Assembly (NCBI GenBank): GCA_905182645.1
Contig: CAJJCJ010000008.1
Span: 62,001 to 126,000, forward strand
Direction: 5' to 3'
Length of the DNA: 64,000 nt
Source of the DNA: an uncultured Sulfitobacter sp.
Lineage (GTDB): Bacteria > Pseudomonadota > Alphaproteobacteria > Rhodobacterales > Rhodobacteraceae
A model generated the notes under the pieces. It had not been told where the DNA came from and searched no databases. It was given only the letters and a program-made list of their open reading frames with translations. Below are positions 1-64,000 of this stretch, piece by piece. The position numbers and the translations under genes are program-made. Each line of letters begins with the position of its first letter. Position 1 is the first letter of the stretch.

Positions 1-1488
1 GCGCAGGGCAATGCGTCGGTCACCGGACAAATCCGGTTTCCGCTGGTTAAGGGCGTCCCGCGGGACCAAATTTCGTATGAGATTGCCGCGGATTTGCGTG
101 ACTTTCGCAGCGACACAATCATTAAGGGCCGCGAATTGCGGGCAAACCGGATGCGGCTAACCGCAGACAATGGGGGCATGCAGATTGCAGGACCGGTCAA
201 TTTGGACGGTGTCGCAGCAGATGCCATTTGGGATAATCGGTTTGGTGGCGCGAATGCTGGCAAGAGCCAGATGCGCGCCACGGTCGCTTTATCTCCAAGG
301 TTTTTGGATACGTTTAACATTGCGTTGCCCGATGGCGCTGTCACCGGATCGGGGCAGGGTGATCTGATTGTTGATCTGGCCGCAGGCAGCCCACCCGCGT
401 TTAGTCTGATGTCAGACCTACGCGGGATTGCGATGGCTTTACCGGCTGTTGGTTGGCGCAAAGCACCGTCTGAAGATGGTGAATTGCTTGTGACAGGCAC
501 GCTTGGTGATGTGCCGCAGATTACCACCTTGGAGATCAGCGGTGGTGGCTTGCAGGCCAAGGGTGCCGTCGCCTTAAATGGAAATGGCACGCTGGATGAA
601 GCCCGATTTGCGCAGGTGCAGATCGGCAATTGGTTGGATGCGCGGGTCACGTTGCTTGGGCGCGGAAAAGGCCGCCCTGTTGGTGTGTCCATTGGACAGG
701 GACGCGTTGATTTACGCGGTGCAGCGTTTGGCGCAGGGAGCAGCGACGCCGGCCCGCTTGCGTTGCGGTTGGACCGATTGCAAATCACCGAAGGTATCGC
801 GCTGCACGATTTCATTGGTGATTTTGACGGGTTGGGTGGTTTTTCGGGGGCCTTTACAGGACGTGTGAACGGCGGACCGCAGGTGTTGGGAACCGTTATT
901 CCACAAAACGGACGGTCCGCTATACGCCTTCAGTCTGATGATGCTGGCGGTGTTGTTGGCGCGGCTGGGTTCATGGAAAACGGCCTAGGCGGGTCGCTTG
1001 ATCTGACTTTACGCCCTGCGAGGGACGCGGGTACGTTTGACGGTGATCTTTTAGTGCGTGATCTGCGGGTCCGAGATGCCCCCGCGATAGCCGCTTTGCT
1101 AGATTCGATTAGCGTGGTCGGTTTGCTTCGGCAGTTGGACGGGCAGGGGCTGGCGTTCGACGAGGTGGATGCCTCGTTCCGCCTAACCCCGTCGCAAGTG
1201 ATTTTGACCCAGTCAAGCGCGGTTGGACCGGGGCTTGGCATTTCGCTCGATGGGATTTACACGCTCGCCAGTAAACAGATTGATTTCCAAGGGGTTGTGT
1301 CGCCGTTTTATCTGCTCAATGGTATTGGTGCGTTTTTGACCCGCAAGGGTGAAGGGCTGATCGGGTTTAACTTTAACCTGACAGGTGCCGCCGCTGCGCC
1401 TGTTGTGTCGGTGAACCCATTGTCCGCATTCACGCCCGGTATGTTCCGAGAGATATTCCGCCGCGCCCCACCAGAGGTGACCCAATGA
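1..1488 (+). CDS. AsmA-like / DUF3971-type protein, C-terminal part (runs off the left edge)
   Basis: The reading frame is open from base 1 to the TGA at 1486-1488, so the true start lies outside the window; about 495 residues are visible. The protein is rich in Gly, Ala, Leu and Asp with repeated short beta-like segments. It ends in a region around ISLDGIYTL and [12 protein letters not shown], then a final stretch [20 protein letters not shown], typical of the C-terminal domain of alphaproteobacterial AsmA/DUF3971-like envelope proteins. Family members are large, anchored by one N-terminal membrane helix, face the periplasm and are linked to outer-membrane lipid homeostasis; that role is inferred here. 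The stop overlaps the queA start (ATGA), which suggests translational coupling. The assignment rests on the C-terminal half only. Confidence 0.75.
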
Positions 1489-2561
1489 AGCTGTCCGATT
1501 TTGATTTTGAGCTGCCGGAGCGGTTGATTGCGGTGCGCCCTGCGAAACCACGTAGCTCGGCGCGGTTGCTGGTTGCTCGTGGCGATCAAATAGCTGATTC
1601 TACGGTTGCCGATTTGGGCGATGTTTTACGCAGTGGTGATGTGTTGGTGTTGAACGACACCAAGGTTATCCCTGCACGGCTTTTTGGATTGCGCCACCGC
1701 AACGGCGAGCTTGGCATGACGGCGTCTAAGATGGACGTTACCTTGCTGGACCCGCGCGCTGACGGCACTTGGGGTGCATTGGTCAAGCCGCTGAGAAAAA
1801 TCCGTGATGGCGAGGTGATTGTGTTCTCGGACACATTGCAGGCCGAGGTCGTGGGCCGCGCTGACGGGCAGGCGGCGTTGCGGTTTAATATCAAGGGCGA
1901 TGACTTTGATGCTGCATTGAACGCGGTTGGTGCGATGCCGCTGCCACCGTATATTGCGGCCAAGCGCCCTGCGGATGATGCCGATAAGACGGATTATCAG
2001 ACGTATTGGGCCAAAAATGCGGGTGCTGTGGCGGCCCCTACGGCGTCGCTGCATTTTGATGGTGATCTTCTGGATCAGTTGGCGCAGATTGGCGTTCAGT
2101 TTGTTCATGTCACGTTGCACGTCGGAGCAGGCACATTTTTGCCGGTAAAAGTTGATGATGTGTCCGATCATAAGATGCATGCCGAGTGGGGCGAGGTCAC
2201 GGCGCAGGCTGCCAATTTGATTGCTGCGGCTAAGGCCGAAGGCCGGCGGGTCATTCCGGTGGGGACCACGGCGCTGCGGCTGATTGAAAGTGCTGCAAGG
2301 TCTGGCCAGATCAAACCTTGGGAAGGTGAGACGGATATTTTCATCACGCCAGGCTATACATTTAAGGTGGCTGACGCCTTGATGACAAATTTTCATCTGC
2401 CTAAGTCAACGCTGATGATGTTGGTTTCTGCCCTTATGGGGGTGGACCAGATTAAGGCGATTTACACACATGCCATCCACAACGATTACCGGTTCTTTTC
2501 TTACGGCGATGGCTCAATATTATTTCCATCGAAAGACACGAGCGACGCGGCAGTTGGGTGA
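1485..2561 (+). CDS. queA: tRNA preQ1(34) S-adenosylmethionine ribosyltransferase-isomerase
   Basis: The 358-residue product matches QueA in length and in its start ([20 protein letters not shown]). QueA transfers and isomerises the ribosyl part of S-adenosylmethionine onto preQ1 at the wobble position of GUN-anticodon tRNAs, giving epoxyqueuosine. Family signatures include [12 protein letters not shown] followed by HKMHAEW (about residues 207-235) and [16 protein letters not shown] (about 298-313). The start ATG overlaps the stop of the AsmA-like gene. No tgt gene follows within the window; an MFS transporter comes next after 76 bases. Nothing in the sequence suggests damage, and the family assignment is secure. 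Confidence 0.96.
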
Positions 2562-2637
2562 TGTGTCGCGAAGGGGCATTTGGCGTTTCGAAAATCGCTG
2601 TTAATCGAGCATAAATAGTCAACAAAAGGGCAAGCCA

Positions 2638-3909
2638 ATGTTACAAGTTATGACCGGATCTTGGGCGTTGTTCCTTGGCATGTTCATGTTAATGATCGGC
2701 AACGGTTTGCAGGGGACATTGCTGGGCCTGCGTGGCGACATGGAAGGGTTCACAACGTTTGAGCTGTCTGTCGTGATGTCAGCCTATTTCGTTGGTTTCC
2801 TTTTTAGTTCTCGTTTGACCCCAAAGTTGATCCAGCGCGTTGGCCATGTGCGTGTGTTCGCCGCCCTTGGGTCGACGATTTCTGCAGTTCTGATTCTGTA
2901 TCCGTTGCTGGTTGAGCCTTGGGCGTGGACGCTTGGCCGTGTCATCATAGGGTTTTGTTTTTGTGGTGTTTACGTGACCGCCGAAAGCTGGCTGAATGAC
3001 GCGTCCACCAACGCGACGCGCGGCAAGGCATTGTCGCTGTATTTGATGGTTCAGATGGCCGGAATTGTGGCCGCGCAATACATCGTGACTCAGGGCGATG
3101 TGTCAGGCTACGCGCTGTTTATCATCCCGTCGGTGTTTGTGTCCTTGGCGTTTGCCCCGATTTTGCTATCGATCCGCCCAATGCCGCAGTTTGCGCAAAC
3201 CAAACCGATGACGTTCCGCCGTTTGATCGAGGCGTCCCCATTGGGATGCGTTGGCATGTTCCTATTGGGCGGCGTATTTTCCGCACAGTTCGGCATGTCT
3301 GCGGTTTACGGGGTCCGTGTTGGCCTGAGCGTGAGCCAAATTTCGATCTTTGTGTCTGTGATCTATGTGTCGGCCTTGGTCGCGCAATATCCGATCGGCT
3401 GGATGTCTGACCGGATTGATCGGCGCATATTGATCATGGCTGTCGGGTTTGTCGGGGCCGCAGGCGCGCTGTTGGCATTTTTTGTTACCAACAACTTTAC
3501 AGTTATTTTGCTGAGTGCTGCGATTTTAGGCGGGACGTCAAACCCGCTGTATGCGCTGCTGATTGCCTACACCAACGACTATCTTGAGCGTGAAGACATG
3601 GCTGCTGCGTCTGGTGGACTGCTGTTTATCAACGGCATTGGTGCCATCGCGGGGCCGTTGATTGTTGGATATATGATGGATTCAATGGGCGCTAACGGGT
3701 TTTGGATGTTCTCGGCGGTGTTGATGTTCTTGATGGGGGTTTATGCGGCCTACCGGATGACCCGCCGTAGTCGCGCCCATTGGGACGACCTGGATACTGT
3801 GCCCTATTCAGCCATTTGGGCCACGTCGACGCCAATTGCGGCAGAGGTAGCCCAAGAGGTCTATAGCGACGCTGAAGAAGAAATCGCAGAAAATGACACT
3901 GTTTCCTAA
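2638..3909 (+). CDS. MFS transporter (YcaD-like), 12 predicted membrane segments
   Basis: A 423-residue, strongly hydrophobic protein with regularly spaced membrane segments. The loop after the second segment carries RLTPKLIQRVGHVRVF, the MFS A-type motif region, and a matching loop in the second half reads GWMSDRIDRRILI. The sequence CGVYVTAESWLNDAS in the fourth segment region is characteristic of the YcaD/YfkF-like drug and solute exporters common in Rhodobacteraceae. The C-terminal tail of about 50 residues is acidic and probably cytoplasmic. Substrate unknown; export of a small molecule is inferred from the subfamily. It stands alone, downstream of queA. Confidence 0.85.
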   Translation: MLQVMTGSWALFLGMFMLMIGNGLQGTLLGLRGDMEGFTTFELSVVMSAYFVGFLFSSRLTPKLIQRVGHVRVFAALGSTISAVLILYPLLVEPWAWTLGRVIIGFCFCGVYVTAESWLNDASTNATRGKALSLYLMVQMAGIVAAQYIVTQGDVSGYALFIIPSVFVSLAFAPILLSIRPMPQFAQTKPMTFRRLIEASPLGCVGMFLLGGVFSAQFGMSAVYGVRVGLSVSQISIFVSVIYVSALVAQYPIGWMSDRIDRRILIMAVGFVGAAGALLAFFVTNNFTVILLSAAILGGTSNPLYALLIAYTNDYLEREDMAAASGGLLFINGIGAIAGPLIVGYMMDSMGANGFWMFSAVLMFLMGVYAAYRMTRRSRAHWDDLDTVPYSAIWATSTPIAAEVAQEVYSDAEEEIAENDTVS

Positions 3910-3975
3910 GTATATCTTGTCAGACCTGCCTGCACATGTAGGTTAGCGTTAGTGACCCGTAGGAGGGGAAAGCAA

Positions 3976-4557
3976 GTGAAACAAGCAGATGAGATTCTGG
4001 CGTTTTGGCTCGATGAATTGGGACCTGATGGGTGGTACCGCGCAGACAAAGCGGTGGATGACGAAATTCGGGACCGGTTTGAGTTTACGTGGGAACGCAG
4101 TCAAGTCGGCGCATGTGGGCTTTGGTTGACTGATCCTGCAGGTGCTTTGGCCTATATCATTGTAACAGATCAGTTTCCTCGTAACATGTACCGCGATGAT
4201 GCCCGTGCTTTTGCGTCCGATAAAGCCGCCCGCGCTGCTGCGAAAGTCGCGATTGACCGTGAATGGGATCGCGCAATTTCCGAACCGGCCCGCCAGTTTT
4301 TCTATATGCCTTTGATGCATTCTGAAAATCTGATTGATCAAGACCGTGCTGTGCGGCTTATTCATTCGCGGCTCCCTGACACGGGCGCAAGCACGCTGGA
4401 GCACGCGCGTGTGCACCGCTCTATAATACGTAAATTTGGACGTTTCCCTTACCGCAATGCTGCCCTTGGTCGTGCGATGACACCAGCCGAGCAGACATTT
4501 TTAGATGATGGCGGTTATGGCGCGGCATTCCGTGATCATATGGCGGCGATGGCGTAA
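3976..4557 (+). CDS. DUF924 family protein
   Basis: The GTG at 3976 is chosen because AGGAGGGG at 3961-3968 sits 7 bases upstream; an earlier in-frame GTG at 3952 lies before that ribosome binding site and is unlikely. The 193-residue product starts MKQADEILAFWLDELGPDGWYR and carries IIVTDQFPRNMYRDDARAFASD and FFYMPLMHSEN, the diagnostic blocks of the DUF924 (TPR-like helical) family. Members are soluble, roughly 180-200 residues long, and have no settled biochemical role. The gene sits alone on the plus strand between the transporter and the signalling gene. Family membership is secure; function is not known. Confidence 0.9.
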   Translation: MKQADEILAFWLDELGPDGWYRADKAVDDEIRDRFEFTWERSQVGACGLWLTDPAGALAYIIVTDQFPRNMYRDDARAFASDKAARAAAKVAIDREWDRAISEPARQFFYMPLMHSENLIDQDRAVRLIHSRLPDTGASTLEHARVHRSIIRKFGRFPYRNAALGRAMTPAEQTFLDDGGYGAAFRDHMAAMA

Positions 4558-4621
4558 GAGCCGTTAACGGGATGAACACTTTCTGACTTTAGCCTTGGTT
4601 TTGCATAACCTGAGGCTTTTG

Positions 4622-6151
4622 ATGAACGATTTATCCAATACGCCACCGGCGCGAAAAAGCTGGCTTGTCGACAGCGACGCCGCCCCGCAAAAGGCGCCGC
4701 CAAATTTGGCGATGCAAATCATGAACATCATGGAGCAGGGCATTATCGAGTGGTCCGCAGACGGTATTTGCGAAATGCATAACACCCGTATCTACGACGT
4801 TCTTGAGCTTGCGGGTGAAGATATTGGCATCGGAACCGAGCGCGATACGTTTTTAAAGTTGGCAGAAGCGCGGGGCGAGTTTGACGCGGATGCACGCAAG
4901 GCCGCCAGTATAAAATTCAACGCACATAAACCGTTTTCGTTTGATCGCTTGATACCTTCAGGCCGGATTGTGAGCACAAATGCCCGGCCATCATGCGGTG
5001 GTGGGTATGTGGTGACCTTTACTGACGTGACAGAGGCCCGACGCACGGCCAGTAAGCTGGCGAAAGCCATTGATGAGGTGGCAGAATCGGAGCGGCGTGC
5101 CCTAGACGTTTTGCAAAAAGAGCGGCGCCGTCAGAAAGAAGCAGAGATGCTAGGTCGGCTCGATGAATGGTTGCAGTCCTGCAAGACATTGGCCGAGTTG
5201 TTCGAGATTGTTCAGGCGTTTATGTCAAAGCTGTTGCCACAAACACGCGGCGAACTGATGGTTTACTCCAATTCGCGCGATGTGTTGGACGGGGCCTGTA
5301 GTTGGGCGCAGCCAGCTGCATTGGCTCAGATGGCACCGGATGGATGTTGGGCCCGAAGGCGGGGACGCAGTTACCAGTTTGAGCCCGATGGGCTAAGTTT
5401 TTTGTGTGATCATGTGTGCGGACAAAACCATCAGGGCGATGCAACATATATATGCGTTCCGATTATTGCGCATGGGGATACAGTTGGGTTGTTGCATATC
5501 CAATTTGATCTGGACCGGACAGAACATGACATTCTTGACCCAAAATCATTTGCAATCTGATGTGGCGAGCACATATCTATGGCAATTGCCACTGTGAAAC
5601 TGCGGGACGAGTTGCACGCTCAATCCGTCAGGGACCCATTGACGGGCATTTATAACCGCAGATTCTTTATGGACGCGATGCGGCGGTTCTTGGGGGCTGC
5701 AACTATGGGTGACAAGGGGGTTGGTCTTATCTCTTTTGACGCCGACAAATTCAAATTATTCAACGATAACCACGGGCATGACGCTGGAGATGTCGTTTTG
5801 CAGGCAATTTCAGAAAAGGTATTGGAGGTCATCCCATCTGATGCAGTTGCTTGCCGGATGGGAGGGGAAGAATTTGCGGTGATCGCGCCAAATTGCACAG
5901 CAAAGGCCTCTAAGGTTTTGGCCGAGAAAATCAGAACTGGGATTGCCGCTACGCAAGTGCGCTACGTCCATGGTGCTTTGCCACGCACCACAATTTCGGC
6001 TGGTGTATCGTTTTGCCCAAAACATGGAACGTCACCACAAGTGTTGTTAAAACAAGCAGATGAGGCACTTTATGCGGCCAAAGCGAATGGACAAAACTGC
6101 GTGTCGTCGCGAAGAAGCGAGCCAATTAGAAGAAATGCGCTGTCGCCATAG
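4622..6151 (+). pseudogene. PAS-GAF-GGDEF diguanylate cyclase gene split by an in-frame TGA
   Basis: From ATG 4622 the frame encodes a PAS-like sensor (about residues 25-140), a charged coiled-coil (about 140-175) and a GAF-like domain, then stops at TGA 5558-5560. The same frame reopens at once and continues, with family-like wording (EHISMAIATVKLRDELHAQSVRDPLTG), into a complete GGDEF domain ending at 6151. No shift is needed, only one stop codon; CGA (Arg) to TGA is the simplest origin. The GGDEF domain has an intact GGEEF active site and FDADKFKLFNDNHGHDAGD, so it could make cyclic di-GMP. The residues where the RxxD inhibitory site should be read PSDA, so product inhibition is probably absent. 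The GGDEF half could be translated alone from ATG 5579 behind a weak GGCGAG. Either a recent nonsense mutation or a base error. Confidence 0.75.
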
Positions 6152-6230
6152 CGGTCATGTTTTAAGGTCACTAGAGGTCCGTGGGAAAATAGTTTAACAT
6201 CAAACTAATTCTGTTTCTGGAGGACGAATG

Positions 6231-7626
6231 ATGGCGACGAAGAGTTTTGATCTGATTGTGATTGGTGCGGGCCCTGGTGGATACGTTGCTGCAATCCGTG
6301 GTGCACAGCTTGGTATGAACGTGGCCATTGTTGAGCGCGAGCATATGGGTGGCATATGTCTGAATTGGGGGTGTATCCCAACGAAAGCGATGCTGCGGTC
6401 TTCTGAAGTTTTCCATCTGATGCAACGCGCCAAAGAGTTTGGTTTGAAGGCCGACGGCATTAGTTACGATCTTGATGCTGTGGTGAAGCGGAGCCGCAAA
6501 ATTGCCGGTCAACTTTCTGGCGGAATTTCGCAACTGATGAAGAAAAACAAAATTACGACGATTATGGGTGAAGCCACGTTGCCTGCCAAAGGCAAGGTTA
6601 GCGTAAAAACCGATAAGGGTACCGAAGAGCTAACCGCGAAGAATATTGTTTTGGCCACTGGTGCGCGTGCGCGTGAATTGCCCGGTCTTGAGGCCGATGG
6701 TGATTTGGTTTGGACTTATAAGCATGCGTTGACGCCAACACGGATGCCAAAGAAGTTGCTTGTTATTGGATCTGGTGCAATTGGCATCGAATTTGCAAGT
6801 TTTTACAACACCTTGGGCGCTGATACGACTGTTGTCGAAGTAATGGATCGCGTGTTGCCAGTGGAAGATGTCGAAATTTCCAAATTCGCCAAAAAGCAGT
6901 TTGTGAAGCAGGGCATGAAGATCATGGAAAAATCTATGGTCAAAAAGCTGGACCGCGGCAAAGGCAAGGTCACTGCGCATATTGAAACTGGCGGTAAGGT
7001 GGTCACCGAGGAATTTGACACGGTTATTTCTGCGGTAGGTATCGTTGGTAACGTCGAAAACCTTGGCTTGGAGAACATTGGGCGTGAAGCTGGACCGCAC
7101 ACATGTTGTGACGGATGAGTTTTGCCGCACGGGAATCGACGGGCTTTATGCAATTGGCGATATCGCGGGTGCGCCTTGGTTGGCGCATAAAGCGAGCCAC
7201 GAAGGTGTCATGGTCGCGGAGCTGATCGCTGGTAAACATGCACATCCTGTCAAACCCGAAAGCATTGCAGGCTGCACATATTGCAATCCGCAGGTGGCTT
7301 CGGTGGGTTATTCCGAAGCGAAGGCAAAGGAACTGGGCTATGATATTAAGGTCGGTCGTTTCCCGTTCATCGGCAATGGCAAGGCAATCGCTTTGGGTGA
7401 GCCTGATGGTTTGATAAAAACCATTTTTGACGCCAAAACGGGTGAACTGTTGGGTGCGCATATGATTGGCGCTGAAGTTACAGAGCTGATCCAAGGTTAT
7501 GTTGTTGGCCGCCAGTTGGAGACCACCGAAGAAGACCTAATGAACACAGTGTTCCCGCATCCAACCTTGTCAGAAATGATGCACGAAAGCGTGCTGGATG
7601 CCTATGATCGCGTAATCCACATGTAA
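6231..7626 (+). pseudogene. lpdA: dihydrolipoyl dehydrogenase (E3) gene with a +1 frameshift
   Basis: E3 reoxidises the lipoyl groups of 2-oxoacid dehydrogenase complexes, using FAD and NAD. GGAGGA at 6219-6224 favours ATG 6231 over ATG 6228. The N-terminal part has the FAD-binding GAGPGG, the redox disulphide GICLNWGC (Cys43, Cys48) and the NAD fold LLVIGSGAIGIEFASF. After LGLENIG the frame changes: the continuation VKLDRTHVVTDEFCRTGIDGLYAIGDIAGAPW is found one frame over and runs to 7626 with the catalytic HPTLSEMMHESV. Removing one G from the run at 7080-7082 restores a normal protein of about 464 residues. The 2-oxoacid dehydrogenase subunits are not nearby. A homopolymer sequencing error is plausible; otherwise the gene is freshly inactivated. 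Confidence 0.85.
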
Positions 7627-7656
7627 TTGCCTGCGCTGCGTAAATAAACCTCGCAT

Positions 7657-7671
7657 GTTCTTGGATTGTTC
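7657..7671 (+). promoter_or_regulatory. LexA (SOS) box upstream of uvrA
   Basis: GTTC (7657-7660), seven bases, then GTTC (7668-7671) is an exact match to the direct-repeat GTTC-N7-GTTC operator recognised by alphaproteobacterial LexA. It lies 66 bases before the uvrA start codon in a 111-base gap, as expected for SOS control of uvrA. The lexA gene of the same window carries an identical-form box (44036-44050). Confidence 0.85.
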
Positions 7672-7737
7672 CCTATTTAGGGTGGCGATCCCTGCCAATG
7701 CCACTATCTGGTAGGGAACACCTTGCTGGGGGGCAAA

Positions 7738-10587
7738 ATGGCCGAGCTGAAGAATATCGAAGTGCGCGGCGCGCGCGAACACAATCTGAAAAACATCGAC
7801 GTGGATATTCCGCGTGATAAGTTGGTGGTGATCACCGGTTTGTCAGGGTCTGGTAAGTCCAGCCTCGCGTTCGATACGATCTATGCTGAGGGGCAGCGGC
7901 GATATGTCGAAAGCCTGTCGGCGTATGCCCGTCAGTTTCTTGATATGATGGAAAAGCCGGATGTGGATCACATCTCTGGTCTGAGCCCAGCCATTTCAAT
8001 TGAGCAAAAAACAACGTCCAAGAACCCGCGTTCGACCGTCGGTACGATCACTGAAATTTACGATTATCTGCGGTTGCTTTATGCCCGCGTTGGCACGCCG
8101 TATTCCCCAACAACGGGTTTGCCGATTGAAGCGCAACAAGTGCAAGATATGGTTGACCGGATTATCAAGCTTGAAGATGGGACACGTGGCTATTTGCTGG
8201 CCCCAATTGTGCGTGACCGTAAGGGCGAATATCGCAAAGAATTCTTGGAGTTACGTAAAGCTGGCTTTCAACGAGTGAAGGTTGATGGCGAATTTTATGA
8301 ACTGGATGAGCCACCGACGCTTGATAAGAAATTCCGCCACGATATTGATGTGGTTGTCGACCGGATTGTTGTCCGCGAAGGGTTAGAAACGCGGCTTGCG
8401 GATAGTTTGCGCACAGCGCTTGATCTGGCCGACGGCATTGCAATTTTGGAAACTGCCCCGGCGGAAGGCGATCCAGAACGCCTGACATTTTCGGAGAATT
8501 TCGCTTGTCCTGTCAGTGGCTTTACGATTCCCGAGATCGAGCCGCGTTTGTTTTCGTTTAACGCGCCATTTGGGGCCTGCCCAAGCTGTGATGGTTTAGG
8601 GGTCGAGCTGTTTTTCGACGAGGCGCTGGTTGTCCCCGATGTTACGTTGAAAATTGCCGACGGTGCCTTGGCCCCTTGGCGCAAAGGAAAGTCGCCGTAT
8701 TTTCTGCAGACGATTGAATCGATTGCCAAACATTACGGGTTTAATAAAAACGCGCGCTGGAAAGAGCTTGATCCGAAGATCCAAGAGGTGTTCCTGCGCG
8801 GGTCTGGCAAGGAAGAGATAAAATTTCGTTATGACGAAGGTGGCCGCGTTTATCAGGTCAGCCGTCCGTTTGAAGGCGTTATCCCGAATATGGAACGCCG
8901 GTACCGCGAGACCGACAGCAACTGGATTCGCGAAGAATTTGAAGGTTTTCAAAATAACCGTCCTTGCGCGGCGTGTGGTGGATACCGTCTGCGCGAAGAG
9001 GCGTTGGCGGTGCGCATTGGCGATTCTCATGTTGGTAAAGTCGTACAGCTTTCGATCAAAGAAGCGTATGAATGGTGTAAATCTGTGCCTGCAGACCTAA
9101 GCAAACAAAACAATGAGATTGCAGTTGCGATCCTTAAAGAAATTCGCGAACGTCTTGGGTTTTTGAATAATGTCGGCCTTGATTACCTGTCGCTGAGCCG
9201 GAATTCCGGCACGCTGTCTGGTGGAGAAAGCCAACGGATTAGGTTGGCATCACAAATCGGGTCTGGCCTGCAAGGTGTGCTTTATGTGCTTGATGAGCCA
9301 TCAATTGGCCTGCACCAGCGTGACAACGACCGTTTGTTGACAACCCTTAAAAACCTTCGCGATCAAGGAAATACCGTAATCGTCGTTGAACACGATGAAG
9401 AGGCCATTCGCGAGGCCGATTATGTGTTTGATATTGGTCCAGGGGCTGGTGTGCATGGTGGCCGCGTAGTGTCAGAGGGGACCCCTGCCCAAATTATGGC
9501 CGACGAAAATTCCATTACGGGACAATACCTTACGGGTAGCCGTGAGATCCCCGTGCCGATCAAACGCCGCAAGGGCAGCAAGAAAAAGCTGACCGTGGTC
9601 AAGGCGACGGGCAACAATTTGCAGAATATCACGGTCGATTTTCCATTGGCGCAGTTTGTCTGTGTGACTGGGGTGTCTGGTGGCGGTAAGTCGACGCTAA
9701 CGATTGAGACGCTCTTTAAAAACGCATCGATGAAGCTGAACGGTGCCCGTCAGACGCCGGGCCCGTGTGAGACCATCAAAGGGTTTGAGCATCTTGATAA
9801 GGTCATTGATATTAACCAGCGCGCGATTGGCCGCACGCCGCGGTCCAACCCCGCCACATATACCGGTGCGTTTACGCCGATGCGCGAGTGGTTTGCGGGT
9901 CTGCCAGAGTCCAAAGCGCGCGGGTATAAGCCTGGTCGCTTTAGCTTTAACGTTAAGGGTGGCCGCTGTGAGGCGTGTCACGGAGACGGTGTTATCAAGA
10001 TCGAAATGCATTTTCTGCCTGATGTGTATGTGACCTGTGAGACCTGTAAGGGTGCGCGTTATAATCGCGAAACGCTTGAGATTAAGTTCAAGGGTAAGTC
10101 AATTGCAGACGTGCTGGATATGACGGTCGAAGAAGCGCAGGGGTTCTTTACCGCTGTGCCGTCGATCCGCACCAAAATGGATGCGCTGGTCCGTGTGGGG
10201 CTACACTATATCAAGGTTGGTCAGCAGGCGACGACCCTCTCTGGCGGTGAGGCACAACGTGTGAAGCTGTCAAAGGAGTTAGCCCGTCAGTCGACTGGTC
10301 GCACATTGTATATCTTGGACGAGCCGACAACAGGGCTGCATTTCGAAGATGTGCGCAAGCTGTTGGAAGTATTGCATGAATTGGTCGATCAAGGCAATTC
10401 AGTTGTTGTGATCGAACACAATTTGGATGTCGTAAAGACTGCTGATTATGTGATTGATATCGGACCGGAAGGCGGAGATGGCGGCGGTCAGATCGTAGCC
10501 ACAGGCACGCCTGAGCAGGTCGCAAAAATCGCTGAAAGCCATACAGGTCGCTATCTGGCGGAGATGTTGAAGCCTAAGGGTGGCTAA
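7738..10587 (+). CDS. uvrA: UvrABC excinuclease subunit A
   Basis: UvrA is the damage-recognition ATPase of nucleotide excision repair. The 949-residue product has two ABC modules: Walker A GLSGSGKS at residues 34-41 with signature [13 protein letters not shown] near 493, and Walker A GVSGGGKS near 644 with signature [11 protein letters not shown] near 834. The second zinc module is complete (CEACHGDG near 744 and CETCKGARY about 20 residues on). The first zinc module is altered: CPVS replaces the usual CxxC while ACPSCDGLG near 286 is kept. ATG 7738 follows a GGGGGG run and gives the family start [20 protein letters not shown]; a TTG at 7723 is less likely. A LexA box lies upstream. The 3' end overlaps the convergent MmgE/PrpD gene by 14 bases. 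Confidence 0.97.
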
Positions 10588-11902
10588 GACATAGGTCGAT
10601 GAGGCGGCTGAAATCCACCGTATCAAGCGTGTCAAATTCGCCTGTTAGTGCTTCAATTTCGTTTGCACGCGACTTACCCAGAACGGGGTCGGCAAATAGG
10701 TGGAATTTTTGCGCTATCTCGGCGTCAGACAGCGGCATATCGGCGTCGCCGCGCGGTGTGCGGGCAGGGGCATCAAATTGCCGCCCACCGCGGGTTTTGA
10801 TGCTGACTGCGGCCCATCGTTTTCCATCGCTGATTTTGGTAAGATTCGGGTCATCGATCAACTGCGTGTTGCGCGAAATACGCAAGATTTCGGGGTCTTG
10901 TAGCGTTGTCACGTCAAGTTCAGTCACCCCGATTTGTCCGCGCACGATCATCGTCGCCACCGGAAAAGCGATCGCATAGGCAAATTCGTCGGGCGTTTGC
11001 GGGGTTTGTCCTGCAAGACGGGTCGCGTTGTGGAAGGTTTGGATATCAACTGAGGCGACGTCGGAATAGTGCAGCTTGTGCTTGCGCATTAGGTCTGCCG
11101 CGCCATCAATTGACGGATGCGCCCATCTGCAGCAGGGATACGGCTTGTAGTGGGTGTCGCTGACGAGCCGCCAGTTGGTGCCCAGATCAGTCCAGAATTT
11201 GGGTGTTTGTTCACACGTCAAAGCAGGCGCACCTGTGAAACCTGCCTTTGCCAAATAGGCCGCCGTGACCCCTGATGGCGCGCCCCAACCAACCCCGTCA
11301 CGCACCATTGTAGGATGATCTATACAGCGCATCATCTGACTACGTGGGCCATGATATTCAGCGATTCCAGCGGCTTGCCGGATGGTGTACATGTCGCAGC
11401 CGAGCCCCTTGGCATAGGCAGTGGCCACGCCAATAGCGGTCCATGCACCGGATGTATGGTAGTCCGCACATGTCGCGTGTTGCGCCAAACCCGCCCGGTA
11501 GGCGACTTCGTAACCCACGGCCAATAGAGTCGCAAATTCCGCGCCTGTGATGTTGCGTCCGTCGGCAAAGGCAAAAAGTGCGGGAAAAATAGCCGAGCCT
11601 GCATGCCCTTTGCAAGGTGACGTGCCGTCGTGAGCATCGACGCTATCGACGGTCATTGCGCCCGCCATTGCGGCGGCTGTGGAACTAACCGGAGTGCCGT
11701 CCATCAAAATGCGTGCGGATGTAGCGCCGGCGCCACCCATTATGGGGGCGACGCTGCGCGCTATCGCCGCCATTTTGGTCGTTCGCCCAATGGCCGCGAC
11801 ACCGATTGTATCAAGTAGCGACCGCCGCAAGACGGTCAACACGTCGCGCGGCAGATCTTGTGGTGTTACGTCGACAGCAAATTGAGCAAAATGCGGTGCC
11901 AT
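10574..11902 (-). CDS. MmgE/PrpD family protein
   Basis: A 442-residue member of the MmgE/PrpD fold, which includes 2-methylcitrate dehydratase, cis-aconitate decarboxylase and less well defined relatives. Supporting text: [31 protein letters not shown] and [17 protein letters not shown] in the helical domain, then [20 protein letters not shown] in the lid domain. Its ATG abuts the stop of mmsB directly, so it is the last gene of the valine-degradation operon. A dehydratase or isomerase acting on a branched-chain intermediate is inferred only from position; no methylcitrate genes are nearby. Family assignment is firm, substrate unknown. Confidence 0.88.
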
Positions 11903-12775
11903 CTAGCTATCCCTGTTTCGCTTTTCAAAGCGCGGTAGCATGGCTGAAAAGTCCTTCCCCATGCCATCTTCGTTGTCGACAAATTGCGTATAGAGAGCAG
12001 TTGCAGCGGCCCCCATTGGGGTATCTGCGTCAGCGGCTTGGGCGGCGAGCTGGCTTAGGTTGAGGTCCTTGAGCATGAGTTCTGCGGCAAAGCCAGGTGC
12101 GTAATCGTTGTCGGCTGGCGACTGAGGCCCAATGCCGGGTGCGGGGCAATATGCGTTCATGGTCCAGCTATATCCTGACGATGTGCTGACAACATCGAAC
12201 ATTGCTCGACGATCAAGTCCGAGTTTATCGGCCAGAACGAACGCCTCACAGGTCGCGATCATTGTGACGCCAAGGATCATGTTGTTGCAAATTTTTGCAG
12301 CTTGCCCGTTGCCTGCTGGGCCACAATGCACGGCTTTTTGTCCCATGATATCAAAAAGCTGTTCGACGGCGGCGAACGCGTTTGCATCGCCACCGGCCAT
12401 GAAAGTTAGTGTTCCGTTGGTGGCCCCACCGATCCCACCTGATACAGGGGCATCGACGGGCATTAGGTGTGCATTTTCAGCGTTTTGCGCGACGATCTTC
12501 GCACTTTCTACATCAACGGTTGAGCAATCAAGATGGACAGCATTGGGCTTCATGACTGGGTGGATTTGGGCTGCGACGGCTTGCAATATTTTCCCATTAG
12601 GCAGCATCGTAATGACGACATCGGCGTCTTTTGCTGCGCTTGCTGCGTCCGAAGCGAGGTTGATCCCATCTGGGCGCGCGATGGTGTCAAACCCAATGAC
12701 GTCGTGCCCCGCGGCCTGAAGGTTGACAGCCATGGGGAGGCCCATGTTTCCTAAACCGATAAATCCAATTCTCAT
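11903..12775 (-). CDS. mmsB: 3-hydroxyisobutyrate dehydrogenase
   Basis: Oxidises 3-hydroxyisobutyrate to methylmalonate semialdehyde with NAD in valine breakdown. The 290-residue protein begins MRIGFIGLGNMGLPMAVNL (Rossmann GxGxxG), has the substrate loop DAPVSGGIGGATNGTLTFMAGG, and the catalytic-lysine segment GNGQAAKICNNMILG (about residues 160-174). The start overlaps the stop of the upstream hydrolase gene by 4 bases. The product of this enzyme is the substrate of MmsA, encoded 3.6 kb upstream on the same strand. Length and motifs are normal. Confidence 0.95.
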   Translation of the reverse strand: MRIGFIGLGNMGLPMAVNLQAAGHDVIGFDTIARPDGINLASDAASAAKDADVVITMLPNGKILQAVAAQIHPVMKPNAVHLDCSTVDVESAKIVAQNAENAHLMPVDAPVSGGIGGATNGTLTFMAGGDANAFAAVEQLFDIMGQKAVHCGPAGNGQAAKICNNMILGVTMIATCEAFVLADKLGLDRRAMFDVVSTSSGYSWTMNAYCPAPGIGPQSPADNDYAPGFAAELMLKDLNLSQLAAQAADADTPMGAAATALYTQFVDNEDGMGKDFSAMLPRFEKRNRDS

Positions 12776-13779
12776 GGCGTTTCTCCTGTCACTTCAAATG
12801 CGTCTGACCCAAGTGGGGCAATCATGTTGGTCACGGCAGCGTCTGTCAAAGCCTGCCAGCGTGGTTTGCGATCTTTGTCGATGATTGCTGCGCGGATGCC
12901 CTCGATGAAGTCAGAATGTTCGACGGCGCGGTGCGTGAAGCGGTATTCTTGGGCCAAGGCGCCATTGATCGTGCCATCTTTACGGGCGCGGTTGATCAAG
13001 ATTACGCCGCAGGCCATCCCGAGTGGGGAATTCCGGTATAGTGGTTTTTGCATGTCTGCGTCCAACGGACCTAACTGGATGTCGGATAGGTTATCGGCTG
13101 CAAAGGCCGCGTCGATAGCCGCTTGCTTGTCTGCTAGCGGCGCAGGTGGTGAGGCGTATTTGGGCAGGGCGGCAATGTCGCCTGTATGTGCAAGCGTAGA
13201 CTTTATGTCATCCCAATATTGTTGCGGGATGAAGTGGTCAGCGAAACTTGCGAAAATGGCGTCTCCAGCGGACATACGTGCACCGGTTAAACCAAGGTAG
13301 GTGCCGGTAAAACCGGGCGCGCGCGCAAGCAAGTAGGTTCCGCCGACGTCAGGGACCAAGCCGATGGTGCATTCCGGCATCGCAACTTGCGAGTTTTCGC
13401 AAACAACCCGGTGACTTGCGTGGCACCCAACGCCCACACCTCCGCCCATAGTGAACCCATGCAGGAAGGTCGCGATGGGCTTGGGATAATGGGCCAGTTT
13501 GCTGTTGAGCCGGTATTCGTCGCGCCAAAATTTGCGTCCATAATCCAGATCGCCGTTTTGCCCGCTGGCATACATGTCAGCGATATCGCCGCCGGAACAA
13601 AAAGCGCGCTCGCCAGCGCCGTCGATGATGATCAGTTTGACAGCATCGTCGCGGCGCCAACCGTCGATTGCGTTTTCAATCGCGAGGCACATATCCCATG
13701 TCAGCGCATTAAGCGCTTGAGGGCGGTTAAGCGTGATGTGGCCAGCATGGCCGTCAGTTCGGATAAGGATATCGGTCAT
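12772..13779 (-). CDS. 3-hydroxyisobutyryl-CoA hydrolase (enoyl-CoA hydratase family)
   Basis: A 335-residue crotonase-fold protein. It has the oxyanion-hole segment AFCSGGDIADMYASG and the long-form motifs FTMGGGVGVGCHASHRVVCE and MPECTIGLVPDVGGTYLLARAPG, which set 3-hydroxyisobutyryl-CoA hydrolases apart from ordinary enoyl-CoA hydratases of about 260 residues. It would release 3-hydroxyisobutyrate for MmsB. The gene overlaps the upstream acyl-CoA dehydrogenase and the downstream mmsB by 4 bases each, so the three are surely co-translated. Operon logic and length agree; an ordinary hydratase role is the alternative. Confidence 0.9.
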   Translation of the reverse strand: MTDILIRTDGHAGHITLNRPQALNALTWDMCLAIENAIDGWRRDDAVKLIIIDGAGERAFCSGGDIADMYASGQNGDLDYGRKFWRDEYRLNSKLAHYPKPIATFLHGFTMGGGVGVGCHASHRVVCENSQVAMPECTIGLVPDVGGTYLLARAPGFTGTYLGLTGARMSAGDAIFASFADHFIPQQYWDDIKSTLAHTGDIAALPKYASPPAPLADKQAAIDAAFAADNLSDIQLGPLDADMQKPLYRNSPLGMACGVILINRARKDGTINGALAQEYRFTHRAVEHSDFIEGIRAAIIDKDRKPRWQALTDAAVTNMIAPLGSDAFEVTGETP

Positions 13780-14912
13780 TTCATCATGTGCCGTGCAGTG
13801 ATGACGCGCATGATTTCGTTGGTGCCTTCAAGGATTTGATGGACCCGCAGGTCGCGCACGATCTTTTCAATCCCGTAATCAGCCAGATAGCCATAGCCGC
13901 CGTGCAATTGCAGGCATTGGTCGGCTGTTCGGCTGCCAACTTCGGTGCAAAGTTTTTTCGCCATGGCGCAAAAGGCGGATGCATCATGTGCGCCAGTGTC
14001 TAATTTCCATGCCGCTTGCCGCAGGAACGTGCGCGCAGATTCCATTTCAATCTGCATGTCAGCAAGTCGGAATTGTAACCCTTGGAATTGGTTGATTGAT
14101 TTCCCAAATGCCTTGCGTTCGCTCATGTATGTGATGGTTTGGTTGAGTGCAGATTGCGCAGCACCAAGTGAACACGCGGAAATGTTTAGGCGACCTCCAT
14201 CCAGCCCCATCATCGCATAAGTGAAACCTTTTCCGGCGTCGCCAAGTAAATTTTCGGCCGGAATGTTCAAATTATCCAACTGTACTTGGCGTGTTGGTTG
14301 CGATCGCCATCCCATTTTGTCTTCTAATCCGCCAAAAGACAGGCCGTCTGTGCCGTCGTCGATGAGAAATGCGCTGATGCCTTTTGAGCCTACTTCGCCA
14401 GTGCGCGCCATGACAATATAGGCGTCCGAATAGCCGCCGCCTGAAATGAATGCTTTGGTTCCAGTCAGGCTGAAACCCGCGTTTGTTCGGTCCGCGCGGG
14501 TTTTTAGGGCCGCTGCATCTGATCCTGATCCGGGCTCGGTAAGGCAGTAAGACAGGACGGTTTCCATCGTCAGGGCTTTGGGTAGAATTCTATCACGCAA
14601 GGCGTCTGTGCCGAAACTGTCGATCATTTTGGCGCACATATTGTGGATCGACAGAAATGCCGCGACTGAGGCGCAGGACATCGATAATGCCTCGAACACC
14701 AATGTCGCATCGAGGCGGCTTAAGCCCGTCCCACCGTTTTCTTCGGATACATATAGCCCGCCAAAGCCAAGTTCAGCGATTTGCGGCCAAAGGGTTTTGG
14801 GAATGACCTCGTCTTTTTCCCACTGTCGCGCAAATGGGGCGATATGTTTGGCACCAAATGCATGGGCCATGTCAAATATGGCAGTCTGTTCTTCGGAGAG
14901 GGCAAAATCCAT
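13776..14912 (-). CDS. acyl-CoA dehydrogenase, probably isobutyryl-CoA dehydrogenase
   Basis: A 378-residue FAD-dependent acyl-CoA dehydrogenase. Visible blocks: YCLTEPGSGSDAAALKTRA and GTKAFISGGGYSDAYIVMARTG in the flavin-binding middle domain, and QCLQLHGGYGYLADYGIEKI followed by VHQILEGTNEIMR, whose Glu is the catalytic base in the short- and branched-chain members. It is first in the operon followed by the hydrolase and mmsB; together these cover isobutyryl-CoA to methylmalonate semialdehyde apart from the hydration step. The isobutyryl-CoA specificity is inferred from this context. The electron acceptor would be ETF. Confidence 0.9.
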   Translation of the reverse strand: MDFALSEEQTAIFDMAHAFGAKHIAPFARQWEKDEVIPKTLWPQIAELGFGGLYVSEENGGTGLSRLDATLVFEALSMSCASVAAFLSIHNMCAKMIDSFGTDALRDRILPKALTMETVLSYCLTEPGSGSDAAALKTRADRTNAGFSLTGTKAFISGGGYSDAYIVMARTGEVGSKGISAFLIDDGTDGLSFGGLEDKMGWRSQPTRQVQLDNLNIPAENLLGDAGKGFTYAMMGLDGGRLNISACSLGAAQSALNQTITYMSERKAFGKSINQFQGLQFRLADMQIEMESARTFLRQAAWKLDTGAHDASAFCAMAKKLCTEVGSRTADQCLQLHGGYGYLADYGIEKIVRDLRVHQILEGTNEIMRVITARHMMK

Positions 14913-14987
14913 TGGGGCACCTTTGTCGGAAATGAACGCTTGTTCAAATAGTAGTCCTGCAATCGGCCCACGTCACGCGAAAACGCG

Positions 14988-15015
14988 AAAGGCCCACCAA
15001 ATTGGTGGGCCTTTT
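14988..15015. terminator. intrinsic terminator, bidirectional
   Basis: AAAGGCCCACCAA (14988-15000) and its exact complement TTGGTGGGCCTTT (15002-15014) form a 13-base-pair hairpin flanked by A and T runs. It ends the cupredoxin transcript on the minus strand and separates it from the acyl-CoA dehydrogenase operon. Confidence 0.85.
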
Positions 15016-15038
15016 AAACGTGGAATGGACATTTTGTC

Positions 15039-15383
15039 TTAGGTAATCGTGATCGTGCCGCGCATGTTGCGATGTGGTGTGCACCGGTAGCCAAATTGGC
15101 CTGCGTCACCGAAAGTTAAGGTCGCAGTGTCACCAGTGGCCAAAAGCCCGGTATCAAAAGCGCCACCCAGATCGGTTGCAGAGTGCCGCGGGCGGTCTTC
15201 GTTTACCCATGTGACACTGTCGCCAGCTTTGATCGTAATATCGGCGGGCGTGAACTTCATGCTTTTGATCACAACTGTATGTGTGGTGGTGTGGCTGTCA
15301 GCGCGGGCCATTGCGGCAGTCAGTGGCAGTGCTACAAACGCGGCGCCAAGGAGAAGCGCGTCACGGCGTGTTGGATGTGTCAT
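15039..15383 (-). CDS. periplasmic cupredoxin (type 1 copper protein) with Tat signal
   Basis: A 114-residue protein with a twin-arginine signal (PTRRDALLLGA, cleavage probably after MARA around residue 28). The mature part is a plastocyanin/pseudoazurin-like fold: His67 (RPRHSAT), Cys101, His104 and Met107 (YRCTPHRNM) supply a complete type 1 copper site. Such proteins carry single electrons in the periplasm. It lies between mmsA and the acyl-CoA dehydrogenase operon on the same strand and has its own strong terminator; a link with valine breakdown is not evident. Amicyanin, pseudoazurin and related types cannot be told apart from this reading. Confidence 0.88.
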   Translation of the reverse strand: MTHPTRRDALLLGAAFVALPLTAAMARADSHTTTHTVVIKSMKFTPADITIKAGDSVTWVNEDRPRHSATDLGGAFDTGLLATGDTATLTFGDAGQFGYRCTPHRNMRGTITIT

Positions 15384-15488
15384 GGATTGATCCTGTTACA
15401 GTTGTTGCAGCCCGTTCTGGTCTGCCTTCACTGACAGTCACGCAGGGCGAATGAATTAGTTTCACCCGCCCAGCGATTATTTGCAAAT

Positions 15489-16988
15489 TTAGTCCATTGC
15501 TTTGAAGTTGAACTCGCCGCCTTGGCGAATACCAGATGGCCAGCGCGACGTGATCGTTTTGGTCCGTGTGTAGAACTTAAACGCGTCCGGACCATGCTGA
15601 TTGAGATCGCCAAAGGCTGATTTTTTCCAACCACCAAAGGTGTGATAGGCCAATGGCACAGGGATTGGCACGTTGATGCCGACCATGCCGATGTTGATCC
15701 GGTTCGCGAAATCACGCGCCGTGTCGCCATCGCGCGTATAGATCGCGGTGCCGTTGCCGTATTCGTGATCCATTGCGAGGCCAAGCGCCTCTTCATAGGT
15801 TTCAGCGCGTACGCAGACCAAGACAGGTCCAAAGATTTCTTTGGTGTAAATGTCCATGACTTTGGTCGCGTGGTCAAACAGGTGCGGTCCAACAAAGAAG
15901 CCATCTTCGTAACCCTGCAGGTTAAAGTCGCGACCGTCGACGACCAGTTCAGCGCCTTGATCTACGCCTGTTTCAACCAGTCTAAGGATGTTTGCCTTGG
16001 CTGCTGCTGTTACAACAGGGCCATAGTCCGCGTCGCTACCTGCTGTGTAAGGGCCTACCTTAAGGCTCTCGATGCGCGGGATCAGCTTTTCGATCAGCTT
16101 GTCGGCGGTATCTTTGCCAACAGGCACAGCAACTGAGATAGCCATGCAGCGTTCGCCAGCAGCACCATAGCCTGCACCGATCAATGCGTCGGCGGCTTGG
16201 TCGAGATCCGCGTCAGGCATGATGATCATGTGGTTTTTCGCGCCGCCAAAGCACTGCACGCGCTTGCCGTTGGCGCAGCCGCGCCCATAGATGTATTCCG
16301 CGATTGGTGTGGACCCAACGAAGCCGATTGATTGGATAACGTCGTGAGCGATTATCGCATCGACGGCTTCTTTGTCACCGTTGACGACTTGCAGGATGCC
16401 TTTAGGCAAGCCGGCTTGTTCCATCAGTTCGGCCAGCATCAGCGGAACGGATGGATCACGCTCGGATGGTTTAAGGATAAATGCGTTGCCGCAAGCAATG
16501 GCTGGCGCGAACATCCACATTGGGATCATCGCTGGAAAGTTGAACGGCGTTACGCCTGCACAGACGCCAAGCGCTTGGCGCATGGAATACATGTCGATGC
16601 CGGGGCCTGCGCTGTCGGTGAAATCACCTTTGAGCAGTTCAGGCGCGCCGACGCAGTATTCGACGACTTCAAGGCCGCGCTGCACGTCGCCTGCCGCATC
16701 GGGAAGGGTTTTGCCGTGTTCACGTGACAAGGCCTCTGCCAGACGGTCCATGTTGTCGTTTAGAAGGGCCACGAATTTCATCATGACGCGGGCGCGGCGC
16801 TGTGGATTGGTTGCGGCCCACGCAGGTTGCGCTGCGCTTGCGGCTTGCACAGCAATGTCCATTTCAGCGGCGCTTGCGAGCGGCACTTTGGCCTGCACTT
16901 CGCCTGTGGCTGGATTGTAGACGTCTGCGAAACGGCCAGATGTGCCTTTGACGTGTTCGCCGTTGATGTAATGGGTCAGTTCTTGCAT
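15489..16988 (-). CDS. mmsA: CoA-acylating methylmalonate-semialdehyde dehydrogenase
   Basis: Converts methylmalonate semialdehyde to propionyl-CoA with NAD and CoA, the last step of distal valine degradation; it also acts on malonate semialdehyde. The 499-residue protein has the aldehyde-dehydrogenase fold: TPFNFPAMIPMWMFAPAIACGNAF, the NAD-site IGFVGSTPIAEYIY, and the catalytic cysteine in GAAGERCMAISVAV (about residue 285). It is followed by the family-typical GPVLVCVRAETYEEAL and FGGWKKSAFGDLNQHG. A LysR gene is divergently arranged 99 bases away and is the likely regulator. Confidence 0.95.
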   Translation of the reverse strand: MQELTHYINGEHVKGTSGRFADVYNPATGEVQAKVPLASAAEMDIAVQAASAAQPAWAATNPQRRARVMMKFVALLNDNMDRLAEALSREHGKTLPDAAGDVQRGLEVVEYCVGAPELLKGDFTDSAGPGIDMYSMRQALGVCAGVTPFNFPAMIPMWMFAPAIACGNAFILKPSERDPSVPLMLAELMEQAGLPKGILQVVNGDKEAVDAIIAHDVIQSIGFVGSTPIAEYIYGRGCANGKRVQCFGGAKNHMIIMPDADLDQAADALIGAGYGAAGERCMAISVAVPVGKDTADKLIEKLIPRIESLKVGPYTAGSDADYGPVVTAAAKANILRLVETGVDQGAELVVDGRDFNLQGYEDGFFVGPHLFDHATKVMDIYTKEIFGPVLVCVRAETYEEALGLAMDHEYGNGTAIYTRDGDTARDFANRINIGMVGINVPIPVPLAYHTFGGWKKSAFGDLNQHGPDAFKFYTRTKTITSRWPSGIRQGGEFNFKAMD

Positions 16989-17087
16989 GGGAGTCCCTCC
17001 TGAGATTTACAGCACCTTACCCTTGCGGTTTTGTCTGTAAAAGCGCCAATATACCAAAATCATTTTGCAAAAATGTAAGGACGAAAC

Positions 17088-17984
17088 ATGAACTGGGATG
17101 ATATGCGGGTATTCTTGGCTGTTGCGCGGGCCGAAGGTCTGACTGCCGCGGCACCTGTTTTAAAGATGGACCCCGCGACGTTGGGCCGCCGTGTGGCACG
17201 TTTGGAAACGGCAATTGGCGCTGCGTTGTTCGTGAAATCGCCGCAAGGATACGCGTTGACTGATCTGGGTGTGCAAATGCGCGACCGCGCGGCAGAGGCT
17301 GAAGTTGCGTTTAGCTTGGCCGTCGATGCAGGGCAGGGTGCGGCGACACTGTTAGGCCAAATCCGTATTGGCGCGCCAGATGGGGCTGCGAATTTTCTTT
17401 TGCCGCAGGTTTGTGCCGACATTCAGCGCGCGAATCCAAACTTGGAGGTGCAGATATTGGCATTGCCGCGCGTCGTGAACCTGTCGCGCCGCGAGGCTGA
17501 TATGGCGATCACTGTCAGCCCACCTGCCGCGGGGCGGCTGACAGTTCAAAAGGTGACCGATTACCAGCTGCATTTGGCGACGCGGCGCGATGCATCGCCT
17601 GTGCGATCATTGGCGGACATTAAGGGGCGCGCAGTGGTTGGGTACATTCCGGACATGATTTTTGACAAGGAATTGGACTATCTTGGTGATATGGGACAAG
17701 CGGGCGTGCAGCTTGCGTCAAATTCGGTGGCTGTGCAGATGCAAATGCTGCGGCGGTCTGGCATCGGAATCGTGCATGACTTTGCCTTGCCAAGCGTGCC
17801 TGAATTGACCCGTGTCTTGACCGATGATGTCGCTTTGCTGCGATCATTCTACCTTGTGCGTCATACGTCGGATCGGCAGTCAGAGCGGCTGTCTCGGTTC
17901 GCGACTGCCCTTATGGCTGGACTTAAAACGCAGGTAGCAACCTTAGAGGTCGCTGCTGCCTTGACAGACGCGCATGTGATTTGA
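17088..17984 (+). CDS. LysR-family transcriptional regulator divergent from mmsA
   Basis: A 298-residue LysR regulator beginning MNWDDMRVFLAVARAEGLTAAAPVLKMD, with the winged helix-turn-helix in the first 65 residues (PATLGRRVARLETAIGAALF) and a substrate-binding domain following. The start codon lies 99 bases from the divergent mmsA start, the classic LysR arrangement, so control of mmsA and of itself is inferred. The inducer is unknown; a valine or isobutyrate intermediate would fit. No clear T-N11-A box was identified. Confidence 0.87.
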   Translation: MNWDDMRVFLAVARAEGLTAAAPVLKMDPATLGRRVARLETAIGAALFVKSPQGYALTDLGVQMRDRAAEAEVAFSLAVDAGQGAATLLGQIRIGAPDGAANFLLPQVCADIQRANPNLEVQILALPRVVNLSRREADMAITVSPPAAGRLTVQKVTDYQLHLATRRDASPVRSLADIKGRAVVGYIPDMIFDKELDYLGDMGQAGVQLASNSVAVQMQMLRRSGIGIVHDFALPSVPELTRVLTDDVALLRSFYLVRHTSDRQSERLSRFATALMAGLKTQVATLEVAAALTDAHVI

Positions 17985-18023
17985 CAGACTTAACACTCGG
18001 ACTATCGCCAAAGGAGCGTGCTG

Positions 18024-18458
18024 ATGATTGTTTCCCAGATTTTAAAAGCCAAGGCCGATGTTGGTGTGATTGCTGTAAAACCGGGGTCTTCGGTGTCCGA
18101 AGCCGTTGCTATCTTATCAGAAAAACGTATCGGCACCTTAGTTGTGTCCAAAAGCGCCGGATCGCTGGATGGCATTCTGTCCGAGCGCGACATCGTGCGC
18201 GAACTGGGCCGTAACGGCGTGGCGTTAATGGCAGAGCCAGTGTCCAAGATTATGACGTCGAAATTAGTCACTTGCACGCCAGCAGACACCGCGGACAGCG
18301 TACTTGAGATGATGACAGCAGGCCGGTTTCGCCACATGCCCGTTCTGGACGATGGTGCCATGGTCGGACTGATTTCAATTGGCGATGTGGTTAAGGCACG
18401 CCTGTCAGAACTGTCGATGGAAAAAGACGCGTTGCAAGGCATGATCATGGGTCACTGA
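18024..18458 (+). CDS. two-CBS-domain protein
   Basis: AAGGAG at 18011-18016 is well placed for ATG 18024; an in-frame GTG at 18018 is too close. The 144-residue protein is a tandem pair of CBS domains: the first around SVSEAVAILSEKRIGTLVV and GILSERDIVRELG, the second around VSKIMTSKLVTCTPADTADSVLEMM and HMPVLDDGAMVGLISIGDVV. Stand-alone CBS pairs of this size bind adenine nucleotides and act as energy sensors; the partner is unknown. It lies 62 bases upstream of coaD on the same strand. Confidence 0.88.
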   Translation: MIVSQILKAKADVGVIAVKPGSSVSEAVAILSEKRIGTLVVSKSAGSLDGILSERDIVRELGRNGVALMAEPVSKIMTSKLVTCTPADTADSVLEMMTAGRFRHMPVLDDGAMVGLISIGDVVKARLSELSMEKDALQGMIMGH

Positions 18459-18520
18459 CCCTTGCAATCTTAGGCGCAATAATGTTGCGTGCCAATAGTG
18501 ATTTGAACATGAGGTATGCC

Positions 18521-19015
18521 ATGCGCGTTGGACTCTATCCGGGCACTTTTGATCCTGTGACGAACGGGCATTTGGACATTATTCGCCGCAGTTGCACGCT
18601 TGTTGATCGGCTTGTGATTGGTGTTGCCATTAACCGCGATAAGGGCCCGTTGTTTAGCCTTGAAGAACGTGTTGCGATGGTTGAGGCCGAGTGTGTCCCG
18701 CTTGGCGCGGAGGTGGGTTGCGAAGTTGTTGTGCACCCATTTGAGAATCTTCTGATCGGCTGTGCCCGCGATGTGGGCGCGTCAGTGATAATTCGTGGCC
18801 TACGTGCTGTAGCCGACTTTGAGTATGAATTTCAAATGGTTGGTATGAACCGGTCGATGGATAATTCCATCGAGACCGTGTTCTTGATGGCTGATGCTAA
18901 GAACCAAGCGATTGCGTCAAAGCTGGTCAAGGAAATCGCCCGTCTTGATGGCGACGTGACAAAATTTGTCCCCGCCGCCGTCGTCAATGCATTGCACGAA
19001 AAGTTGCGCGCTTAG
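18521..19015 (+). CDS. coaD: phosphopantetheine adenylyltransferase
   Basis: Joins ATP and 4'-phosphopantetheine to dephospho-CoA, the penultimate step of CoA synthesis. ATG 18521 with GAGG at 18511-18514 gives the family start MRVGLYPGTFDPVTNGHLDIIRR, which contains the nucleotidyltransferase TxGH motif (TNGH). Further family text is VVHPFENLL, VIIRGLRAVADFEYEFQMVGMNR and EIARLDGDVTKFVPAAV. The 164-residue length is normal. A longer frame opens at 18482 but lacks a ribosome binding site. Confidence 0.95.
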   Translation: MRVGLYPGTFDPVTNGHLDIIRRSCTLVDRLVIGVAINRDKGPLFSLEERVAMVEAECVPLGAEVGCEVVVHPFENLLIGCARDVGASVIIRGLRAVADFEYEFQMVGMNRSMDNSIETVFLMADAKNQAIASKLVKEIARLDGDVTKFVPAAVVNALHEKLRA

Positions 19016-19254
19016 CTATATGCGCAGATGCTTGTGATACGCGCGACGTCTGCGCGTGAGACAGCAGCTTTTACAGTCATCTGTGTTTTTTGTGTAGGTG
19101 TGGTCATTGTTGTGATGATTTTGTTGAGCAGTGTCATGGTGCGGCCCCTTCGGGTTTTAAGTTTGCGTAATCTGCCTTGCGCGTATGCCCAGATCCGCTG
19201 TCCGACAATTGCCCATTGATCCAACCCGCGTTGCGCTGAATGCATAGCTTACCC

Positions 19255-19275
19255 GGCGTCTTTGTGAGAGACGCC
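19255..19275. terminator. weak hairpin between coaD and gap
   Basis: GGCGTCT (19255-19261) pairs with AGACGCC (19269-19275) around a 7-base loop, just beyond the 3' end of the minus-strand gap gene. There is no T-tract, so it may only stabilise the 3' end. The rest of the 19016-19286 gap shows no convincing gene. Confidence 0.35.
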
Positions 19276-19286
19276 AGCTACCAATT

Positions 19287-20288
19287 TTAGAGAAATTTGG
19301 CCATTGCGACAGCCGTGTCGCTCATCCGGTTGGAGAAGCCCCATTCATTGTCGTACCACGCCAAGATGCGCACCATGTTGCCGTCCAGAACCTTAGTTTG
19401 ATCAAGGTGGAATGTGGCTGAGGCCGGATCGTGGTTGAAGTCAATGCTAACCATTGACAAGTCGGTGTAGGCCAACACGCCTTTCAGCGGGCCGTCGGCT
19501 GCCGCGATAATAGCTGCGTTTACTTCTGCAATGGTGGTTGGACGAGAGGATTCGAACGTCAGGTCCACACAGGATACGTTTGGTGTTGGCACGCGGATCG
19601 CGACGCCGTCGAGTTTCCCGTCGAGTTCAGGCAACACAAGGCCCACTGCTTTGGCTGCACCAGTGGATGTTGGGATCATCGACAACGCGGCTGCGCGGGC
19701 GCGGTAGAGATCGCTGTGCATCGTATCAAGAGTTGGTTGGTCGCCAGTATAGCTGTGGATTGTTGTCATAAAGCCTTTGGTAATGCCAACACTGTCGTTG
19801 AGCACCTTGGCCACGGGGGCAAGGCAATTGGTGGTGCATGATGCGTTGGACACCACGATGTCATCAGCGGTTAGCTGGTCATGGTTCACGCCGTAAACGA
19901 TAGTTTTATCAGCGCCCTTACCGGGGGCGGAGATCAACACACGGCTGGCACCATTGTCGAGGTGTGCTTGGCAGGCGTCTTTGCTGTTGAAGATGCCGGT
20001 GCATTCTAAAACCACATCAACATTTGCCCATGGCAGGTCGGCAGGGTTGCGGATCGCTGTGACGGCGATTGGCCCGCGGCCAACGTCGATGCTGTTTTCG
20101 GTCGTCGTCACGGTTGCTGGAAAACGGCCATGCACGCTGTCAAAACGCAGAAGGTGGGCGTTGGTTTCAACATGGCCAAGGTCGTTGATCGCGATGACTT
20201 CGATGTCTGTGCGCCCAGATTCGATGATCGCTCGCAATACGTTGCGCCCGATACGTCCAAAACCATTGATTGCTACTTTGACTGCCAT
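19287..20288 (-). CDS. gap: glyceraldehyde-3-phosphate dehydrogenase, type I (first copy)
   Basis: A 333-residue GAPDH interconverting glyceraldehyde-3-phosphate and 1,3-bisphosphoglycerate. It has the NAD-binding start [18 protein letters not shown], the active-site block [17 protein letters not shown] (Cys about 152), the phosphate-site text [26 protein letters not shown], and the C-terminal [13 protein letters not shown] second, clearly diverged GAPDH gene lies 313 bases upstream on the same strand, with a small membrane-protein gene between them. A LacI-type palindrome stands 41-54 bases before the start codon. Which copy is glycolytic and which gluconeogenic cannot be told by eye. Confidence 0.96.
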
Positions 20289-20328
20289 GTCGCGGCCTCC
20301 TGATAGGAAAAGGTGGGGGAAATCCCAC

Positions 20329-20342
20329 TGTTGGCGCTAACA
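20329..20342. promoter_or_regulatory. LacI-type operator upstream of gap
   Basis: TGTTGGCGCTAACA is a near-perfect 14-base palindrome (six of seven base pairs) with the central CG step typical of LacI/GalR-family operators. It lies 41-54 bases before the start codon of gap, between gap and the upstream small gene. Similar sequences precede the second GAPDH gene. Confidence 0.55.
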
Positions 20343-20395
20343 TTGCGATTTATGCGCAAAGGTCAAGGTGATTGGGGGCAAAACTATGTGATGGG

Positions 20396-20539
20396 TTACC
20401 TCCAGAACGCCATTTTTGCGATCGTCTCTATAAGTAAACGCAAGATTAACGTCATAGTGTCGAGGTGGAACACGAAGTGATCCAAAACGAAAAAGCCGAT
20501 GATAAAGATGCCGAGCCAGATGGCGATGATGTTGGTCAT
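20396..20539 (-). CDS. 47-residue single-span membrane protein between the two GAPDH genes
   Basis: The frame from ATG (20539-20537) to TAA (20398-20396) encodes 47 residues: a hydrophobic helix at about 4-19 (IIAIWLGIFIIGFFVL), a short HFVFHLD turn, an amphipathic stretch, and the ending IAKMAFWR. It lies on the same strand and between the two gap genes, which argues for a real gene. Roseobacters often have a tiny membrane protein of this general shape near GAPDH genes (recollection, not a search). Function unknown. The ribosome binding site is weak. Confidence 0.6.
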   Translation of the reverse strand: MTNIIAIWLGIFIIGFFVLDHFVFHLDTMTLILRLLIETIAKMAFWR

Positions 20540-20601
20540 TCCGGCAAACTAGGGCAGGTCGTGCCAAGGTGCAAACGCCCTTAGCCCGTAAAATGCAGTT
20601 A

Positions 20602-21603
20602 TTATTGTAAGCGACCCATTGTGCTGGCCACGTCGGCCATGCGCGCCGAGAAGCCCCATTCGTTATCGTACCATGCCAGAACGCGCACAGTGCGCCCGCC
20701 AACGACCTTGGTTTGGTCGGGTGCGAAGATGCAGCTTTCGGTTGTATGGTTAAAGTCGATGCTGACTTTGGCCTCTGGGTCATAGGACATGACCATGCCC
20801 ATGTAGCCGTTTGCGGCCTCGGCCACGATGGCGTTCACGTCTGCAACGGTCACGGATTTACCGGCCTCGAATGTCAGATCAACGGCAGAGACGTTTGGTG
20901 TGGGCACGCGCATCGCGGTGCCGTCCAATTTGCCTGCCAGTTCGGGCAGAACCTCGCCCAGTGCAGCGGCAGCACCCGTGGATGTTGGGATCAACGCCAT
21001 AGCGGCTGCGCGGGCGCGGTAAAGGTCTTCATGGCGGCGGTCCAAGGTCGGTTGGTCGCCAGTGTAGCTGTGGATCGTTGTCATGATCCCGCGCTCGATG
21101 CCGATGGCGTCGTTGAGGACTTTTGCTAATGGCGCGAGGCAGTTTGTGGTGCAGGACCCGTTGGATATCATCCGCTCGGAGGCCAACATCTCGCGGTGGT
21201 TGACGCCGTAGACAACGGTGCGGTTCACGTTTTTCGCGGGTGCGGAGATCAGGACCTTTTTTGCCCCTTGGCGCAGGTGCACGTCGGCCTTGGTGCCGTC
21301 GTTGAATTTTCCGGTGCATTCCAACACAACGTCACAGCCGGACCAGTCAAGCTCTTCTGGATCATAGGTGGACATCACATCAATGGGCCCACGACCCAAA
21401 TCCATGGTGTTCCCGTCAACGGTGATCGGGCTGCCGAAGCGCCCATGGATGCTGTCGTATTTCAAAAGATGCGCGTTTGTCGCGATGGGGCCCGTTGCGT
21501 TGATCTTAACCACTTGAACGTCGTTGCGCGCACTTTCGGCGATGTGGGCCAATGTGCAGCGTCCGATCCGGCCAAAGCCGTTGATCCCGATGGTGACAGT
21601 CAT
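20602..21603 (-). CDS. gap: glyceraldehyde-3-phosphate dehydrogenase, type I (second copy)
   Basis: ATG 21603 is preferred: AAGGATC lies just upstream and the start [16 protein letters not shown] matches the family; an in-frame ATG at 21621 would add six residues. The 333-residue product has the active site [17 protein letters not shown] and the ending [12 protein letters not shown]. It is clearly a paralogue of the downstream copy, not a recent duplicate: the region around residues 60-90 (GNTMDLGRGPIDVMSTYDPE against [20 protein letters not shown]) differs widely. It lies between tkt and the small membrane-protein gene, all on the minus strand. Three LacI-type palindromes lie 94-149 bases upstream, suggesting control by carbon supply. 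Confidence 0.95.
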   Translation of the reverse strand: MTVTIGINGFGRIGRCTLAHIAESARNDVQVVKINATGPIATNAHLLKYDSIHGRFGSPITVDGNTMDLGRGPIDVMSTYDPEELDWSGCDVVLECTGKFNDGTKADVHLRQGAKKVLISAPAKNVNRTVVYGVNHREMLASERMISNGSCTTNCLAPLAKVLNDAIGIERGIMTTIHSYTGDQPTLDRRHEDLYRARAAAMALIPTSTGAAAALGEVLPELAGKLDGTAMRVPTPNVSAVDLTFEAGKSVTVADVNAIVAEAANGYMGMVMSYDPEAKVSIDFNHTTESCIFAPDQTKVVGGRTVRVLAWYDNEWGFSARMADVASTMGRLQ

Positions 21604-21696
21604 GGTGTGATCCTTGTGCAAGTCCCGTGGTATTTCACTAGGTCTATACGGAAGGGGGCGCCTGTCATGAAAGTGAAAAGTAGTTTTGCGCCAATA

Positions 21697-21752
21697 TGTT
21701 AGCGATAACCAGGGTGGATTGTGTCTGGTGGCGCTAACAGTTTTCGCTAACT
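21697..21752. promoter_or_regulatory. cluster of three LacI-type operator-like palindromes upstream of the second gap gene
   Basis: Three 14-base elements: TGTTAGCGATAACC (21697-21710), TGGTGGCGCTAACA (21726-21739) and AGTTTTCGCTAACT (21739-21752). Each keeps five of seven palindrome pairs around a central CG, and the CGCTAAC half is shared by the last two. The element before the other GAPDH gene (20329-20342) is the best copy. The spacing suggests cooperative binding of one LacI-family regulator. Confidence 0.5.
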
Positions 21753-21811
21753 TTTGGTGAGTTTTAAGCGAACGCTGTGCGCATCCGAATCAAATTGCAG
21801 TGTAAAATGGA

Positions 21812-21837
21812 TCGGGGCACCCGATTGGGTGCCCCGA
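21812..21837 (-). terminator. hairpin terminator after tkt
   Basis: TCGGGGCACCC (21812-21822) and GGGTGCCCCGA (21827-21837) form an 11-base-pair GC-rich stem with a GATT loop just past the tkt stop codon. The tract following on the minus strand is only moderately T-rich (TCCATTTTA). Confidence 0.8.
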
Positions 21838-21865
21838 CGCCGTGATGGTTTAAAACCCATCCTAC

Positions 21866-23884
21866 TTATTTAATCAGCGATTTCACACTTGCTGCGACGT
21901 CAGCTGCTGTGATGCCAAACTTTTCGAACAATGTTTCTGCTGGAGCGGATGCACCAAAGCTGTCCATGCCAACAAAAGCAGCCTTTTTGCTGTTGCCGCG
22001 TTCGCCCAAAAGCAATTGATCCCAGCCCATTTGAACGCCTGCTTCGACCGCAACCCGAACAGGGCCTGCTGGCAGCACGCGCTTGCGGTAGCTTTCGTCT
22101 TGGGCTGCGAACAATTCCATACATGGCATGGATACGACCCGTGTGCCGATGCCGTCCGCTTGCAGCAGATCGCGGGCTGCCAAGGCGACCTCGACTTCGG
22201 AGCCAGTTGCCATGATGATCGCTTGGCGCTTGCCGTCTGCATCAGCTAAAACGTAGCCGCCATGGGCGGTCATGTTCTTGGTTTTATGCTCTGTACGTAC
22301 GGTTGGCAGGTTCTGACGTGACAGGCACAGCACGGACGGCGTGGACTGTGATGTCAGCGCCAATTCCCAAGCTTCGGCTGTTTCCACGGTGTCCGCAGGG
22401 CGAAAAACATGGGTGTTTGGTGTCGCCCGCATCATCGCTAGATGTTCAACCGGCTGGTGTGTCGGGCCATCTTCGCCAAGGCCGATGCTGTCGTGCGTCA
22501 TTACATAGGTCACGGGCACGCCCATCAGCGCGGACAACCGCATAGCCCCGCGTGCATAGTCGGCAAAGCACATGAACGTGCCGCCATAAGCGCGCGCGCC
22601 GCCGTGTAGCGCCATGCCGTTCATCGCAGACGCCATGCCGTGTTCGCGCACACCATAGTAGATGTAGCGGCCTTCGCGGGTATCAGGGTGGAACACGCCC
22701 ATGTCGCTTGATTTGGTATTGTTGGAGCCGGTCAGGTCAGCAGAGCCGCCGATGGTTTCCAGCATGATCGGGTTGATCGCACCGAGCACCATTTCAGATG
22801 ATTTGCGGGTCGCCACGGATTTAGCGGCTTCGGATGCGGCCTTTTTAAAGGCTTTTATCGTCGCAGACAGTTTCTTGGGGGCTTCACCTGCATAAGCACG
22901 CTGGAATTCAGCCTGCTTGGTGCCGGAGAGTTTCGCAAAACGGTCGTCCCATGCGACGTGTGCCGCTTGGCCGCGCTTGGCGGTGTCTTCCCAGCCGGAT
23001 TTGACGTCTGCTGGGATCTCAAACGGGGCTGCTGTCCAGCCGTAAGCTGCTTTTGCGGCCTTCATTTGGTCAGCGTCTGTCAGTGCGCCGTGGCCTTTGG
23101 AGGTGTCTTGTGCAGCGTGGCCCAACGCGATGTGGGTTTTACATGCGATCATCGATGGGCGCGGGTCATTTTTCGCCGCTGTGATGGCTGCATCAATAGC
23201 AACAGGGTCGTGGCCGTCGATTTCGATCACGTGCCAACCGGACGCTGCAAAGCGCATCGGTTGGTTGGTTTTATCAGCAATATCAACAGTGCCGTCGATG
23301 GTGATGTTGTTGTTGTCCCAGAATACGATGAGGTGGGCGAGTTCTTGCATGCCTGCAAGGCCGATGGCCTCTTGAGAGACGCCTTCCATCAGGCAGCCGT
23401 CGCCAGCAATCACGTAAGTGAAGTGGTCAACGATGGATTTGCCGTAACGTGCACGCTGTATTTCTTCGGCGATTGCGAAACCGACAGAGTTCCCGATGCC
23501 TTGGCCAAGCGGGCCTGTCGTCGTTTCAATACCGCGGGCATGGCCGTATTCTGGATGACCAGCTGTTTTGGCGCCCCATTGACGGAAATCTTTGATTTGC
23601 TGAAGAGTGATGTCTTCGTAGCCCGTCAGATACATCAAGGAGTACAGCAACATGGAACCGTGACCTGCGGACAGGATGAACCGGTCGCGGTCAGCCCAAT
23701 CCGGTGCCTTTGGATCAAAGTTCAGATGCTTTTCGTATAGCACTGTTGCCACGTCGGCCATGCCCATAGGCATACCGGAGTGACCGGAGTTAGCGGCCGC
23801 AACTGCGTCGAGTGTAAGTGTGCGGATGGCGGCTGCCTTCATCCAATGGTCAGGGTGGGCGGTGCGCAGGGCTGCAATATCCAA
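21866..23884 (-). CDS. tkt: transketolase
   Basis: Thiamine-diphosphate enzyme moving two-carbon ketol units in the pentose phosphate pathway. TTG 23884 is chosen because AGGAT lies 7 bases upstream and the start then reads [14 protein letters not shown], a family-like N-terminus; an in-frame ATG at 23932 lacks a ribosome binding site. From TTG the protein has about 672 residues. Motifs: [20 protein letters not shown], the TPP-binding region [21 protein letters not shown] to [34 protein letters not shown], and the closing [20 protein letters not shown]. It ends in a strong hairpin and is followed by the second gap gene. Confidence 0.95.
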
Positions 23885-24132
23885 GACGATAATCCTATGA
23901 GTTAGCGGTTTTCCAAGAGTTGTAGCGGTCATATCAGGGCACAGGCTAAGATCAAGCGCTGGTCGTAAGTGTTTCATATCGTTGATATCTGCATATTTGC
24001 TGGCAGGGCGATGATCGCTTAGGCTTGGTCTTGCGAGGCACGATTCGGTAGGGCACGGCGAACGCAGATGACTGCGGCCACCTGCCACGACTTTATAAGG
24101 CGCGCGTTTGGCGTGTTCAGGAGGACGAGCAG

Positions 24133-24609
24133 ATGAGCGATATTGCTGCACTAGAGGGGCGTATTACGGCAGCCCTTGACCGAATTCGCGAAGGCGTGGC
24201 GCGCCAACCAGCACCCATTGCTGTCGAGGCACCGAGCGCTGACACTGATGAGTTGCGCACGTTATTGGACGAAGAGCGCACTGCAAACGCCCAGTTAGAA
24301 GACCGTGTGCGTACATTGAAAGACCGCCAAGACGGGGCGATTTCCGACCTTGAAGGCCGCGCTGCCAGCCATGGTGCGATTTTGGCTGCGATGGAAGCCG
24401 AGGTCCAGCGGTTGCGGGCCTCAAATGCCGAACTACGTGATATGACTGCGCAATTACGCAGTGCCGCAGCGGATGGTGCGACGTCACCAGAATTGATCAA
24501 CCGTGCAACGATTGCAGAAGTCGATGCGTTACAGGCGCAGCGCAGGTCTGAAGCTGCGGAAATGGATGCGATTGTGTCCAGTCTCAAACCCTTGATTGAG
24601 GAAGCATAA
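24133..24609 (+). CDS. coiled-coil protein encoded upstream of zapA
   Basis: A 158-residue, highly charged protein with no membrane segment. Almost all of it, from about residue 35 to 150, is heptad-like coiled coil ([40 protein letters not shown]), ending [30 protein letters not shown] just before the ATG is a strong ribosome binding site. The stop lies one base before the zapA start, so the two are co-translated. Genes of this shape commonly precede zapA in Rhodobacterales, so a role at the division septum is inferred from linkage only. Confidence 0.8.
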
Positions 24610-24610
24610 G

Positions 24611-24994
24611 ATGCCGCAGATTGATATTTCCATTGGTGGTCGGTCGTTTGAAGTGGCCTGCCAAGAGGGCGAAGAGCATTACCTGCATTCCGCAGCCGCG
24701 ATGTTGGACACTGAAGCCGCGCATCTTTCGTCGCAAATTGGCCGGATGTCTGAAGGCCGCATGCTTTTGATGGCGGGGCTAATGTTGGCGGATAAAACGT
24801 CCGGTTTGGAAGATAAGGTCAAAGAGGCCGATACCAAGATGGCACAATTGCAAGCACATATCGATACGCTCGAGGCGCGCCCCGCGACGCGGGTCGAAGT
24901 GCCTGTTGTGCCCAGTGAAGTGACAGATGCTTTGGCTGAAGTTGCTGCACGGGCCGAAAGCTTGGCCGATCAGATTGAAGCTAGCGCAGTTTAG
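24611..24994 (+). CDS. zapA: cell division protein ZapA
   Basis: ZapA binds FtsZ and bundles its filaments in the Z-ring. ATG 24611 follows GAGGAA with proper spacing and gives MPQIDISIGGRSFEVACQEGEEHYLHSAAAMLD, matching the ZapA head domain (IxIxGRxYxVxCxxGEE). The remainder is coiled coil with the conserved MLLMAGLMLADK segment. The length of 127 residues is slightly longer than usual because of a C-terminal extension. Downstream lies the structured region at 25043-25114. Confidence 0.88.
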   Translation: MPQIDISIGGRSFEVACQEGEEHYLHSAAAMLDTEAAHLSSQIGRMSEGRMLLMAGLMLADKTSGLEDKVKEADTKMAQLQAHIDTLEARPATRVEVPVVPSEVTDALAEVAARAESLADQIEASAV

Positions 24995-25042
24995 CTCTGG
25001 TGCAGATTTTCGGCAAGTTTAAGTGGCTTGCAAAGTGGATAT

Positions 25043-25114
25043 CCCCTGCGTTTCTCGTATCGTTAACTGGCCAGATTAACTCTGGTCCAGACCGATTACG
25101 AGACTTCGCAGGGG
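25043..25114 (+). ncRNA. structured RNA candidate downstream of zapA (6S RNA-like position)
   Basis: Between zapA and grxD the sequence folds into a long, interrupted hairpin. CCCCTGCG (25043-25050) pairs with CGCAGGGG (25107-25114). Inside, CTCGTATCG (25054-25062) pairs with CGATTACGAG (25093-25102) with one bulge, and CTGG (25067-25070) can pair with CCAG (25087-25090). In many proteobacteria the 6S RNA gene (ssrS) lies just downstream of zapA, and a CCCTG...CAGGG closing region is reminiscent of it. Against this, the region is short and the large open bubble of 6S RNA is not obvious. It may simply be a terminator-like 3' structure. Confidence 0.4.
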
Positions 25115-25124
25115 CAGTCGGCTA

Positions 25125-25484
25125 TTAGGCGTTGGCCTCACGGATTTTATCGGCGGCGTCTTTGTCGAAGTCCACGCTATTTTGCGTGAAAAGCGTGTCG
25201 AGTTCGCCGGACAGCATCATTTCGGTGATGATATCGCAGCCGCCAACAAATTCGCCTTTGACGTAAAGCTGCGGGACGGTTGGCCAGTCGGAATAGTCTT
25301 TGATGCCTTGGCGAATGTCTTCGTCTGCAAGTACGTTCACATCAGCGAATTCAACGCCCATAAAGTTCAGCACACCAGCCACGCGCGATGAGAACCCGCA
25401 CTGCGGCATGGACTTTGTGCCCTTCATAAAGAGGACGACATCGTTTGTGGTGACGGTGTCTTTGATCTGTGTTTCTGCGGTCAT
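25125..25484 (-). CDS. grxD: monothiol glutaredoxin, Grx4 type (CGFS)
   Basis: ATG 25484 follows AAGGATC with good spacing and gives a 119-residue product beginning MTAETQIKDTV. The active site is the monothiol CGFS in GTKSMPQCGFSSRVAG, followed by WPTVPQLYVKGEFVGGCDIITEM, which binds glutathione. CGFS glutaredoxins hold a bridging [2Fe-2S] cluster and act in cluster delivery, often as a heterodimer with BolA, whose gene lies 50 bases upstream on the same strand. An upstream in-frame start at 25508 would cover the ribosome binding site. Confidence 0.95.
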   Translation of the reverse strand: MTAETQIKDTVTTNDVVLFMKGTKSMPQCGFSSRVAGVLNFMGVEFADVNVLADEDIRQGIKDYSDWPTVPQLYVKGEFVGGCDIITEMMLSGELDTLFTQNSVDFDKDAADKIREANA

Positions 25485-25534
25485 CGGGATGATCCTTTCG
25501 GGGGCCATTTTATTGTTGAAGAATGGCTGCGTTG

Positions 25535-25771
25535 TTATGAGGGGGCTTTGGTTGTCAGGGCCAATGCGTGAAGATCGCCGTTGGAGCCGTCCATCTTGCC
25601 TTTGAGGGCTGCGTAAACGGATCGCTGCTGTTGTACGCGGTTTTTGCCTGCAAAGCTGGCGTCGACCACTTCTGCGGCAAAATGCGCGCCGTCGTCGCCT
25701 TGCACGGTTATTTGCGCGTCAGGGAAGCCTTCGCGCAGCAGGGTTTCTATCTCGTGGGCCGTGATGGGCAT
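25535..25771 (-). CDS. bolA: BolA family protein
   Basis: From ATG 25771, with AAGGAT upstream, the product has 78 residues: MPITAHEIETLLREGFPDAQITVQGDDGAHFAAEVVDASF. It ends with VYAALKGKMDGSNGDLHALALTTKAP, which contains the conserved helix and the invariant-histidine region (LHAL) of BolA proteins. BolA pairs with CGFS glutaredoxin to handle [2Fe-2S] clusters, and grxD follows directly. The in-frame codons upstream, to 25825, have no family counterpart and are taken as untranslated. Confidence 0.93.
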   Translation of the reverse strand: MPITAHEIETLLREGFPDAQITVQGDDGAHFAAEVVDASFAGKNRVQQQRSVYAALKGKMDGSNGDLHALALTTKAPS

Positions 25772-25869
25772 GGATGTATCCTTATGGCTTTTGCTTAATC
25801 TAAGAACCTGCGGGGCAGGCGGCAAGGGGCTGCGCCTTTTGCGGGGGGTATTTCGAAAAAAGCGCGGCG

Positions 25870-28029
25870 TTAAGCGACAGCAGTGGCAAAGCTGGTGCGG
25901 AAGGTATGTGCGAGGTCAGCGAGGTCGTGGTTGAAGTTGCCAAACGTGATTTGGTCGCCGCCGACTTTGCCAACCATTGCGATGGGGACATCAGCGTTAG
26001 CGGCCGTGATCATCAGGTCTTCGGCTTGGTCAAAGCTACAGGCGATCAAATAGCGGGCTTGGTCTTCGCCAAATAGGGTGGGCGTGTCGTCAGTATCAAG
26101 TGTGACGCCGATTTGTGCTTCTTCTGCCAGTTCAAAGGCCGCGAGCGCGAGCCCGCCATCGGATAGGTCCGTGCAGGCGCGGATCATGGTGTGATTGGCG
26201 CGGATAAAGTCACCATTGCGTTTCTCAGCCGCAAGATCGACGGGTGGTGCGTCGCCTTCGGCCCGACCGTAAACTTCGGCGAGCAGCGCAGATTGTCCGA
26301 GGTGCCCTGCCGTTTCGCCGACAAGCAGCAGCAGGTGACCTTCGCAGATTTGACCAATGATCATATCGTCGGGATGCATGATGATGCCAACCGCCCCAAT
26401 TGTCGGGGTCGGCAAGATGCCAGTGCCGTCTGTTTCATTATAAAGAGACACGTTGCCGGACACGATTGGCATGTCGAGGACGATGCAGGCTTCTCCGATA
26501 CCTTGGATTGCACCAACAAATTGGCCCATGATTTCTGGCTTTTCCGGATTTCCAAAGTTCATGTTGTCTGTTGTTGCCAGAGGCTTAGCGCCCACGGCTG
26601 TCAGGTTTCGGTAAGCTTCGGCGACGGCTTGTTTGCCGCCTTCAACAGGGTTGGCTTTTACGTAGCGCGGGGTCACGTCGGACGTAAATGCCAATGATTT
26701 ATCGGTGCCATGCACGCGCACAATGCCTGATCCAACGCCCGGTGTGCGGGCCGTGTCGCCCATAACCTGTTGGTCGTATTGTTCATACACCCACTGTTTG
26801 CCAGCATAGTTGGGGCTGGACAGCAGGGCGCGTAAACCATCGATTGGGTTGACGCCAACGACATCTTCAAGCGGCTCGGCGGCTGGGGTTGCCACCCAAG
26901 GCCGGTCGTATTCTGGCGCGGAGCCGGACAGCGTGGCCAAGGGCAGGTCGGCTTTGACGTCGCCGTTGTGTAGCACCAGAAAGCGGTCTTCGGCGATGGT
27001 TTCACCCACGATGGCAAAATCGAGATCCCATTTGACGAACACGGCGCGGGCTTCTGCTTCGAGTTCTGGTTTTAGAACCATCAGCATGCGCTCTTGGGAT
27101 TCCGATAGCATCATTTCGTAGGCGGTCATGTTTTCTTCGCGCTGTGGCACGTCTTCGAGGTTGAGCATAACGCCCAAGCCGCCCTTGTCGCCCATTTCGA
27201 CAGCAGAGCAGGTCAGGCCAGCGGCCCCCATGTCTTGGATCGAAATCACGGCGCCGGTTGCCATGAGTTCGAGCGTGGCTTCCATCAGGCGTTTTTCAGT
27301 AAACGGGTCACCGACTTGCACAGTGGGGCGCTTGTCTTCGATCGTGTCATCAAATTCGGCAGATGCCATTGTGGCACCGCCAACGCCGTCGCGGCCTGTT
27401 TTGGCCCCAAGATAGACGACGGGCATACCAACGCCGGAGGCCGCAGAGTAAAAGATTTTGTCAGTGTCTGCGATGCCAGCCGCAAACGCGTTCACAAGGC
27501 AGTTGCCATTATAGGCGGGGTCAAAGCGGACTTCGCCGCCGACCATAGGTACACCAAAGCAATTGCCGTAGCCGCCAACGCCTGCGACGACGCCGTTGAC
27601 CAGCTGGCGGGTTTTGTGGTGGCTGGGTTCGCCAAAGGACAAAGAGTTCATCGCGGCGACAGGACGTGCGCCCATTGTAAAGACGTCGCGCAAAATGCCG
27701 CCAACACCCGTGGCTGCCCCTTGGTAGGGTTCAATGTAGGACGGGTGGTTGTGGCTTTCCATTTTGAAGACCACGCATTGGCCATCGCCGATATCAACGA
27801 TGCCAGCGTTTTCGCCAGGACCGCAAATGACTTGGGGGCCTGTCGTCGGTAATGTGCGCAGCCATTTTTTGGAGGATTTGTACGAACAATGCTCGTTCCA
27901 CATGGCTGAAAAGATGCCGAGCTCCGTGAATGTGGGCGTCCGTCCGATGATGTCGAGGATGCGGTCGTATTCGTTGGGCGACAGCCCATGTGAAGCAATC
28001 AGATCAGATGTAATGGTTGGTTCGGTCAT
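25870..28029 (-). CDS. purL: phosphoribosylformylglycinamidine synthase subunit PurL
   Basis: ATP-dependent synthetase subunit that makes formylglycinamidine ribonucleotide in purine synthesis. It is the small (about 720-residue) PurL that works with separate PurS and PurQ, which are not in this window. ATG 28029 with AAGGGGA upstream is preferred over an in-frame start at 28047. Motifs: [18 protein letters not shown], the metal/ATP site [28 protein letters not shown], and [20 protein letters not shown]. bolA and grxD follow on the same strand and may be co-transcribed. Confidence 0.96.
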
Positions 28030-28131
28030 GGCAGTCCCCTTTGGCATTGTGGGGCTTTTAAGACAGTGGGACCATAAGGGGAAGGTGCAAGCCCTGTGTT
28101 TTTGGCATCAGTGCGCTGTGGACAGAAAAAT

Positions 28132-28151
28132 GCCGGGCACAAAGGCCCGGC
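28132..28151. terminator. GC-rich hairpin upstream of purL
   Basis: GCCGGGC (28132-28138) pairs with GCCCGGC (28145-28151) around a 6-base loop in the 280-base gap between purL and the LysR gene. No T-tract follows on either strand, so it may be a transcript-boundary or leader structure. Confidence 0.3.
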
Positions 28152-28178
28152 GAAGTCTAACAGGGAGGTAAGGAAGTG

Positions 28179-28253
28179 ATGAGCATTGAAGCATCATCGC
28201 ATTCAATTGATCATTTAGTGTGCGTTATATTCTCGTTCAAGAAGAAAACCTGA
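28179..28253 (+). CDS. possible 24-residue small ORF with strong ribosome binding site
   Basis: GGGAGG at 28163-28168, 10 bases before ATG 28179, precedes a frame of 24 residues (MSIEASSHSIDHLVCVIFSF, then a KKKT end) closed by TGA at 28251-28253. An in-frame GTG at 28176 is an alternative start. The middle is hydrophobic and the end basic, so a tiny membrane-associated peptide is possible. No homology is recognised; the only support is the ribosome binding site. Confidence 0.3.
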   Translation: MSIEASSHSIDHLVCVIFSFKKKT

Positions 28254-28308
28254 ATCTGTGCGCAAGCCCGATATGCGCCAGGTGCATGGCTGCTTATTAG
28301 TTGCAGTA

Positions 28309-29214
28309 TTATGGAGCATTTGCCTCGCGCAGTTTGCGTCGGTGGGCAATGATTTCATCTTGAACAAAGTCACGGAATGCGCTGATCCGTTTTGATTGCC
28401 TCAGCTCTTCTGGATAGGCAAGGAATACGGGGACTTCAGCAGATTCGACCTCTGGCATAACGCGCACAAGATCGGGGAAGTCCTCGGTCACATAATCGGG
28501 CAAGATTCCAATGCCCAGATTATTCAACACGCCTTGCAGCACACCAAAGTAGTTGTTGACCGTAAACAGGCTCGGCACGTCGTAGGTTAAGAGATGTTGC
28601 ACAAGCGAGGAGCCCGCAGCGACCTGCGCGGATGACAGACTTTGACAAATCAACCTATGTTTGCTGATGTCTTCCATGACCGTCATGGTACCGTTCTGTT
28701 CCATATACTTTTGCGTCGCATAAAGGCGCATGCGCACGGTCATCAGTTTCTTTCGGATCAGGTCGGCCTGCGACGGTTCTTTCATGCGGATGGCGATGTC
28801 GGCTTCCCGCATCGGCAAATCGAGAACACGCTCTTCGAGCATCAAATCGATCTTAAGGTCAGGATATTTTTCGTACAGCTTTGGCAGTCGCGGAGCGAGC
28901 CAGAGCGTGCCGAACCCAGTTGTGGTTGTGACGCGCAATTCGCCAAATACTTCTTCTTCACTGTCTTTGATCCGCGCGGATGCCGCCTCGAGGCGCTTGT
29001 TCATCGATTTGGTGGCGTCGAACAACAGCTCGCCTTGTTCGGTCAGGATGAGACCACGGGCGTGTCGGTGAAATAAAGTGGCGTTAAACGATTCTTCAAG
29101 CGCGCGGATTTGCCGGCTAACGGCGGATTGTGAAAGGTGTAGTGTATCACCGGCGTGTGTCAGGCTGCCGGCGTCGGCGACCGCGTGAAATATTCTTAGC
29201 TTATCCCAATCCAT
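28309..29214 (-). CDS. LysR-family transcriptional regulator
   Basis: A 301-residue LysR regulator starting MDWDKLRIFHAVADAGSLTHAGDTLHLSQSAVSRQIRALEE, with the helix-turn-helix in the first 60 residues and the periplasmic-binding-protein-like effector domain after residue 90 (VTTTTGFGTLWLAPRLPKLY). It is divergent from the indolepyruvate ferredoxin oxidoreductase gene with 156 bases between the start codons, so control of that gene is possible. Effector unknown. Confidence 0.87.
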   Translation of the reverse strand: MDWDKLRIFHAVADAGSLTHAGDTLHLSQSAVSRQIRALEESFNATLFHRHARGLILTEQGELLFDATKSMNKRLEAASARIKDSEEEVFGELRVTTTTGFGTLWLAPRLPKLYEKYPDLKIDLMLEERVLDLPMREADIAIRMKEPSQADLIRKKLMTVRMRLYATQKYMEQNGTMTVMEDISKHRLICQSLSSAQVAAGSSLVQHLLTYDVPSLFTVNNYFGVLQGVLNNLGIGILPDYVTEDFPDLVRVMPEVESAEVPVFLAYPEELRQSKRISAFRDFVQDEIIAHRRKLREANAP

Positions 29215-29370
29215 GACGTCCCTCTTTCCACACTGTTACCGCTCGCATTGATTGATCATTACGTCAATGGGCAGGTGTGTTGCAAATGAATGTTCATGTC
29301 ATATTTTGTTTGTAGGTCAGAAATTATGACCTATACTGATCATGAAGTATTCGCCAAGGGGAGGTGCCGC

Positions 29371-32300
29371 ATGGCCCGTCAAGATGTCTCGCTGCATGAC
29401 AAATACGACCTAACGAAGACCGAAGTTTTGCTGAACGGTACGCAGGCGTTGGTCCGATTGATGTTGATGCAGCGCGCACGTGATGCAGCAGCGGGCCTAA
29501 ATACGGCCGGGTATGTGACGGGATATCGCGGGTCGCCTTTGGGTGCTGTGGATATGCAGATGAAACGGGCCGCCAAGGATTTGGATGCAGCGCAAGTTAC
29601 GTTTCAGCTTGGGTTGAACGAGGATCTGGCAGCGACCGCGCTGTGGGGCAGTCAACAAGCGGAGCTGCGCGGTGAAGGCAAATACGATGGCGTTTTCGGC
29701 TTATGGTACGGTAAGGGGCCGGGCGTTGATCGGTCTGGGGACGTGATGCGGCATGCAAATATGGCTGGCACATCGCCCCATGGTGGCGTGATCATGGCGA
29801 TGGGTGATGATCATACCGGCGAAAGCTCGACGACTTTGCATCAATCTGATTTCGCGATGCTGGACGCATATATGCCGATCGTGTCCCCTGCTGGGGTCCA
29901 AGAGATTTTGGATTACGGGCAATATGCGTGGGCGTTGTCACGATTCGCGGGCGTTTGGGTTGGCCTGAAAACCATGAAAGACACAATTGAGGTTACGTCT
30001 GTTGTTGATGCTGATCCGCACCGAATGCAGTTTATAGAACCCACATTTGATATGCCGGACGGTGGGCTGAATATTCGGCTGGTGGATACCCCGCAATTGC
30101 AAGAGGCGCGGATGATTGACCACAAACGGTTCGCTGCAGAGGCGTTCAGCCGCGCAAACCGGATGGATCAACGTAAATGGGGCAAGGCAGGCGCGCGAAT
30201 TGGCTTTGTGGCTGCGGGCAAAAACTGGCTTGATTTGACCCATGCCTTATCGCTTTTGGGGTTAAGCGAGGCCGATGCGGCGCAGATGGGGATTACGGCC
30301 TATAAGGTTGGGCAAGTTTGGCCATTGGACATGATGTCATTTCATGATTGGGCCGAGGGGCTTGATCTGATCGTTGTCGTGGAGGAAAAGCGAAAGCTTA
30401 TTGAGGTGCAGGTCAAAGAAGCGCTATTCGATGACCGCGCAGGTCGCCGTGTTTACGGCTGGCATAAAGGTGACGAGCATTCTGAGGGCCGCCGCGAAGA
30501 GATATTTCCGACAAAAGCAGATTTGAATCCGATTTGGATTGCGGAAAAAATCGGCGGCATTTTGGTTGAAGAAGGCTGTGCCGCGGCCAGTGTGACAGAT
30601 GGATTGGCTGCCTTGGCGGCCGCGCGCAGGGCCGATAATGCCCCAGAATTGGCTGCCAGAACACCGTTCTTTTGTTCTGGTTGCCCGCATAATTCGTCAA
30701 CCAAAGTACCCGAGGGCAGCCGTGCCTATGCGGGAATTGGCTGCCATTATATGGTGCAGTGGATGGACCGCGACACTGTTGGTTTTACGCAAATGGGCGG
30801 CGAGGGTGCAAATTGGGTTGGCGAGGCGCCGTTTAGTACACGCGGCCATGTGTTTCAGAACTTGGGCGATGGTACCTATAACCATTCTGGTGTTCAGGCT
30901 ATTAGATTTGCGCTGATGGCAGGCACAAATATTACCTACAAAATCCTGTTTAACGACGCGGTTGCGATGACGGGCGGCCAAGGCAATGACGGCGGATTGA
31001 CCGCAGATCAAATTTGTCGTGAGTTGCTTGCAATGGGTGTTAAAAACGTCGCGTTAGTTTATGATAATAAAGAAGAAATTGACTTTGGATTGTTTCCATC
31101 TGACATTTCACGGGACGAGCGTGACCAACTTCCGTTGGTTCAGGATAAGTTGAGTAAAACCAAAAGTGTATCGGCCATTGTTTATGTCCAAACTTGTGCG
31201 GCTGAAAAACGCAGGCGACGTAAGCGGGACCAATTCCCCGACCCAGACCGCAGGGTTTTTATTAACACCGATGTTTGTGAAGGATGTGGCGATTGCGGTG
31301 TGCAGTCAAACTGCGTTTCGATTGTTCCTGTCGAGACTGAACTAGGACGCAAGCGTGCGATTGATCAGTCTTCGTGTAATAAGGATTTTTCCTGCGTGAA
31401 CGGTTTCTGCCCGTCTTTTGTGACAATCGAGGGTGCAAAAATTCGCAAGTTCGCGACGTCAGCGATTGAGCTGCCGGACCTACCTGACGCGGTTTTGCCA
31501 ACCATAAACGGAACCCACAATGTGGTCATTACCGGCGTTGGCGGCACGGGCGTTGTGACCATTGGTGCCGTGATGGCGATGGCCGCGCATTTGGATGGCA
31601 AAGGCGCGGGCATGATGGAGATGGCCGGACTCGCTCAGAAGGGTGGCGCCGTTCACATCCACTGCCGTATTGCAGAGAAGCCAACCGATATTGCGGCTAT
31701 ACGCGTGTCCACAGGTGAATGTGATACGTTAATCGGTGGCGATCTGGTCGTCAGCGCTGGCGCAAAAACGATCGGCCTTATGCGCACGGGACGGACGCGC
31801 GGAGTTGTGAATACCCATGAGATACTTACTGGGGAGTTTACGCGGAATACGGAATTTAGGCTTCCGATGGATCAGTTGCGGATGTCGTTGGAGGCGCGGC
31901 TTAGTGATCGCTTGGCAATGTTTGATGCATCAAAGCTGGCGCAAGAGCTGTTGGGCGACAGTATTTATTCAAATATGATGGTGTTTGGAGCTGCTTGGCA
32001 ACAAGGAGGGGTTCCCATTTCGTACGACGCAATTGCATGCGCGATTGAATTGAATGGGGCCTCGGTTACGCAAAATTTGGCGGCGTTTGCATATGGCCGT
32101 TGGGCCGTCTTGGATCCAGATGATGCGGCAGAAATTTCTGGTGCCAAAAATGTGCAAGCACCCAAGTCCGTTGATGAAATTATCGCGTTTTGCGCCGATC
32201 AATTGACCGCGTATCAAGGGCCAAAGTTGGCGCAGTCGTATCTTGATTTTGTTGCCCGTTTTGATGACGCCGAGTTGCAGGAGGCCGTGGCAAGATCGTA

Positions 32301-32748
32301 CCACAAGCTGCTGTCATATAAGGATGAATATGAAGTTGCCCGTTTGTTAACACAGACCAAGCACCAAGCCGAGGCGGCGTTTGATGGCGACTTAAAGCTA
32401 TCGTTCCATTTGGCGCCGCCGATTTTGTCAAAGACGGGACCAGATGGTCGCCCAGTCAAACGCATATTTGGCCCAATGATTGCGCGAATGTTCCCCTTGC
32501 TTGCACGGTTAAAGGTGTTGCGCGGGACCCCGTTTGATTTATTTGGCTATAGCGCCGAACGTAAAATGGAGCGTGCTTTGATCAGGCAATATGAAACAGA
32601 TATGAAGCGCGTTTTGGCCGGCGAAATTGTCGGTGGAACTGCGACTGCTCTTGCACACTTGCCAATGGACATTCGTGGGTTTGGACCGGTTAAGGGTGCG
32701 GCTGTGAAAAAAGTGGCATTGAAACGCGATGCTTTGCTTGCGGCGTAA
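29371..32748 (+). CDS. indolepyruvate ferredoxin oxidoreductase, fused alpha-gamma type
   Basis: ATG 29371 is chosen because GGGGAGG at 29358-29364 precedes it; an in-frame start at 29290 would swallow that site. The 1125-residue protein joins what are separate subunits in archaea. It has an N-terminal pyrimidine-type domain (GYVTGYRGSPLGAVDMQM), a thiamine-diphosphate domain with FCSGCPHNSSTKVP and GGEGANWVGEAPF, a cysteine-rich stretch CEGCGDCGVQSNC then CNKDFSCVNGFCPSF able to bind an iron-sulphur cluster, and a gamma domain opening with VVITGVGGTGVVTIGAVMAMAA. It oxidatively decarboxylates aryl- or branched-chain 2-oxoacids to acyl-CoA. Length and architecture are normal for the family. 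Confidence 0.92.
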   Translation: MARQDVSLHDKYDLTKTEVLLNGTQALVRLMLMQRARDAAAGLNTAGYVTGYRGSPLGAVDMQMKRAAKDLDAAQVTFQLGLNEDLAATALWGSQQAELRGEGKYDGVFGLWYGKGPGVDRSGDVMRHANMAGTSPHGGVIMAMGDDHTGESSTTLHQSDFAMLDAYMPIVSPAGVQEILDYGQYAWALSRFAGVWVGLKTMKDTIEVTSVVDADPHRMQFIEPTFDMPDGGLNIRLVDTPQLQEARMIDHKRFAAEAFSRANRMDQRKWGKAGARIGFVAAGKNWLDLTHALSLLGLSEADAAQMGITAYKVGQVWPLDMMSFHDWAEGLDLIVVVEEKRKLIEVQVKEALFDDRAGRRVYGWHKGDEHSEGRREEIFPTKADLNPIWIAEKIGGILVEEGCAAASVTDGLAALAAARRADNAPELAARTPFFCSGCPHNSSTKVPEGSRAYAGIGCHYMVQWMDRDTVGFTQMGGEGANWVGEAPFSTRGHVFQNLGDGTYNHSGVQAIRFALMAGTNITYKILFNDAVAMTGGQGNDGGLTADQICRELLAMGVKNVALVYDNKEEIDFGLFPSDISRDERDQLPLVQDKLSKTKSVSAIVYVQTCAAEKRRRRKRDQFPDPDRRVFINTDVCEGCGDCGVQSNCVSIVPVETELGRKRAIDQSSCNKDFSCVNGFCPSFVTIEGAKIRKFATSAIELPDLPDAVLPTINGTHNVVITGVGGTGVVTIGAVMAMAAHLDGKGAGMMEMAGLAQKGGAVHIHCRIAEKPTDIAAIRVSTGECDTLIGGDLVVSAGAKTIGLMRTGRTRGVVNTHEILTGEFTRNTEFRLPMDQLRMSLEARLSDRLAMFDASKLAQELLGDSIYSNMMVFGAAWQQGGVPISYDAIACAIELNGASVTQNLAAFAYGRWAVLDPDDAAEISGAKNVQAPKSVDEIIAFCADQLTAYQGPKLAQSYLDFVARFDDAELQEAVARSYHKLLSYKDEYEVARLLTQTKHQAEAAFDGDLKLSFHLAPPILSKTGPDGRPVKRIFGPMIARMFPLLARLKVLRGTPFDLFGYSAERKMERALIRQYETDMKRVLAGEIVGGTATALAHLPMDIRGFGPVKGAAVKKVALKRDALLAA

Positions 32749-32820
32749 TGTGACATAAATCTCCACTACACGCGGTCGGCAAAGCAAGGTACACACGACC
32801 TAACAACGAGGGGAGCCGAG

Positions 32821-33633
32821 ATGGCAGTCGGGATTTTTGATAGTGGGTTAGGCGGCCTGACGGTTTTAGACGCTGTGCAAAAACGCCTGCCGGACGTGCC
32901 GTTTGTGTATTTGGGTGACAGCGCGCATGCGCCTTACGGCGTGCGTACGCCCGACGATATCTATAATTTGACCACTGCTGCGACCGAACGTTTGTTTGAT
33001 GCTGGATGCGATTTGGTGATCTTGGCTTGTAACACGGCAAGTGCTGCGGCGCTGCGCCGGATGCAAGAAAGCTGGGTCCCAACTGATAAGCGCGTGCTAG
33101 GTGTGTTTGTGCCTTTGATTGAGGCGTTGACCGAACGCGAATGGGGCGATAATTCTCCGCCGCGTGAGGTTGCAGTAAAACATGTCGCGCTGTTTGCCAC
33201 GCCATCCACGGTTAGCAGCCGTGCATTTCAGCGCGAATTGGCGTTTCGTGCGATCGGCGTGGATGTCGAAGCGCAGGCTTGCGGCGGTGTGGTTGATGCC
33301 ATTGAGGATGGCGATTTGATCTTGGCAGAGGCCTTGGTTCGGAGCCACGTTGATGCGTTAAAGCGCAAGATGCCGCATCCAGATGCCGCACTTTTGGGCT
33401 GTACCCATTATCCGTTGATGGAAGGTATATTTCAGGATGCGCTTGGTACGGACGTTAAGGTCTATAGCCAAGCGGATCTGGTGACAGAGAGCTTAGCCGA
33501 TTATTTGGGTCGCCGCCCTGAGATGGTCGGACCTGGTAAGGCAAGTGCATTTTTGACGACGGGCGATCCCAAACAAGTGTCATCGCGTGCGACGCAATTC
33601 TTGCGACGTCAGATCACATTTGAATCCGCTTAA
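32821..33633 (+). CDS. murI: glutamate racemase
   Basis: Supplies D-glutamate for peptidoglycan. The 270-residue protein has both catalytic cysteines in their usual context: [12 protein letters not shown] (about residue 64) and [15 protein letters not shown] (about residue 195). The start reads [19 protein letters not shown], with [14 protein letters not shown] following. GAGGGGAG precedes the ATG. It is 37 bases upstream of argC and likely in one transcript with it. Confidence 0.95.
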
Positions 33634-33670
33634 TAACTCCCCATATTAATCCTGATTAAAGGATACCGAC

Positions 33671-34699
33671 ATGATCCATAACATCGCCATTCTTGGGGCT
33701 TCTGGCTATACGGGCGCCGAATTGGTGCGTTTGATCGTCACCCATCCGTCGCTAAAAATAACCGCACTTTCGGGTAATTCCAAGGCGGGCATGACAATGG
33801 CGCAGGTATACCCACATCTGCGGCACCTTGATTTGCCTGTCTTGACCAAAATCGAAGATGTAGATTTTTCTGATATCGATCTGGTGTTTTGCGCGCTGCC
33901 ACATGCCACGTCGCAGGCGGTGATTTCGACGTTGCCACCGCATGTGAAAATCGTTGATTTGTCCGCTGATTTCCGGCTCCGCTGCACGGCAGCATATCGC
34001 AAGTGGTACGGGCAAGATCATTCGGCGCCTGAATTACAGAAACAAGCGGTTTACGGCCTGACGGAATTTTACCGTGACGATATTCGGACTGCCCGTTTGG
34101 TTGCGGGCACGGGATGTAATGCTGCGGCAGGACAGTTTGCATTGCGGCCATTGATCGCCGCGGGTGTGATTGATCTGGACCGGATCGTGATCGATCTGAA
34201 AGCGGCCGTATCTGGGGCAGGGCGTGCATTAAAAGAAAACCTGCTGCACGCCGAGTTGTCGGAAAACCTGCACGGCTATGCCGTCGGTGGCACGCACCGC
34301 CACTTGGGCGAGTTTGATCAGGAGTTTTCGCAGGTTGCGGGTCGCGATGTGCGCGTACAGTTCACGCCACATCTTATACCCGCCAACCGCGGCATTCTGG
34401 CGACTGTGTATGTTGATGGGGATGCGGGTGTTATTCACCAGACGCTTCTCGACGCTTATGATGTTGAGCCGTTTATAGTGGTCCTTCCTAAGGGCGAAGT
34501 TCCCGCGATTAAGCATGTGCGCGCCAGTAATTTCTGCCACATTGGCGTTGTTGCTGATCGGATTTATGGGAGGGCAATCGTGATCGTGACGCTTGATAAT
34601 TTGACTAAAGGGTCGTCTGGCCAAGCGCTGCAAAATGCGAATTTGATGTTGGGGCTTGATGAAACTGCGGGCTTGATGATGGCACCAGTTTACCCATGA
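33671..34699 (+). CDS. argC: N-acetyl-gamma-glutamyl-phosphate reductase
   Basis: Reduces N-acetylglutamyl phosphate to the semialdehyde with NADPH in arginine synthesis. The 342-residue protein begins [21 protein letters not shown] (Rossmann GxxGxxG), has the catalytic cysteine in [18 protein letters not shown] (about residue 150), and the conserved [13 protein letters not shown]. The end, [29 protein letters not shown], is also standard. AAAGGA precedes the ATG. The 263 bases after it up to the endolysin remnant show no convincing gene. Confidence 0.96.
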
Positions 34700-34962
34700 A
34701 GGGCCTTAAAAAGAGACGCCGCATTCAGGTTAACGTGGTTTCCCTTTTCGACAGATATGGTTCGCATCATTGGGAAAGTATGCCTGGTGAGATGCGCGAT
34801 ATAGGTTATTGAAAAACCATAAATATTAGGAAATATACATGCCCAATGAAGTCACCGACGCGATGAAAAAAACTAGACGTTTGCTTGACGCCGGACGGTG
34901 CTGACGCGACCAATTAACCATTTGGCAGACATGATCCTATCATCTGATAGGGAAGTGTCGCG

Positions 34963-35564
34963 ATGCAAACGGTTACCCAAATTGCCAAAGATATTCTTGC
35001 CCGCGAGGGCGGGTATGTGAATGATCCCGACGACCCCGGATGGGCGACCAATCACGGTGTGACGGTTCACACAATGCGCCGCCTTGGCCTTGACCTGACT
35101 GGCGATGGGATCGTGGACAACGAAGATGTGCAGGTTTTGGACGTGGCGCGCGTGCTACAGATATTTATAGATCACTATTTCCGAGGGCCGGGCTTGGACG
35201 GTTTGCCGATCGCATTGCAGCCATCAGTTTTTGATATGTATGTCAACGCGGGCAACAACGCGATCAAGGTGTTGTAGCGGTTGCTGAATCAGTCGTGACT
35301 GTGGATGGCGCGCTTGGACCTTTGACGATCGTTGCAACGACGCAGGCTATGGCCGCAGCACCGGATTATTTGGCTGATGCCTACGGCATTGCGCGGCGCA
35401 ATTATTATTACCGCTTGGCCGATGGCCGTGCGGCGAGTCGCAAGTATGCCCGCAAGCGAGACGGTGGCAAGGGCGGCTGGATTGTCCGCGCAGAAGCGTT
35501 CATAGCGCCGCGCTATCATTTTACCGAACACCAGCACACAGCGAGAACGGCATCATGGGGATAA
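34963..35564 (+). pseudogene. GTA-type N-acetylmuramidase (endolysin, GH108 family), broken
   Basis: Cleaves peptidoglycan during phage or gene-transfer-agent release. The first part (34963-35277) holds the GH108 N-terminus AKDILAREGGYVNDPDDPGWATNHGVT with the catalytic glutamate of REGG, then PSVFDMYVNAGNNAIKVL and a TAG stop. The C-terminal part continues in another frame from about 35270: VTVDGALGPLTIVATTQAM, YGIARRNYYYRLADGRAASRKYARKRDGGKGGWIVRAEAFI, ending at 35564. One lost base near 35262-35290 joins the two. The pieces together (about 200 residues) match the holin-associated muramidase of Rhodobacterales, and the next gene is the holin. A Gly to Trp change in the usual DDPGGAT motif is a further oddity. 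Confidence 0.8.
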
Positions 35565-36058
35565 TCGGACAAATCATGTCAGCCATTTTTGGTGGAGGCC
35601 GCAATGTTGTGGCTGAGACGGTTCAAGTTTTTAGTGAAAATGCTGAAAACGGCGCCGTACGTGATGCCGATGCAAAGACGGCGGCATTGACCCAGCTTGC
35701 CACTGAATTTGGTCATGCCCGCCAAGGATGGTTTAACCGTTTCATCGACGGGCTCAATAGGCTGCCGCGTCCGATGCTTGCGCTGGGTACGATTGGTTTG
35801 TTTGTTTCCGCCATGGCTGATCCTGTGTGGTTCGCGGAACGGATGGTCGGTGTGACCGCAGTGCCCGAGCCATTATGGTGGTTGATGGGTGCGATTGTGA
35901 GCTTTTATTTCGGTGCCCGACATCAAGTTAAAGGTCAAAATTTCCAGCGCGAGATAGCACAAACGGAGAATGTTTTAACCACCGCTGCATCAGTTCAACC
36001 GGATATCGACGCGACCGACAATGCCGCTTTGGCAGATTGGCAGGCCGGCCGTGGATGA
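35555..36058 (+). CDS. GTA-type holin with 3 membrane segments
   Basis: A 167-residue protein of the three-transmembrane holin family found with Rhodobacter-type gene transfer agents. It has a small hydrophobic start (MGIIGQIMSAIFGGG), an amphipathic region rich in Ala/Glu, then membrane helices near RPMLALGTIGLFVSAMADP and EPLWWLMGAIVSFYFGARHQ. The tail is acidic and soluble. It would form the lesions that let the endolysin reach the wall. The start overlaps the end of the endolysin remnant by 10 bases, and the stop overlaps the next small gene by 8. It appears intact while the endolysin is not. Confidence 0.82.
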   Translation: MGIIGQIMSAIFGGGRNVVAETVQVFSENAENGAVRDADAKTAALTQLATEFGHARQGWFNRFIDGLNRLPRPMLALGTIGLFVSAMADPVWFAERMVGVTAVPEPLWWLMGAIVSFYFGARHQVKGQNFQREIAQTENVLTTAASVQPDIDATDNAALADWQAGRG

Positions 36059-36245
36059 TTTTGAGATAGACAGACGCGTCACCGCGTTAGAAACCCGCAA
36101 CGCTGTTGACGAAGTACACCGCACCAATGTCGGTGTGCGTTTGGCTGCGATTGAAGAGACATTGCGCTGGCTGGTACGGTTGATTATCGGCGGTCTGTTG
36201 ATGGCAGGGCTGACCTATGCGGTGCAAGTAGGGTTAATGATCTAA
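36051..36245 (+). CDS. small coiled-coil plus membrane-anchor protein (XhlA-like shape)
   Basis: GTG 36051, overlapping the holin stop, opens a 64-residue frame: a charged heptad-like N-terminus (FEIDRRVTALETRNAVDEVH, IEETLRWLVR) followed by one hydrophobic helix (LIIGGLLMAGLTYAVQVGLM) and a stop. This layout resembles XhlA-type lysis-accessory proteins, and the position in a holin cassette fits. The longer upstream frame at 36021 lies within the holin gene and is ignored. No homology beyond the shape is claimed. Confidence 0.6.
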   Translation: MDDFEIDRRVTALETRNAVDEVHRTNVGVRLAAIEETLRWLVRLIIGGLLMAGLTYAVQVGLMI

Positions 36246-36308
36246 GCTGCAGTAAGTTGCGCGCAAGCAGTTAGTTTGAGCCGCGAGCCGATGCACTATC
36301 CTTCGCCT

Positions 36309-37040
36309 ATGATGTCTGAACTTGGACGTTTTGCGCTGATTTTGGGTGCCGTGATTGGGCACAGCAACTGATGGCATTGTGAGCTTGTTGCGCCACTCTG
36401 GTCAGCTTTTTCTATGCATGCCCGCATTGAGGGGCGCGTTGATGCCGTGTGAGTCCGCACCGTGGACACTTGCGGCTTGGGTGACATGATGATTGGTATC
36501 GCGCTTGGGTCTTGACCGACTTATTGCGAGTTCGGTTCGGGTGGCTTTTGGTTCCGGATTTCTGGTGTAAACGCATCGTTCATAGCGTGGTCGATCGAGG
36601 CCGCTTTGCTGCATCAGATTGTCGTTGTTTTGAAACGCTGAACAGTTTTGTTGGCCGATTTGGGGCTTGAGTTTTTCTGTGGGGGCGCCCAATGTCCTAC
36701 GCAGCGTCCTCAAGTTTTTCACGCCTTCGCCATCGATCTTGAACGCTGCGTGGTCATCCCGATCATTGCGGTATTTTCACAGGTCGAGCATTGGGCCTTT
36801 TTGCAACGCATTCTGTGCAGCTTTATCGAAGGATGTGTGGAAGGCCATGAGCCGTCGGAGTGGCAATATTTTGAAGAACATCTAACTGGCGGTCAGGCTG
36901 TGATACAGGGTACTGATTGGGGCAAGTTTTTTGCGTACACTGGGGTGGATATTGCCACTTTGGGTCGCAGCTATCGCCGCTTGGCGCCAATGTCCGCGCC
37001 AGACGTAGCGATCCGCAACGGTGTGGTGTGCTATATCTAA
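36309..37040 (+). pseudogene. ccmF: decayed ccmF (haem lyase of cytochrome c maturation), internally deleted
   Basis: CcmF is the large membrane haem lyase (about 650 residues) of the system I cytochrome c pathway. Only scraps remain in about 730 bases. The start MMSELGRFALILGAVIG (36309) resembles the CcmF N-terminus and stops at 36369. In the frame through 36540 the reading GSGGFWFRISGVNASFIAW, then EAALLH, corresponds to the WWD-domain signature GWGGWWFWDPVENASFMPW...ALLH, now with changed tryptophans. A TGA follows and then TVLLADLGLEFF. HAFAIDLERCVVI matches the HAFANDPERG segment, and DIATLGRSYRRLAPMSAPDVAIRNGVV matches the C-terminal periplasmic PERRxYPVxxMPTTEAAIRNG region. Most membrane segments are missing. 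The match is by eye but recurs in the right order. Confidence 0.72.
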
Positions 37041-37044
37041 GTTG

Positions 37045-37290
37045 TGATTGGTGAACGTCTTGTTTGCGGGGGACAGCCGTGACGAAGCCGTATTGTATCT
37101 TGTGCGTCGTTACGCGGAGTTCATTTTGTTGAAGCCGGACGTCGTGGGTATGAACTGGGTGGCGGCACATGCGATGTTTCAATTGGCATTAGGTGCAGGT
37201 TGGGGCGCTGTACGGTGCAAATCTGATGCCGTTGGCGCGAGCTTAACCGGCGATGAACAAAGCCGTTTGAACCGAATTTTGAAAAACTGA
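37045..37290 (+). pseudogene. ccmH: C-terminal remnant of ccmH
   Basis: CcmH is the membrane-anchored thioredoxin-like partner that reduces apocytochrome c. The frame reads VNVLFAGDSRDEAVLYLVRRYAEFILLKPD, matching the CcmH segment RERLVAGDSDAEVLDYVVxRYGDFVLLKPP. A hydrophobic anchor (AAHAMFQLALGAGWGAV) and the closing LTGDEQSRLNRILKN follow, as in the family. The whole N-terminal part with the signal peptide and the CxxC (LxCxxCQN) active site is gone; the frame runs straight on from the ccmF remnant. Family length is about 150 residues, here about 80. The order ccmF, ccmH, enoyl-CoA hydratase is normal in Rhodobacteraceae (recollection), which supports the reading. Confidence 0.72.
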
Positions 37291-37358
37291 CGTGCCGCTG
37301 TGCTTTTCAAGCTAACGGAAAAGTATAGGGTTAATGCGAACAGTAAAGGATCGCGCAC

Positions 37359-38135
37359 ATGGACTATCAGGAAATTACCCTAAAGATTACAAACGGGGTT
37401 GGCGTTATTACGTTGAACCGGCCTGAGGTTATGAATGCGCTGAATTCAAAAATGCGTTTTGAGATCACAAATGCGATCAAAACCGCGGAGTCAAATGCGC
37501 GCGTCGTTGTGTTGACAGGCGCAGGACGGTCATTTTGTTCTGGCCAAGACCTCGCGGATGGCGGTTCAGCGGCAATATTGGATTTAGAAGCCACATTGCG
37601 CGACGAATATGTCCCGATGCTCAAGGCGATCTTTGACTGCAAAGTGCCGACAATTGCAGCGGTCAATGGTCCCGCTGCGGGGGCCGGGGCGAACCTTGCG
37701 TTGGCCGCCGACGTTGTGATCGCGTCCCATGACGCGTTTTTCTTACAGGCGTTTACGCGGATCGGACTTATCCCTGATGCTGGAGGCACTTATTGGTTGC
37801 CGCGCCAGATTGGTGCCGCTCGTGCGATGGGGGCTGCGTTATTTGCGGATAAAGTATCAGCCGAGCAAGCTGTTGCGTGGGGCATGATCTATGAAGCCAA
37901 ACCGGCGGACGAATTTGACGCCCATTGGCGCGCGCGCGCGGATGCATTGGCGCTGGGGCCAACGACCACGTACCACCACCTAAAGACTGCTATCCGAGGG
38001 TCGTTTGAAAATACGCTTGATGAACAATTGGCACTCGAGGCAAAATTGCAGGGCAAATGCGGTGATACCCATGATTTCAAAGAAGGTGTTATGGCCTTTT
38101 TGGAAAAACGTCCCGCAAAATTTGAAGGTCACTAA
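37359..38135 (+). CDS. enoyl-CoA hydratase/isomerase (PaaG-like)
   Basis: A 258-residue crotonase-fold protein. Motifs: GVITLNRPEVMNALNSKMRFE, the oxyanion-hole segment FCSGQDLADGG, AVNGPAAGAGANLALAADVVIAS, and RIGLIPDAGGTYWLPRQIGAARA. The Asp in PDAGG and the overall wording are closest to the PaaG (2-(1,2-epoxyphenyl)acetyl-CoA isomerase) branch, but no other phenylacetate genes are present. AAAGGA lies before the ATG. It appears intact although the genes immediately upstream are ruined. Confidence 0.85.
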   Translation: MDYQEITLKITNGVGVITLNRPEVMNALNSKMRFEITNAIKTAESNARVVVLTGAGRSFCSGQDLADGGSAAILDLEATLRDEYVPMLKAIFDCKVPTIAAVNGPAAGAGANLALAADVVIASHDAFFLQAFTRIGLIPDAGGTYWLPRQIGAARAMGAALFADKVSAEQAVAWGMIYEAKPADEFDAHWRARADALALGPTTTYHHLKTAIRGSFENTLDEQLALEAKLQGKCGDTHDFKEGVMAFLEKRPAKFEGH

Positions 38136-38308
38136 AATAAGTATGCGATCAATACCTGATTCGTTACGGGCAAAAGCCTGCTTGTCCGCTTGATGAAGTG
38201 GGACAATTTGCGCAAGCCGTTTGTTGATGATTGCTGCGGACAAAAAACAAATTGAACAACAGTGCGTAGGACCAATCGGTTTGTTTTAGGCATCATCGGG
38301 ACCGCATG

Positions 38309-38337
38309 AAAAGGGCCGCCTTGGCGGCTACCCTTTG
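38309..38337 (-). terminator. intrinsic terminator after gltA
   Basis: AAAGGG and CCGCC (38310-38320) pair with GGCGG and CCCTTT (38323-38336), a long interrupted stem next to the gltA stop codon. The run of A on the plus strand becomes a T tract on the minus strand. Confidence 0.65.
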
Positions 38338-38340
38338 AGT

Positions 38341-39636
38341 TTAGCGCTTTTCGATATCAACGTAGTCGCGGGCGGTCTCGCCAAGGTAAAGTTGACGGGG
38401 ACGGCCGATTTTCAGCTGTGGATCTGCAAGTTGTTCTTTCCACTGCGAAATCCAACCAACAGTTCGTGCCATCGCAAAGATTGGCGTGAACATTGACGTT
38501 GGGAAGCCCATCGCTTCAAGGATTATGCCGGAATAGAAATCCACATTCGGGAATAGCTTTTTCTCAGCGAAGTATGGATCAGCGAGAGCCTGCTTTTCCA
38601 ATTCCATCGCGACTTGCAGTAGTGGGTTATTTGCAACGCCCAGAAGTTCCAAAACTTCATCCGCAGATTGCTTTAGCACAGTCGCACGGGGGTCGAAGTT
38701 CTTATAAACGCGGTGGCCAAATCCCATCAGGCGATAATTGTCGTTCTTATCTTTTGCGCGCGCGATGAATTCAGGAATGCGGTCGACGGTGCCTATTTCC
38801 TTAAGCATTTCAAGGCATGCCTGGTTTGCGCCACCGTGAGCAGGGCCCCATAGGCATGCGATGCCTGCCGCGATACACGCAAATGGGTTCGCGCCGGATG
38901 ATGATGCCAGACGCACAGTTGATGTCGATGCGTTTTGCTCGTGGTCCGCGTGAAGCGTGAAAATGCGGTCCATTGCGCGGGCCAAGATTGGGTTCACATT
39001 GTATTCTTCTGCAGGGACCGAGAAACACATGTTCAAGAAGTTGGCGGCATAATCCAAATCATTGCGAGGATACACAAATGGCTGTCCGATGGAGTATTTA
39101 TAAGCCATCGCAGCAATTGTTGGCATTTTGGCAATCAGGCGGATCGAAGCGACCTCGCGCTGATGCGCATCATTGATATCGGTGGAATCGTGGTAAAATG
39201 CGGACATTGCGCCCACCACGCCAACCATAGTGGCCATCGGCGGCGCGTCGCGTCGGAAACCACGGAAAAAATTGTGCATCTGCTCGTGGATCATGGTGTG
39301 ACGTGTGACAAGCGCCTCGAAGTTTTCCAACTGATCCGCGTCAGGCAATTCCCCGTAAAGCAGGACATAACATACTTCGAGATAATGAGATTCGCCTGCC
39401 AATTGTTCGATTGTATAGCCGCGGTGCAATAGCTCGCCCTTATCACCATCGATAAAGGTGATTGTGCTGTCGCACGCAGCTGTCGACGTGAACCCTGGAT
39501 CATATGTGAATACACCCGCTTGCCCGTAAAGCTTGCGGATGTCGATGACATCTGGGCCGGCAGTGGGTGAATGCATGGGTAATTCGTAGGACTGACCATC
39601 AATTGTCAGCGTTGCAGTTTTTTGCGTCTCAGCCAT
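38341..39636 (-). CDS. gltA: citrate synthase
   Basis: Condenses oxaloacetate and acetyl-CoA at the entry of the TCA cycle. ATG 39636 is preferred because GGGGA lies 8 bases upstream; an ATG two codons earlier (39642) is too close to it. The 431-residue protein is the hexameric Gram-negative type: N-terminal domain with [44 protein letters not shown] (catalytic His), [16 protein letters not shown] (His), [15 protein letters not shown], and [17 protein letters not shown] carrying the catalytic Asp. It ends at a terminator and follows gltX on the same strand with a 96-base gap. Confidence 0.97.
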
Positions 39637-39732
39637 ATTCATTCCCCAAAATAAGCTGCGTACCTTCTGGACACGCAGTCATAGTCATCTCGCCCAAGTT
39701 TTGAGTTAACGCATAAACGTCACCAAATGGTT

Positions 39733-41136
39733 TCAGGCGGTGCTTTCAGTCAATCGAGCGCAAGTTTCGTCGCGTCCAAGGACCAACATCATATCGAAAA
39801 CACTTGGAGAAACAGATCGTCCCGCAAGGGCTGCGCGTAGCGGCCCCGCAAGCTTACCAAGTTTCGTGTCGTGGCGTGCAGCCAGTTCCGAAACGACACC
39901 CTCCAGAGCATCACGGTCCCAGCTAACATTTTGCAGCTGCGGCGTCAATTCCAACAGTATACTACGGGATACATCTGTTAAAAGTGCGCGCGCCTTTTCG
40001 TCACGATCCAAAGGACGGTTGGTCAGAATAAAGTGTGCTTTTTCAATAAGATCAGGGAATGTCTTCGCGCGTTCTTTAAGGCAATACATTGCGCTCAAAA
40101 GACCAGCTTTTTGTGTCGCAGTCAGTGCATCTGCTTTGGTTGCCGCGAGGTAATTTTGCAATTCATGCAGCAGCGCAGCATCTTTTGCGACGGCATTCTG
40201 CTGTCCGCAGATGTTTTCCAGCTTTTTGGTATCAAACCGCGCTGGCGATTTGCCAACACCGCTAAGATCAAACCAATCGCGGGCCTGTGAATCCGAGAAA
40301 AACTCGTCATCGCCGTGGCTCCAACCTAGACGGGCCAAATAGTTGCGCATACCAGCGGCCGGATATCCCATCGCCTGATATTCGGCGGCGCCAGTCGCGC
40401 CGTGGCGTTTCGACAGTTTTTTACCGTCGGGTCCGAAAATAAGCGGAATATGCGCCAGCACGGGTTTGTTCCAGCTCATGGCGTCATAAATCAGGTTCTG
40501 ACGAAATGCGTTGGCCAAATGGTCATCGCCGCGGATTACATGTGTCACGCCCATGTCATGGTCATCGACGACAACTGCGAGCATATAAACCGGTGACCCG
40601 TCAGACCGGAGTAAAATCATGTCATCAAGCTGATCATTTGCCCATGTTACGTCGCCTTGAACCTCGTCATGCAAGGTTGTGGACCCTTCGCGCGGAGCCT
40701 TTACACGGACAACAAACGGCAGGTCTGGATGATCCGCTGTTGCCGTGTCACGCCAAGGAGAGCGGTAAAGCGTTGACGTTTTATTGGCGCGGGCGTCTTC
40801 GCGGAAGGTTTCAATCTCTTCTTGGGTAGCAAAACATTTGTACGCACTGCCGTCCGCCAGCATTTTGTTGGCGACTTCGGCATGGCGCGCAGCATTGGCA
40901 TGCTGGCTAGTCGGGTCGCCGTCCCAGTCAAGGCCAAGCCACGTTAAACCGTCCAGGATTGCTTGACGGTTTTCAGGAGTTGAACGCGTTTGGTCGGTGT
41001 CTTCAATACGCAGCAAGAATTTACCACCGCGCCCGCGCGCATAAAGCCAATTAAACAAGGCTGTCCGCGCACCACCAATGTGCAACGCACCGGTGGGAGA
41101 CGGCGCAAATCGGGTGACAATTGGCGTTTGTGACAT
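39733..41136 (-). CDS. gltX: glutamyl-tRNA synthetase
   Basis: Class I synthetase of 467 residues. The HIGH-type signature is [24 protein letters not shown] at the N-terminus; the KMSKS-type signature is KLSKRHG (about residue 242). [33 protein letters not shown] is also standard. No damage is visible. The gene is divergent from comEC, with 93 bases between the start codons. Confidence 0.96.
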
Positions 41137-41229
41137 GGGAAAGACCTCTCGTTAACCACTTGTTCATCAAAGTTGATGAAACATGACGGGTGGTGTGAGG
41201 GAGATACTAAGCGCGGAGGCAAGTGACAA

Positions 41230-43295
41230 GTGCGCGCATTTCAAAGGCTTGAGACGCAGCTTTTGGCGCAACGGGGACATCTGTTCTGCTGGGTCCCAGT
41301 TTGTTTGGGGATCGGAATTGGTGGATACTTTGCGCTTCGGTTTGAACCGGATGTAATGATGTTTCTTGGGCTTGGATGCCTTCTGGCGCTTGGGCTCATC
41401 TTAGCGCGCATTGTGCGCGTGGCCTTTGCGCCGTTGCTCGTCGGCTTGGTTTTGATTGGGGCGGGGGCGGGGATCGCAAAATACCGCACAGAGGGTGTCA
41501 GCAGTCCCGTGCTTGGATTCCGGTATTACGGCGCAATCGAGGGGCGGATTATCAATATTGACCGGTCAGGCAGCGATGCCGTGCGGTTGACGTTGGACCG
41601 CGTCATTTTGAACCGAATGTCGCCCAATCGGACGCCAAGCAAGGTCAGGGTATCAGTGCACGACGATGGTCGGTCCGCGCCGTATCGACCCGGTGATGCG
41701 ATTATGACGACGGGACACCTTTCACCGCCCTCTGGACCGGCGGAACCGGGCGGCTTTGATTTTCAACGGCATGCATGGTTTTTGCAAATAGGCGCGGTGG
41801 GTTACACCCGTAACCCAGTTGTGCGAATTGCCGTTGCTGATGATTATGATGGGTGGCGATTGTGGATTTTCCAACAACGACGAACCCTTGCCAAGGCGGT
41901 GCGTGATCAAATCGCAGGTGAATCAGGTGCCTTTGCGGCGGCGATCATGACGGGCGACCGATCTGCGATGTCTCAGGCCACGATTGCCGATCTACGCGCG
42001 ACAAACTTGGCGCATTTACTTGCTATATCTGGTCTCCATATGGGGCTGCTCACCGGATTTGTCTTTGCTGTGGTTCGGATGGGGTTGGCCCTTATACCTG
42101 CGTTTGCATTGCGATTTGCGACCAAGAAAATTGCAGCGGTCGTGGCACTGGTGATCGGTGCAGGTTACCTAGCGTTATCGGGAGGTAACGTGGCGACAGA
42201 GCGGGCGTATATTATGGTGGCAGTGATGTTAATCGCAGTGTTGTTGGACCGGCGGGCGTTGACGTTACGTGCGGTCGCGATGGCGGCGACTCTGGTTTTG
42301 ATTTTGCAGCCAGAGGCATTGGTTGGACCGGGTTTTCAGATGTCGTTTGCAGCGACGACCGCATTGGTACTGGTCTTTGGTGGGATGCGGTATGTGGATA
42401 TGTCGCGGCTTCCAAAATGGGTGCGGATTGTCTTTTCGGTCGTGCTGTCGTCGGCGGTTGCTGGGTTTGCGACTGCGCCTTTCGCCGCGGCCCATTTCAA
42501 TCAGATTGCACATTTTGGACTTCTAGCCAATGTTTTGAGCGTCCCTTTGATGGGCATTGTCGTCATGCCAGCAGCGGTCCTTGCGGTCTGCCTTGCACCC
42601 CTTTGGCTTTGGGGCGTCGGGCTATGGTTTGTTGATCAAGGCTTGCAGTGGATTTTGTTCGTCGCGGGGAAAGTGGCAAGTATCGAAGGCGGTGTCGGGC
42701 ATGTTGTGTCGCCATCTGCTTTGGTTTTGCCAATATTGGGGATCGGCCTAATCTGGGTCGCGTTGTGGCAAGGTCGTGGGCGATTGGTTGGTGGGGTTGG
42801 CGTATTTTTTGCGTTCTTTCTTTGGGCTCAGACCACACGACCTACCGCCTTTTAGTGGCCGATAGCGGAGCATTGATCGGCTTGATGGGTGCAGGTGGAC
42901 GTGCCCTTTCACGCGCTAAAGGCAGCGGGTTTGTTGCGGGGGTATGGTTGGAAAACGACGGCGCTCCGATTGCTCAGATGGATGCTGCAGCAAAGGGCGG
43001 ATTTGATCGGCAGGGCAGACAAATCGCATTCTACCTTGGCGATTGGCACATAATAGCGGTCACCGGAAAAACGGCGCTTGCTGCGCTGATAGGTTGTGGC
43101 GGCGCGGATATATTAATCAGCAACCAAACCGTGCAAAATCAGCGCCCATGCCGCGTCGTTGATGTCATATCTCTTCGGAGAACTGGCGCGCTTGCATTTG
43201 ACCTATCCGCCGATGGTGACTTGATAACAACGACGGCAAGGCAAGTCGCGGGGCAGCGCCCTTGGGCGCCGCGATCGCGACAAGCCGTGCCCTAA
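41230..43295 (+). pseudogene. comEC: ComEC/Rec2 DNA-uptake channel gene with a one-base frameshift
   Basis: ComEC forms the inner-membrane channel for DNA uptake in transformation. From GTG 41230 (GGAGG at 41215-41219) the first 541 residues hold the N-terminal DUF4131 domain and the polytopic Competence domain (NLAHLLAISGLHMGLLTGFVFA). The frame stops at 42855 after LWAQTTRPTAF. The family C-terminus continues in the neighbouring frame, LLVADSGALIGLMGAGGRALSRAKGSGFVAGVWLENDG, to 43295. A single missing base close to the TTTT run at 42850-42853 explains this; restored length is about 688 residues. Loss of the soluble C-terminal domain may cripple the channel. A homopolymer error is a serious alternative. 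Confidence 0.83.
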
Positions 43296-43310
43296 AAACT
43301 AGCTCGTCGT

Positions 43311-44000
43311 TCAAGAGTAGGTCCGGATAAGGCCGACAAGACGGCCCTGCACCTTAACCTGATCATCGCGGTAGATCTGCGTGGTCAAGGCCGCGTTTGC
43401 CGGTTCTAATGCGATTGTCGAGCCGGTCTGACGGAACCGTTTCAACGTCGCTTCTTCGTCTTCTACTAGCGCTACAACGATATCGCCGTTGCTTGCCACA
43501 GTGGATTCGCGAATAACAACGATGTCACCATCATTGATGCCCGCCTCGATCATCGAGTCGCCGCGCACTTCCAATGCATAGTGTTCGCCTTTACCCAACA
43601 TCGTCTGCGGGACAGCGACGTTGTGCGATATTTCGGAAATTGCCGCGATCGGCGTACCAGCAGCAATGCGCCCCATAACGGGCAGTTCAACCGAGGCGCT
43701 TTCGACAGGCAGGGCAGATGGTGGTGTGCTGTCGGGACGGTCTCCTTCAATAACGCGCGGGGTAAATCCGGTTTTGCCTTGCAATGCATCGGGCAACTTT
43801 ACGATCTCAAGTGCGCGGGCCCTATGTGCCAAACGCCGGATAAAGCCGCGTTCCTCGAGCGCCGTAATCAGACGGTGGATGCCAGACTTAGAGCGTAAAT
43901 CTAACGCATCTTTCATTTCATCAAAAGATGGTGGCACCCCATCGCGCTGCACGCGCTTATGGATGAATTCTAACAGGTCGAGTTGTTTTTTCGTTAGCAT
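43311..44000 (-). CDS. lexA: SOS repressor LexA
   Basis: Represses DNA-damage genes and cleaves itself when RecA is activated. The 229-residue protein has the LexA helix-turn-helix ([40 protein letters not shown]), a cleavage site Ala-Gly in [11 protein letters not shown], the catalytic serine in [12 protein letters not shown] and lysine in [10 protein letters not shown] LexA box (44036-44050) precedes it. The length is typical of alphaproteobacteria. It is the last gene of the leftward trp-moa run but has its own SOS promoter. Confidence 0.96.
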
Positions 44001-44035
44001 GTTCCGCTCCAGTCATTCTGACACGTTTTGCGTAT

Positions 44036-44050
44036 GTTCTACGCATGTTC
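44036..44050. promoter_or_regulatory. LexA (SOS) box upstream of lexA
   Basis: GTTC (44036-44039), seven bases (TACGCAT), GTTC (44047-44050): an exact direct-repeat GTTC-N7-GTTC LexA box, in the 72-base gap between moeA and lexA. It implies self-regulation of lexA. Confidence 0.85.
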
Positions 44051-44072
44051 TCGTTTTGTGTCAACTCTGGCG

Positions 44073-45239
44073 TCAGATATCAATAATTTCGAGCAATTCA
44101 CCAGGATGTCGTGCACCGTCGTTCGGGGGGCGGACGGCAAAGCAATTGGCCTGCGACAGCACTGAGAGAAGGGCGCTGTCTTGACGGTCATAGACGCGTA
44201 ATCCTTCTTTATTGATATGTGCCCGCATATAATGTTCGCGCGGCCCGTTGGGGCCAAGCGCTGTTAACAGTGTTGCTGTGCGACGTGGTGTGGCCACGGC
44301 CTCAAAGCCAAGCATTTTACGGATAACTGGTAAGACAAAGATATGCCCGCACACCATTGCCGAAACAGGATTGCCTGGCAGGCCGATCATGACAGAACTG
44401 CCGATTGCGCCGGCCATCAACGGCTTACCGGGCCGCATGGCGACTTTGTAAAATGCACGATCCATGCCTTTGGTTTCGGCCACTTGCCCGACCAAGTCGT
44501 GATCGCCCACCGATGCGCCGCCGATGGTGATAATAAGGTCTGCATCTGCCGCCAAATCGAAAGCCAGATCTAGCGAAGGTGCCGTGTCACGTGCAATTGG
44601 CAATAGCCGCGCGTCCGCGCCGTTTGCATCGAGCAAGGCCGCTAGCCCGTAACTGTTGGATGCGATGATTTGGGCTGCGTTGGGGGTTTCACCGGGTTGC
44701 ACCAACTCGTCACCAGTTGCGATGATTGCCACAATCGGTTTGCGGGTCACAGGGACAAGCGCGATATTCATCGACGCAAGCAAAGCAATGTCTGACGCCG
44801 ATAGAACCCGTGGCCCGGTGAACAGTGTGCCGTTGGTGAAATCACCGCCTGCGGGTCGAATATGTGTGCCGGTATCGAGGCCTTCGCAAAGTGTGATGGT
44901 GTTGCCGGCGCGCGTGACATTTTCTTGGATGATCACACGGTCGGTACCTTTGGGAACGGGTGCGCCAGTGAATATCCGAACGGCGGTCCCCCGTGATACC
45001 ACGCCATCAAAGGCGTGGCCGGCGGCGGCTTCACCAATGACTGTGAATGACCCGCCCATGGCCGCATTGCAGACTGCGTATCCATCCATTGCAGAAGCCG
45101 CAAATGGAGGCTGGTCGCGGTTGGCGGTGACGGTGTGTGCTAAGGTGCGACCTGCGGCGTGGCGCAGTGGCACATCTTCGGATGGTAGGGCGCCTACAAG
45201 GTCAAAAAGATGCGCAAGCGCTTGGGCTGTCGAAATCAT
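44073..45239 (-). CDS. moeA: molybdopterin molybdenumtransferase MoeA
   Basis: Inserts molybdenum into molybdopterin. The 388-residue product shows MoeA signatures: AMDGYAV (about residue 50), [65 protein letters not shown], and [15 protein letters not shown]. The start overlaps the moaC stop by 4 bases. It joins Moco synthesis to the trp operon; this linkage is common in alphaproteobacteria and probably a matter of operon inheritance. Confidence 0.95.
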
Positions 45240-45715
45240 TTATTTTCAAACCGACCGGATTTGCCACCGTCCTTTAATGTCACACGAATACCGCCGATTT
45301 CCATGTCCTTTTGTACAGCTTTCACCATGTCGTGCACAGTTAGGGCGGCTGTGGATACGGCGGTCAATGCTTCCATCTCGACACCCGTTTGACCGGTGGT
45401 TTTCACGGTGGCGCTTATCCGAACGCCGGGCAGCGTTGGATCGGGCGTAAGGTCCAAGGTCACTTTTGTAATCGGCAGCGGGTGGCAAAGCGGGATCAGT
45501 TCAGCCGTCTTTTTGGCGCCCATAATTCCCGCGAGCCGCGCAATTCCAAGCACGTCACCTTTTGTGGCACGACCCTCTGTGATCAATGCCAAAGTTTCAA
45601 GCGTCATGGTAATATGACCTTCGGCGACAGCTATCCGGTCGGTTACGGCCTTGTCTGACACATCAACCATGTGGGCCCGACCAGAAGCGTCAAAATGGGA
45701 AAGTTTATTGGCCAT
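45236..45715 (-). CDS. moaC: cyclic pyranopterin monophosphate synthase MoaC
   Basis: Completes cPMP formation from the 3',8-cyclo-GTP made by MoaA. The 159-residue protein begins [21 protein letters not shown] and has the conserved [52 protein letters not shown] and the active-site Lys/Asp region KDGGKSG. It shares one base with trpC and overlaps moeA by 4 bases. Confidence 0.96.
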
Positions 45716-46521
45716 TACATACCCCCTGCGGTCAGCGGATTTGCCAGCAATTTGCGCGTCGCTGCGGCCACGTCATCTTGTCGCATCAAGCTTTCGCCGA
45801 TCAAGAACGTGCGCGCGCCATAACGGGCCATATCGGCCAATTCGTCTGGGCCAGATAGGCCGCTTTCGCAGACGATCAGCCGATCAGCGGGGACCATTTT
45901 TGACAGGGCGCGCGTGGTATCAAGGGAGGTTTCAAATGTCTTGAGATTGCGGTTATTGATGCCCATTAAAGGGGATTTTAGTGCGCAAGCCCGTTCCAAT
46001 TCCGGGGCATCGTGGACCTCGATCAGTACATCCATGCCCCAGCCAAACGCGGCGTCTTCGAGCTCTGCGGCTTGGGCGTCTGAAACCGATGCCATGATGA
46101 TCAGGATGCAATCAGCACCAAGCGCGCGGGCTTCAGCGACTTGATAGGTATCGTACATGAAATCTTTGCGCAGGGCGGGGAGGTCGACAGCATTGCGCGC
46201 TGCAACCAGGTAACTGTCATCGCCCTGAAATGATGGGCCGTCTGTTAATACCGACAGGCAAGTTGCGCCGCCATCTGCATAGGCCTTGGCCAATGCAGGA
46301 GGATTGAAATCGGCGCGAATAAGGCCCTTGGATGGGCTAGCTTTTTTAATCTCAGCTATTAGGGCGTAGCCAGAGCGAGACGCGTCCTTCAGGCTGTCGG
46401 CGAATCCGCGAGGTGGGCTTGCGTCCCGCGCGCTGGCTTCGACATCTGCCACTGGCATGGATTCTTTGCGTGCGGCGACGTCTTCTAGTTTGTACGCTTT
46501 GATTTTGTCGAGAACGTTCAT
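45715..46521 (-). CDS. trpC: indole-3-glycerol phosphate synthase
   Basis: Closes the indole ring in tryptophan synthesis. The 268-residue monofunctional protein has [21 protein letters not shown] (catalytic Lys and phosphate site), [51 protein letters not shown] and [12 protein letters not shown]. It overlaps trpD by 4 bases. No trpF fusion is present. Confidence 0.96.
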
Positions 46522-47537
46522 GACTTACCTTGTGTAATTTGAGCAAGCTTTTTGAGGCATGTTTTGGCAGCACCACTGTCGATGCTTTCACGTGCCATTT
46601 CAACGCCTTCCGGCAATGCCTTCACCTTGTCAGCAACGATCAACGCGGCGGCGGCATTCAGTAACACAGCGTCGCGGTAGGCAGACTGATGACCATCCAA
46701 AAGTGCGCGGAAAGCGACTGCATTTTCGGCAGGTGTGCCGCCAAGGATATCTCGGAACGGATGCACAGGCAGACCTGCGTCTTCTGGGTGGACTTCAAGG
46801 CCGGTGATTTTACCGTTCTCCAAAACTGCGACATCGGATTTTTCCGATATTGCCAACTCGTCGGTGCCGTCACCGCCGTGAACCAGCCATGCTTTTTCCG
46901 ACCCCAGTGCATGCAGCGTTTCCGCCATCGGGAATATCAGATCGACCGCAAATGCGCCGGTCAATTGACGTTTTACGCCTGCGGGATTGGTCAATGGACC
47001 CAATATGTTAAAGATCGTTTTACAGCCCAATTCCTGACGCACAGGCATCACGTGGCGTATGGCAGGGTGATGCATTGGGGCCATCATAAAGCCGATACCG
47101 GCGTGCGCGATTGCCCGCTCTACGACCTCTGGTTCAACCATAACGTTGACGCCCATCTCGCCCAATGCATCTGCGGCGCCGGACAGGGACGATAGGTTTT
47201 TGTTGCCATGTTTGGCGACTGGCACGCCTGCGCCTGCCACAACAAATGCGGTCGCAGTTGAGATGTTCAATGTACCCTTACCGTCACCGCCTGTGCCCAC
47301 GATATCCATCGCCCCTTCGGGGGCTTTGACGGGTTTGCATTTGGAGCGCATGACGGCGGCTGCGGCGGCATATTCTGACACGGATTCGCCACGTGCACGC
47401 ATCGCCATCAGCAGCCCACCCATCTGGGCCGGCGTCGCAGTACCGTTGAATAATTCTTCAAATGCCATTTCTGCCTGTGCGCGGCTAAGCGGGCCTTCAG
47501 ACGCGGCATAGATCAGTGATTTCATCGCGTCGCTCAT
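46518..47537 (-). CDS. trpD: anthranilate phosphoribosyltransferase
   Basis: Attaches phosphoribose to anthranilate. The 339-residue protein has the diphosphate-binding [20 protein letters not shown] (about residues 80-98), [23 protein letters not shown] and [16 protein letters not shown], with the PRPP/metal region [11 protein letters not shown]. It is a separate gene, overlapping trpG and trpC by 4 bases each. Confidence 0.96.
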
Positions 47538-48115
47538 GCGGGCACCTTTAGGATATCTGTGAAATTTTGGAGCAGCTTGTGGCCATGCTCTGATTTAATG
47601 CTTTCGGGGTGAAATTGAACCCCATGAATTGGCAGCGTCTTGTGCTGCAGGCCCATTATCATTCCACCTTCGAGCTCTGCGGTGATCTCGAGGCAGTCGG
47701 GCAGGGTTTCGCGATCCACGATTAACGAATGATAGCGCGTCGCCTCAAACGGCGTTGGCAGATCCGCGAACAGCCCTTTGCCAGTGTGGTGCATCGTGCC
47801 CATCTTGCCGTGCACGATTTCGCCTGCGCGAACAACCTTGCCACCAAATGCTTCGCCGATGGTTTGATGCCCAAGGCAGACGCCAATCAGCGGCGTTTTT
47901 GTTTCGGCGGCCGCTGCGGTCAAAGCGAGGCAAATTCCTGCCTGCGCCGGATCACATGGCCCCGGTGACAGCATGATCCCGGCTGGGTTCATCGCCATAG
48001 CCTCTTGTACATCAATCGCATCATTGCGGCGCACAACGACGTCAACCCCCAGTTCTCCGAGGTAATGCACCAGATTATAGGTGAAGCTATCGTAGTTATC
48101 GATCAAAAGTAGCAT
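47534..48115 (-). CDS. trpG: anthranilate synthase glutamine amidotransferase component
   Basis: Supplies ammonia to TrpE. ATG 48115 gives the family start [23 protein letters not shown]; an in-frame ATG at 48136 has no better ribosome binding site. The 193-residue product has the catalytic triad: Cys in [17 protein letters not shown], and His and Glu in [14 protein letters not shown]. It heads the minus-strand run trpG-trpD-trpC-moaC-moeA. The partner trpE lies upstream beyond one plus-strand gene. Confidence 0.95.
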
Positions 48116-48251
48116 GTCTTTGGCCCAAGTCGTCATTTAGGGGCTACCGATTATCGGACACCTCGCTGTATATTGGGCCATACATGGGACGAGTGGCAAG
48201 GCAGCGTCAAGGCCATGTGAGCATACAAGACAAACGCAAAGGACATTTGGC

Positions 48252-49643
48252 GTGTTTAAAGGTTTACTAGCGGGTGGTTTTTGGGGGGCTGTTATTGGCG
48301 GTGCCAGTTTGACAGTCGCGTCATTGGCATCCGAACAACCTGCTGGAAATTCGCCGCCTGTGGTGCCTCAGGTTTCTGCACCAAAAGCTGTGCAAGCTGA
48401 TGCAGCAGCGGGGACTGCCCCACAAGACGTTCCCCCAACAATGATTGCGCCAGATGTCGAGAGTATTTCTACGCCGACGGTTTCCGCGCCTACAGTCGAA
48501 ACTAACCCGCTGTTGGCTGACACTGCATCTGCGGATGTGCCGCAAACATCAGGTGTTTCTGATACATTTACCGCGCCGAAAAGCACGCCAGCCATGAACA
48601 TCGACGCGACCGCCGAAGACCCTGTGCTGCCCAATCCGCAGTCCATTGCACCGCAAGTGCCCGCGAATGAGCAAGATATCACTGTATCGACGACGCCTGC
48701 TGCGCTTCCAGAGCTGGTGCTTGTGGCTGACGAAGCGCCGGTTTTGTCGTCGCCCTTGGATATTCCGGTCCCGCAGCCACGCCACACTGATGTTGTCGTA
48801 ATCGAAACACCCCTAGTCGAGCAAGTGCCAGAAGAACCGTTAGAAGATTCCTCCGCCGCGTCGTCCTCGACGTTACCTGCGGGTGACAGTCGGGTGCAGG
48901 TCAATCGTATAACCACTGAAGACAGCGCAATCACTGTGACCGACGCTACCCCGACCGTTGATCTTGTTGTGCCCGCTTTGGTGCAGTACGGAACCATTTT
49001 TGACAACGTTGATAATAGACCTTTGATGGGCATCATCTTGATTGATGACGGCAGCATGAGCGGGGCCAGTGCGGCTGTCGCCTCGCTTCCGTTTGACGTC
49101 ACCGTTGTTCTTGATCCGATCACGGATGGCGCGATTGAGCGACTGGCAACCTATCGCGCCGCAGGTATTGAGGTTGGGGTGCAATCCGCATTGCCACTGA
49201 ATGCCACGCCAACAGACGTTGAAATCGCTCTCGAAGCTACATTTGCGACCTTGCCCGAGACCGTGTTGTTGTTGGATGCAGGCGATGGCGGCTTGCAAAA
49301 TGACCGTGCTGTCACAGAGCAGGCGATGGAACGGCTCGCCGAAGATGGGCGTGGTATTGTGGTGGTTTCCAAGGGACTGAACATGGCGCTGCGAGCGGCT
49401 GAGCAGCTCGACGTGCCGGCCGGTGTGATCTTTCGGGATTTGGATGGGCAGGACCAAGACGCCCGCGTGATCCGGAGATTCTTGGATCAAGCGGCGTTTC
49501 GTGCCCGCCAAGAAAGTGGTGTTTTGCTTTTGGCGCGCGTGCGCCCAAATACAATCAGCGCATTGGTTCTTTGGGGAACGGCTAACCGTGCAGGGCAGGT
49601 GGCTGTTGCACCAGTGTCAGCGGTGCTTTCGGGCCAAGACTAA
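48252..49643 (+). CDS. divergent polysaccharide deacetylase family protein
   Basis: A 463-residue protein starting at GTG 48252 with AAAGGA upstream. It has an N-terminal membrane anchor (GLLAGGFWGAVIGGASLTVASLA), then about 210 residues of Pro/Ala/Val/Thr-rich linker suited to crossing the periplasm. The C-terminal divergent polysaccharide deacetylase domain begins PLMGIILIDDGSMSGASAAVASLPFDVTVVLDP and continues GIEVGVQSALP, VLLLDAGDGG and GIVVVSKGLNMALRAAEQ. The motif histidines of classical NodB deacetylases are not evident, so activity is uncertain. It lies on the opposite strand between trpE and trpG. Confidence 0.82.
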   Translation: MFKGLLAGGFWGAVIGGASLTVASLASEQPAGNSPPVVPQVSAPKAVQADAAAGTAPQDVPPTMIAPDVESISTPTVSAPTVETNPLLADTASADVPQTSGVSDTFTAPKSTPAMNIDATAEDPVLPNPQSIAPQVPANEQDITVSTTPAALPELVLVADEAPVLSSPLDIPVPQPRHTDVVVIETPLVEQVPEEPLEDSSAASSSTLPAGDSRVQVNRITTEDSAITVTDATPTVDLVVPALVQYGTIFDNVDNRPLMGIILIDDGSMSGASAAVASLPFDVTVVLDPITDGAIERLATYRAAGIEVGVQSALPLNATPTDVEIALEATFATLPETVLLLDAGDGGLQNDRAVTEQAMERLAEDGRGIVVVSKGLNMALRAAEQLDVPAGVIFRDLDGQDQDARVIRRFLDQAAFRARQESGVLLLARVRPNTISALVLWGTANRAGQVAVAPVSAVLSGQD

Positions 49644-49657
49644 GTTGTTTTGTGTAG

Positions 49658-49675
49658 GATGGGTTTCAACCCATC
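49658..49675. terminator. hairpin shared by convergent genes
   Basis: GATGGGT...ACCCATC (49658-49675) is a 7- to 8-base-pair hairpin in the 35-base gap between the convergent deacetylase-like gene and trpE. It may act on both transcripts. Confidence 0.6.
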
Positions 49676-49678
49676 TCC

Positions 49679-51166
49679 TTAGTTTCCGCTGGACCTAAAC
49701 ATTGCAGCATCAGCAGCGGCTTTGCGAATGGCGTTCGATTTATGTACGGTTTCTTGATATTCGGCCTCTGGATCGCTGTCGTAAACAACACCACCACCTG
49801 CTTGAATATACAGCTTTTCATCTTGCAAAACAGCGGTGCGCAGTGCGATGCACATGTCCATATCGCCATTTGCACTAAAGTACCCGCAGCCGCCGCCATA
49901 AACGCCGCGCTTTTCAGGCTCTAGCTCGTCAATGATTTCCATTGCGCGTACTTTTGGCGCACCGGACACGGTTCCGGCCGGCATCCCCGCAAAGAACGCC
50001 GACAGGCAATCTTGGTCATCGGCCAATTCGCCAACCACATTCGATACGATATGCATGACGTGGGAATAGCGTTCGACGATGAACTGTTCTGTGGGTTTGA
50101 CCGTCCCGATCTTGGATACTTTGCCTGTGTCATTTCGCCCCAGATCAAGCAGCATCAAGTGCTCGGCCAGCTCTTTTTTATCGGCGAGCAAATCAGCCTC
50201 AAGTGCGGCGTCCTCTTCAGGCGTTGCACCGCGTGGGCGAGTGCCTGCAATGGGGCGGATCGTTACTTGTGGACCTTTGACTTGCACCAAAATCTCGGGG
50301 CTGGCGCCAATCACCTGATATCCACCAAAATTAAAGTAGAACATGTAAGGTGATGGGTTTGTACGCCGAAGAGACCTGTACAGCGAAAACGGCGTCTCGC
50401 GGAATTCTTGGGTCCAGCGTTGGGACGGTACAACTTGAAAGATATCACCAGCGCGAATGTAATCTTTGGCGGTCTCTACTGCGTCTAAATACCCTTGATG
50501 TGTAAAGTTTGAAACAGGGGCCGCAGGCGCATCAGCGTCTGACAAAGCACGTTGCGCGGGTAGGGCGCGATCAAGGGCGCGCTGAGCATCCATTACACGC
50601 TCTGCTGCTTGAGCATAAGCGGCCTTGGCCGTCAGTCCCGATTTTGCCCATGCCGGTGACACAAGGATCACATCGCCTTTGACACCATCCAGAACCGCAA
50701 CAACAGATGGGCGCAGCATAATAGCATCAGGCAGCCCAAGCGGGTCAGGGTTCACATTGGGCAGATGTTCAACAAGCCGGATCATATCGTAACCCAAATA
50801 CCCGAACAGGCCAGCGGCGGCATTTGGCAGATCATTGGGTAATTCTATGCGGCTTTCGGCAATCAACGCCCGCAGGGCAGTCAACGGATCATCGTCACAA
50901 GGGGTGAACCCGTCGTCTTTGAACCGCGCGTCACGGTTCAAACGGCTTTCGATTCCGCGACATTCCCAGATCAGATCGGGGTTCATCCCGATGATAGAAT
51001 AGCGACCGCGAATTTCCCCACCGGTCACTGATTCTAGCATGAACGCGTTCTTGCCAGCGTCGGCCAGTTTCATCATCAACGAAACGGGCGTATCAAGATC
51101 AGCGGTCAGGCGCGCATACACCACTTGGTTTTCACCCGCATCGAAGGCGCGGGCAAAAGTCGTCAT
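49679..51166 (-). CDS. trpE: anthranilate synthase component I
   Basis: Converts chorismate to anthranilate with TrpG. ATG 51166 gives a 495-residue protein beginning MTTFARAFDAGENQVVYARL; the in-frame 51211 start would overlap the preceding gene. Key blocks: the tryptophan-feedback site LMMKLADAGKNAFMLESVTGGEIRGRYSI, and the catalytic domain PIAGTRPRGATPEED, MLLDLGRNDTGKVSKIG, AGTVSGAPKVRAMEIIDELEPEKRG. Only 28 bases separate it from the PpiD-like gene, so they are probably one transcript. No leader peptide is visible. Confidence 0.95.
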   Translation of the reverse strand: MTTFARAFDAGENQVVYARLTADLDTPVSLMMKLADAGKNAFMLESVTGGEIRGRYSIIGMNPDLIWECRGIESRLNRDARFKDDGFTPCDDDPLTALRALIAESRIELPNDLPNAAAGLFGYLGYDMIRLVEHLPNVNPDPLGLPDAIMLRPSVVAVLDGVKGDVILVSPAWAKSGLTAKAAYAQAAERVMDAQRALDRALPAQRALSDADAPAAPVSNFTHQGYLDAVETAKDYIRAGDIFQVVPSQRWTQEFRETPFSLYRSLRRTNPSPYMFYFNFGGYQVIGASPEILVQVKGPQVTIRPIAGTRPRGATPEEDAALEADLLADKKELAEHLMLLDLGRNDTGKVSKIGTVKPTEQFIVERYSHVMHIVSNVVGELADDQDCLSAFFAGMPAGTVSGAPKVRAMEIIDELEPEKRGVYGGGCGYFSANGDMDMCIALRTAVLQDEKLYIQAGGGVVYDSDPEAEYQETVHKSNAIRKAAADAAMFRSSGN

Positions 51167-51194
51167 ATGCAGGGAGTATGGCCATAACTTGCGC

Positions 51195-53033
51195 CTATTG
51201 TAGGGTGGCATTCACGGCGTTGACCGCGGCCTGATTGATTACGACATCCGTGCGGTTTTGAACCGCCGCAGAGAATGCGTTGAAGATGTCTTGGCTGATG
51301 CCCCCAGCCGCTGTTTCGGCGGTGAGCTGCTTTTCCGCTGCCGTTGCCGCATCGTTTGCGTCAGGTGCGGCTATTCCTTCAAGACGTACAATGATCGCGT
51401 CAGTGCCGTTGTCGATAACACGGACCTCGCCGAGTGCCATTTCAAACACATCAGGCAGGAACGTGGGCGGTGTGCCCCCGACAAAGCTGCGGCGCGTCAG
51501 GCCAGGTTCAACGACCGGCTCGAGCCCCAATGTATCGAAACCGGTCAACGGCAGAATGCTTTGTGCGATGTCTTCGGCTTGCGCCAACACGGCGACTTGC
51601 GCGGCTTGCACACGCCATCCGGCTTCGACATCATCGCGGACCTGTTCGAAGTCTTGCAAAGTTGGCGCGGTGATGCTGTCAAGGCGCAGCGCAAAGATAC
51701 CGCCGTCCTCCATGTCTGTCAGTGCCGCGAAGTCGCCTGTCTGGGCTGCAGCTGCTGCTGCACGAAACGATTCGTAAGCGGCGATGTCGTTTTGCCCGAC
51801 CGCTGACCAAACAATGGAGCCAAGCTGCATGTCGGTCTGCTCTGCCAGATCCTCAATCGCGGCACCACCTGCCAATAGATCATTCATCCGATCGATGCCG
51901 TCTTCGATAATACGGGTCGCACGGGCGGCAGATAATTCTTCGCGTAAATCACTGGATGCATCTTCAAAGGTTTGTTCTTCGGCAGCCAGCACGGCGTTCA
52001 TTCGGAATAATGCAGGTCCAAGCGTCGTGTTGATCGGACCAACCACATCACCGGGGATTGCGGCGAAAACCGCATCGGCCGCTGTTGCAAGATCACCTTT
52101 GGACACGTCGCCTAGATCGACATCCGCGAGGTCAAGTCCGCGAGCTGCGACCAAGTCTTCGAATGTCGCGCCAGTGCTTAGTGATGCAAGTGCTGCATTG
52201 GCTGCAACAGCGTCAACAAAAACAAGCCGTTCAACCAAGCGGCGCTCTGGGCGGACAAAATCAGCGATCCGTTCGTCATAGAGTGAACGCAGCGCCGTTT
52301 CGTCAATTGTGACCGCGTCTTGGATCATGTTTGGCGTCAACCACGCATAAGTGATGTTGCGCAGTTCCGGCTGGGTGAAATCAGCGGGGGTGGCCTCATA
52401 ATAGGTTTGCAAATCAATATCAGACGGGCCAGCGACTGGGGCTGTCAACGCATCTGCGGACAGCGTGGCCCATGTGATATTGCGGACCTCACCGATGAAC
52501 TGTGATAGGACTTCGGCATAGGCGTTGGGCAGCGGAACACCGCCAACAACCGCGCCTTGCACAAGTGTGCGCGAAATTTCTTCACGAATGCTTGTCTCAA
52601 AGTCAGTTTCAGTCAGGCCAGATTGTTGCAGCGCAAAACGGTACGCTTCGCGGTCAAACTGACCGTCGATGCCGCCAAACGCTGGCACACGCAGGACTTC
52701 ATCGCGGACACGCGCGTCGCCAACGGAAATACCCAACTGAGCAGCCTCATTGTCCAAGGTACGTATGGTTACAACTTGCGATAAGGCTGCTTGGTCTAAT
52801 CCAAATTGCTGGGCCTGCTGAAACGAAATGGAGGTTCCTACCTGTGCCTCGAACCCACGCAGTTGTTCATTTAACGCACGCTGATAGGCCGCGACTGTGA
52901 TTTGTTTATCGCCAACGTCGCCAACTGTGCGCAGGTTGCCAGACAATCCGCCTGTGCCAAAGCCCAAAAGCCCAACGACAAGAAGGCCCATAATGATCCA
53001 AAGAAAATACCGAGGTTTATTTGCGCGCGCCAT
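51195..53033 (-). CDS. PpiD-like peptidyl-prolyl isomerase / periplasmic chaperone
   Basis: A 612-residue protein with one membrane helix near the N-terminus (PRYFLWIIMGLLVVGLLGFG), then a SurA-N-type chaperone domain (about residues 35-170; ITVAAYQRALNEQLRGFEAQ), and a parvulin-like region around residues 240-340. The C-terminal third is Ala/Asp-rich. PpiD is an inner-membrane-anchored chaperone for proteins leaving the Sec translocon; the isomerase domain here looks degenerate, so chaperone activity is more likely. It leads into trpE with a 28-base gap. Confidence 0.85.
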   Translation of the reverse strand: MARANKPRYFLWIIMGLLVVGLLGFGTGGLSGNLRTVGDVGDKQITVAAYQRALNEQLRGFEAQVGTSISFQQAQQFGLDQAALSQVVTIRTLDNEAAQLGISVGDARVRDEVLRVPAFGGIDGQFDREAYRFALQQSGLTETDFETSIREEISRTLVQGAVVGGVPLPNAYAEVLSQFIGEVRNITWATLSADALTAPVAGPSDIDLQTYYEATPADFTQPELRNITYAWLTPNMIQDAVTIDETALRSLYDERIADFVRPERRLVERLVFVDAVAANAALASLSTGATFEDLVAARGLDLADVDLGDVSKGDLATAADAVFAAIPGDVVGPINTTLGPALFRMNAVLAAEEQTFEDASSDLREELSAARATRIIEDGIDRMNDLLAGGAAIEDLAEQTDMQLGSIVWSAVGQNDIAAYESFRAAAAAAQTGDFAALTDMEDGGIFALRLDSITAPTLQDFEQVRDDVEAGWRVQAAQVAVLAQAEDIAQSILPLTGFDTLGLEPVVEPGLTRRSFVGGTPPTFLPDVFEMALGEVRVIDNGTDAIIVRLEGIAAPDANDAATAAEKQLTAETAAGGISQDIFNAFSAAVQNRTDVVINQAAVNAVNATLQ

Positions 53034-53127
53034 GGGTCAAGTCCCTATACTTAATCAGTGTGCTTATGCCTCAGGGGTGAGGCGTCGCAAATGGATAGGG
53101 CGCATAACGGCAAGGTGCAAGCGGATG

Positions 53128-54297
53128 CTAGAGGTTTGACAATCTATTGAACAAAACAGCGATGCCCGCCCGATCAATGTTGGCAAACGCGATCCGTAAT
53201 TGCTTTGCACCCGCGGATATTTCAGGCGGCATGAACATGGTCCCTGGCAATAGCAATACGCCTGCATCGCGGACCAACTTTGGTGCAAGCTGATCTGAGG
53301 GTAGATCAAAAGGGTGCTGGACGTAGGCAAAGTAGGCGCCACAACCCAACAGGTCCCAGCCTTTGTCCGCTAGGGCGTCAAAGCCATCAGTAATTGCGGC
53401 GCGGCGGTCTAAGATTTCAAGCCGTTCACCAGCCAGCCACTCGCCGAGGTTTTGCATGCCCCATAACGCGGCCCGTTGCCCAAGTTGGTTGGGGCAAATT
53501 GTGACTGTATCGAGAAATTTTTCCGCCTCAGCTAAGCGGGTAGGGCTTGCGACCATGGCCCCGACACGGTGGCCAGTCAGGCGGTAGGCTTTGGAAAACG
53601 AATAAAGTTGGATCAGGGTGTCACCCCAATCAGGGTCCTGAAACAGCGGATGCGGCGCCCCGTAGCGGCTGTCAAAATCGCGATAGGTTTCATCGATAAT
53701 GAGTGCGATTTTATGGCGGCGGCAAAGATCAAAGAAGGCTTGAACAACGTCTGCCGGATATTCAACCCCACCAGGATTGTTTGGGGTCACTAATGAGATC
53801 GCCCTCGTGCGCGGTGTGATGAGCGCCGCCGCCGTGTCTGGATCGGGTATCAGGCTTGGCCCGGCGTCCAACGGCACGGTCTTTACGCCTGCCATATCGA
53901 GCCACATTCGGTGGTTGAAATAGTAGGGGACAGGGATGATGACCTCGTCGCCTTCTGTGCACAGGGTTGAGATAGCGGCGGCAAACGCTTGGTTGCAACC
54001 TGAAGTGATCGCCACATTGTGGGGTTGTAGTGCGCCATTGTACGCTGACGACCACTGCGCCGCGACTTCAGACCGGAGTTCATCTAGGCCGAGGACGGGA
54101 CCATACAGATGCGTGGTGTCGTCGTTGACAACCCAATCGGCCATGGCTTGGCGCATAACTAATGGCGGTGGGTCCACGGGCGCGGCTTGGCTTACGTTGA
54201 TCAGGGGACGATCTGTTGGGTGGGTCACACCATCGAGCCAACGGCGGGCTTCCATCACGGGTGGAGAGAAAGTGGCGGCGGTGCGTGTGTCAGACAT
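53128..54297 (-). CDS. class I/II pyridoxal-phosphate aminotransferase
   Basis: ATG 54297 is preferred over TTG 54309. The 389-residue product is a fold-type I aminotransferase: ITSGCNQAFAAAISTLCTEGDEVIIPVPYYFNHRMWL, then LVTPNNPGGVEYP, the aspartate in ALIIDETYRDF, and the PLP lysine in LYSFSKAYRLTGHRVGAM. The arginine that binds the substrate carboxylate lies in LRIAFANI. Substrate is unknown; no linked pathway. Confidence 0.9.
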   Translation of the reverse strand: MSDTRTAATFSPPVMEARRWLDGVTHPTDRPLINVSQAAPVDPPPLVMRQAMADWVVNDDTTHLYGPVLGLDELRSEVAAQWSSAYNGALQPHNVAITSGCNQAFAAAISTLCTEGDEVIIPVPYYFNHRMWLDMAGVKTVPLDAGPSLIPDPDTAAALITPRTRAISLVTPNNPGGVEYPADVVQAFFDLCRRHKIALIIDETYRDFDSRYGAPHPLFQDPDWGDTLIQLYSFSKAYRLTGHRVGAMVASPTRLAEAEKFLDTVTICPNQLGQRAALWGMQNLGEWLAGERLEILDRRAAITDGFDALADKGWDLLGCGAYFAYVQHPFDLPSDQLAPKLVRDAGVLLLPGTMFMPPEISAGAKQLRIAFANIDRAGIAVLFNRLSNL

Positions 54298-54423
54298 GGT
54301 TTGATCCAAATGTGCGCCTGCGGCGCGCGCCTTTTTGAAAGATGCCTCAGGCGGACATATTTGAGCTCAGAAAAATGCGCGCGTCCAGAGCTCGAAATAC
54401 ATGCGCCGATAGGCAAATGGAAA

Positions 54424-54942
54424 TTAGTCTTTGCCGCGATAAGGTTCGACGTATTGCAGCGCCATATCCCATGGAAAGAAAATCCACGTATCTTGCGACA
54501 CGCCTGTGATAAAAGTGTGCACCATCGGTTCGCCTTGCGGTTTTGCATAAACAGTTGCGCAGTGAGCGTTAGGATAAAGCGCGCGCACAACTTCGAGGGT
54601 TTTGCCGCTATCGACCAGATCATCAATGATCAAGATACCGGTTCCGTCCCCCATCATTTCAGCGTCTGGGTACTTGAGCACCTCGGCTTCGCGGCGCTGA
54701 TCGGCTTGACCGCCGCCAGAATGATAGGACTTTACCGAAATCGTGTCGACGGTGCGAATGTCCAATTCGCGCGCGACGATCATCGCAGGGGCCATACCGC
54801 CACGAGTAATGGCAACGACGGCTTTCCACGCGCCATCGTTTGGCCCTTTGCCATCAAGCCGCCATGCAAGCGCACGGCTGTCGCGGTGGATTTGATCCCA
54901 AGAAATATGGAACCCTTTTTCGTGGGGCAAGCGGTCGGTCAT
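54424..54942 (-). CDS. gpt: xanthine phosphoribosyltransferase
   Basis: Salvages xanthine and guanine with PRPP. The 172-residue protein has the phosphoribosyltransferase PRPP-binding motif [23 protein letters not shown] and the N-terminal blocks [18 protein letters not shown] and [22 protein letters not shown], which match the Gpt subgroup. It follows fabI on the same strand by 11 bases. Confidence 0.93.
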
Positions 54943-54953
54943 GGGCTGTCCTT

Positions 54954-55760
54954 TTAGACGGTTGAGATATCTGGCGCGTCGACGGCTTTCATGCCGACAA
55001 CGTGGTAACCGCTGTCAACATGCAAGACTTCGCCTGTTGTGCCGGAACTAAGATCAGACAGCAGATAAACCGCAGATTTGCCCACGTCTTCAATTGTGAC
55101 AGTGCGGCGGAGCGGGGAGTTGAGCTCGTTCCATTTCAAGATGTAGCGGAAATCACCGATACCAGAAGCGGCAAGTGTTTTGATTGGACCGGCAGAAATC
55201 GCGTTGACGCGAATGCCGTCTTTACCCAAATCTTCGGCAAGGTACCGCACGGACGCCTCAAGCGCTGCCTTGCAAAGACCCATTACGTTATAGTGCGGCA
55301 TAACACGCTCTGCGCCGTAGTAAGTAAGTGTTAGGCAAGACCCGCCGGCGCTCATCATTTTTTCGGCGCGGTTAACGATGGCCGTGAAGGAATAGACTGA
55401 GATATCCATCGAATTCAAAAAGTTCTCACGGCTGGTATCGACGTAGCGGCCGCGCAATTCGTTTTTGTCTGAAAAACCGATGGCGTGCACGATGAAATCA
55501 AGCTTGCCCCATTTTTCCTCGAGGCTGGCGAACAATGCGTCCACACTATCCATGTCAGCAACGTCGCAGGGCAGGACAATATCAGACCCGAGCGAGGCCG
55601 CCAACGGATCGACCCGTTTTTTCAGCGCATCGCCTTGGTACGAGAACGCAAGCTCCGCGCCCGCGTCAGCGCAAGATTTTGCAATACCCCATGCTATTGA
55701 TTTATCGTTTGCGAGGCCCATAATTAGACCACGCTTTCCTTGCATCAGATTTGACGACAT
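54954..55760 (-). CDS. fabI: enoyl-[acyl-carrier-protein] reductase (NADH)
   Basis: Reduces the enoyl-ACP in each round of fatty-acid elongation. The 268-residue SDR-fold protein has the FabI start [21 protein letters not shown], and the Tyr-x6-Lys catalytic pair in [24 protein letters not shown], with an upstream Tyr in [26 protein letters not shown] follows. It is divergent from pdxH and immediately upstream of gpt. Confidence 0.95.
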
Positions 55761-55870
55761 GCCGGAACGTCCTTTGGTTAGTCTGTGTTAATCTCGGTGT
55801 AGGCGATTGATACCGACACAGCAAGTTAAGAGCACGGCCAGCCGTGCAAACACAGTTAGGGATTACTATC

Positions 55871-56476
55871 ATGGAGCAACGCACTGGTATTTTTGCAGGC
55901 GACGACCCTTTTGATATCAGCCAGCGGTGGCTGGCCGAGGCAACCAAGGCAGAGCCAAACGATCCCAATGCGATTGCTTTGTCGACCGTTGACGCGAACG
56001 GCATGCCAAACGCCCGCATGGTTCTTTTAAAAGACATCGAGGCTGACGCCTTTGTTTTCTACACAAATTACGAAAGCCAGAAAGGCCAAGAGATTATTCA
56101 ATCTGGAAAAGCGGCGTTTGTGATGCATTGGAAATCCCTGCGGCGTCAAATTCGTGTGCGTGGTACTGTAACAAAAGAACTCGGAGCGCAGGCTGACTCA
56201 TATTATGCCTCGCGATCGCTGCAAAGCCGACTAGGTGCATGGGCATCGGCTCAGTCTCAGCCGCTAAGCAGCCGGAATGCATTGATGGCAGAGGTAGCAA
56301 AGCAAGGTACACGTCACGGACTAAACCCCTCAAGACCACCGTTCTGGGGTGGGTTCCGCATCGTCCCGCACGAAATCGAGTTTTGGGCGGATGGCGACTT
56401 TAGGCTGCATGACCGGTTCATTTGGTCCCGTGCAGGGGGGAAGGGCGCTTGGAAAACCCAGAGATTGGCGCCGTAA
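55871..56476 (+). CDS. pdxH: pyridoxamine/pyridoxine 5'-phosphate oxidase
   Basis: FMN enzyme that makes pyridoxal phosphate. ATG 55871 with AGGGA upstream gives a 201-residue protein; an earlier in-frame start at 55844 lacks a ribosome binding site. Motifs: [57 protein letters not shown], and the C-terminal PXPO box [32 protein letters not shown]. It ends at a good terminator. Confidence 0.95.
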
Positions 56477-56497
56477 TTTCACGCATCGTGAGTTTTG

Positions 56498-56519
56498 AGG
56501 GGTTGAAAAACCCTTTTTT
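56498..56519 (+). terminator. intrinsic terminator after pdxH
   Basis: GGGTT (56500-56504) pairs with AACCC (56509-56513), preceded by AG and followed by TTTTTT, about 22 bases downstream of the pdxH stop. Confidence 0.8.
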
Positions 56520-56589
56520 CTATTGGTAAGTGGATCAGATTGAAAAAAAGGACCAAATGCCAGTGTTGGCGTTCGGTTGATTGTACATA

Positions 56590-57123
56590 ATGAACACGAC
56601 TGATGATATTGAGCCGTCTAACTTACAATCGGGGTGTGTCAAATGGTTTGACCCTGCGAAAGGGTTTGGGTTTGTAGTAAGCGATGCTGGTGGGCCAGAT
56701 ATTTTGCTGCACTCCAATGTTTTGCGCAATTTTGGCCAAGGTTCGGTTGTTGACGGCACGATTATCACAATGGATGTCCAACAATCGGAGCGCGGTTTGC
56801 AGGCAGTGCAGATATTTTCGCTGACGCCGCCGGATAGCTTGGCCGCGGTCCCGATGATGCGCGATATGGAAGACATCTCAGTTGAAGATATTCTGGCGCA
56901 GCCGATTACTCCTGCGCGCGTGAAATGGTTCGATAAAGGCAAAGGGTTTGGGTTTGCTAACATCTTTGGTGACAGCGCCGACGTATTTGTACACATTGAA
57001 GTTCTGCGTCGGTGCGGATTGTCTGATCTTCAAGCAGGTGAAGCCATAGGCCTGCGTCTGATTGATGGCAAACGGGGCCGAATAGCTGTGGATGTTGTCA
57101 GTTGGGAAGCTGTTTCAAAATGA
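56590..57123 (+). CDS. protein with two cold-shock domains
   Basis: A 177-residue protein made of two cold-shock domains joined by an acidic linker. Each has the RNP1-type motif: GCVKWFDPAKGFGFVVSD (about residues 16-33) and ARVKWFDKGKGFGFANIF (about 114-131). Duplicated-CSD proteins of this type are common in alphaproteobacteria and bind single-stranded nucleic acid. ATG 56590 has no clear Shine-Dalgarno sequence; a TTG at 56581 is possible. The stop overlaps the DUF192 start (ATGA). Confidence 0.9.
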   Translation: MNTTDDIEPSNLQSGCVKWFDPAKGFGFVVSDAGGPDILLHSNVLRNFGQGSVVDGTIITMDVQQSERGLQAVQIFSLTPPDSLAAVPMMRDMEDISVEDILAQPITPARVKWFDKGKGFGFANIFGDSADVFVHIEVLRRCGLSDLQAGEAIGLRLIDGKRGRIAVDVVSWEAVSK

Positions 57124-57581
57124 AAACCGCTCTTGTTGTCGCCGTGTGTGCAGGGTTTGCCGGAAGTGCCAATGCGTCATGTGCGGATGATCGTGTGACG
57201 GTCATTGGTGACTGGGGGCGCGCGAATTTTGCAGTCGTGGTTGTCGATGACCCAGCCGAACGGTCGCAAGGCCTTATGAATGTCCCGGAAATGGCGACGA
57301 TGTCCGGGATGTTTTTTGTTTACCTGAATGCGCAGCGTGCCACGTTTTGGATGCGCAACACGTTGATTGGCCTCGATATGATTTTTGTGGGACCCGACGG
57401 TGCGATTCTGTCGATCCATGAAAACGCAGTTCCGTTGGACGAAACCGTGATCAATGGGGGCGACGGTGTTCAATACGTTCTCGAAGTGAACGCAGGCATG
57501 GTTGCTCGTTTGGGTATCAATATTGGCGATAGTTTGCAGCATCCGGCCTTTGGGGCAGGTGCAATCGTTCCTTGTAACTAA
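57120..57581 (+). CDS. DUF192 family secreted protein
   Basis: A 153-residue protein with a Sec signal peptide (MKTALVVAVCAGFAGSANA, cleaved about residue 19) and a DUF192 domain: AERSQGLMNVPEMATMSGMFFVY, RATFWMRNTLIGLDMIFVGPDGAI and YVLEVNAGMVARLGINIGD. Function is unknown. It overlaps the cold-shock gene by 4 bases, so the two are co-translated; the pairing is common in Rhodobacterales. tRNA-Pro follows 56 bases downstream. Confidence 0.9.
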   Translation: MKTALVVAVCAGFAGSANASCADDRVTVIGDWGRANFAVVVVDDPAERSQGLMNVPEMATMSGMFFVYLNAQRATFWMRNTLIGLDMIFVGPDGAILSIHENAVPLDETVINGGDGVQYVLEVNAGMVARLGINIGDSLQHPAFGAGAIVPCN

Positions 57582-57637
57582 AAGTGCGAAATAGGGGTTT
57601 TCAAATCAGTTGAACGCCTTTAGAGACAGCCTTGGTT

Positions 57638-57714
57638 CGGGGCGTAGCGCAGCCTGGTAGCGCATCTGTTTTGGGAACAGAGGGTCGTAGGTTCGAATCC
57701 TATCGCCCCGACCA
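57638..57714 (+). tRNA. tRNA-Pro (anticodon TGG)
   Basis: A complete 77-base cloverleaf with encoded CCA. The acceptor arms CGGGGCG and CGCCCCG pair fully; the anticodon arm TCTGT/ACAGA encloses TTTGGGA, so the anticodon is TGG (57672-57674). The T arm GTAGG TTCGAAT CCTAT is standard. Confidence 0.97.
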
Positions 57715-57739
57715 ATATCTTAAATTGTTTATCAAGAAA

Positions 57740-57755
57740 GCCACCCTAGGGTGGC
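57740..57755. terminator. short perfect hairpin after tRNA-Pro
   Basis: GCCACC (57740-57745) CTAG GGTGGC (57750-57755). A probable transcript end or processing signal for tRNA-Pro, although no T-tract follows. Confidence 0.4.
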
Positions 57756-58079
57756 CCGCCGCCAAAGCGCGGCGTTACTATTTTGTGACGCTTGCTGTGC
57801 AGGACCAAAAATAACACCCAACTGCGATTCGTTGTGCCAATCAGTGGGTACATTGTTCACGCAAAACATGAACCAGTCGCTCTAAGTATCCTGTTTGTTT
57901 GTATTTCTTTTATCAGCCTGCGTGTTAACGGATTGTGGACAAGTCTGTGGGTGAATCGGGGGTTGCGCTGCAGCCACTACATCTGGTGGTGCGTCAACAT
58001 TTTTAATCTACAAATTGTGATAAAATTCCGTTGACCGGGGCCTCACAGATGCGTCATTTAGTTATAGCAAATCAAATCA

Positions 58080-58095
58080 GCACTAGATGTTGTGT
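58080..58095. promoter_or_regulatory. candidate NrdR box upstream of nrdJ
   Basis: GCACTAGATGTTGTGT at 58080-58095 agrees with the NrdR consensus ACACTATATATTGTGT at 13 of 16 positions. It lies about 185 bases before the nrdJ start. A second box, usual for NrdR promoters, is at best weak (TGTGTTCGTATTGTGG near 58132, 9 of 16). The rest of the 57715-58278 gap shows no gene and no cobalamin-riboswitch core. Confidence 0.4.
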
Positions 58096-58278
58096 TCGCG
58101 CCACGTGCGCCGCAAATTGGCAATCGTTGCGTGTGTTCGTATTGTGGACGCCTGTTTTATAAGGTGAAACCGTATCTATTGACGCGTTTTGATAGGCAAC
58201 ACTGGGAGGGCCGCATTGGCCCAATAAATAACGATAGGCCGCAACGTCGGCCGCACGGAACATTTAGGGGCAGACCAC

Positions 58279-61200
58279 ATGAAGATCGAACGGAATTTCA
58301 CCAAAGCAGGCCAAGACGCCTACGCCGCACTTAATTTTAAATCGACGACGTCGGAAATTCGTAATCCGGACGGTACGATTGTCTTTAAACTTGATAATTG
58401 CGAAATTCCTGATGGTTGGAGCCAAGTGGCCTCTGATGTGATTGCTCAAAAGTATTTTCGCAAGGCGGGCGTTCCGTCTGAGATGAAGAAAGTTAAAGAA
58501 AAGGGCGTTCCTGAGTTTCTGTGGCGTTCAGTTTCTGTTGAAGGCGCAACGTTTGACGGTGAAACGTCTGCGCGTCAGGTGTTTGACCGCCTTGCCGGTG
58601 CTTGGACGTATTGGGGTTGGAAGGGTGGCTATTTCAGCACTGAAGACGACGCCCAGACCTATTTTGATGAAATGCGTTATATGTTGGCGACCCAGCGCGC
58701 TGCGCCCAATTCCCCACAGTGGTTCAACACCGGTTTGCACTGGGCCTACGGTATCGATGGTCCAGCCCAAGGCCACCACTATGTTGACTATAAGACTGGC
58801 AAACTGACCAAGTCCACGTCGAGCTATGAGCATCCGCAGCCACACGCTTGCTTTATTCAGTCCGTTGCCGACGATCTGGTGAACGAGGGTGGCATCATGG
58901 ACCTATGGGTCCGTGAAGCGCGCCTGTTCAAGTACGGTTCCGGTACTGGTACAAACTTCTCGTCCCTGCGCGGCGCTGGCGAAAGCCTGTCGGGTGGTGG
59001 CAAGTCGTCTGGTCTGATGGGGTTCTTAAAAATCGGTGACCGCGCAGCTGGTGCGATCAAATCGGGTGGCACAACACGTCGTGCAGCCAAAATGGTTATC
59101 GTTGATGCCGACCACCCTGATATCGAAGAGTTCATCAACTGGAAGGTCATCGAGGAGCAGAAAGTTGCATCCATCGTGGCCGGGTCCAAGATGCACGAAC
59201 GTCACCTGAACGCGATTTTTGCGGCGATTAAAGCATGGGACGGCGCCATTGCTGATGCCTACGACACTAAGGTGAACTCTGGTCTTCAAGGTGCTGTTCG
59301 TGAAGCAAAAAAAGCATGTATCCCTGAAACATATGTCAAGCGAGTATTGGACTACGCAAAGCAGGGTCACACGTCGATCGAATTTCCGACATATGATACT
59401 GATTGGGACTCTGAGGCCTATTCGTCCGTCTCCGGCCAAAATTCTAACAACTCTATTCGCGTTACGGATGCTTTCTTAAAAGCTGTCGAGAACGACGAAG
59501 ATTGGAAGCTGCGCAACCGCAAAAACGGTGAAGTCGCCAAGATCATCAGCGCACGTGATTTGTGGGAACAAGTCGGTCACGCTGCATGGGCCTGTGCCGA
59601 TCCGGGCATTCAGTACCATGATACGGTCAACGCATGGCACACCTGCCCAGAGGATGGCGAAATTCGCGGGTCTAACCCATGTTCCGAATATATGTTCTTG
59701 GACGACACGGCATGTAACCTCGCATCCATGAACTTGCTGACCTTCTATAAGGACGGCGAATTTCAGATCGAAGACTATATGCACGCCACACGTCTGTGGA
59801 CTGTTACCCTCGAAATTTCCGTCATGATGGCGCAATTCCCATCCAAGGAGATCGCGCAGCGGTCCTATGACTTCCGCACACTTGGTCTTGGTTATGCCAA
59901 CATCGGTGGTTTGCTGATGAACATGGGCTTTAGTTATGACAGTGTCGAAGGCCGCGCGATGGGTGCCGCCTTAACCGCGATTATGACTGGCGTGTCTTAC
60001 GCGACATCCGCCGAAATGGCTGGCGAGCTGGGTCCGTTCCCCGGATACGCCAAGAATGATGAGCATATGTTGCGTGTTATTCGTAACCACCGTCAGGCCG
60101 CACTTGGTTTGGATGACGGCTATGAAGATTTGGCGATTAAGCCAGTGCCGCTGGATCACGCAAACTGCCCCGATATTCGTCTTGCTGGCATCGCAGTCAG
60201 CGCATGGGACGAAGCATTGGAGCTTGGCGAGAAAAACGGCTACCGCAATGCTCAGGTGTCCGTGATTGCCCCAACAGGCACAATTGGTCTGGTTATGGAT
60301 TGCGATACCACAGGCATCGAGCCTGACTTTGCTCTGGTGAAATTCAAGAAACTTGCTGGTGGCGGTTACTTTAAAATCATCAACCAGTCGGTACCTGCCG
60401 CGCTAACAAAGCTTGGTTATGGCTCTGCGCAAGTTGAAGAGATCATTGCGTATGCAGTTGGACATGGTTCAATCGGGCAAGCGCCTTCGATCAACCACAC
60501 ATCGTTAATCGGTCACGGCTTTGGTCAGGCGGAAATCGACAAAATCGAAGGCGCGCTGAAAGCCGCATTTGATATCCGCTTTGTGTTCAACCAATGGACG
60601 TTGGGTGAGGAGTTCTGCACAAAAACGCTGGGTATCCCTGCGATGAAGCTGAACGACCCGACGTTTGACCTGTTGCGTCACTTGGGTTTCTCCAAGGCCG
60701 AGATTGAGGCCGCGAATGACCACGTTTGCGGGACCATGACATTGGAAAACGCGCCGCATCTGCAAGAAGAGCACTATTCAGTTTTCGATTGCGCCAATCC
60801 ATGCGGGAAAACAGGTAAGCGATACCTGAGTGTTGATAGTCACATTCACATGATGGCCGCCGCACAATCGTTCATCTCTGGCGCGATCTCTAAGACGATC
60901 AACATGCCAAATGACGCGACAATCGAGGACTGTCAGAAAGCATACGAGTTGTCTTGGTCTTTGGGTGTTAAAGCAAACGCACTGTACCGCGATGGTTCCA
61001 AATTGTCCCAACCATTGGCTGCATCCTTGGTTGAAGATGACGATGAGGCAGCAGAAATCTTAGAGTCCGGCAACGCACACGAGAAAGCCCGCGTTCTGGC
61101 CGAAAAAGTGGTCGAGAAGATCATCGTCAAAGAGATTCGCAACCGCGAACGTGAAAAGATGCCACAGCGCCGCAAGGGGTACACCCAAAAGGCAATCGTC

Positions 61201-61929
61201 GGTGGCCACAAGGTTTACCTGCGGACTGGCGAATACGAGGGCGGGCAGCTTGGTGAAATTTTCATTGATATGCACAAAGAGGGCGCTGGTTTCCGTGCGA
61301 TGATGAACAACTTTGCAATCGCCGTGTCCGTTGGCTTGCAATATGGTGTGCCGCTGGAAGAGTTTGTTGATGCATTCACTTTCACCAAATTCGAGCCAGC
61401 GGGCATGGTCCAAGGTAACGACAGTATTAAGAACGCAACGTCGATCCTTGATTACATCTTCCGTGAATTGGCCGTATCGTATCTTGACCGCACCGATCTG
61501 GCCCACGTTAAGCCAGAAGGTGCTGCGTTTGACGATATCGGCCGTGGCGAAATGGAAGGGGTGTCCAACGTCGCAACGCCGTCAGAGGCTGCAGCATCCA
61601 AATCATTGGAAGTTCTGCGTCAGATCAGTTCCACGGGGTACTTGCGCAAGCGGATGCCACAAGAATTGATCGTTCTGCAGGGTGGCCAAGCCACAGCGAT
61701 GCTTGATCCGGTTGCTGAGGTCACCGAAACAATGGAAAATGTCGCCGTCGCAGCTGAAACATCTTTGTCGAGCGGCACTACAACTGCCGCCGGCTTCTCG
61801 TTGCGTGATAAGGCCAAGATGCAAGGTTACGAAGGCGATCCATGTGGAGAGTGCGGCAACTATACGCTGGTCCGCAACGGAACATGCATGAAGTGCAACA
61901 CCTGCGGTGGGACATCCGGTTGTAGCTAA
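58279..61929 (+). CDS. nrdJ: adenosylcobalamin-dependent (class II) ribonucleotide reductase, long form
   Basis: Makes deoxyribonucleotides with coenzyme B12, independent of oxygen. The 1216-residue protein is the long NrdJ form. Blocks: [15 protein letters not shown] (about residues 142-156), [19 protein letters not shown], the catalytic loop [24 protein letters not shown] (active-site Asn-Pro-Cys-Ser-Glu), and [28 protein letters not shown]. The C-terminal domain has the cysteine-rich tail [25 protein letters not shown], which relays electrons. AGGGG lies just before the ATG. It is intact and is followed by a structured region and a strong terminator. Confidence 0.96.
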
Positions 61930-62051
61930 GTAGAGGTCGGACCATCGGTCCTCTATAACAGAGTGCTTGTCCCAAGTTTGGGCAAATCTGCTTTCAAGCA
62001 GAAAAAAACGAAGAATTGGAATCTGGAGTGGGTGCGCTCGCTCTCGGTGCA

Positions 62052-62101
62052 GATCGGGTCACAGGTAAAAAACGTCGAGCGGTATAATCACGAACCCGAT
62101 C
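62052..62101. other. long-range hairpin in the nrdJ 3' region
   Basis: GATCGGGT (62052-62059) pairs with ACCCGATC (62094-62101), enclosing 34 bases, immediately before the strong terminator at 62115. Between the nrdJ stop and this point there are further small hairpins (GAGGTCGGACCATCGGTCCTC near 61934). A structured 3' untranslated region or small RNA is possible; no family is recognised. Confidence 0.35.
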
Positions 62102-62114
62102 AGCAAAACTAACG

Positions 62115-62140
62115 GGGTCCCTTCGGGGGCCCTTTTTTTT
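62115..62140 (+). terminator. strong intrinsic terminator with TTCG loop
   Basis: GGGTCCC (62115-62121), TTCG loop, GGGGCCC (62126-62132), then eight T. One G-T pair in the stem. It probably ends the nrdJ transcript or a small RNA within its 3' region. Confidence 0.9.
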
Positions 62141-62313
62141 GGGTTGGGCCAAAGCTGAATAAATTGCGGTTGTTGATTGGATTTTTCAGGTTCAGGAGGG
62201 GGCAATCAGCGGATACTAAACGTGCCATAGTTAATACCTCACCTCAATAAATTGATCCGGCGAATTCAGACAGTGTAACCGGATGTGTTCAACCCAAAGG
62301 GAGGTATACGAGA

Positions 62314-62457
62314 ATGGCAATGCGTCAGAGCTTTTTTACATACATTTATTACTTTGGGCGCGCGTGGCGTTGCGCGGTGACAAGTGCGGAAAATCTAGCC
62401 CGACTGGGGACCCTGTGGGTAGCACAGGACAAATCCATAAAGTCTCGTAGTGATTGA
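62314..62457 (+). CDS. unrecognised 47-residue small ORF with strong ribosome binding site
   Basis: AAGGGAGG at 62297-62304 stands 9 bases before ATG 62314; the frame runs 47 residues to TGA 62455-62457. The product begins MAMRQSFFTYIYYFGRAWRC, is aromatic and basic at the start, and ends LWVAQDKSIKSRSD. There is no clear membrane helix. No family is recognised. It lies in the accessory zone between nrdJ and the second RNR remnant. The ribosome binding site is the main evidence that it is real. Confidence 0.45.
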   Translation: MAMRQSFFTYIYYFGRAWRCAVTSAENLARLGTLWVAQDKSIKSRSD

Positions 62458-62905
62458 CAGAGCCCGGGGGAATGCCGGTATCTGGTTGTCATTGGCCGGC
62501 GCTCCGTTTTGCGGGATATATTTTGACTTATCCGTCTCAATTTGAGAACCAAGAGCTCAACAGGGCGCTGGTATGTTTGAATTTCATCGAAGTCTGATTC
62601 TGATCGGCCGGCTAGATTGAAAATGCCGTTATTCGTTTTCTATTGAAGAAAAACGCCCGTCATGAAATTCTTTGCATGATCAGACCCAGACCTGACCTTC
62701 GCGATCATCGTAAACCACAATGGTACTATGGTATGCCTCCCCAATACCCTCGTAAAGATACCTATATAGCCCGCCATTTATGTGACGATGGGTCGGTTCC
62801 CAGGATGCGGAGTGCAGCTTGCATTGGGACTCAATGATGTTGTGATCTGTTTGTTTTCGGCGGGATATTTTTACAACAAACCCGAAAATCCTCATGATTC
62901 GTGGG
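62458..62905. other. 447-base gap with no recognised gene
   Basis: Several stops in all frames and no ribosome binding site with a plausible frame behind it. A minus-strand frame of about 77 codons (62680-62913) was examined; its product does not resemble the C-terminus of class II RNR or anything else I know. The composition looks more AT-rich than the core genes by eye. Confidence 0.4.
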
Positions 62906-63774
62906 CTAAGCATTTGATAAAATTGTTCCGGTTATCGCGTTGGGCCGAAAAGTTGTGAAACCTTTGCAACCTTTGCAACCAGCGGAATAGGCGTGCAAAT
63001 ATAAATTTTCAAAGTCACGAAACGAAATATCCTCTGGGTAGTTTACTGTTTTTGAAATTCCGCTATCGACCCATTTTTGCGCGGCTGCTTGCATGTTTAC
63101 ATGCTCCTCCGGCGACAAGTCGTCGACGGTCACGAATGTCTCGGGGAGAGGTGTGTTCTTTCCATAAAGGTTTCGAAACACCCCAGCGGCATAATCGACT
63201 ATTTTTTCGGATGCGGTACCTCCCATCGGGTAAGGTAATTTTTCGGTGAAATTCGACCGAAAATACAGGTTCAATTCCAGACGATACATTGCCCGCAAAA
63301 AGGGAAGTTATGCCGGTAGGCGCAATCGTCGTGACGAGGCTGTTGCGGAGCCCAAAAAGTTCAATCTCTTTTTGCACATGTGGACTTAGACGGCAAATAT
63401 TGTGATTTACCAGATGCTGCTCTTTGCTAAATTTTGGAAAATTACCGCGTTCCTCTGCCAACTTGGAAGAGGCTAGATAGGCGGAGTTTTGGATCGTCTG
63501 CATCCACTTCCCCAGCATGGATCTGGCCTTTTCTGACCCATAACGCACATCTAGCATTACAAGAGTATCTGCCACGCCAGTCACACCGATGCCTATCCGC
63601 CGCTTACTTAGTGCCTCGGATTTCTGAGCATCCAGCGGGTAACGTGATGCGTCGAGCGTGTTGTCTAACATGCGGACTGAGATTGATGCCAAATGCTCCA
63701 GTTGTGGCAGATCAAGAGATGCTTCGGGCGTGAAGGGAGCGTGGACCAACCGAGCATGATTAATTGAAGCAAGC
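62906..63774 (-). pseudogene. remnant of a second class II ribonucleotide reductase
   Basis: Reading leftwards from 63774: LASINHARLVHAPFTPEASLDLPQLEHLASISVRMLDNTLDASRYPLDAQKSEALSKR is interrupted here for length; it continues RIGIGVTGVADTLVMLDVRYGS, and SLVTTIAPTGITSLFAGNVSSGIEPVF. These match the shorter B12-dependent RNR family, not the intact nrdJ next door. Near 63230 the frame shifts by one base after LPDG and goes on GTASEKIVDYAAG, TVDDLSPEEHVNMQAAAQKWVDS, ISKTVNYPEDISF and CKGFTTFRPNAITGTIL, with a stop at 62906. The N-terminal half is missing: an IS3-type element end abuts at 63775. Dead gene. Confidence 0.82.
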
Positions 63775-64000
63775 TGGACCTGTCCCGCTTTCGTGCCGCT
63801 CCGAGTGCTCGTTTAAGCCACCTTTAGTTCGAAGGCGACACGGCTTTTCCAGCCCAGTGCTGAGTGTCGGCGGCGTGGATTGTAAATCCATTGATGTATT
63901 CGATGATTGCCACCTCAGCCTGTCTGCGTGTATCCTATGACCTGCGCCAGATCAGTTCGGCCTTGATAGTTTTGAAGAAGGTTTCGACTGCTGCGTTATC
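63775..64000 (-). mobile_element. end of an IS3-family insertion sequence with a damaged transposase
   Basis: The element's terminal repeat appears to begin TGGACCTGTCCCG at 63775. Read leftwards from the window edge, the transposase C-terminus is DNAAVETFFKTIKAELIWRRS, then a TAG where family members have Trp, then DTRRQAEVAIIEYING. Here one base is lost: the usual IYNPRRRHSALGWKSRVAFELKVA is found in the next frame, ending at about 63813. The stop and frameshift make this copy non-functional, at least in the part seen. The rest of the element lies outside the window. Confidence 0.8.

Follow-up and report, generated by a model that had tools for sequence, protein, structure and literature searches.

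Remnants of native ccmE, ccmF and ccmH beside GTA lysis genes in a Sulfitobacter genome point to displacement by a second cytochrome c maturation set

The native ccmE, ccmF and ccmH genes of an uncultured Sulfitobacter sp. persist as remnants around GTA lysis genes, within a 64,000-nucleotide stretch of contig CAJJCJ010000008.1 (positions 62,001 to 126,000; hereafter the window), and an intact second ccm set, whose CcmF belongs to a separate clade, is present on contig C5 of the same assembly. Sister genomes carry both CcmF types, and substitutions in the decayed ccmF are relaxed. The remnants are very probably the product of xenologous displacement by the second ccm set, with in-place decay of native ccmE, ccmF and ccmH; such a displacement is best read as ordinary in kind and unusually well resolved. 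Xenologous gene displacement followed by pseudogenization is a general evolutionary pattern, and the present case resembles it in having an intact copy from another lineage, a resident copy decayed in place and relatives with both. It differs in that part of a multi-protein assembly line appears to have been swapped, the rest being native. No account of ccm displacement was found in the literature searched, most subscription journals lying outside its scope. The source assembly (G000) consists of 15 contigs with a total of 2.67 Mb and is 84% complete; contigs are named within each genome (C1-C5 and so on). G053 and G034 are sister genomes, G053 being the closest relative.

The native locus was defined by comparison with the best 80 of at least 584 enoyl-CoA hydratase matches in the genome collection, which are Yoonia, Loktanella and other Rhodobacteraceae. 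In a recount with the proteins of L007 (the native locus of G034, which stands for the native type in identity comparisons) as queries, the order ccmF-ccmH-ech was kept in 78 of these best 80 relatives, the exceptions being L057 and L074, and the full order argC-ccmE-endolysin-holin-ccmF-ccmH-ech in 63; those of the best 80 without the full order lie on short contigs or have different left neighbours. The ccmF and ccmH remnants of the window occupy the same positions, between the holin and ech (Table 1). Among the best ccmE, ccmF and ccmH matches of these 80 relatives the sole stop is in the ccmE match of a Rhodovulum bin (L058). The best ccmF piece at L029:2380-3837 matches from residue 165 on, and the ccmF of G054 is in two pieces with similar coordinates, so that L029 may belong to G054.

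Table 1. Features of the native ccm locus and its surroundings in the window
Feature	Position	Strand	Remarks
argC	33671..34699	+	Intact; conserved left neighbour of native ccm locus; 94% identity to L007 argC
ccmE remnant	34696..34917	+	Aligned to G034; native gene 459 bp
GTA-type endolysin (holin-associated N-acetylmuramidase)	34963..35564	+	Interrupted
GTA holin	35555..36058	+	Intact; PF11351 91.8 bits, cut-off 24.8
XhlA-like small membrane protein	36051..36245	+	Open frame; PF10779 30.3 bits, E 4.8e-7, below 34.7 cut-off
ccmF remnant	36309..37054	+	Start, WWD region, second periplasmic-His region and one late stretch retained
ccmH remnant	37064..37290	+	Only the C-terminal half retained; the CxxC-bearing N-terminal half deleted
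Enoyl-CoA hydratase (ech)	37359..38135	+	Intact; conserved right neighbour

A preliminary description of the window had recognised a decayed ccmF-ccmH at 36309-37290, with scattered in-order matches to CcmF followed by CcmH, and the alignments bear this out: the ccmF pieces share one forward frame and ccmH lies in another. The frame at 37048-37287 matches the CcmH family (PF03918) at positions 64-143 only, with 38.4 bits against a cut-off of 25 (36.5 bits in the whole-genome search). The native ccmF of G053 aligns at the nucleotide level to 36408-36896 (68% identity, E 1.7e-43) and again to 36982-37054 (77% identity), and a tblastn search with the genome's own C5 CcmF places residues 207-340 at 36405-36779 (39% identity, E 2.6e-13), a match containing three in-frame stops. 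Profile matches to both genes had been anticipated in 36246-37300; CcmH exceeds its cut-off, and the 130-aa ORF at 36648-37040, taken alone, has no Pfam or NCBIfam family match, so that the identity of ccmF rests on alignment to relatives and not on a profile. In the quoted SYRRLAPMSAPDVAIRNG region the later part aligns clearly and the earlier part does not.

The stops and large deletions reported there are also present. The ccmF remnant has deletions, frameshifts and five in-frame stops between 36309 and 37055, and its place measures 746 bp, against a gene of about 2 kb in relatives; that of ccmH measures 227 bp, against 444 bp. The CxxC of CcmH has a role in the CcmFH holocytochrome c synthase. 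The WWD domain and histidines of CcmF are needed for the function of this synthase, according to the available part of PMC10746174. These features are altered or partly lost in the remnants, as had been supposed for the tryptophans and CxxC: the WWD core, GGFWFWDPVENASFMPW in L007, reads GGFWFRISGVNASFIAW in the window, the first periplasmic-His region of ccmF is deleted, and the half of CcmH with CxxC is gone. The interval first described was right in its limits, and the damage is wider than it, beginning at 34696 with a ccmE remnant that had been missed together with the endolysin. The parts of this gene that still align are some 45 bp at its start and some 95 bp at its end; about 240 bp between them are missing.

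A TAG at 35275-35277 and, near 35292, a deletion of 10 bp break the endolysin, whose GH108 domain precedes the stop; the open relative in L007 passes the NF040573 cut-off. The sequence DPGG in the endolysins of two relatives (L007, L057) reads DPGW in the window. We take the endolysin and holin adjoining the remnants to be counterparts of rcc00555 and rcc00556. These are the putative lysozyme and holin of RcGTA in the accessible text of PMC3423380. The window differs in its interrupted endolysin. With a broken endolysin beside an intact holin, any GTA particles may be hindered in their release by lysis.

The intact genes of the second set lie on C5, where ccmD and ccmC stand on one strand and a fatty acid hydroxylase gene, ccmE, ccmF (a 683-aa frame), ccmG, ccmH and ccmI on the other. 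The C5 CcmC, D, E, F, G and I exceed NCBIfam cut-offs and C5 CcmH exceeds that of Pfam; CcmA, CcmB, CcmC and CcmG on C2, all in open frames, exceed NCBIfam cut-offs as well. CxxC and heme-binding His motifs carry meaning for Ccm function, and these, with WWD, can be read from the translations of C5 CcmE, CcmF, CcmG, CcmH and CcmI. Across the whole genome CcmE (PF03100) has one match over cut-off, at C5, and CcmH has two, the intact C5 copy and the window remnant; the C5 copies are the only full-length CcmF, CcmH and CcmE in the 84%-complete assembly, and CcmA and CcmB are found on C2 only. In terms of System I (CcmABCDEFGHI), the remnants go back to ccmE, ccmF and ccmH, and the C5 and C2 genes match models for CcmA, B, C, D, E, F/NrfE, DsbE, CcmH and CcmI over their cut-offs. 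The difference is that the remnants are broken and the working genes are divided between two contigs, with ccmA, B, C and G on C2 and ccmC-D and E-I on C5.

The earlier suggestion of another ccm set is supported: C5 carries ccmC-D and ccmE-F-G-H-I, C2 carries ccmA, B, C and G, and each gene passes its family cut-off; that the intact set has a different CcmF lineage had been overlooked. System II (CcsBA) as a replacement has no support, ResB staying below cut-off throughout the 84%-complete assembly (13.7 bits at best, against 24.6). Complete loss of cytochrome c maturation is ruled out by the intact set on C5 and C2. General loss of c-type cytochromes is ruled out by seven cytochrome c domains (PF00034) over cut-off, though cytochrome c1 (PF02167) has no match over cut-off in the 84%-complete assembly.

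Cytochrome c1 is present in all four relatives tested, and its absence here may reflect an assembly gap or a loss. Since it is unseen, there is room for a reduced need for cytochromes c, and the demand for them might have fallen in a shrinking genome, the second set serving only the Sox cytochromes; the small assembly (2.67 Mb) and the broken endolysin would fit such a course. We nevertheless think this improbable. Four of the seven cytochrome c domains lie outside the sox region of C5, being on C3 and C4; the C2 copies of ccmA, B, C and G have open frames; and the roughly 16% of the genome that is missing is enough to conceal cytochrome c1.

Upstream of the C5 ccm genes are SoxX, SoxY, SoxA, SoxB and SoxC, each over cut-off, together with a 5-aminolevulinate synthase gene and, where SoxD is expected, a cytochrome c, named by position. 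These sox genes, the synthase gene and the ccm set stand together at L196:7386-15885 and in L087. The C5 sulfur-oxidation region looks, on its gene content, as if it were a unit with its own heme and cytochrome supply. In G034, SoxC, SoxD and the synthase are in the matching place; the contig of G053 does not reach far enough to show this. Next to its second set G034 has a frameshifted ccmC remnant (L121:7175-7451), the opposite outcome for the extra ccmC; in the source genome both ccmC genes are open.

The second set differs in lineage from the native one. Native (L007) and C5 proteins share 51% identity for CcmF, 46% for CcmH and 70% for CcmE, and the C2 and C5 copies share 76% for CcmC and 38% for CcmG. 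In a tree of 77 proteins, built on CcmF only by a quick search with SH-aLRT support and no bootstrap, the 38 C5-type rows fall on one side of a branch with SH-aLRT 100, and the 21 native rows, chosen from 83 nearer to the native query, fall on one side of another, also with SH-aLRT 100. The CcmF that would have replaced the native one thus lies outside the native clade, and C5-type CcmF branches amid CcmF from other alphaproteobacterial families; we infer that the second type is probably of horizontal origin. Identical C5-type CcmF in three genera (G183, G326, G336) points to recent transfer.

Plasmids of many roseobacters also carry the type. C5 CcmF matches 191 plasmid records, 75 with 60-80% identity and 116 with less than 60%. 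Among the 40 matches listed, 37 are Rhodobacterales, to judge from names we recognise; the other three are two Martelella records (77%) and one with the label Dysgonomonadaceae. The two plasmids read, Dinoroseobacter shibae pDSHI01 and Sulfitobacter mediterraneus P2, are both typed conjugative and carry ccmF-G-H-I, in the same order as C5 and with CcmF 74-75% identical to it, together with a heavy-metal ATPase, a multicopper oxidase and cytochromes c. They differ from the C5 set, which adjoins sox genes and includes ccmE, ccmC and ccmD, in having copper and metal gene neighbours and no ccmE annotated adjoining the module. The available portion of PMC4886583 names a cytochrome c biogenesis gene on pDSHI03 into which a transposon has inserted. 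An origin of the C5 cluster as a single block from outside the family is unsupported, ccmC (76%) and ccmE (70%) looking like ordinary Rhodobacteraceae genes, and the cluster may have been assembled inside the family. The sox clusters are conserved in roseobacters and their tree is similar to the species tree, as stated in the part of PMC10090131 available, so the C5 sox neighbours need not be foreign.

Within the genus, 54 of 55 other members sampled have a native-type CcmF match, types being assigned by CcmF identity alone (native-type, 50-53% to the C5 query). Seven of the 55 have the C5 type at 73% or more: G053 (98%), G034 (96%), G006, G007, G019, G020 and G048. G020 has, besides two C5-type copies, two fragments whose type is unclear; this case aside, the source genome is the only one in the genus sample with the C5 type and no native-type match. 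In G039 a 102-residue ccmF-like fragment with a TGA (G039:C1:78806-79111) lies alongside a full copy and is possibly another decaying extra copy. With the assembly 84% complete, another ccmF-ccmH could sit in the missing part, and a native-type pair relocated there could be the working one, the window locus being the copy left behind. Relocation does happen, Thioclava (L074) having a ccmF at native-type identity and none beside its ech. G034 and G053, however, have one native-type ccmF each, in place (open in G034), and we regard relocation in the source genome as very unlikely.

Displacement followed by decay is further supported by the pattern of substitution. Window-specific changes in ccmF at 36430-36900 number 31/151, 38/155 and 37/114 at codon positions 1, 2 and 3, against 2/122, 1/118 and 22/99 for G053-specific changes in the same stretch; at positions 1 and 2 combined the counts are 69/306 and 3/240 (Fisher p 1e-15). 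Coding constraint on the ccmF remnant has thus been lost. Position 3 is somewhat more changed than positions 1 and 2 in the window ccmF (p 0.04), which points to constraint along part of the branch or to flaws in the alignment. The late ccmF piece, with few sites, has 7/23, 2/25 and 5/17 changes at positions 1, 2 and 3, and the short ccmH piece 16/132 at positions 1 and 2 and 9/47 at position 3 (p 0.23). The usual bias is seen in argC (21/649 at positions 1 and 2, 55/226 at position 3), the holin (20/301, 30/98) and ech (7/488, 18/178); for argC and the holin, where G053 has no sequence available, the ancestral base was that of G034 agreeing with an outgroup. The locus is dead, as the preliminary description held. 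Its "long ago" needs amending: ccmH is open in G053, as is native ccmF from residue 82 on, the contig edge lying inside the gene, and both the decay and the bulk of the drift would postdate the split from G053.

The 130-aa (36648-37040) and 80-aa (37048-37290) frames are both open, and either might be a new small membrane protein under selection. This is highly unlikely: substitutions are near uniform over codon positions, the 130-aa frame lacks a family match, and 28000-46000 contains 61 frames of 80 aa or more, real genes included. Assembly or sequencing errors, conceivable in an incomplete and fragmented assembly, can be dismissed with near certainty in view of the many separate deletions, stops and frameshifts, the 28% mid-ccmF divergence from G034 spread over all codon positions, and the intact flanking argC, holin and ech.

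Displacement by the second set would have run as follows. Native ccmE, ccmF and ccmH of Rhodobacteraceae stand around GTA lysis genes, and the remnants would be their pseudogenes. An ancestor common to G053 and G034 would have had a second ccmE-F-G-H-I and an extra ccmC-D beside sox and 5-aminolevulinate synthase genes, and with both sets working either would have been dispensable; redundancy, we infer, permitted the loss of the native genes. In the source lineage native E, F and H would have acquired stops, frameshifts and deletions and would now be drifting. The second CcmE, CcmF, CcmG, CcmH and CcmI would be expected to complete cytochromes c, with heme exported via CcmA and CcmB of C2 in combination with the second set, so that a back half (CcmE-F-G-H-I) with a different CcmF lineage would work with CcmAB of the native set. 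The second set would then probably serve all cytochromes of the cell.

Beyond the genus, 38 of 394 family genomes, the source included, match C5 CcmF at 69% or more, and in 10 of these 38 nothing else matches at E 1e-100 or better, with at most three CcmF candidates scored per genome, so that a native copy could be missed. These are the source genome and G163, G186, G196, G207, G217, G268, G305, G361 and G443. G155 and G233, each with a single copy (65 and 64%), were set aside as unclear; in D. shibae DFL 12 (G132) the three copies scored of six candidates are all C5-type. Several C5-only genomes branch deep within the C5-type group, which is compatible with more than one number and timing of gains in them. 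Seven of the nine other C5-only genomes have the holin near ech without ccmF or ccmH (with unrelated frames between in G163); in G186 the native place is at a contig edge, and in G305 no other gene of the set is beside ech. D. shibae and G155 present the same picture as the seven, and G233 has argC, ccmE and ech without lysis genes. Phaeobacter sp. J2-8 (L057) has the C5 type only, with no ccmF-ccmH between holin and ech; its ccmE (L057:4242-4681) is frame-shifted, which could be real or an error.

At the native place ccmE is retained in six of the seven, aligning over nearly its full length with no stops; in G196 no ccmE is nearby. No ccmE relative was found with C5 or native queries in any of ten 12-kb stretches round other C5-type ccmF genes; in G000, G034 and G053 one is present beside the C5-type ccmF. 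This suggests, on one genome with clear ccmE loss, that ccmE is mostly kept where the module is without it and lost in the source genome, where the module has it. The ten stretches contain no sox gene, and nine have neither a sox gene nor a heavy-metal ATPase relative; weak matches are a heavy-metal ATPase in G007 (38%) and a multicopper oxidase in G163 (29%), and a link to client genes is confined to the two plasmids, genus member G007 and the sox-linked clade. The broader proposition, that a mobile CcmFGHI module repeatedly took over housekeeping maturation and that the native genes lost match the content of the module (F and H for a module without ccmE; E, F and H for one with it), seems to us evenly balanced, the restricted link to client genes and the single clear case of ccmE loss counting against it. 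Such a module would at first have travelled with genes for copper resistance or sulfur oxidation and supplied the cytochromes of those genes.

In this genome the old half of cytochrome c maturation has been caught mid-decay, and what looks like an ordinary remnant most likely records an exchange within a core assembly line. The same exchange seems to have taken place in some relatives, native ccmF-ccmH being gone and the C5 type present: nine other family genomes have C5-type CcmF only among their scored matches, and the native place of the cultured D. shibae is without ccmF-ccmH. Strains with the C5 type only are suited to testing the interchangeability of CcmFH partners. If repeated takeover by the module is true, the Rhodobacteraceae would offer a natural test of which Ccm components are exchangeable from one lineage to another.
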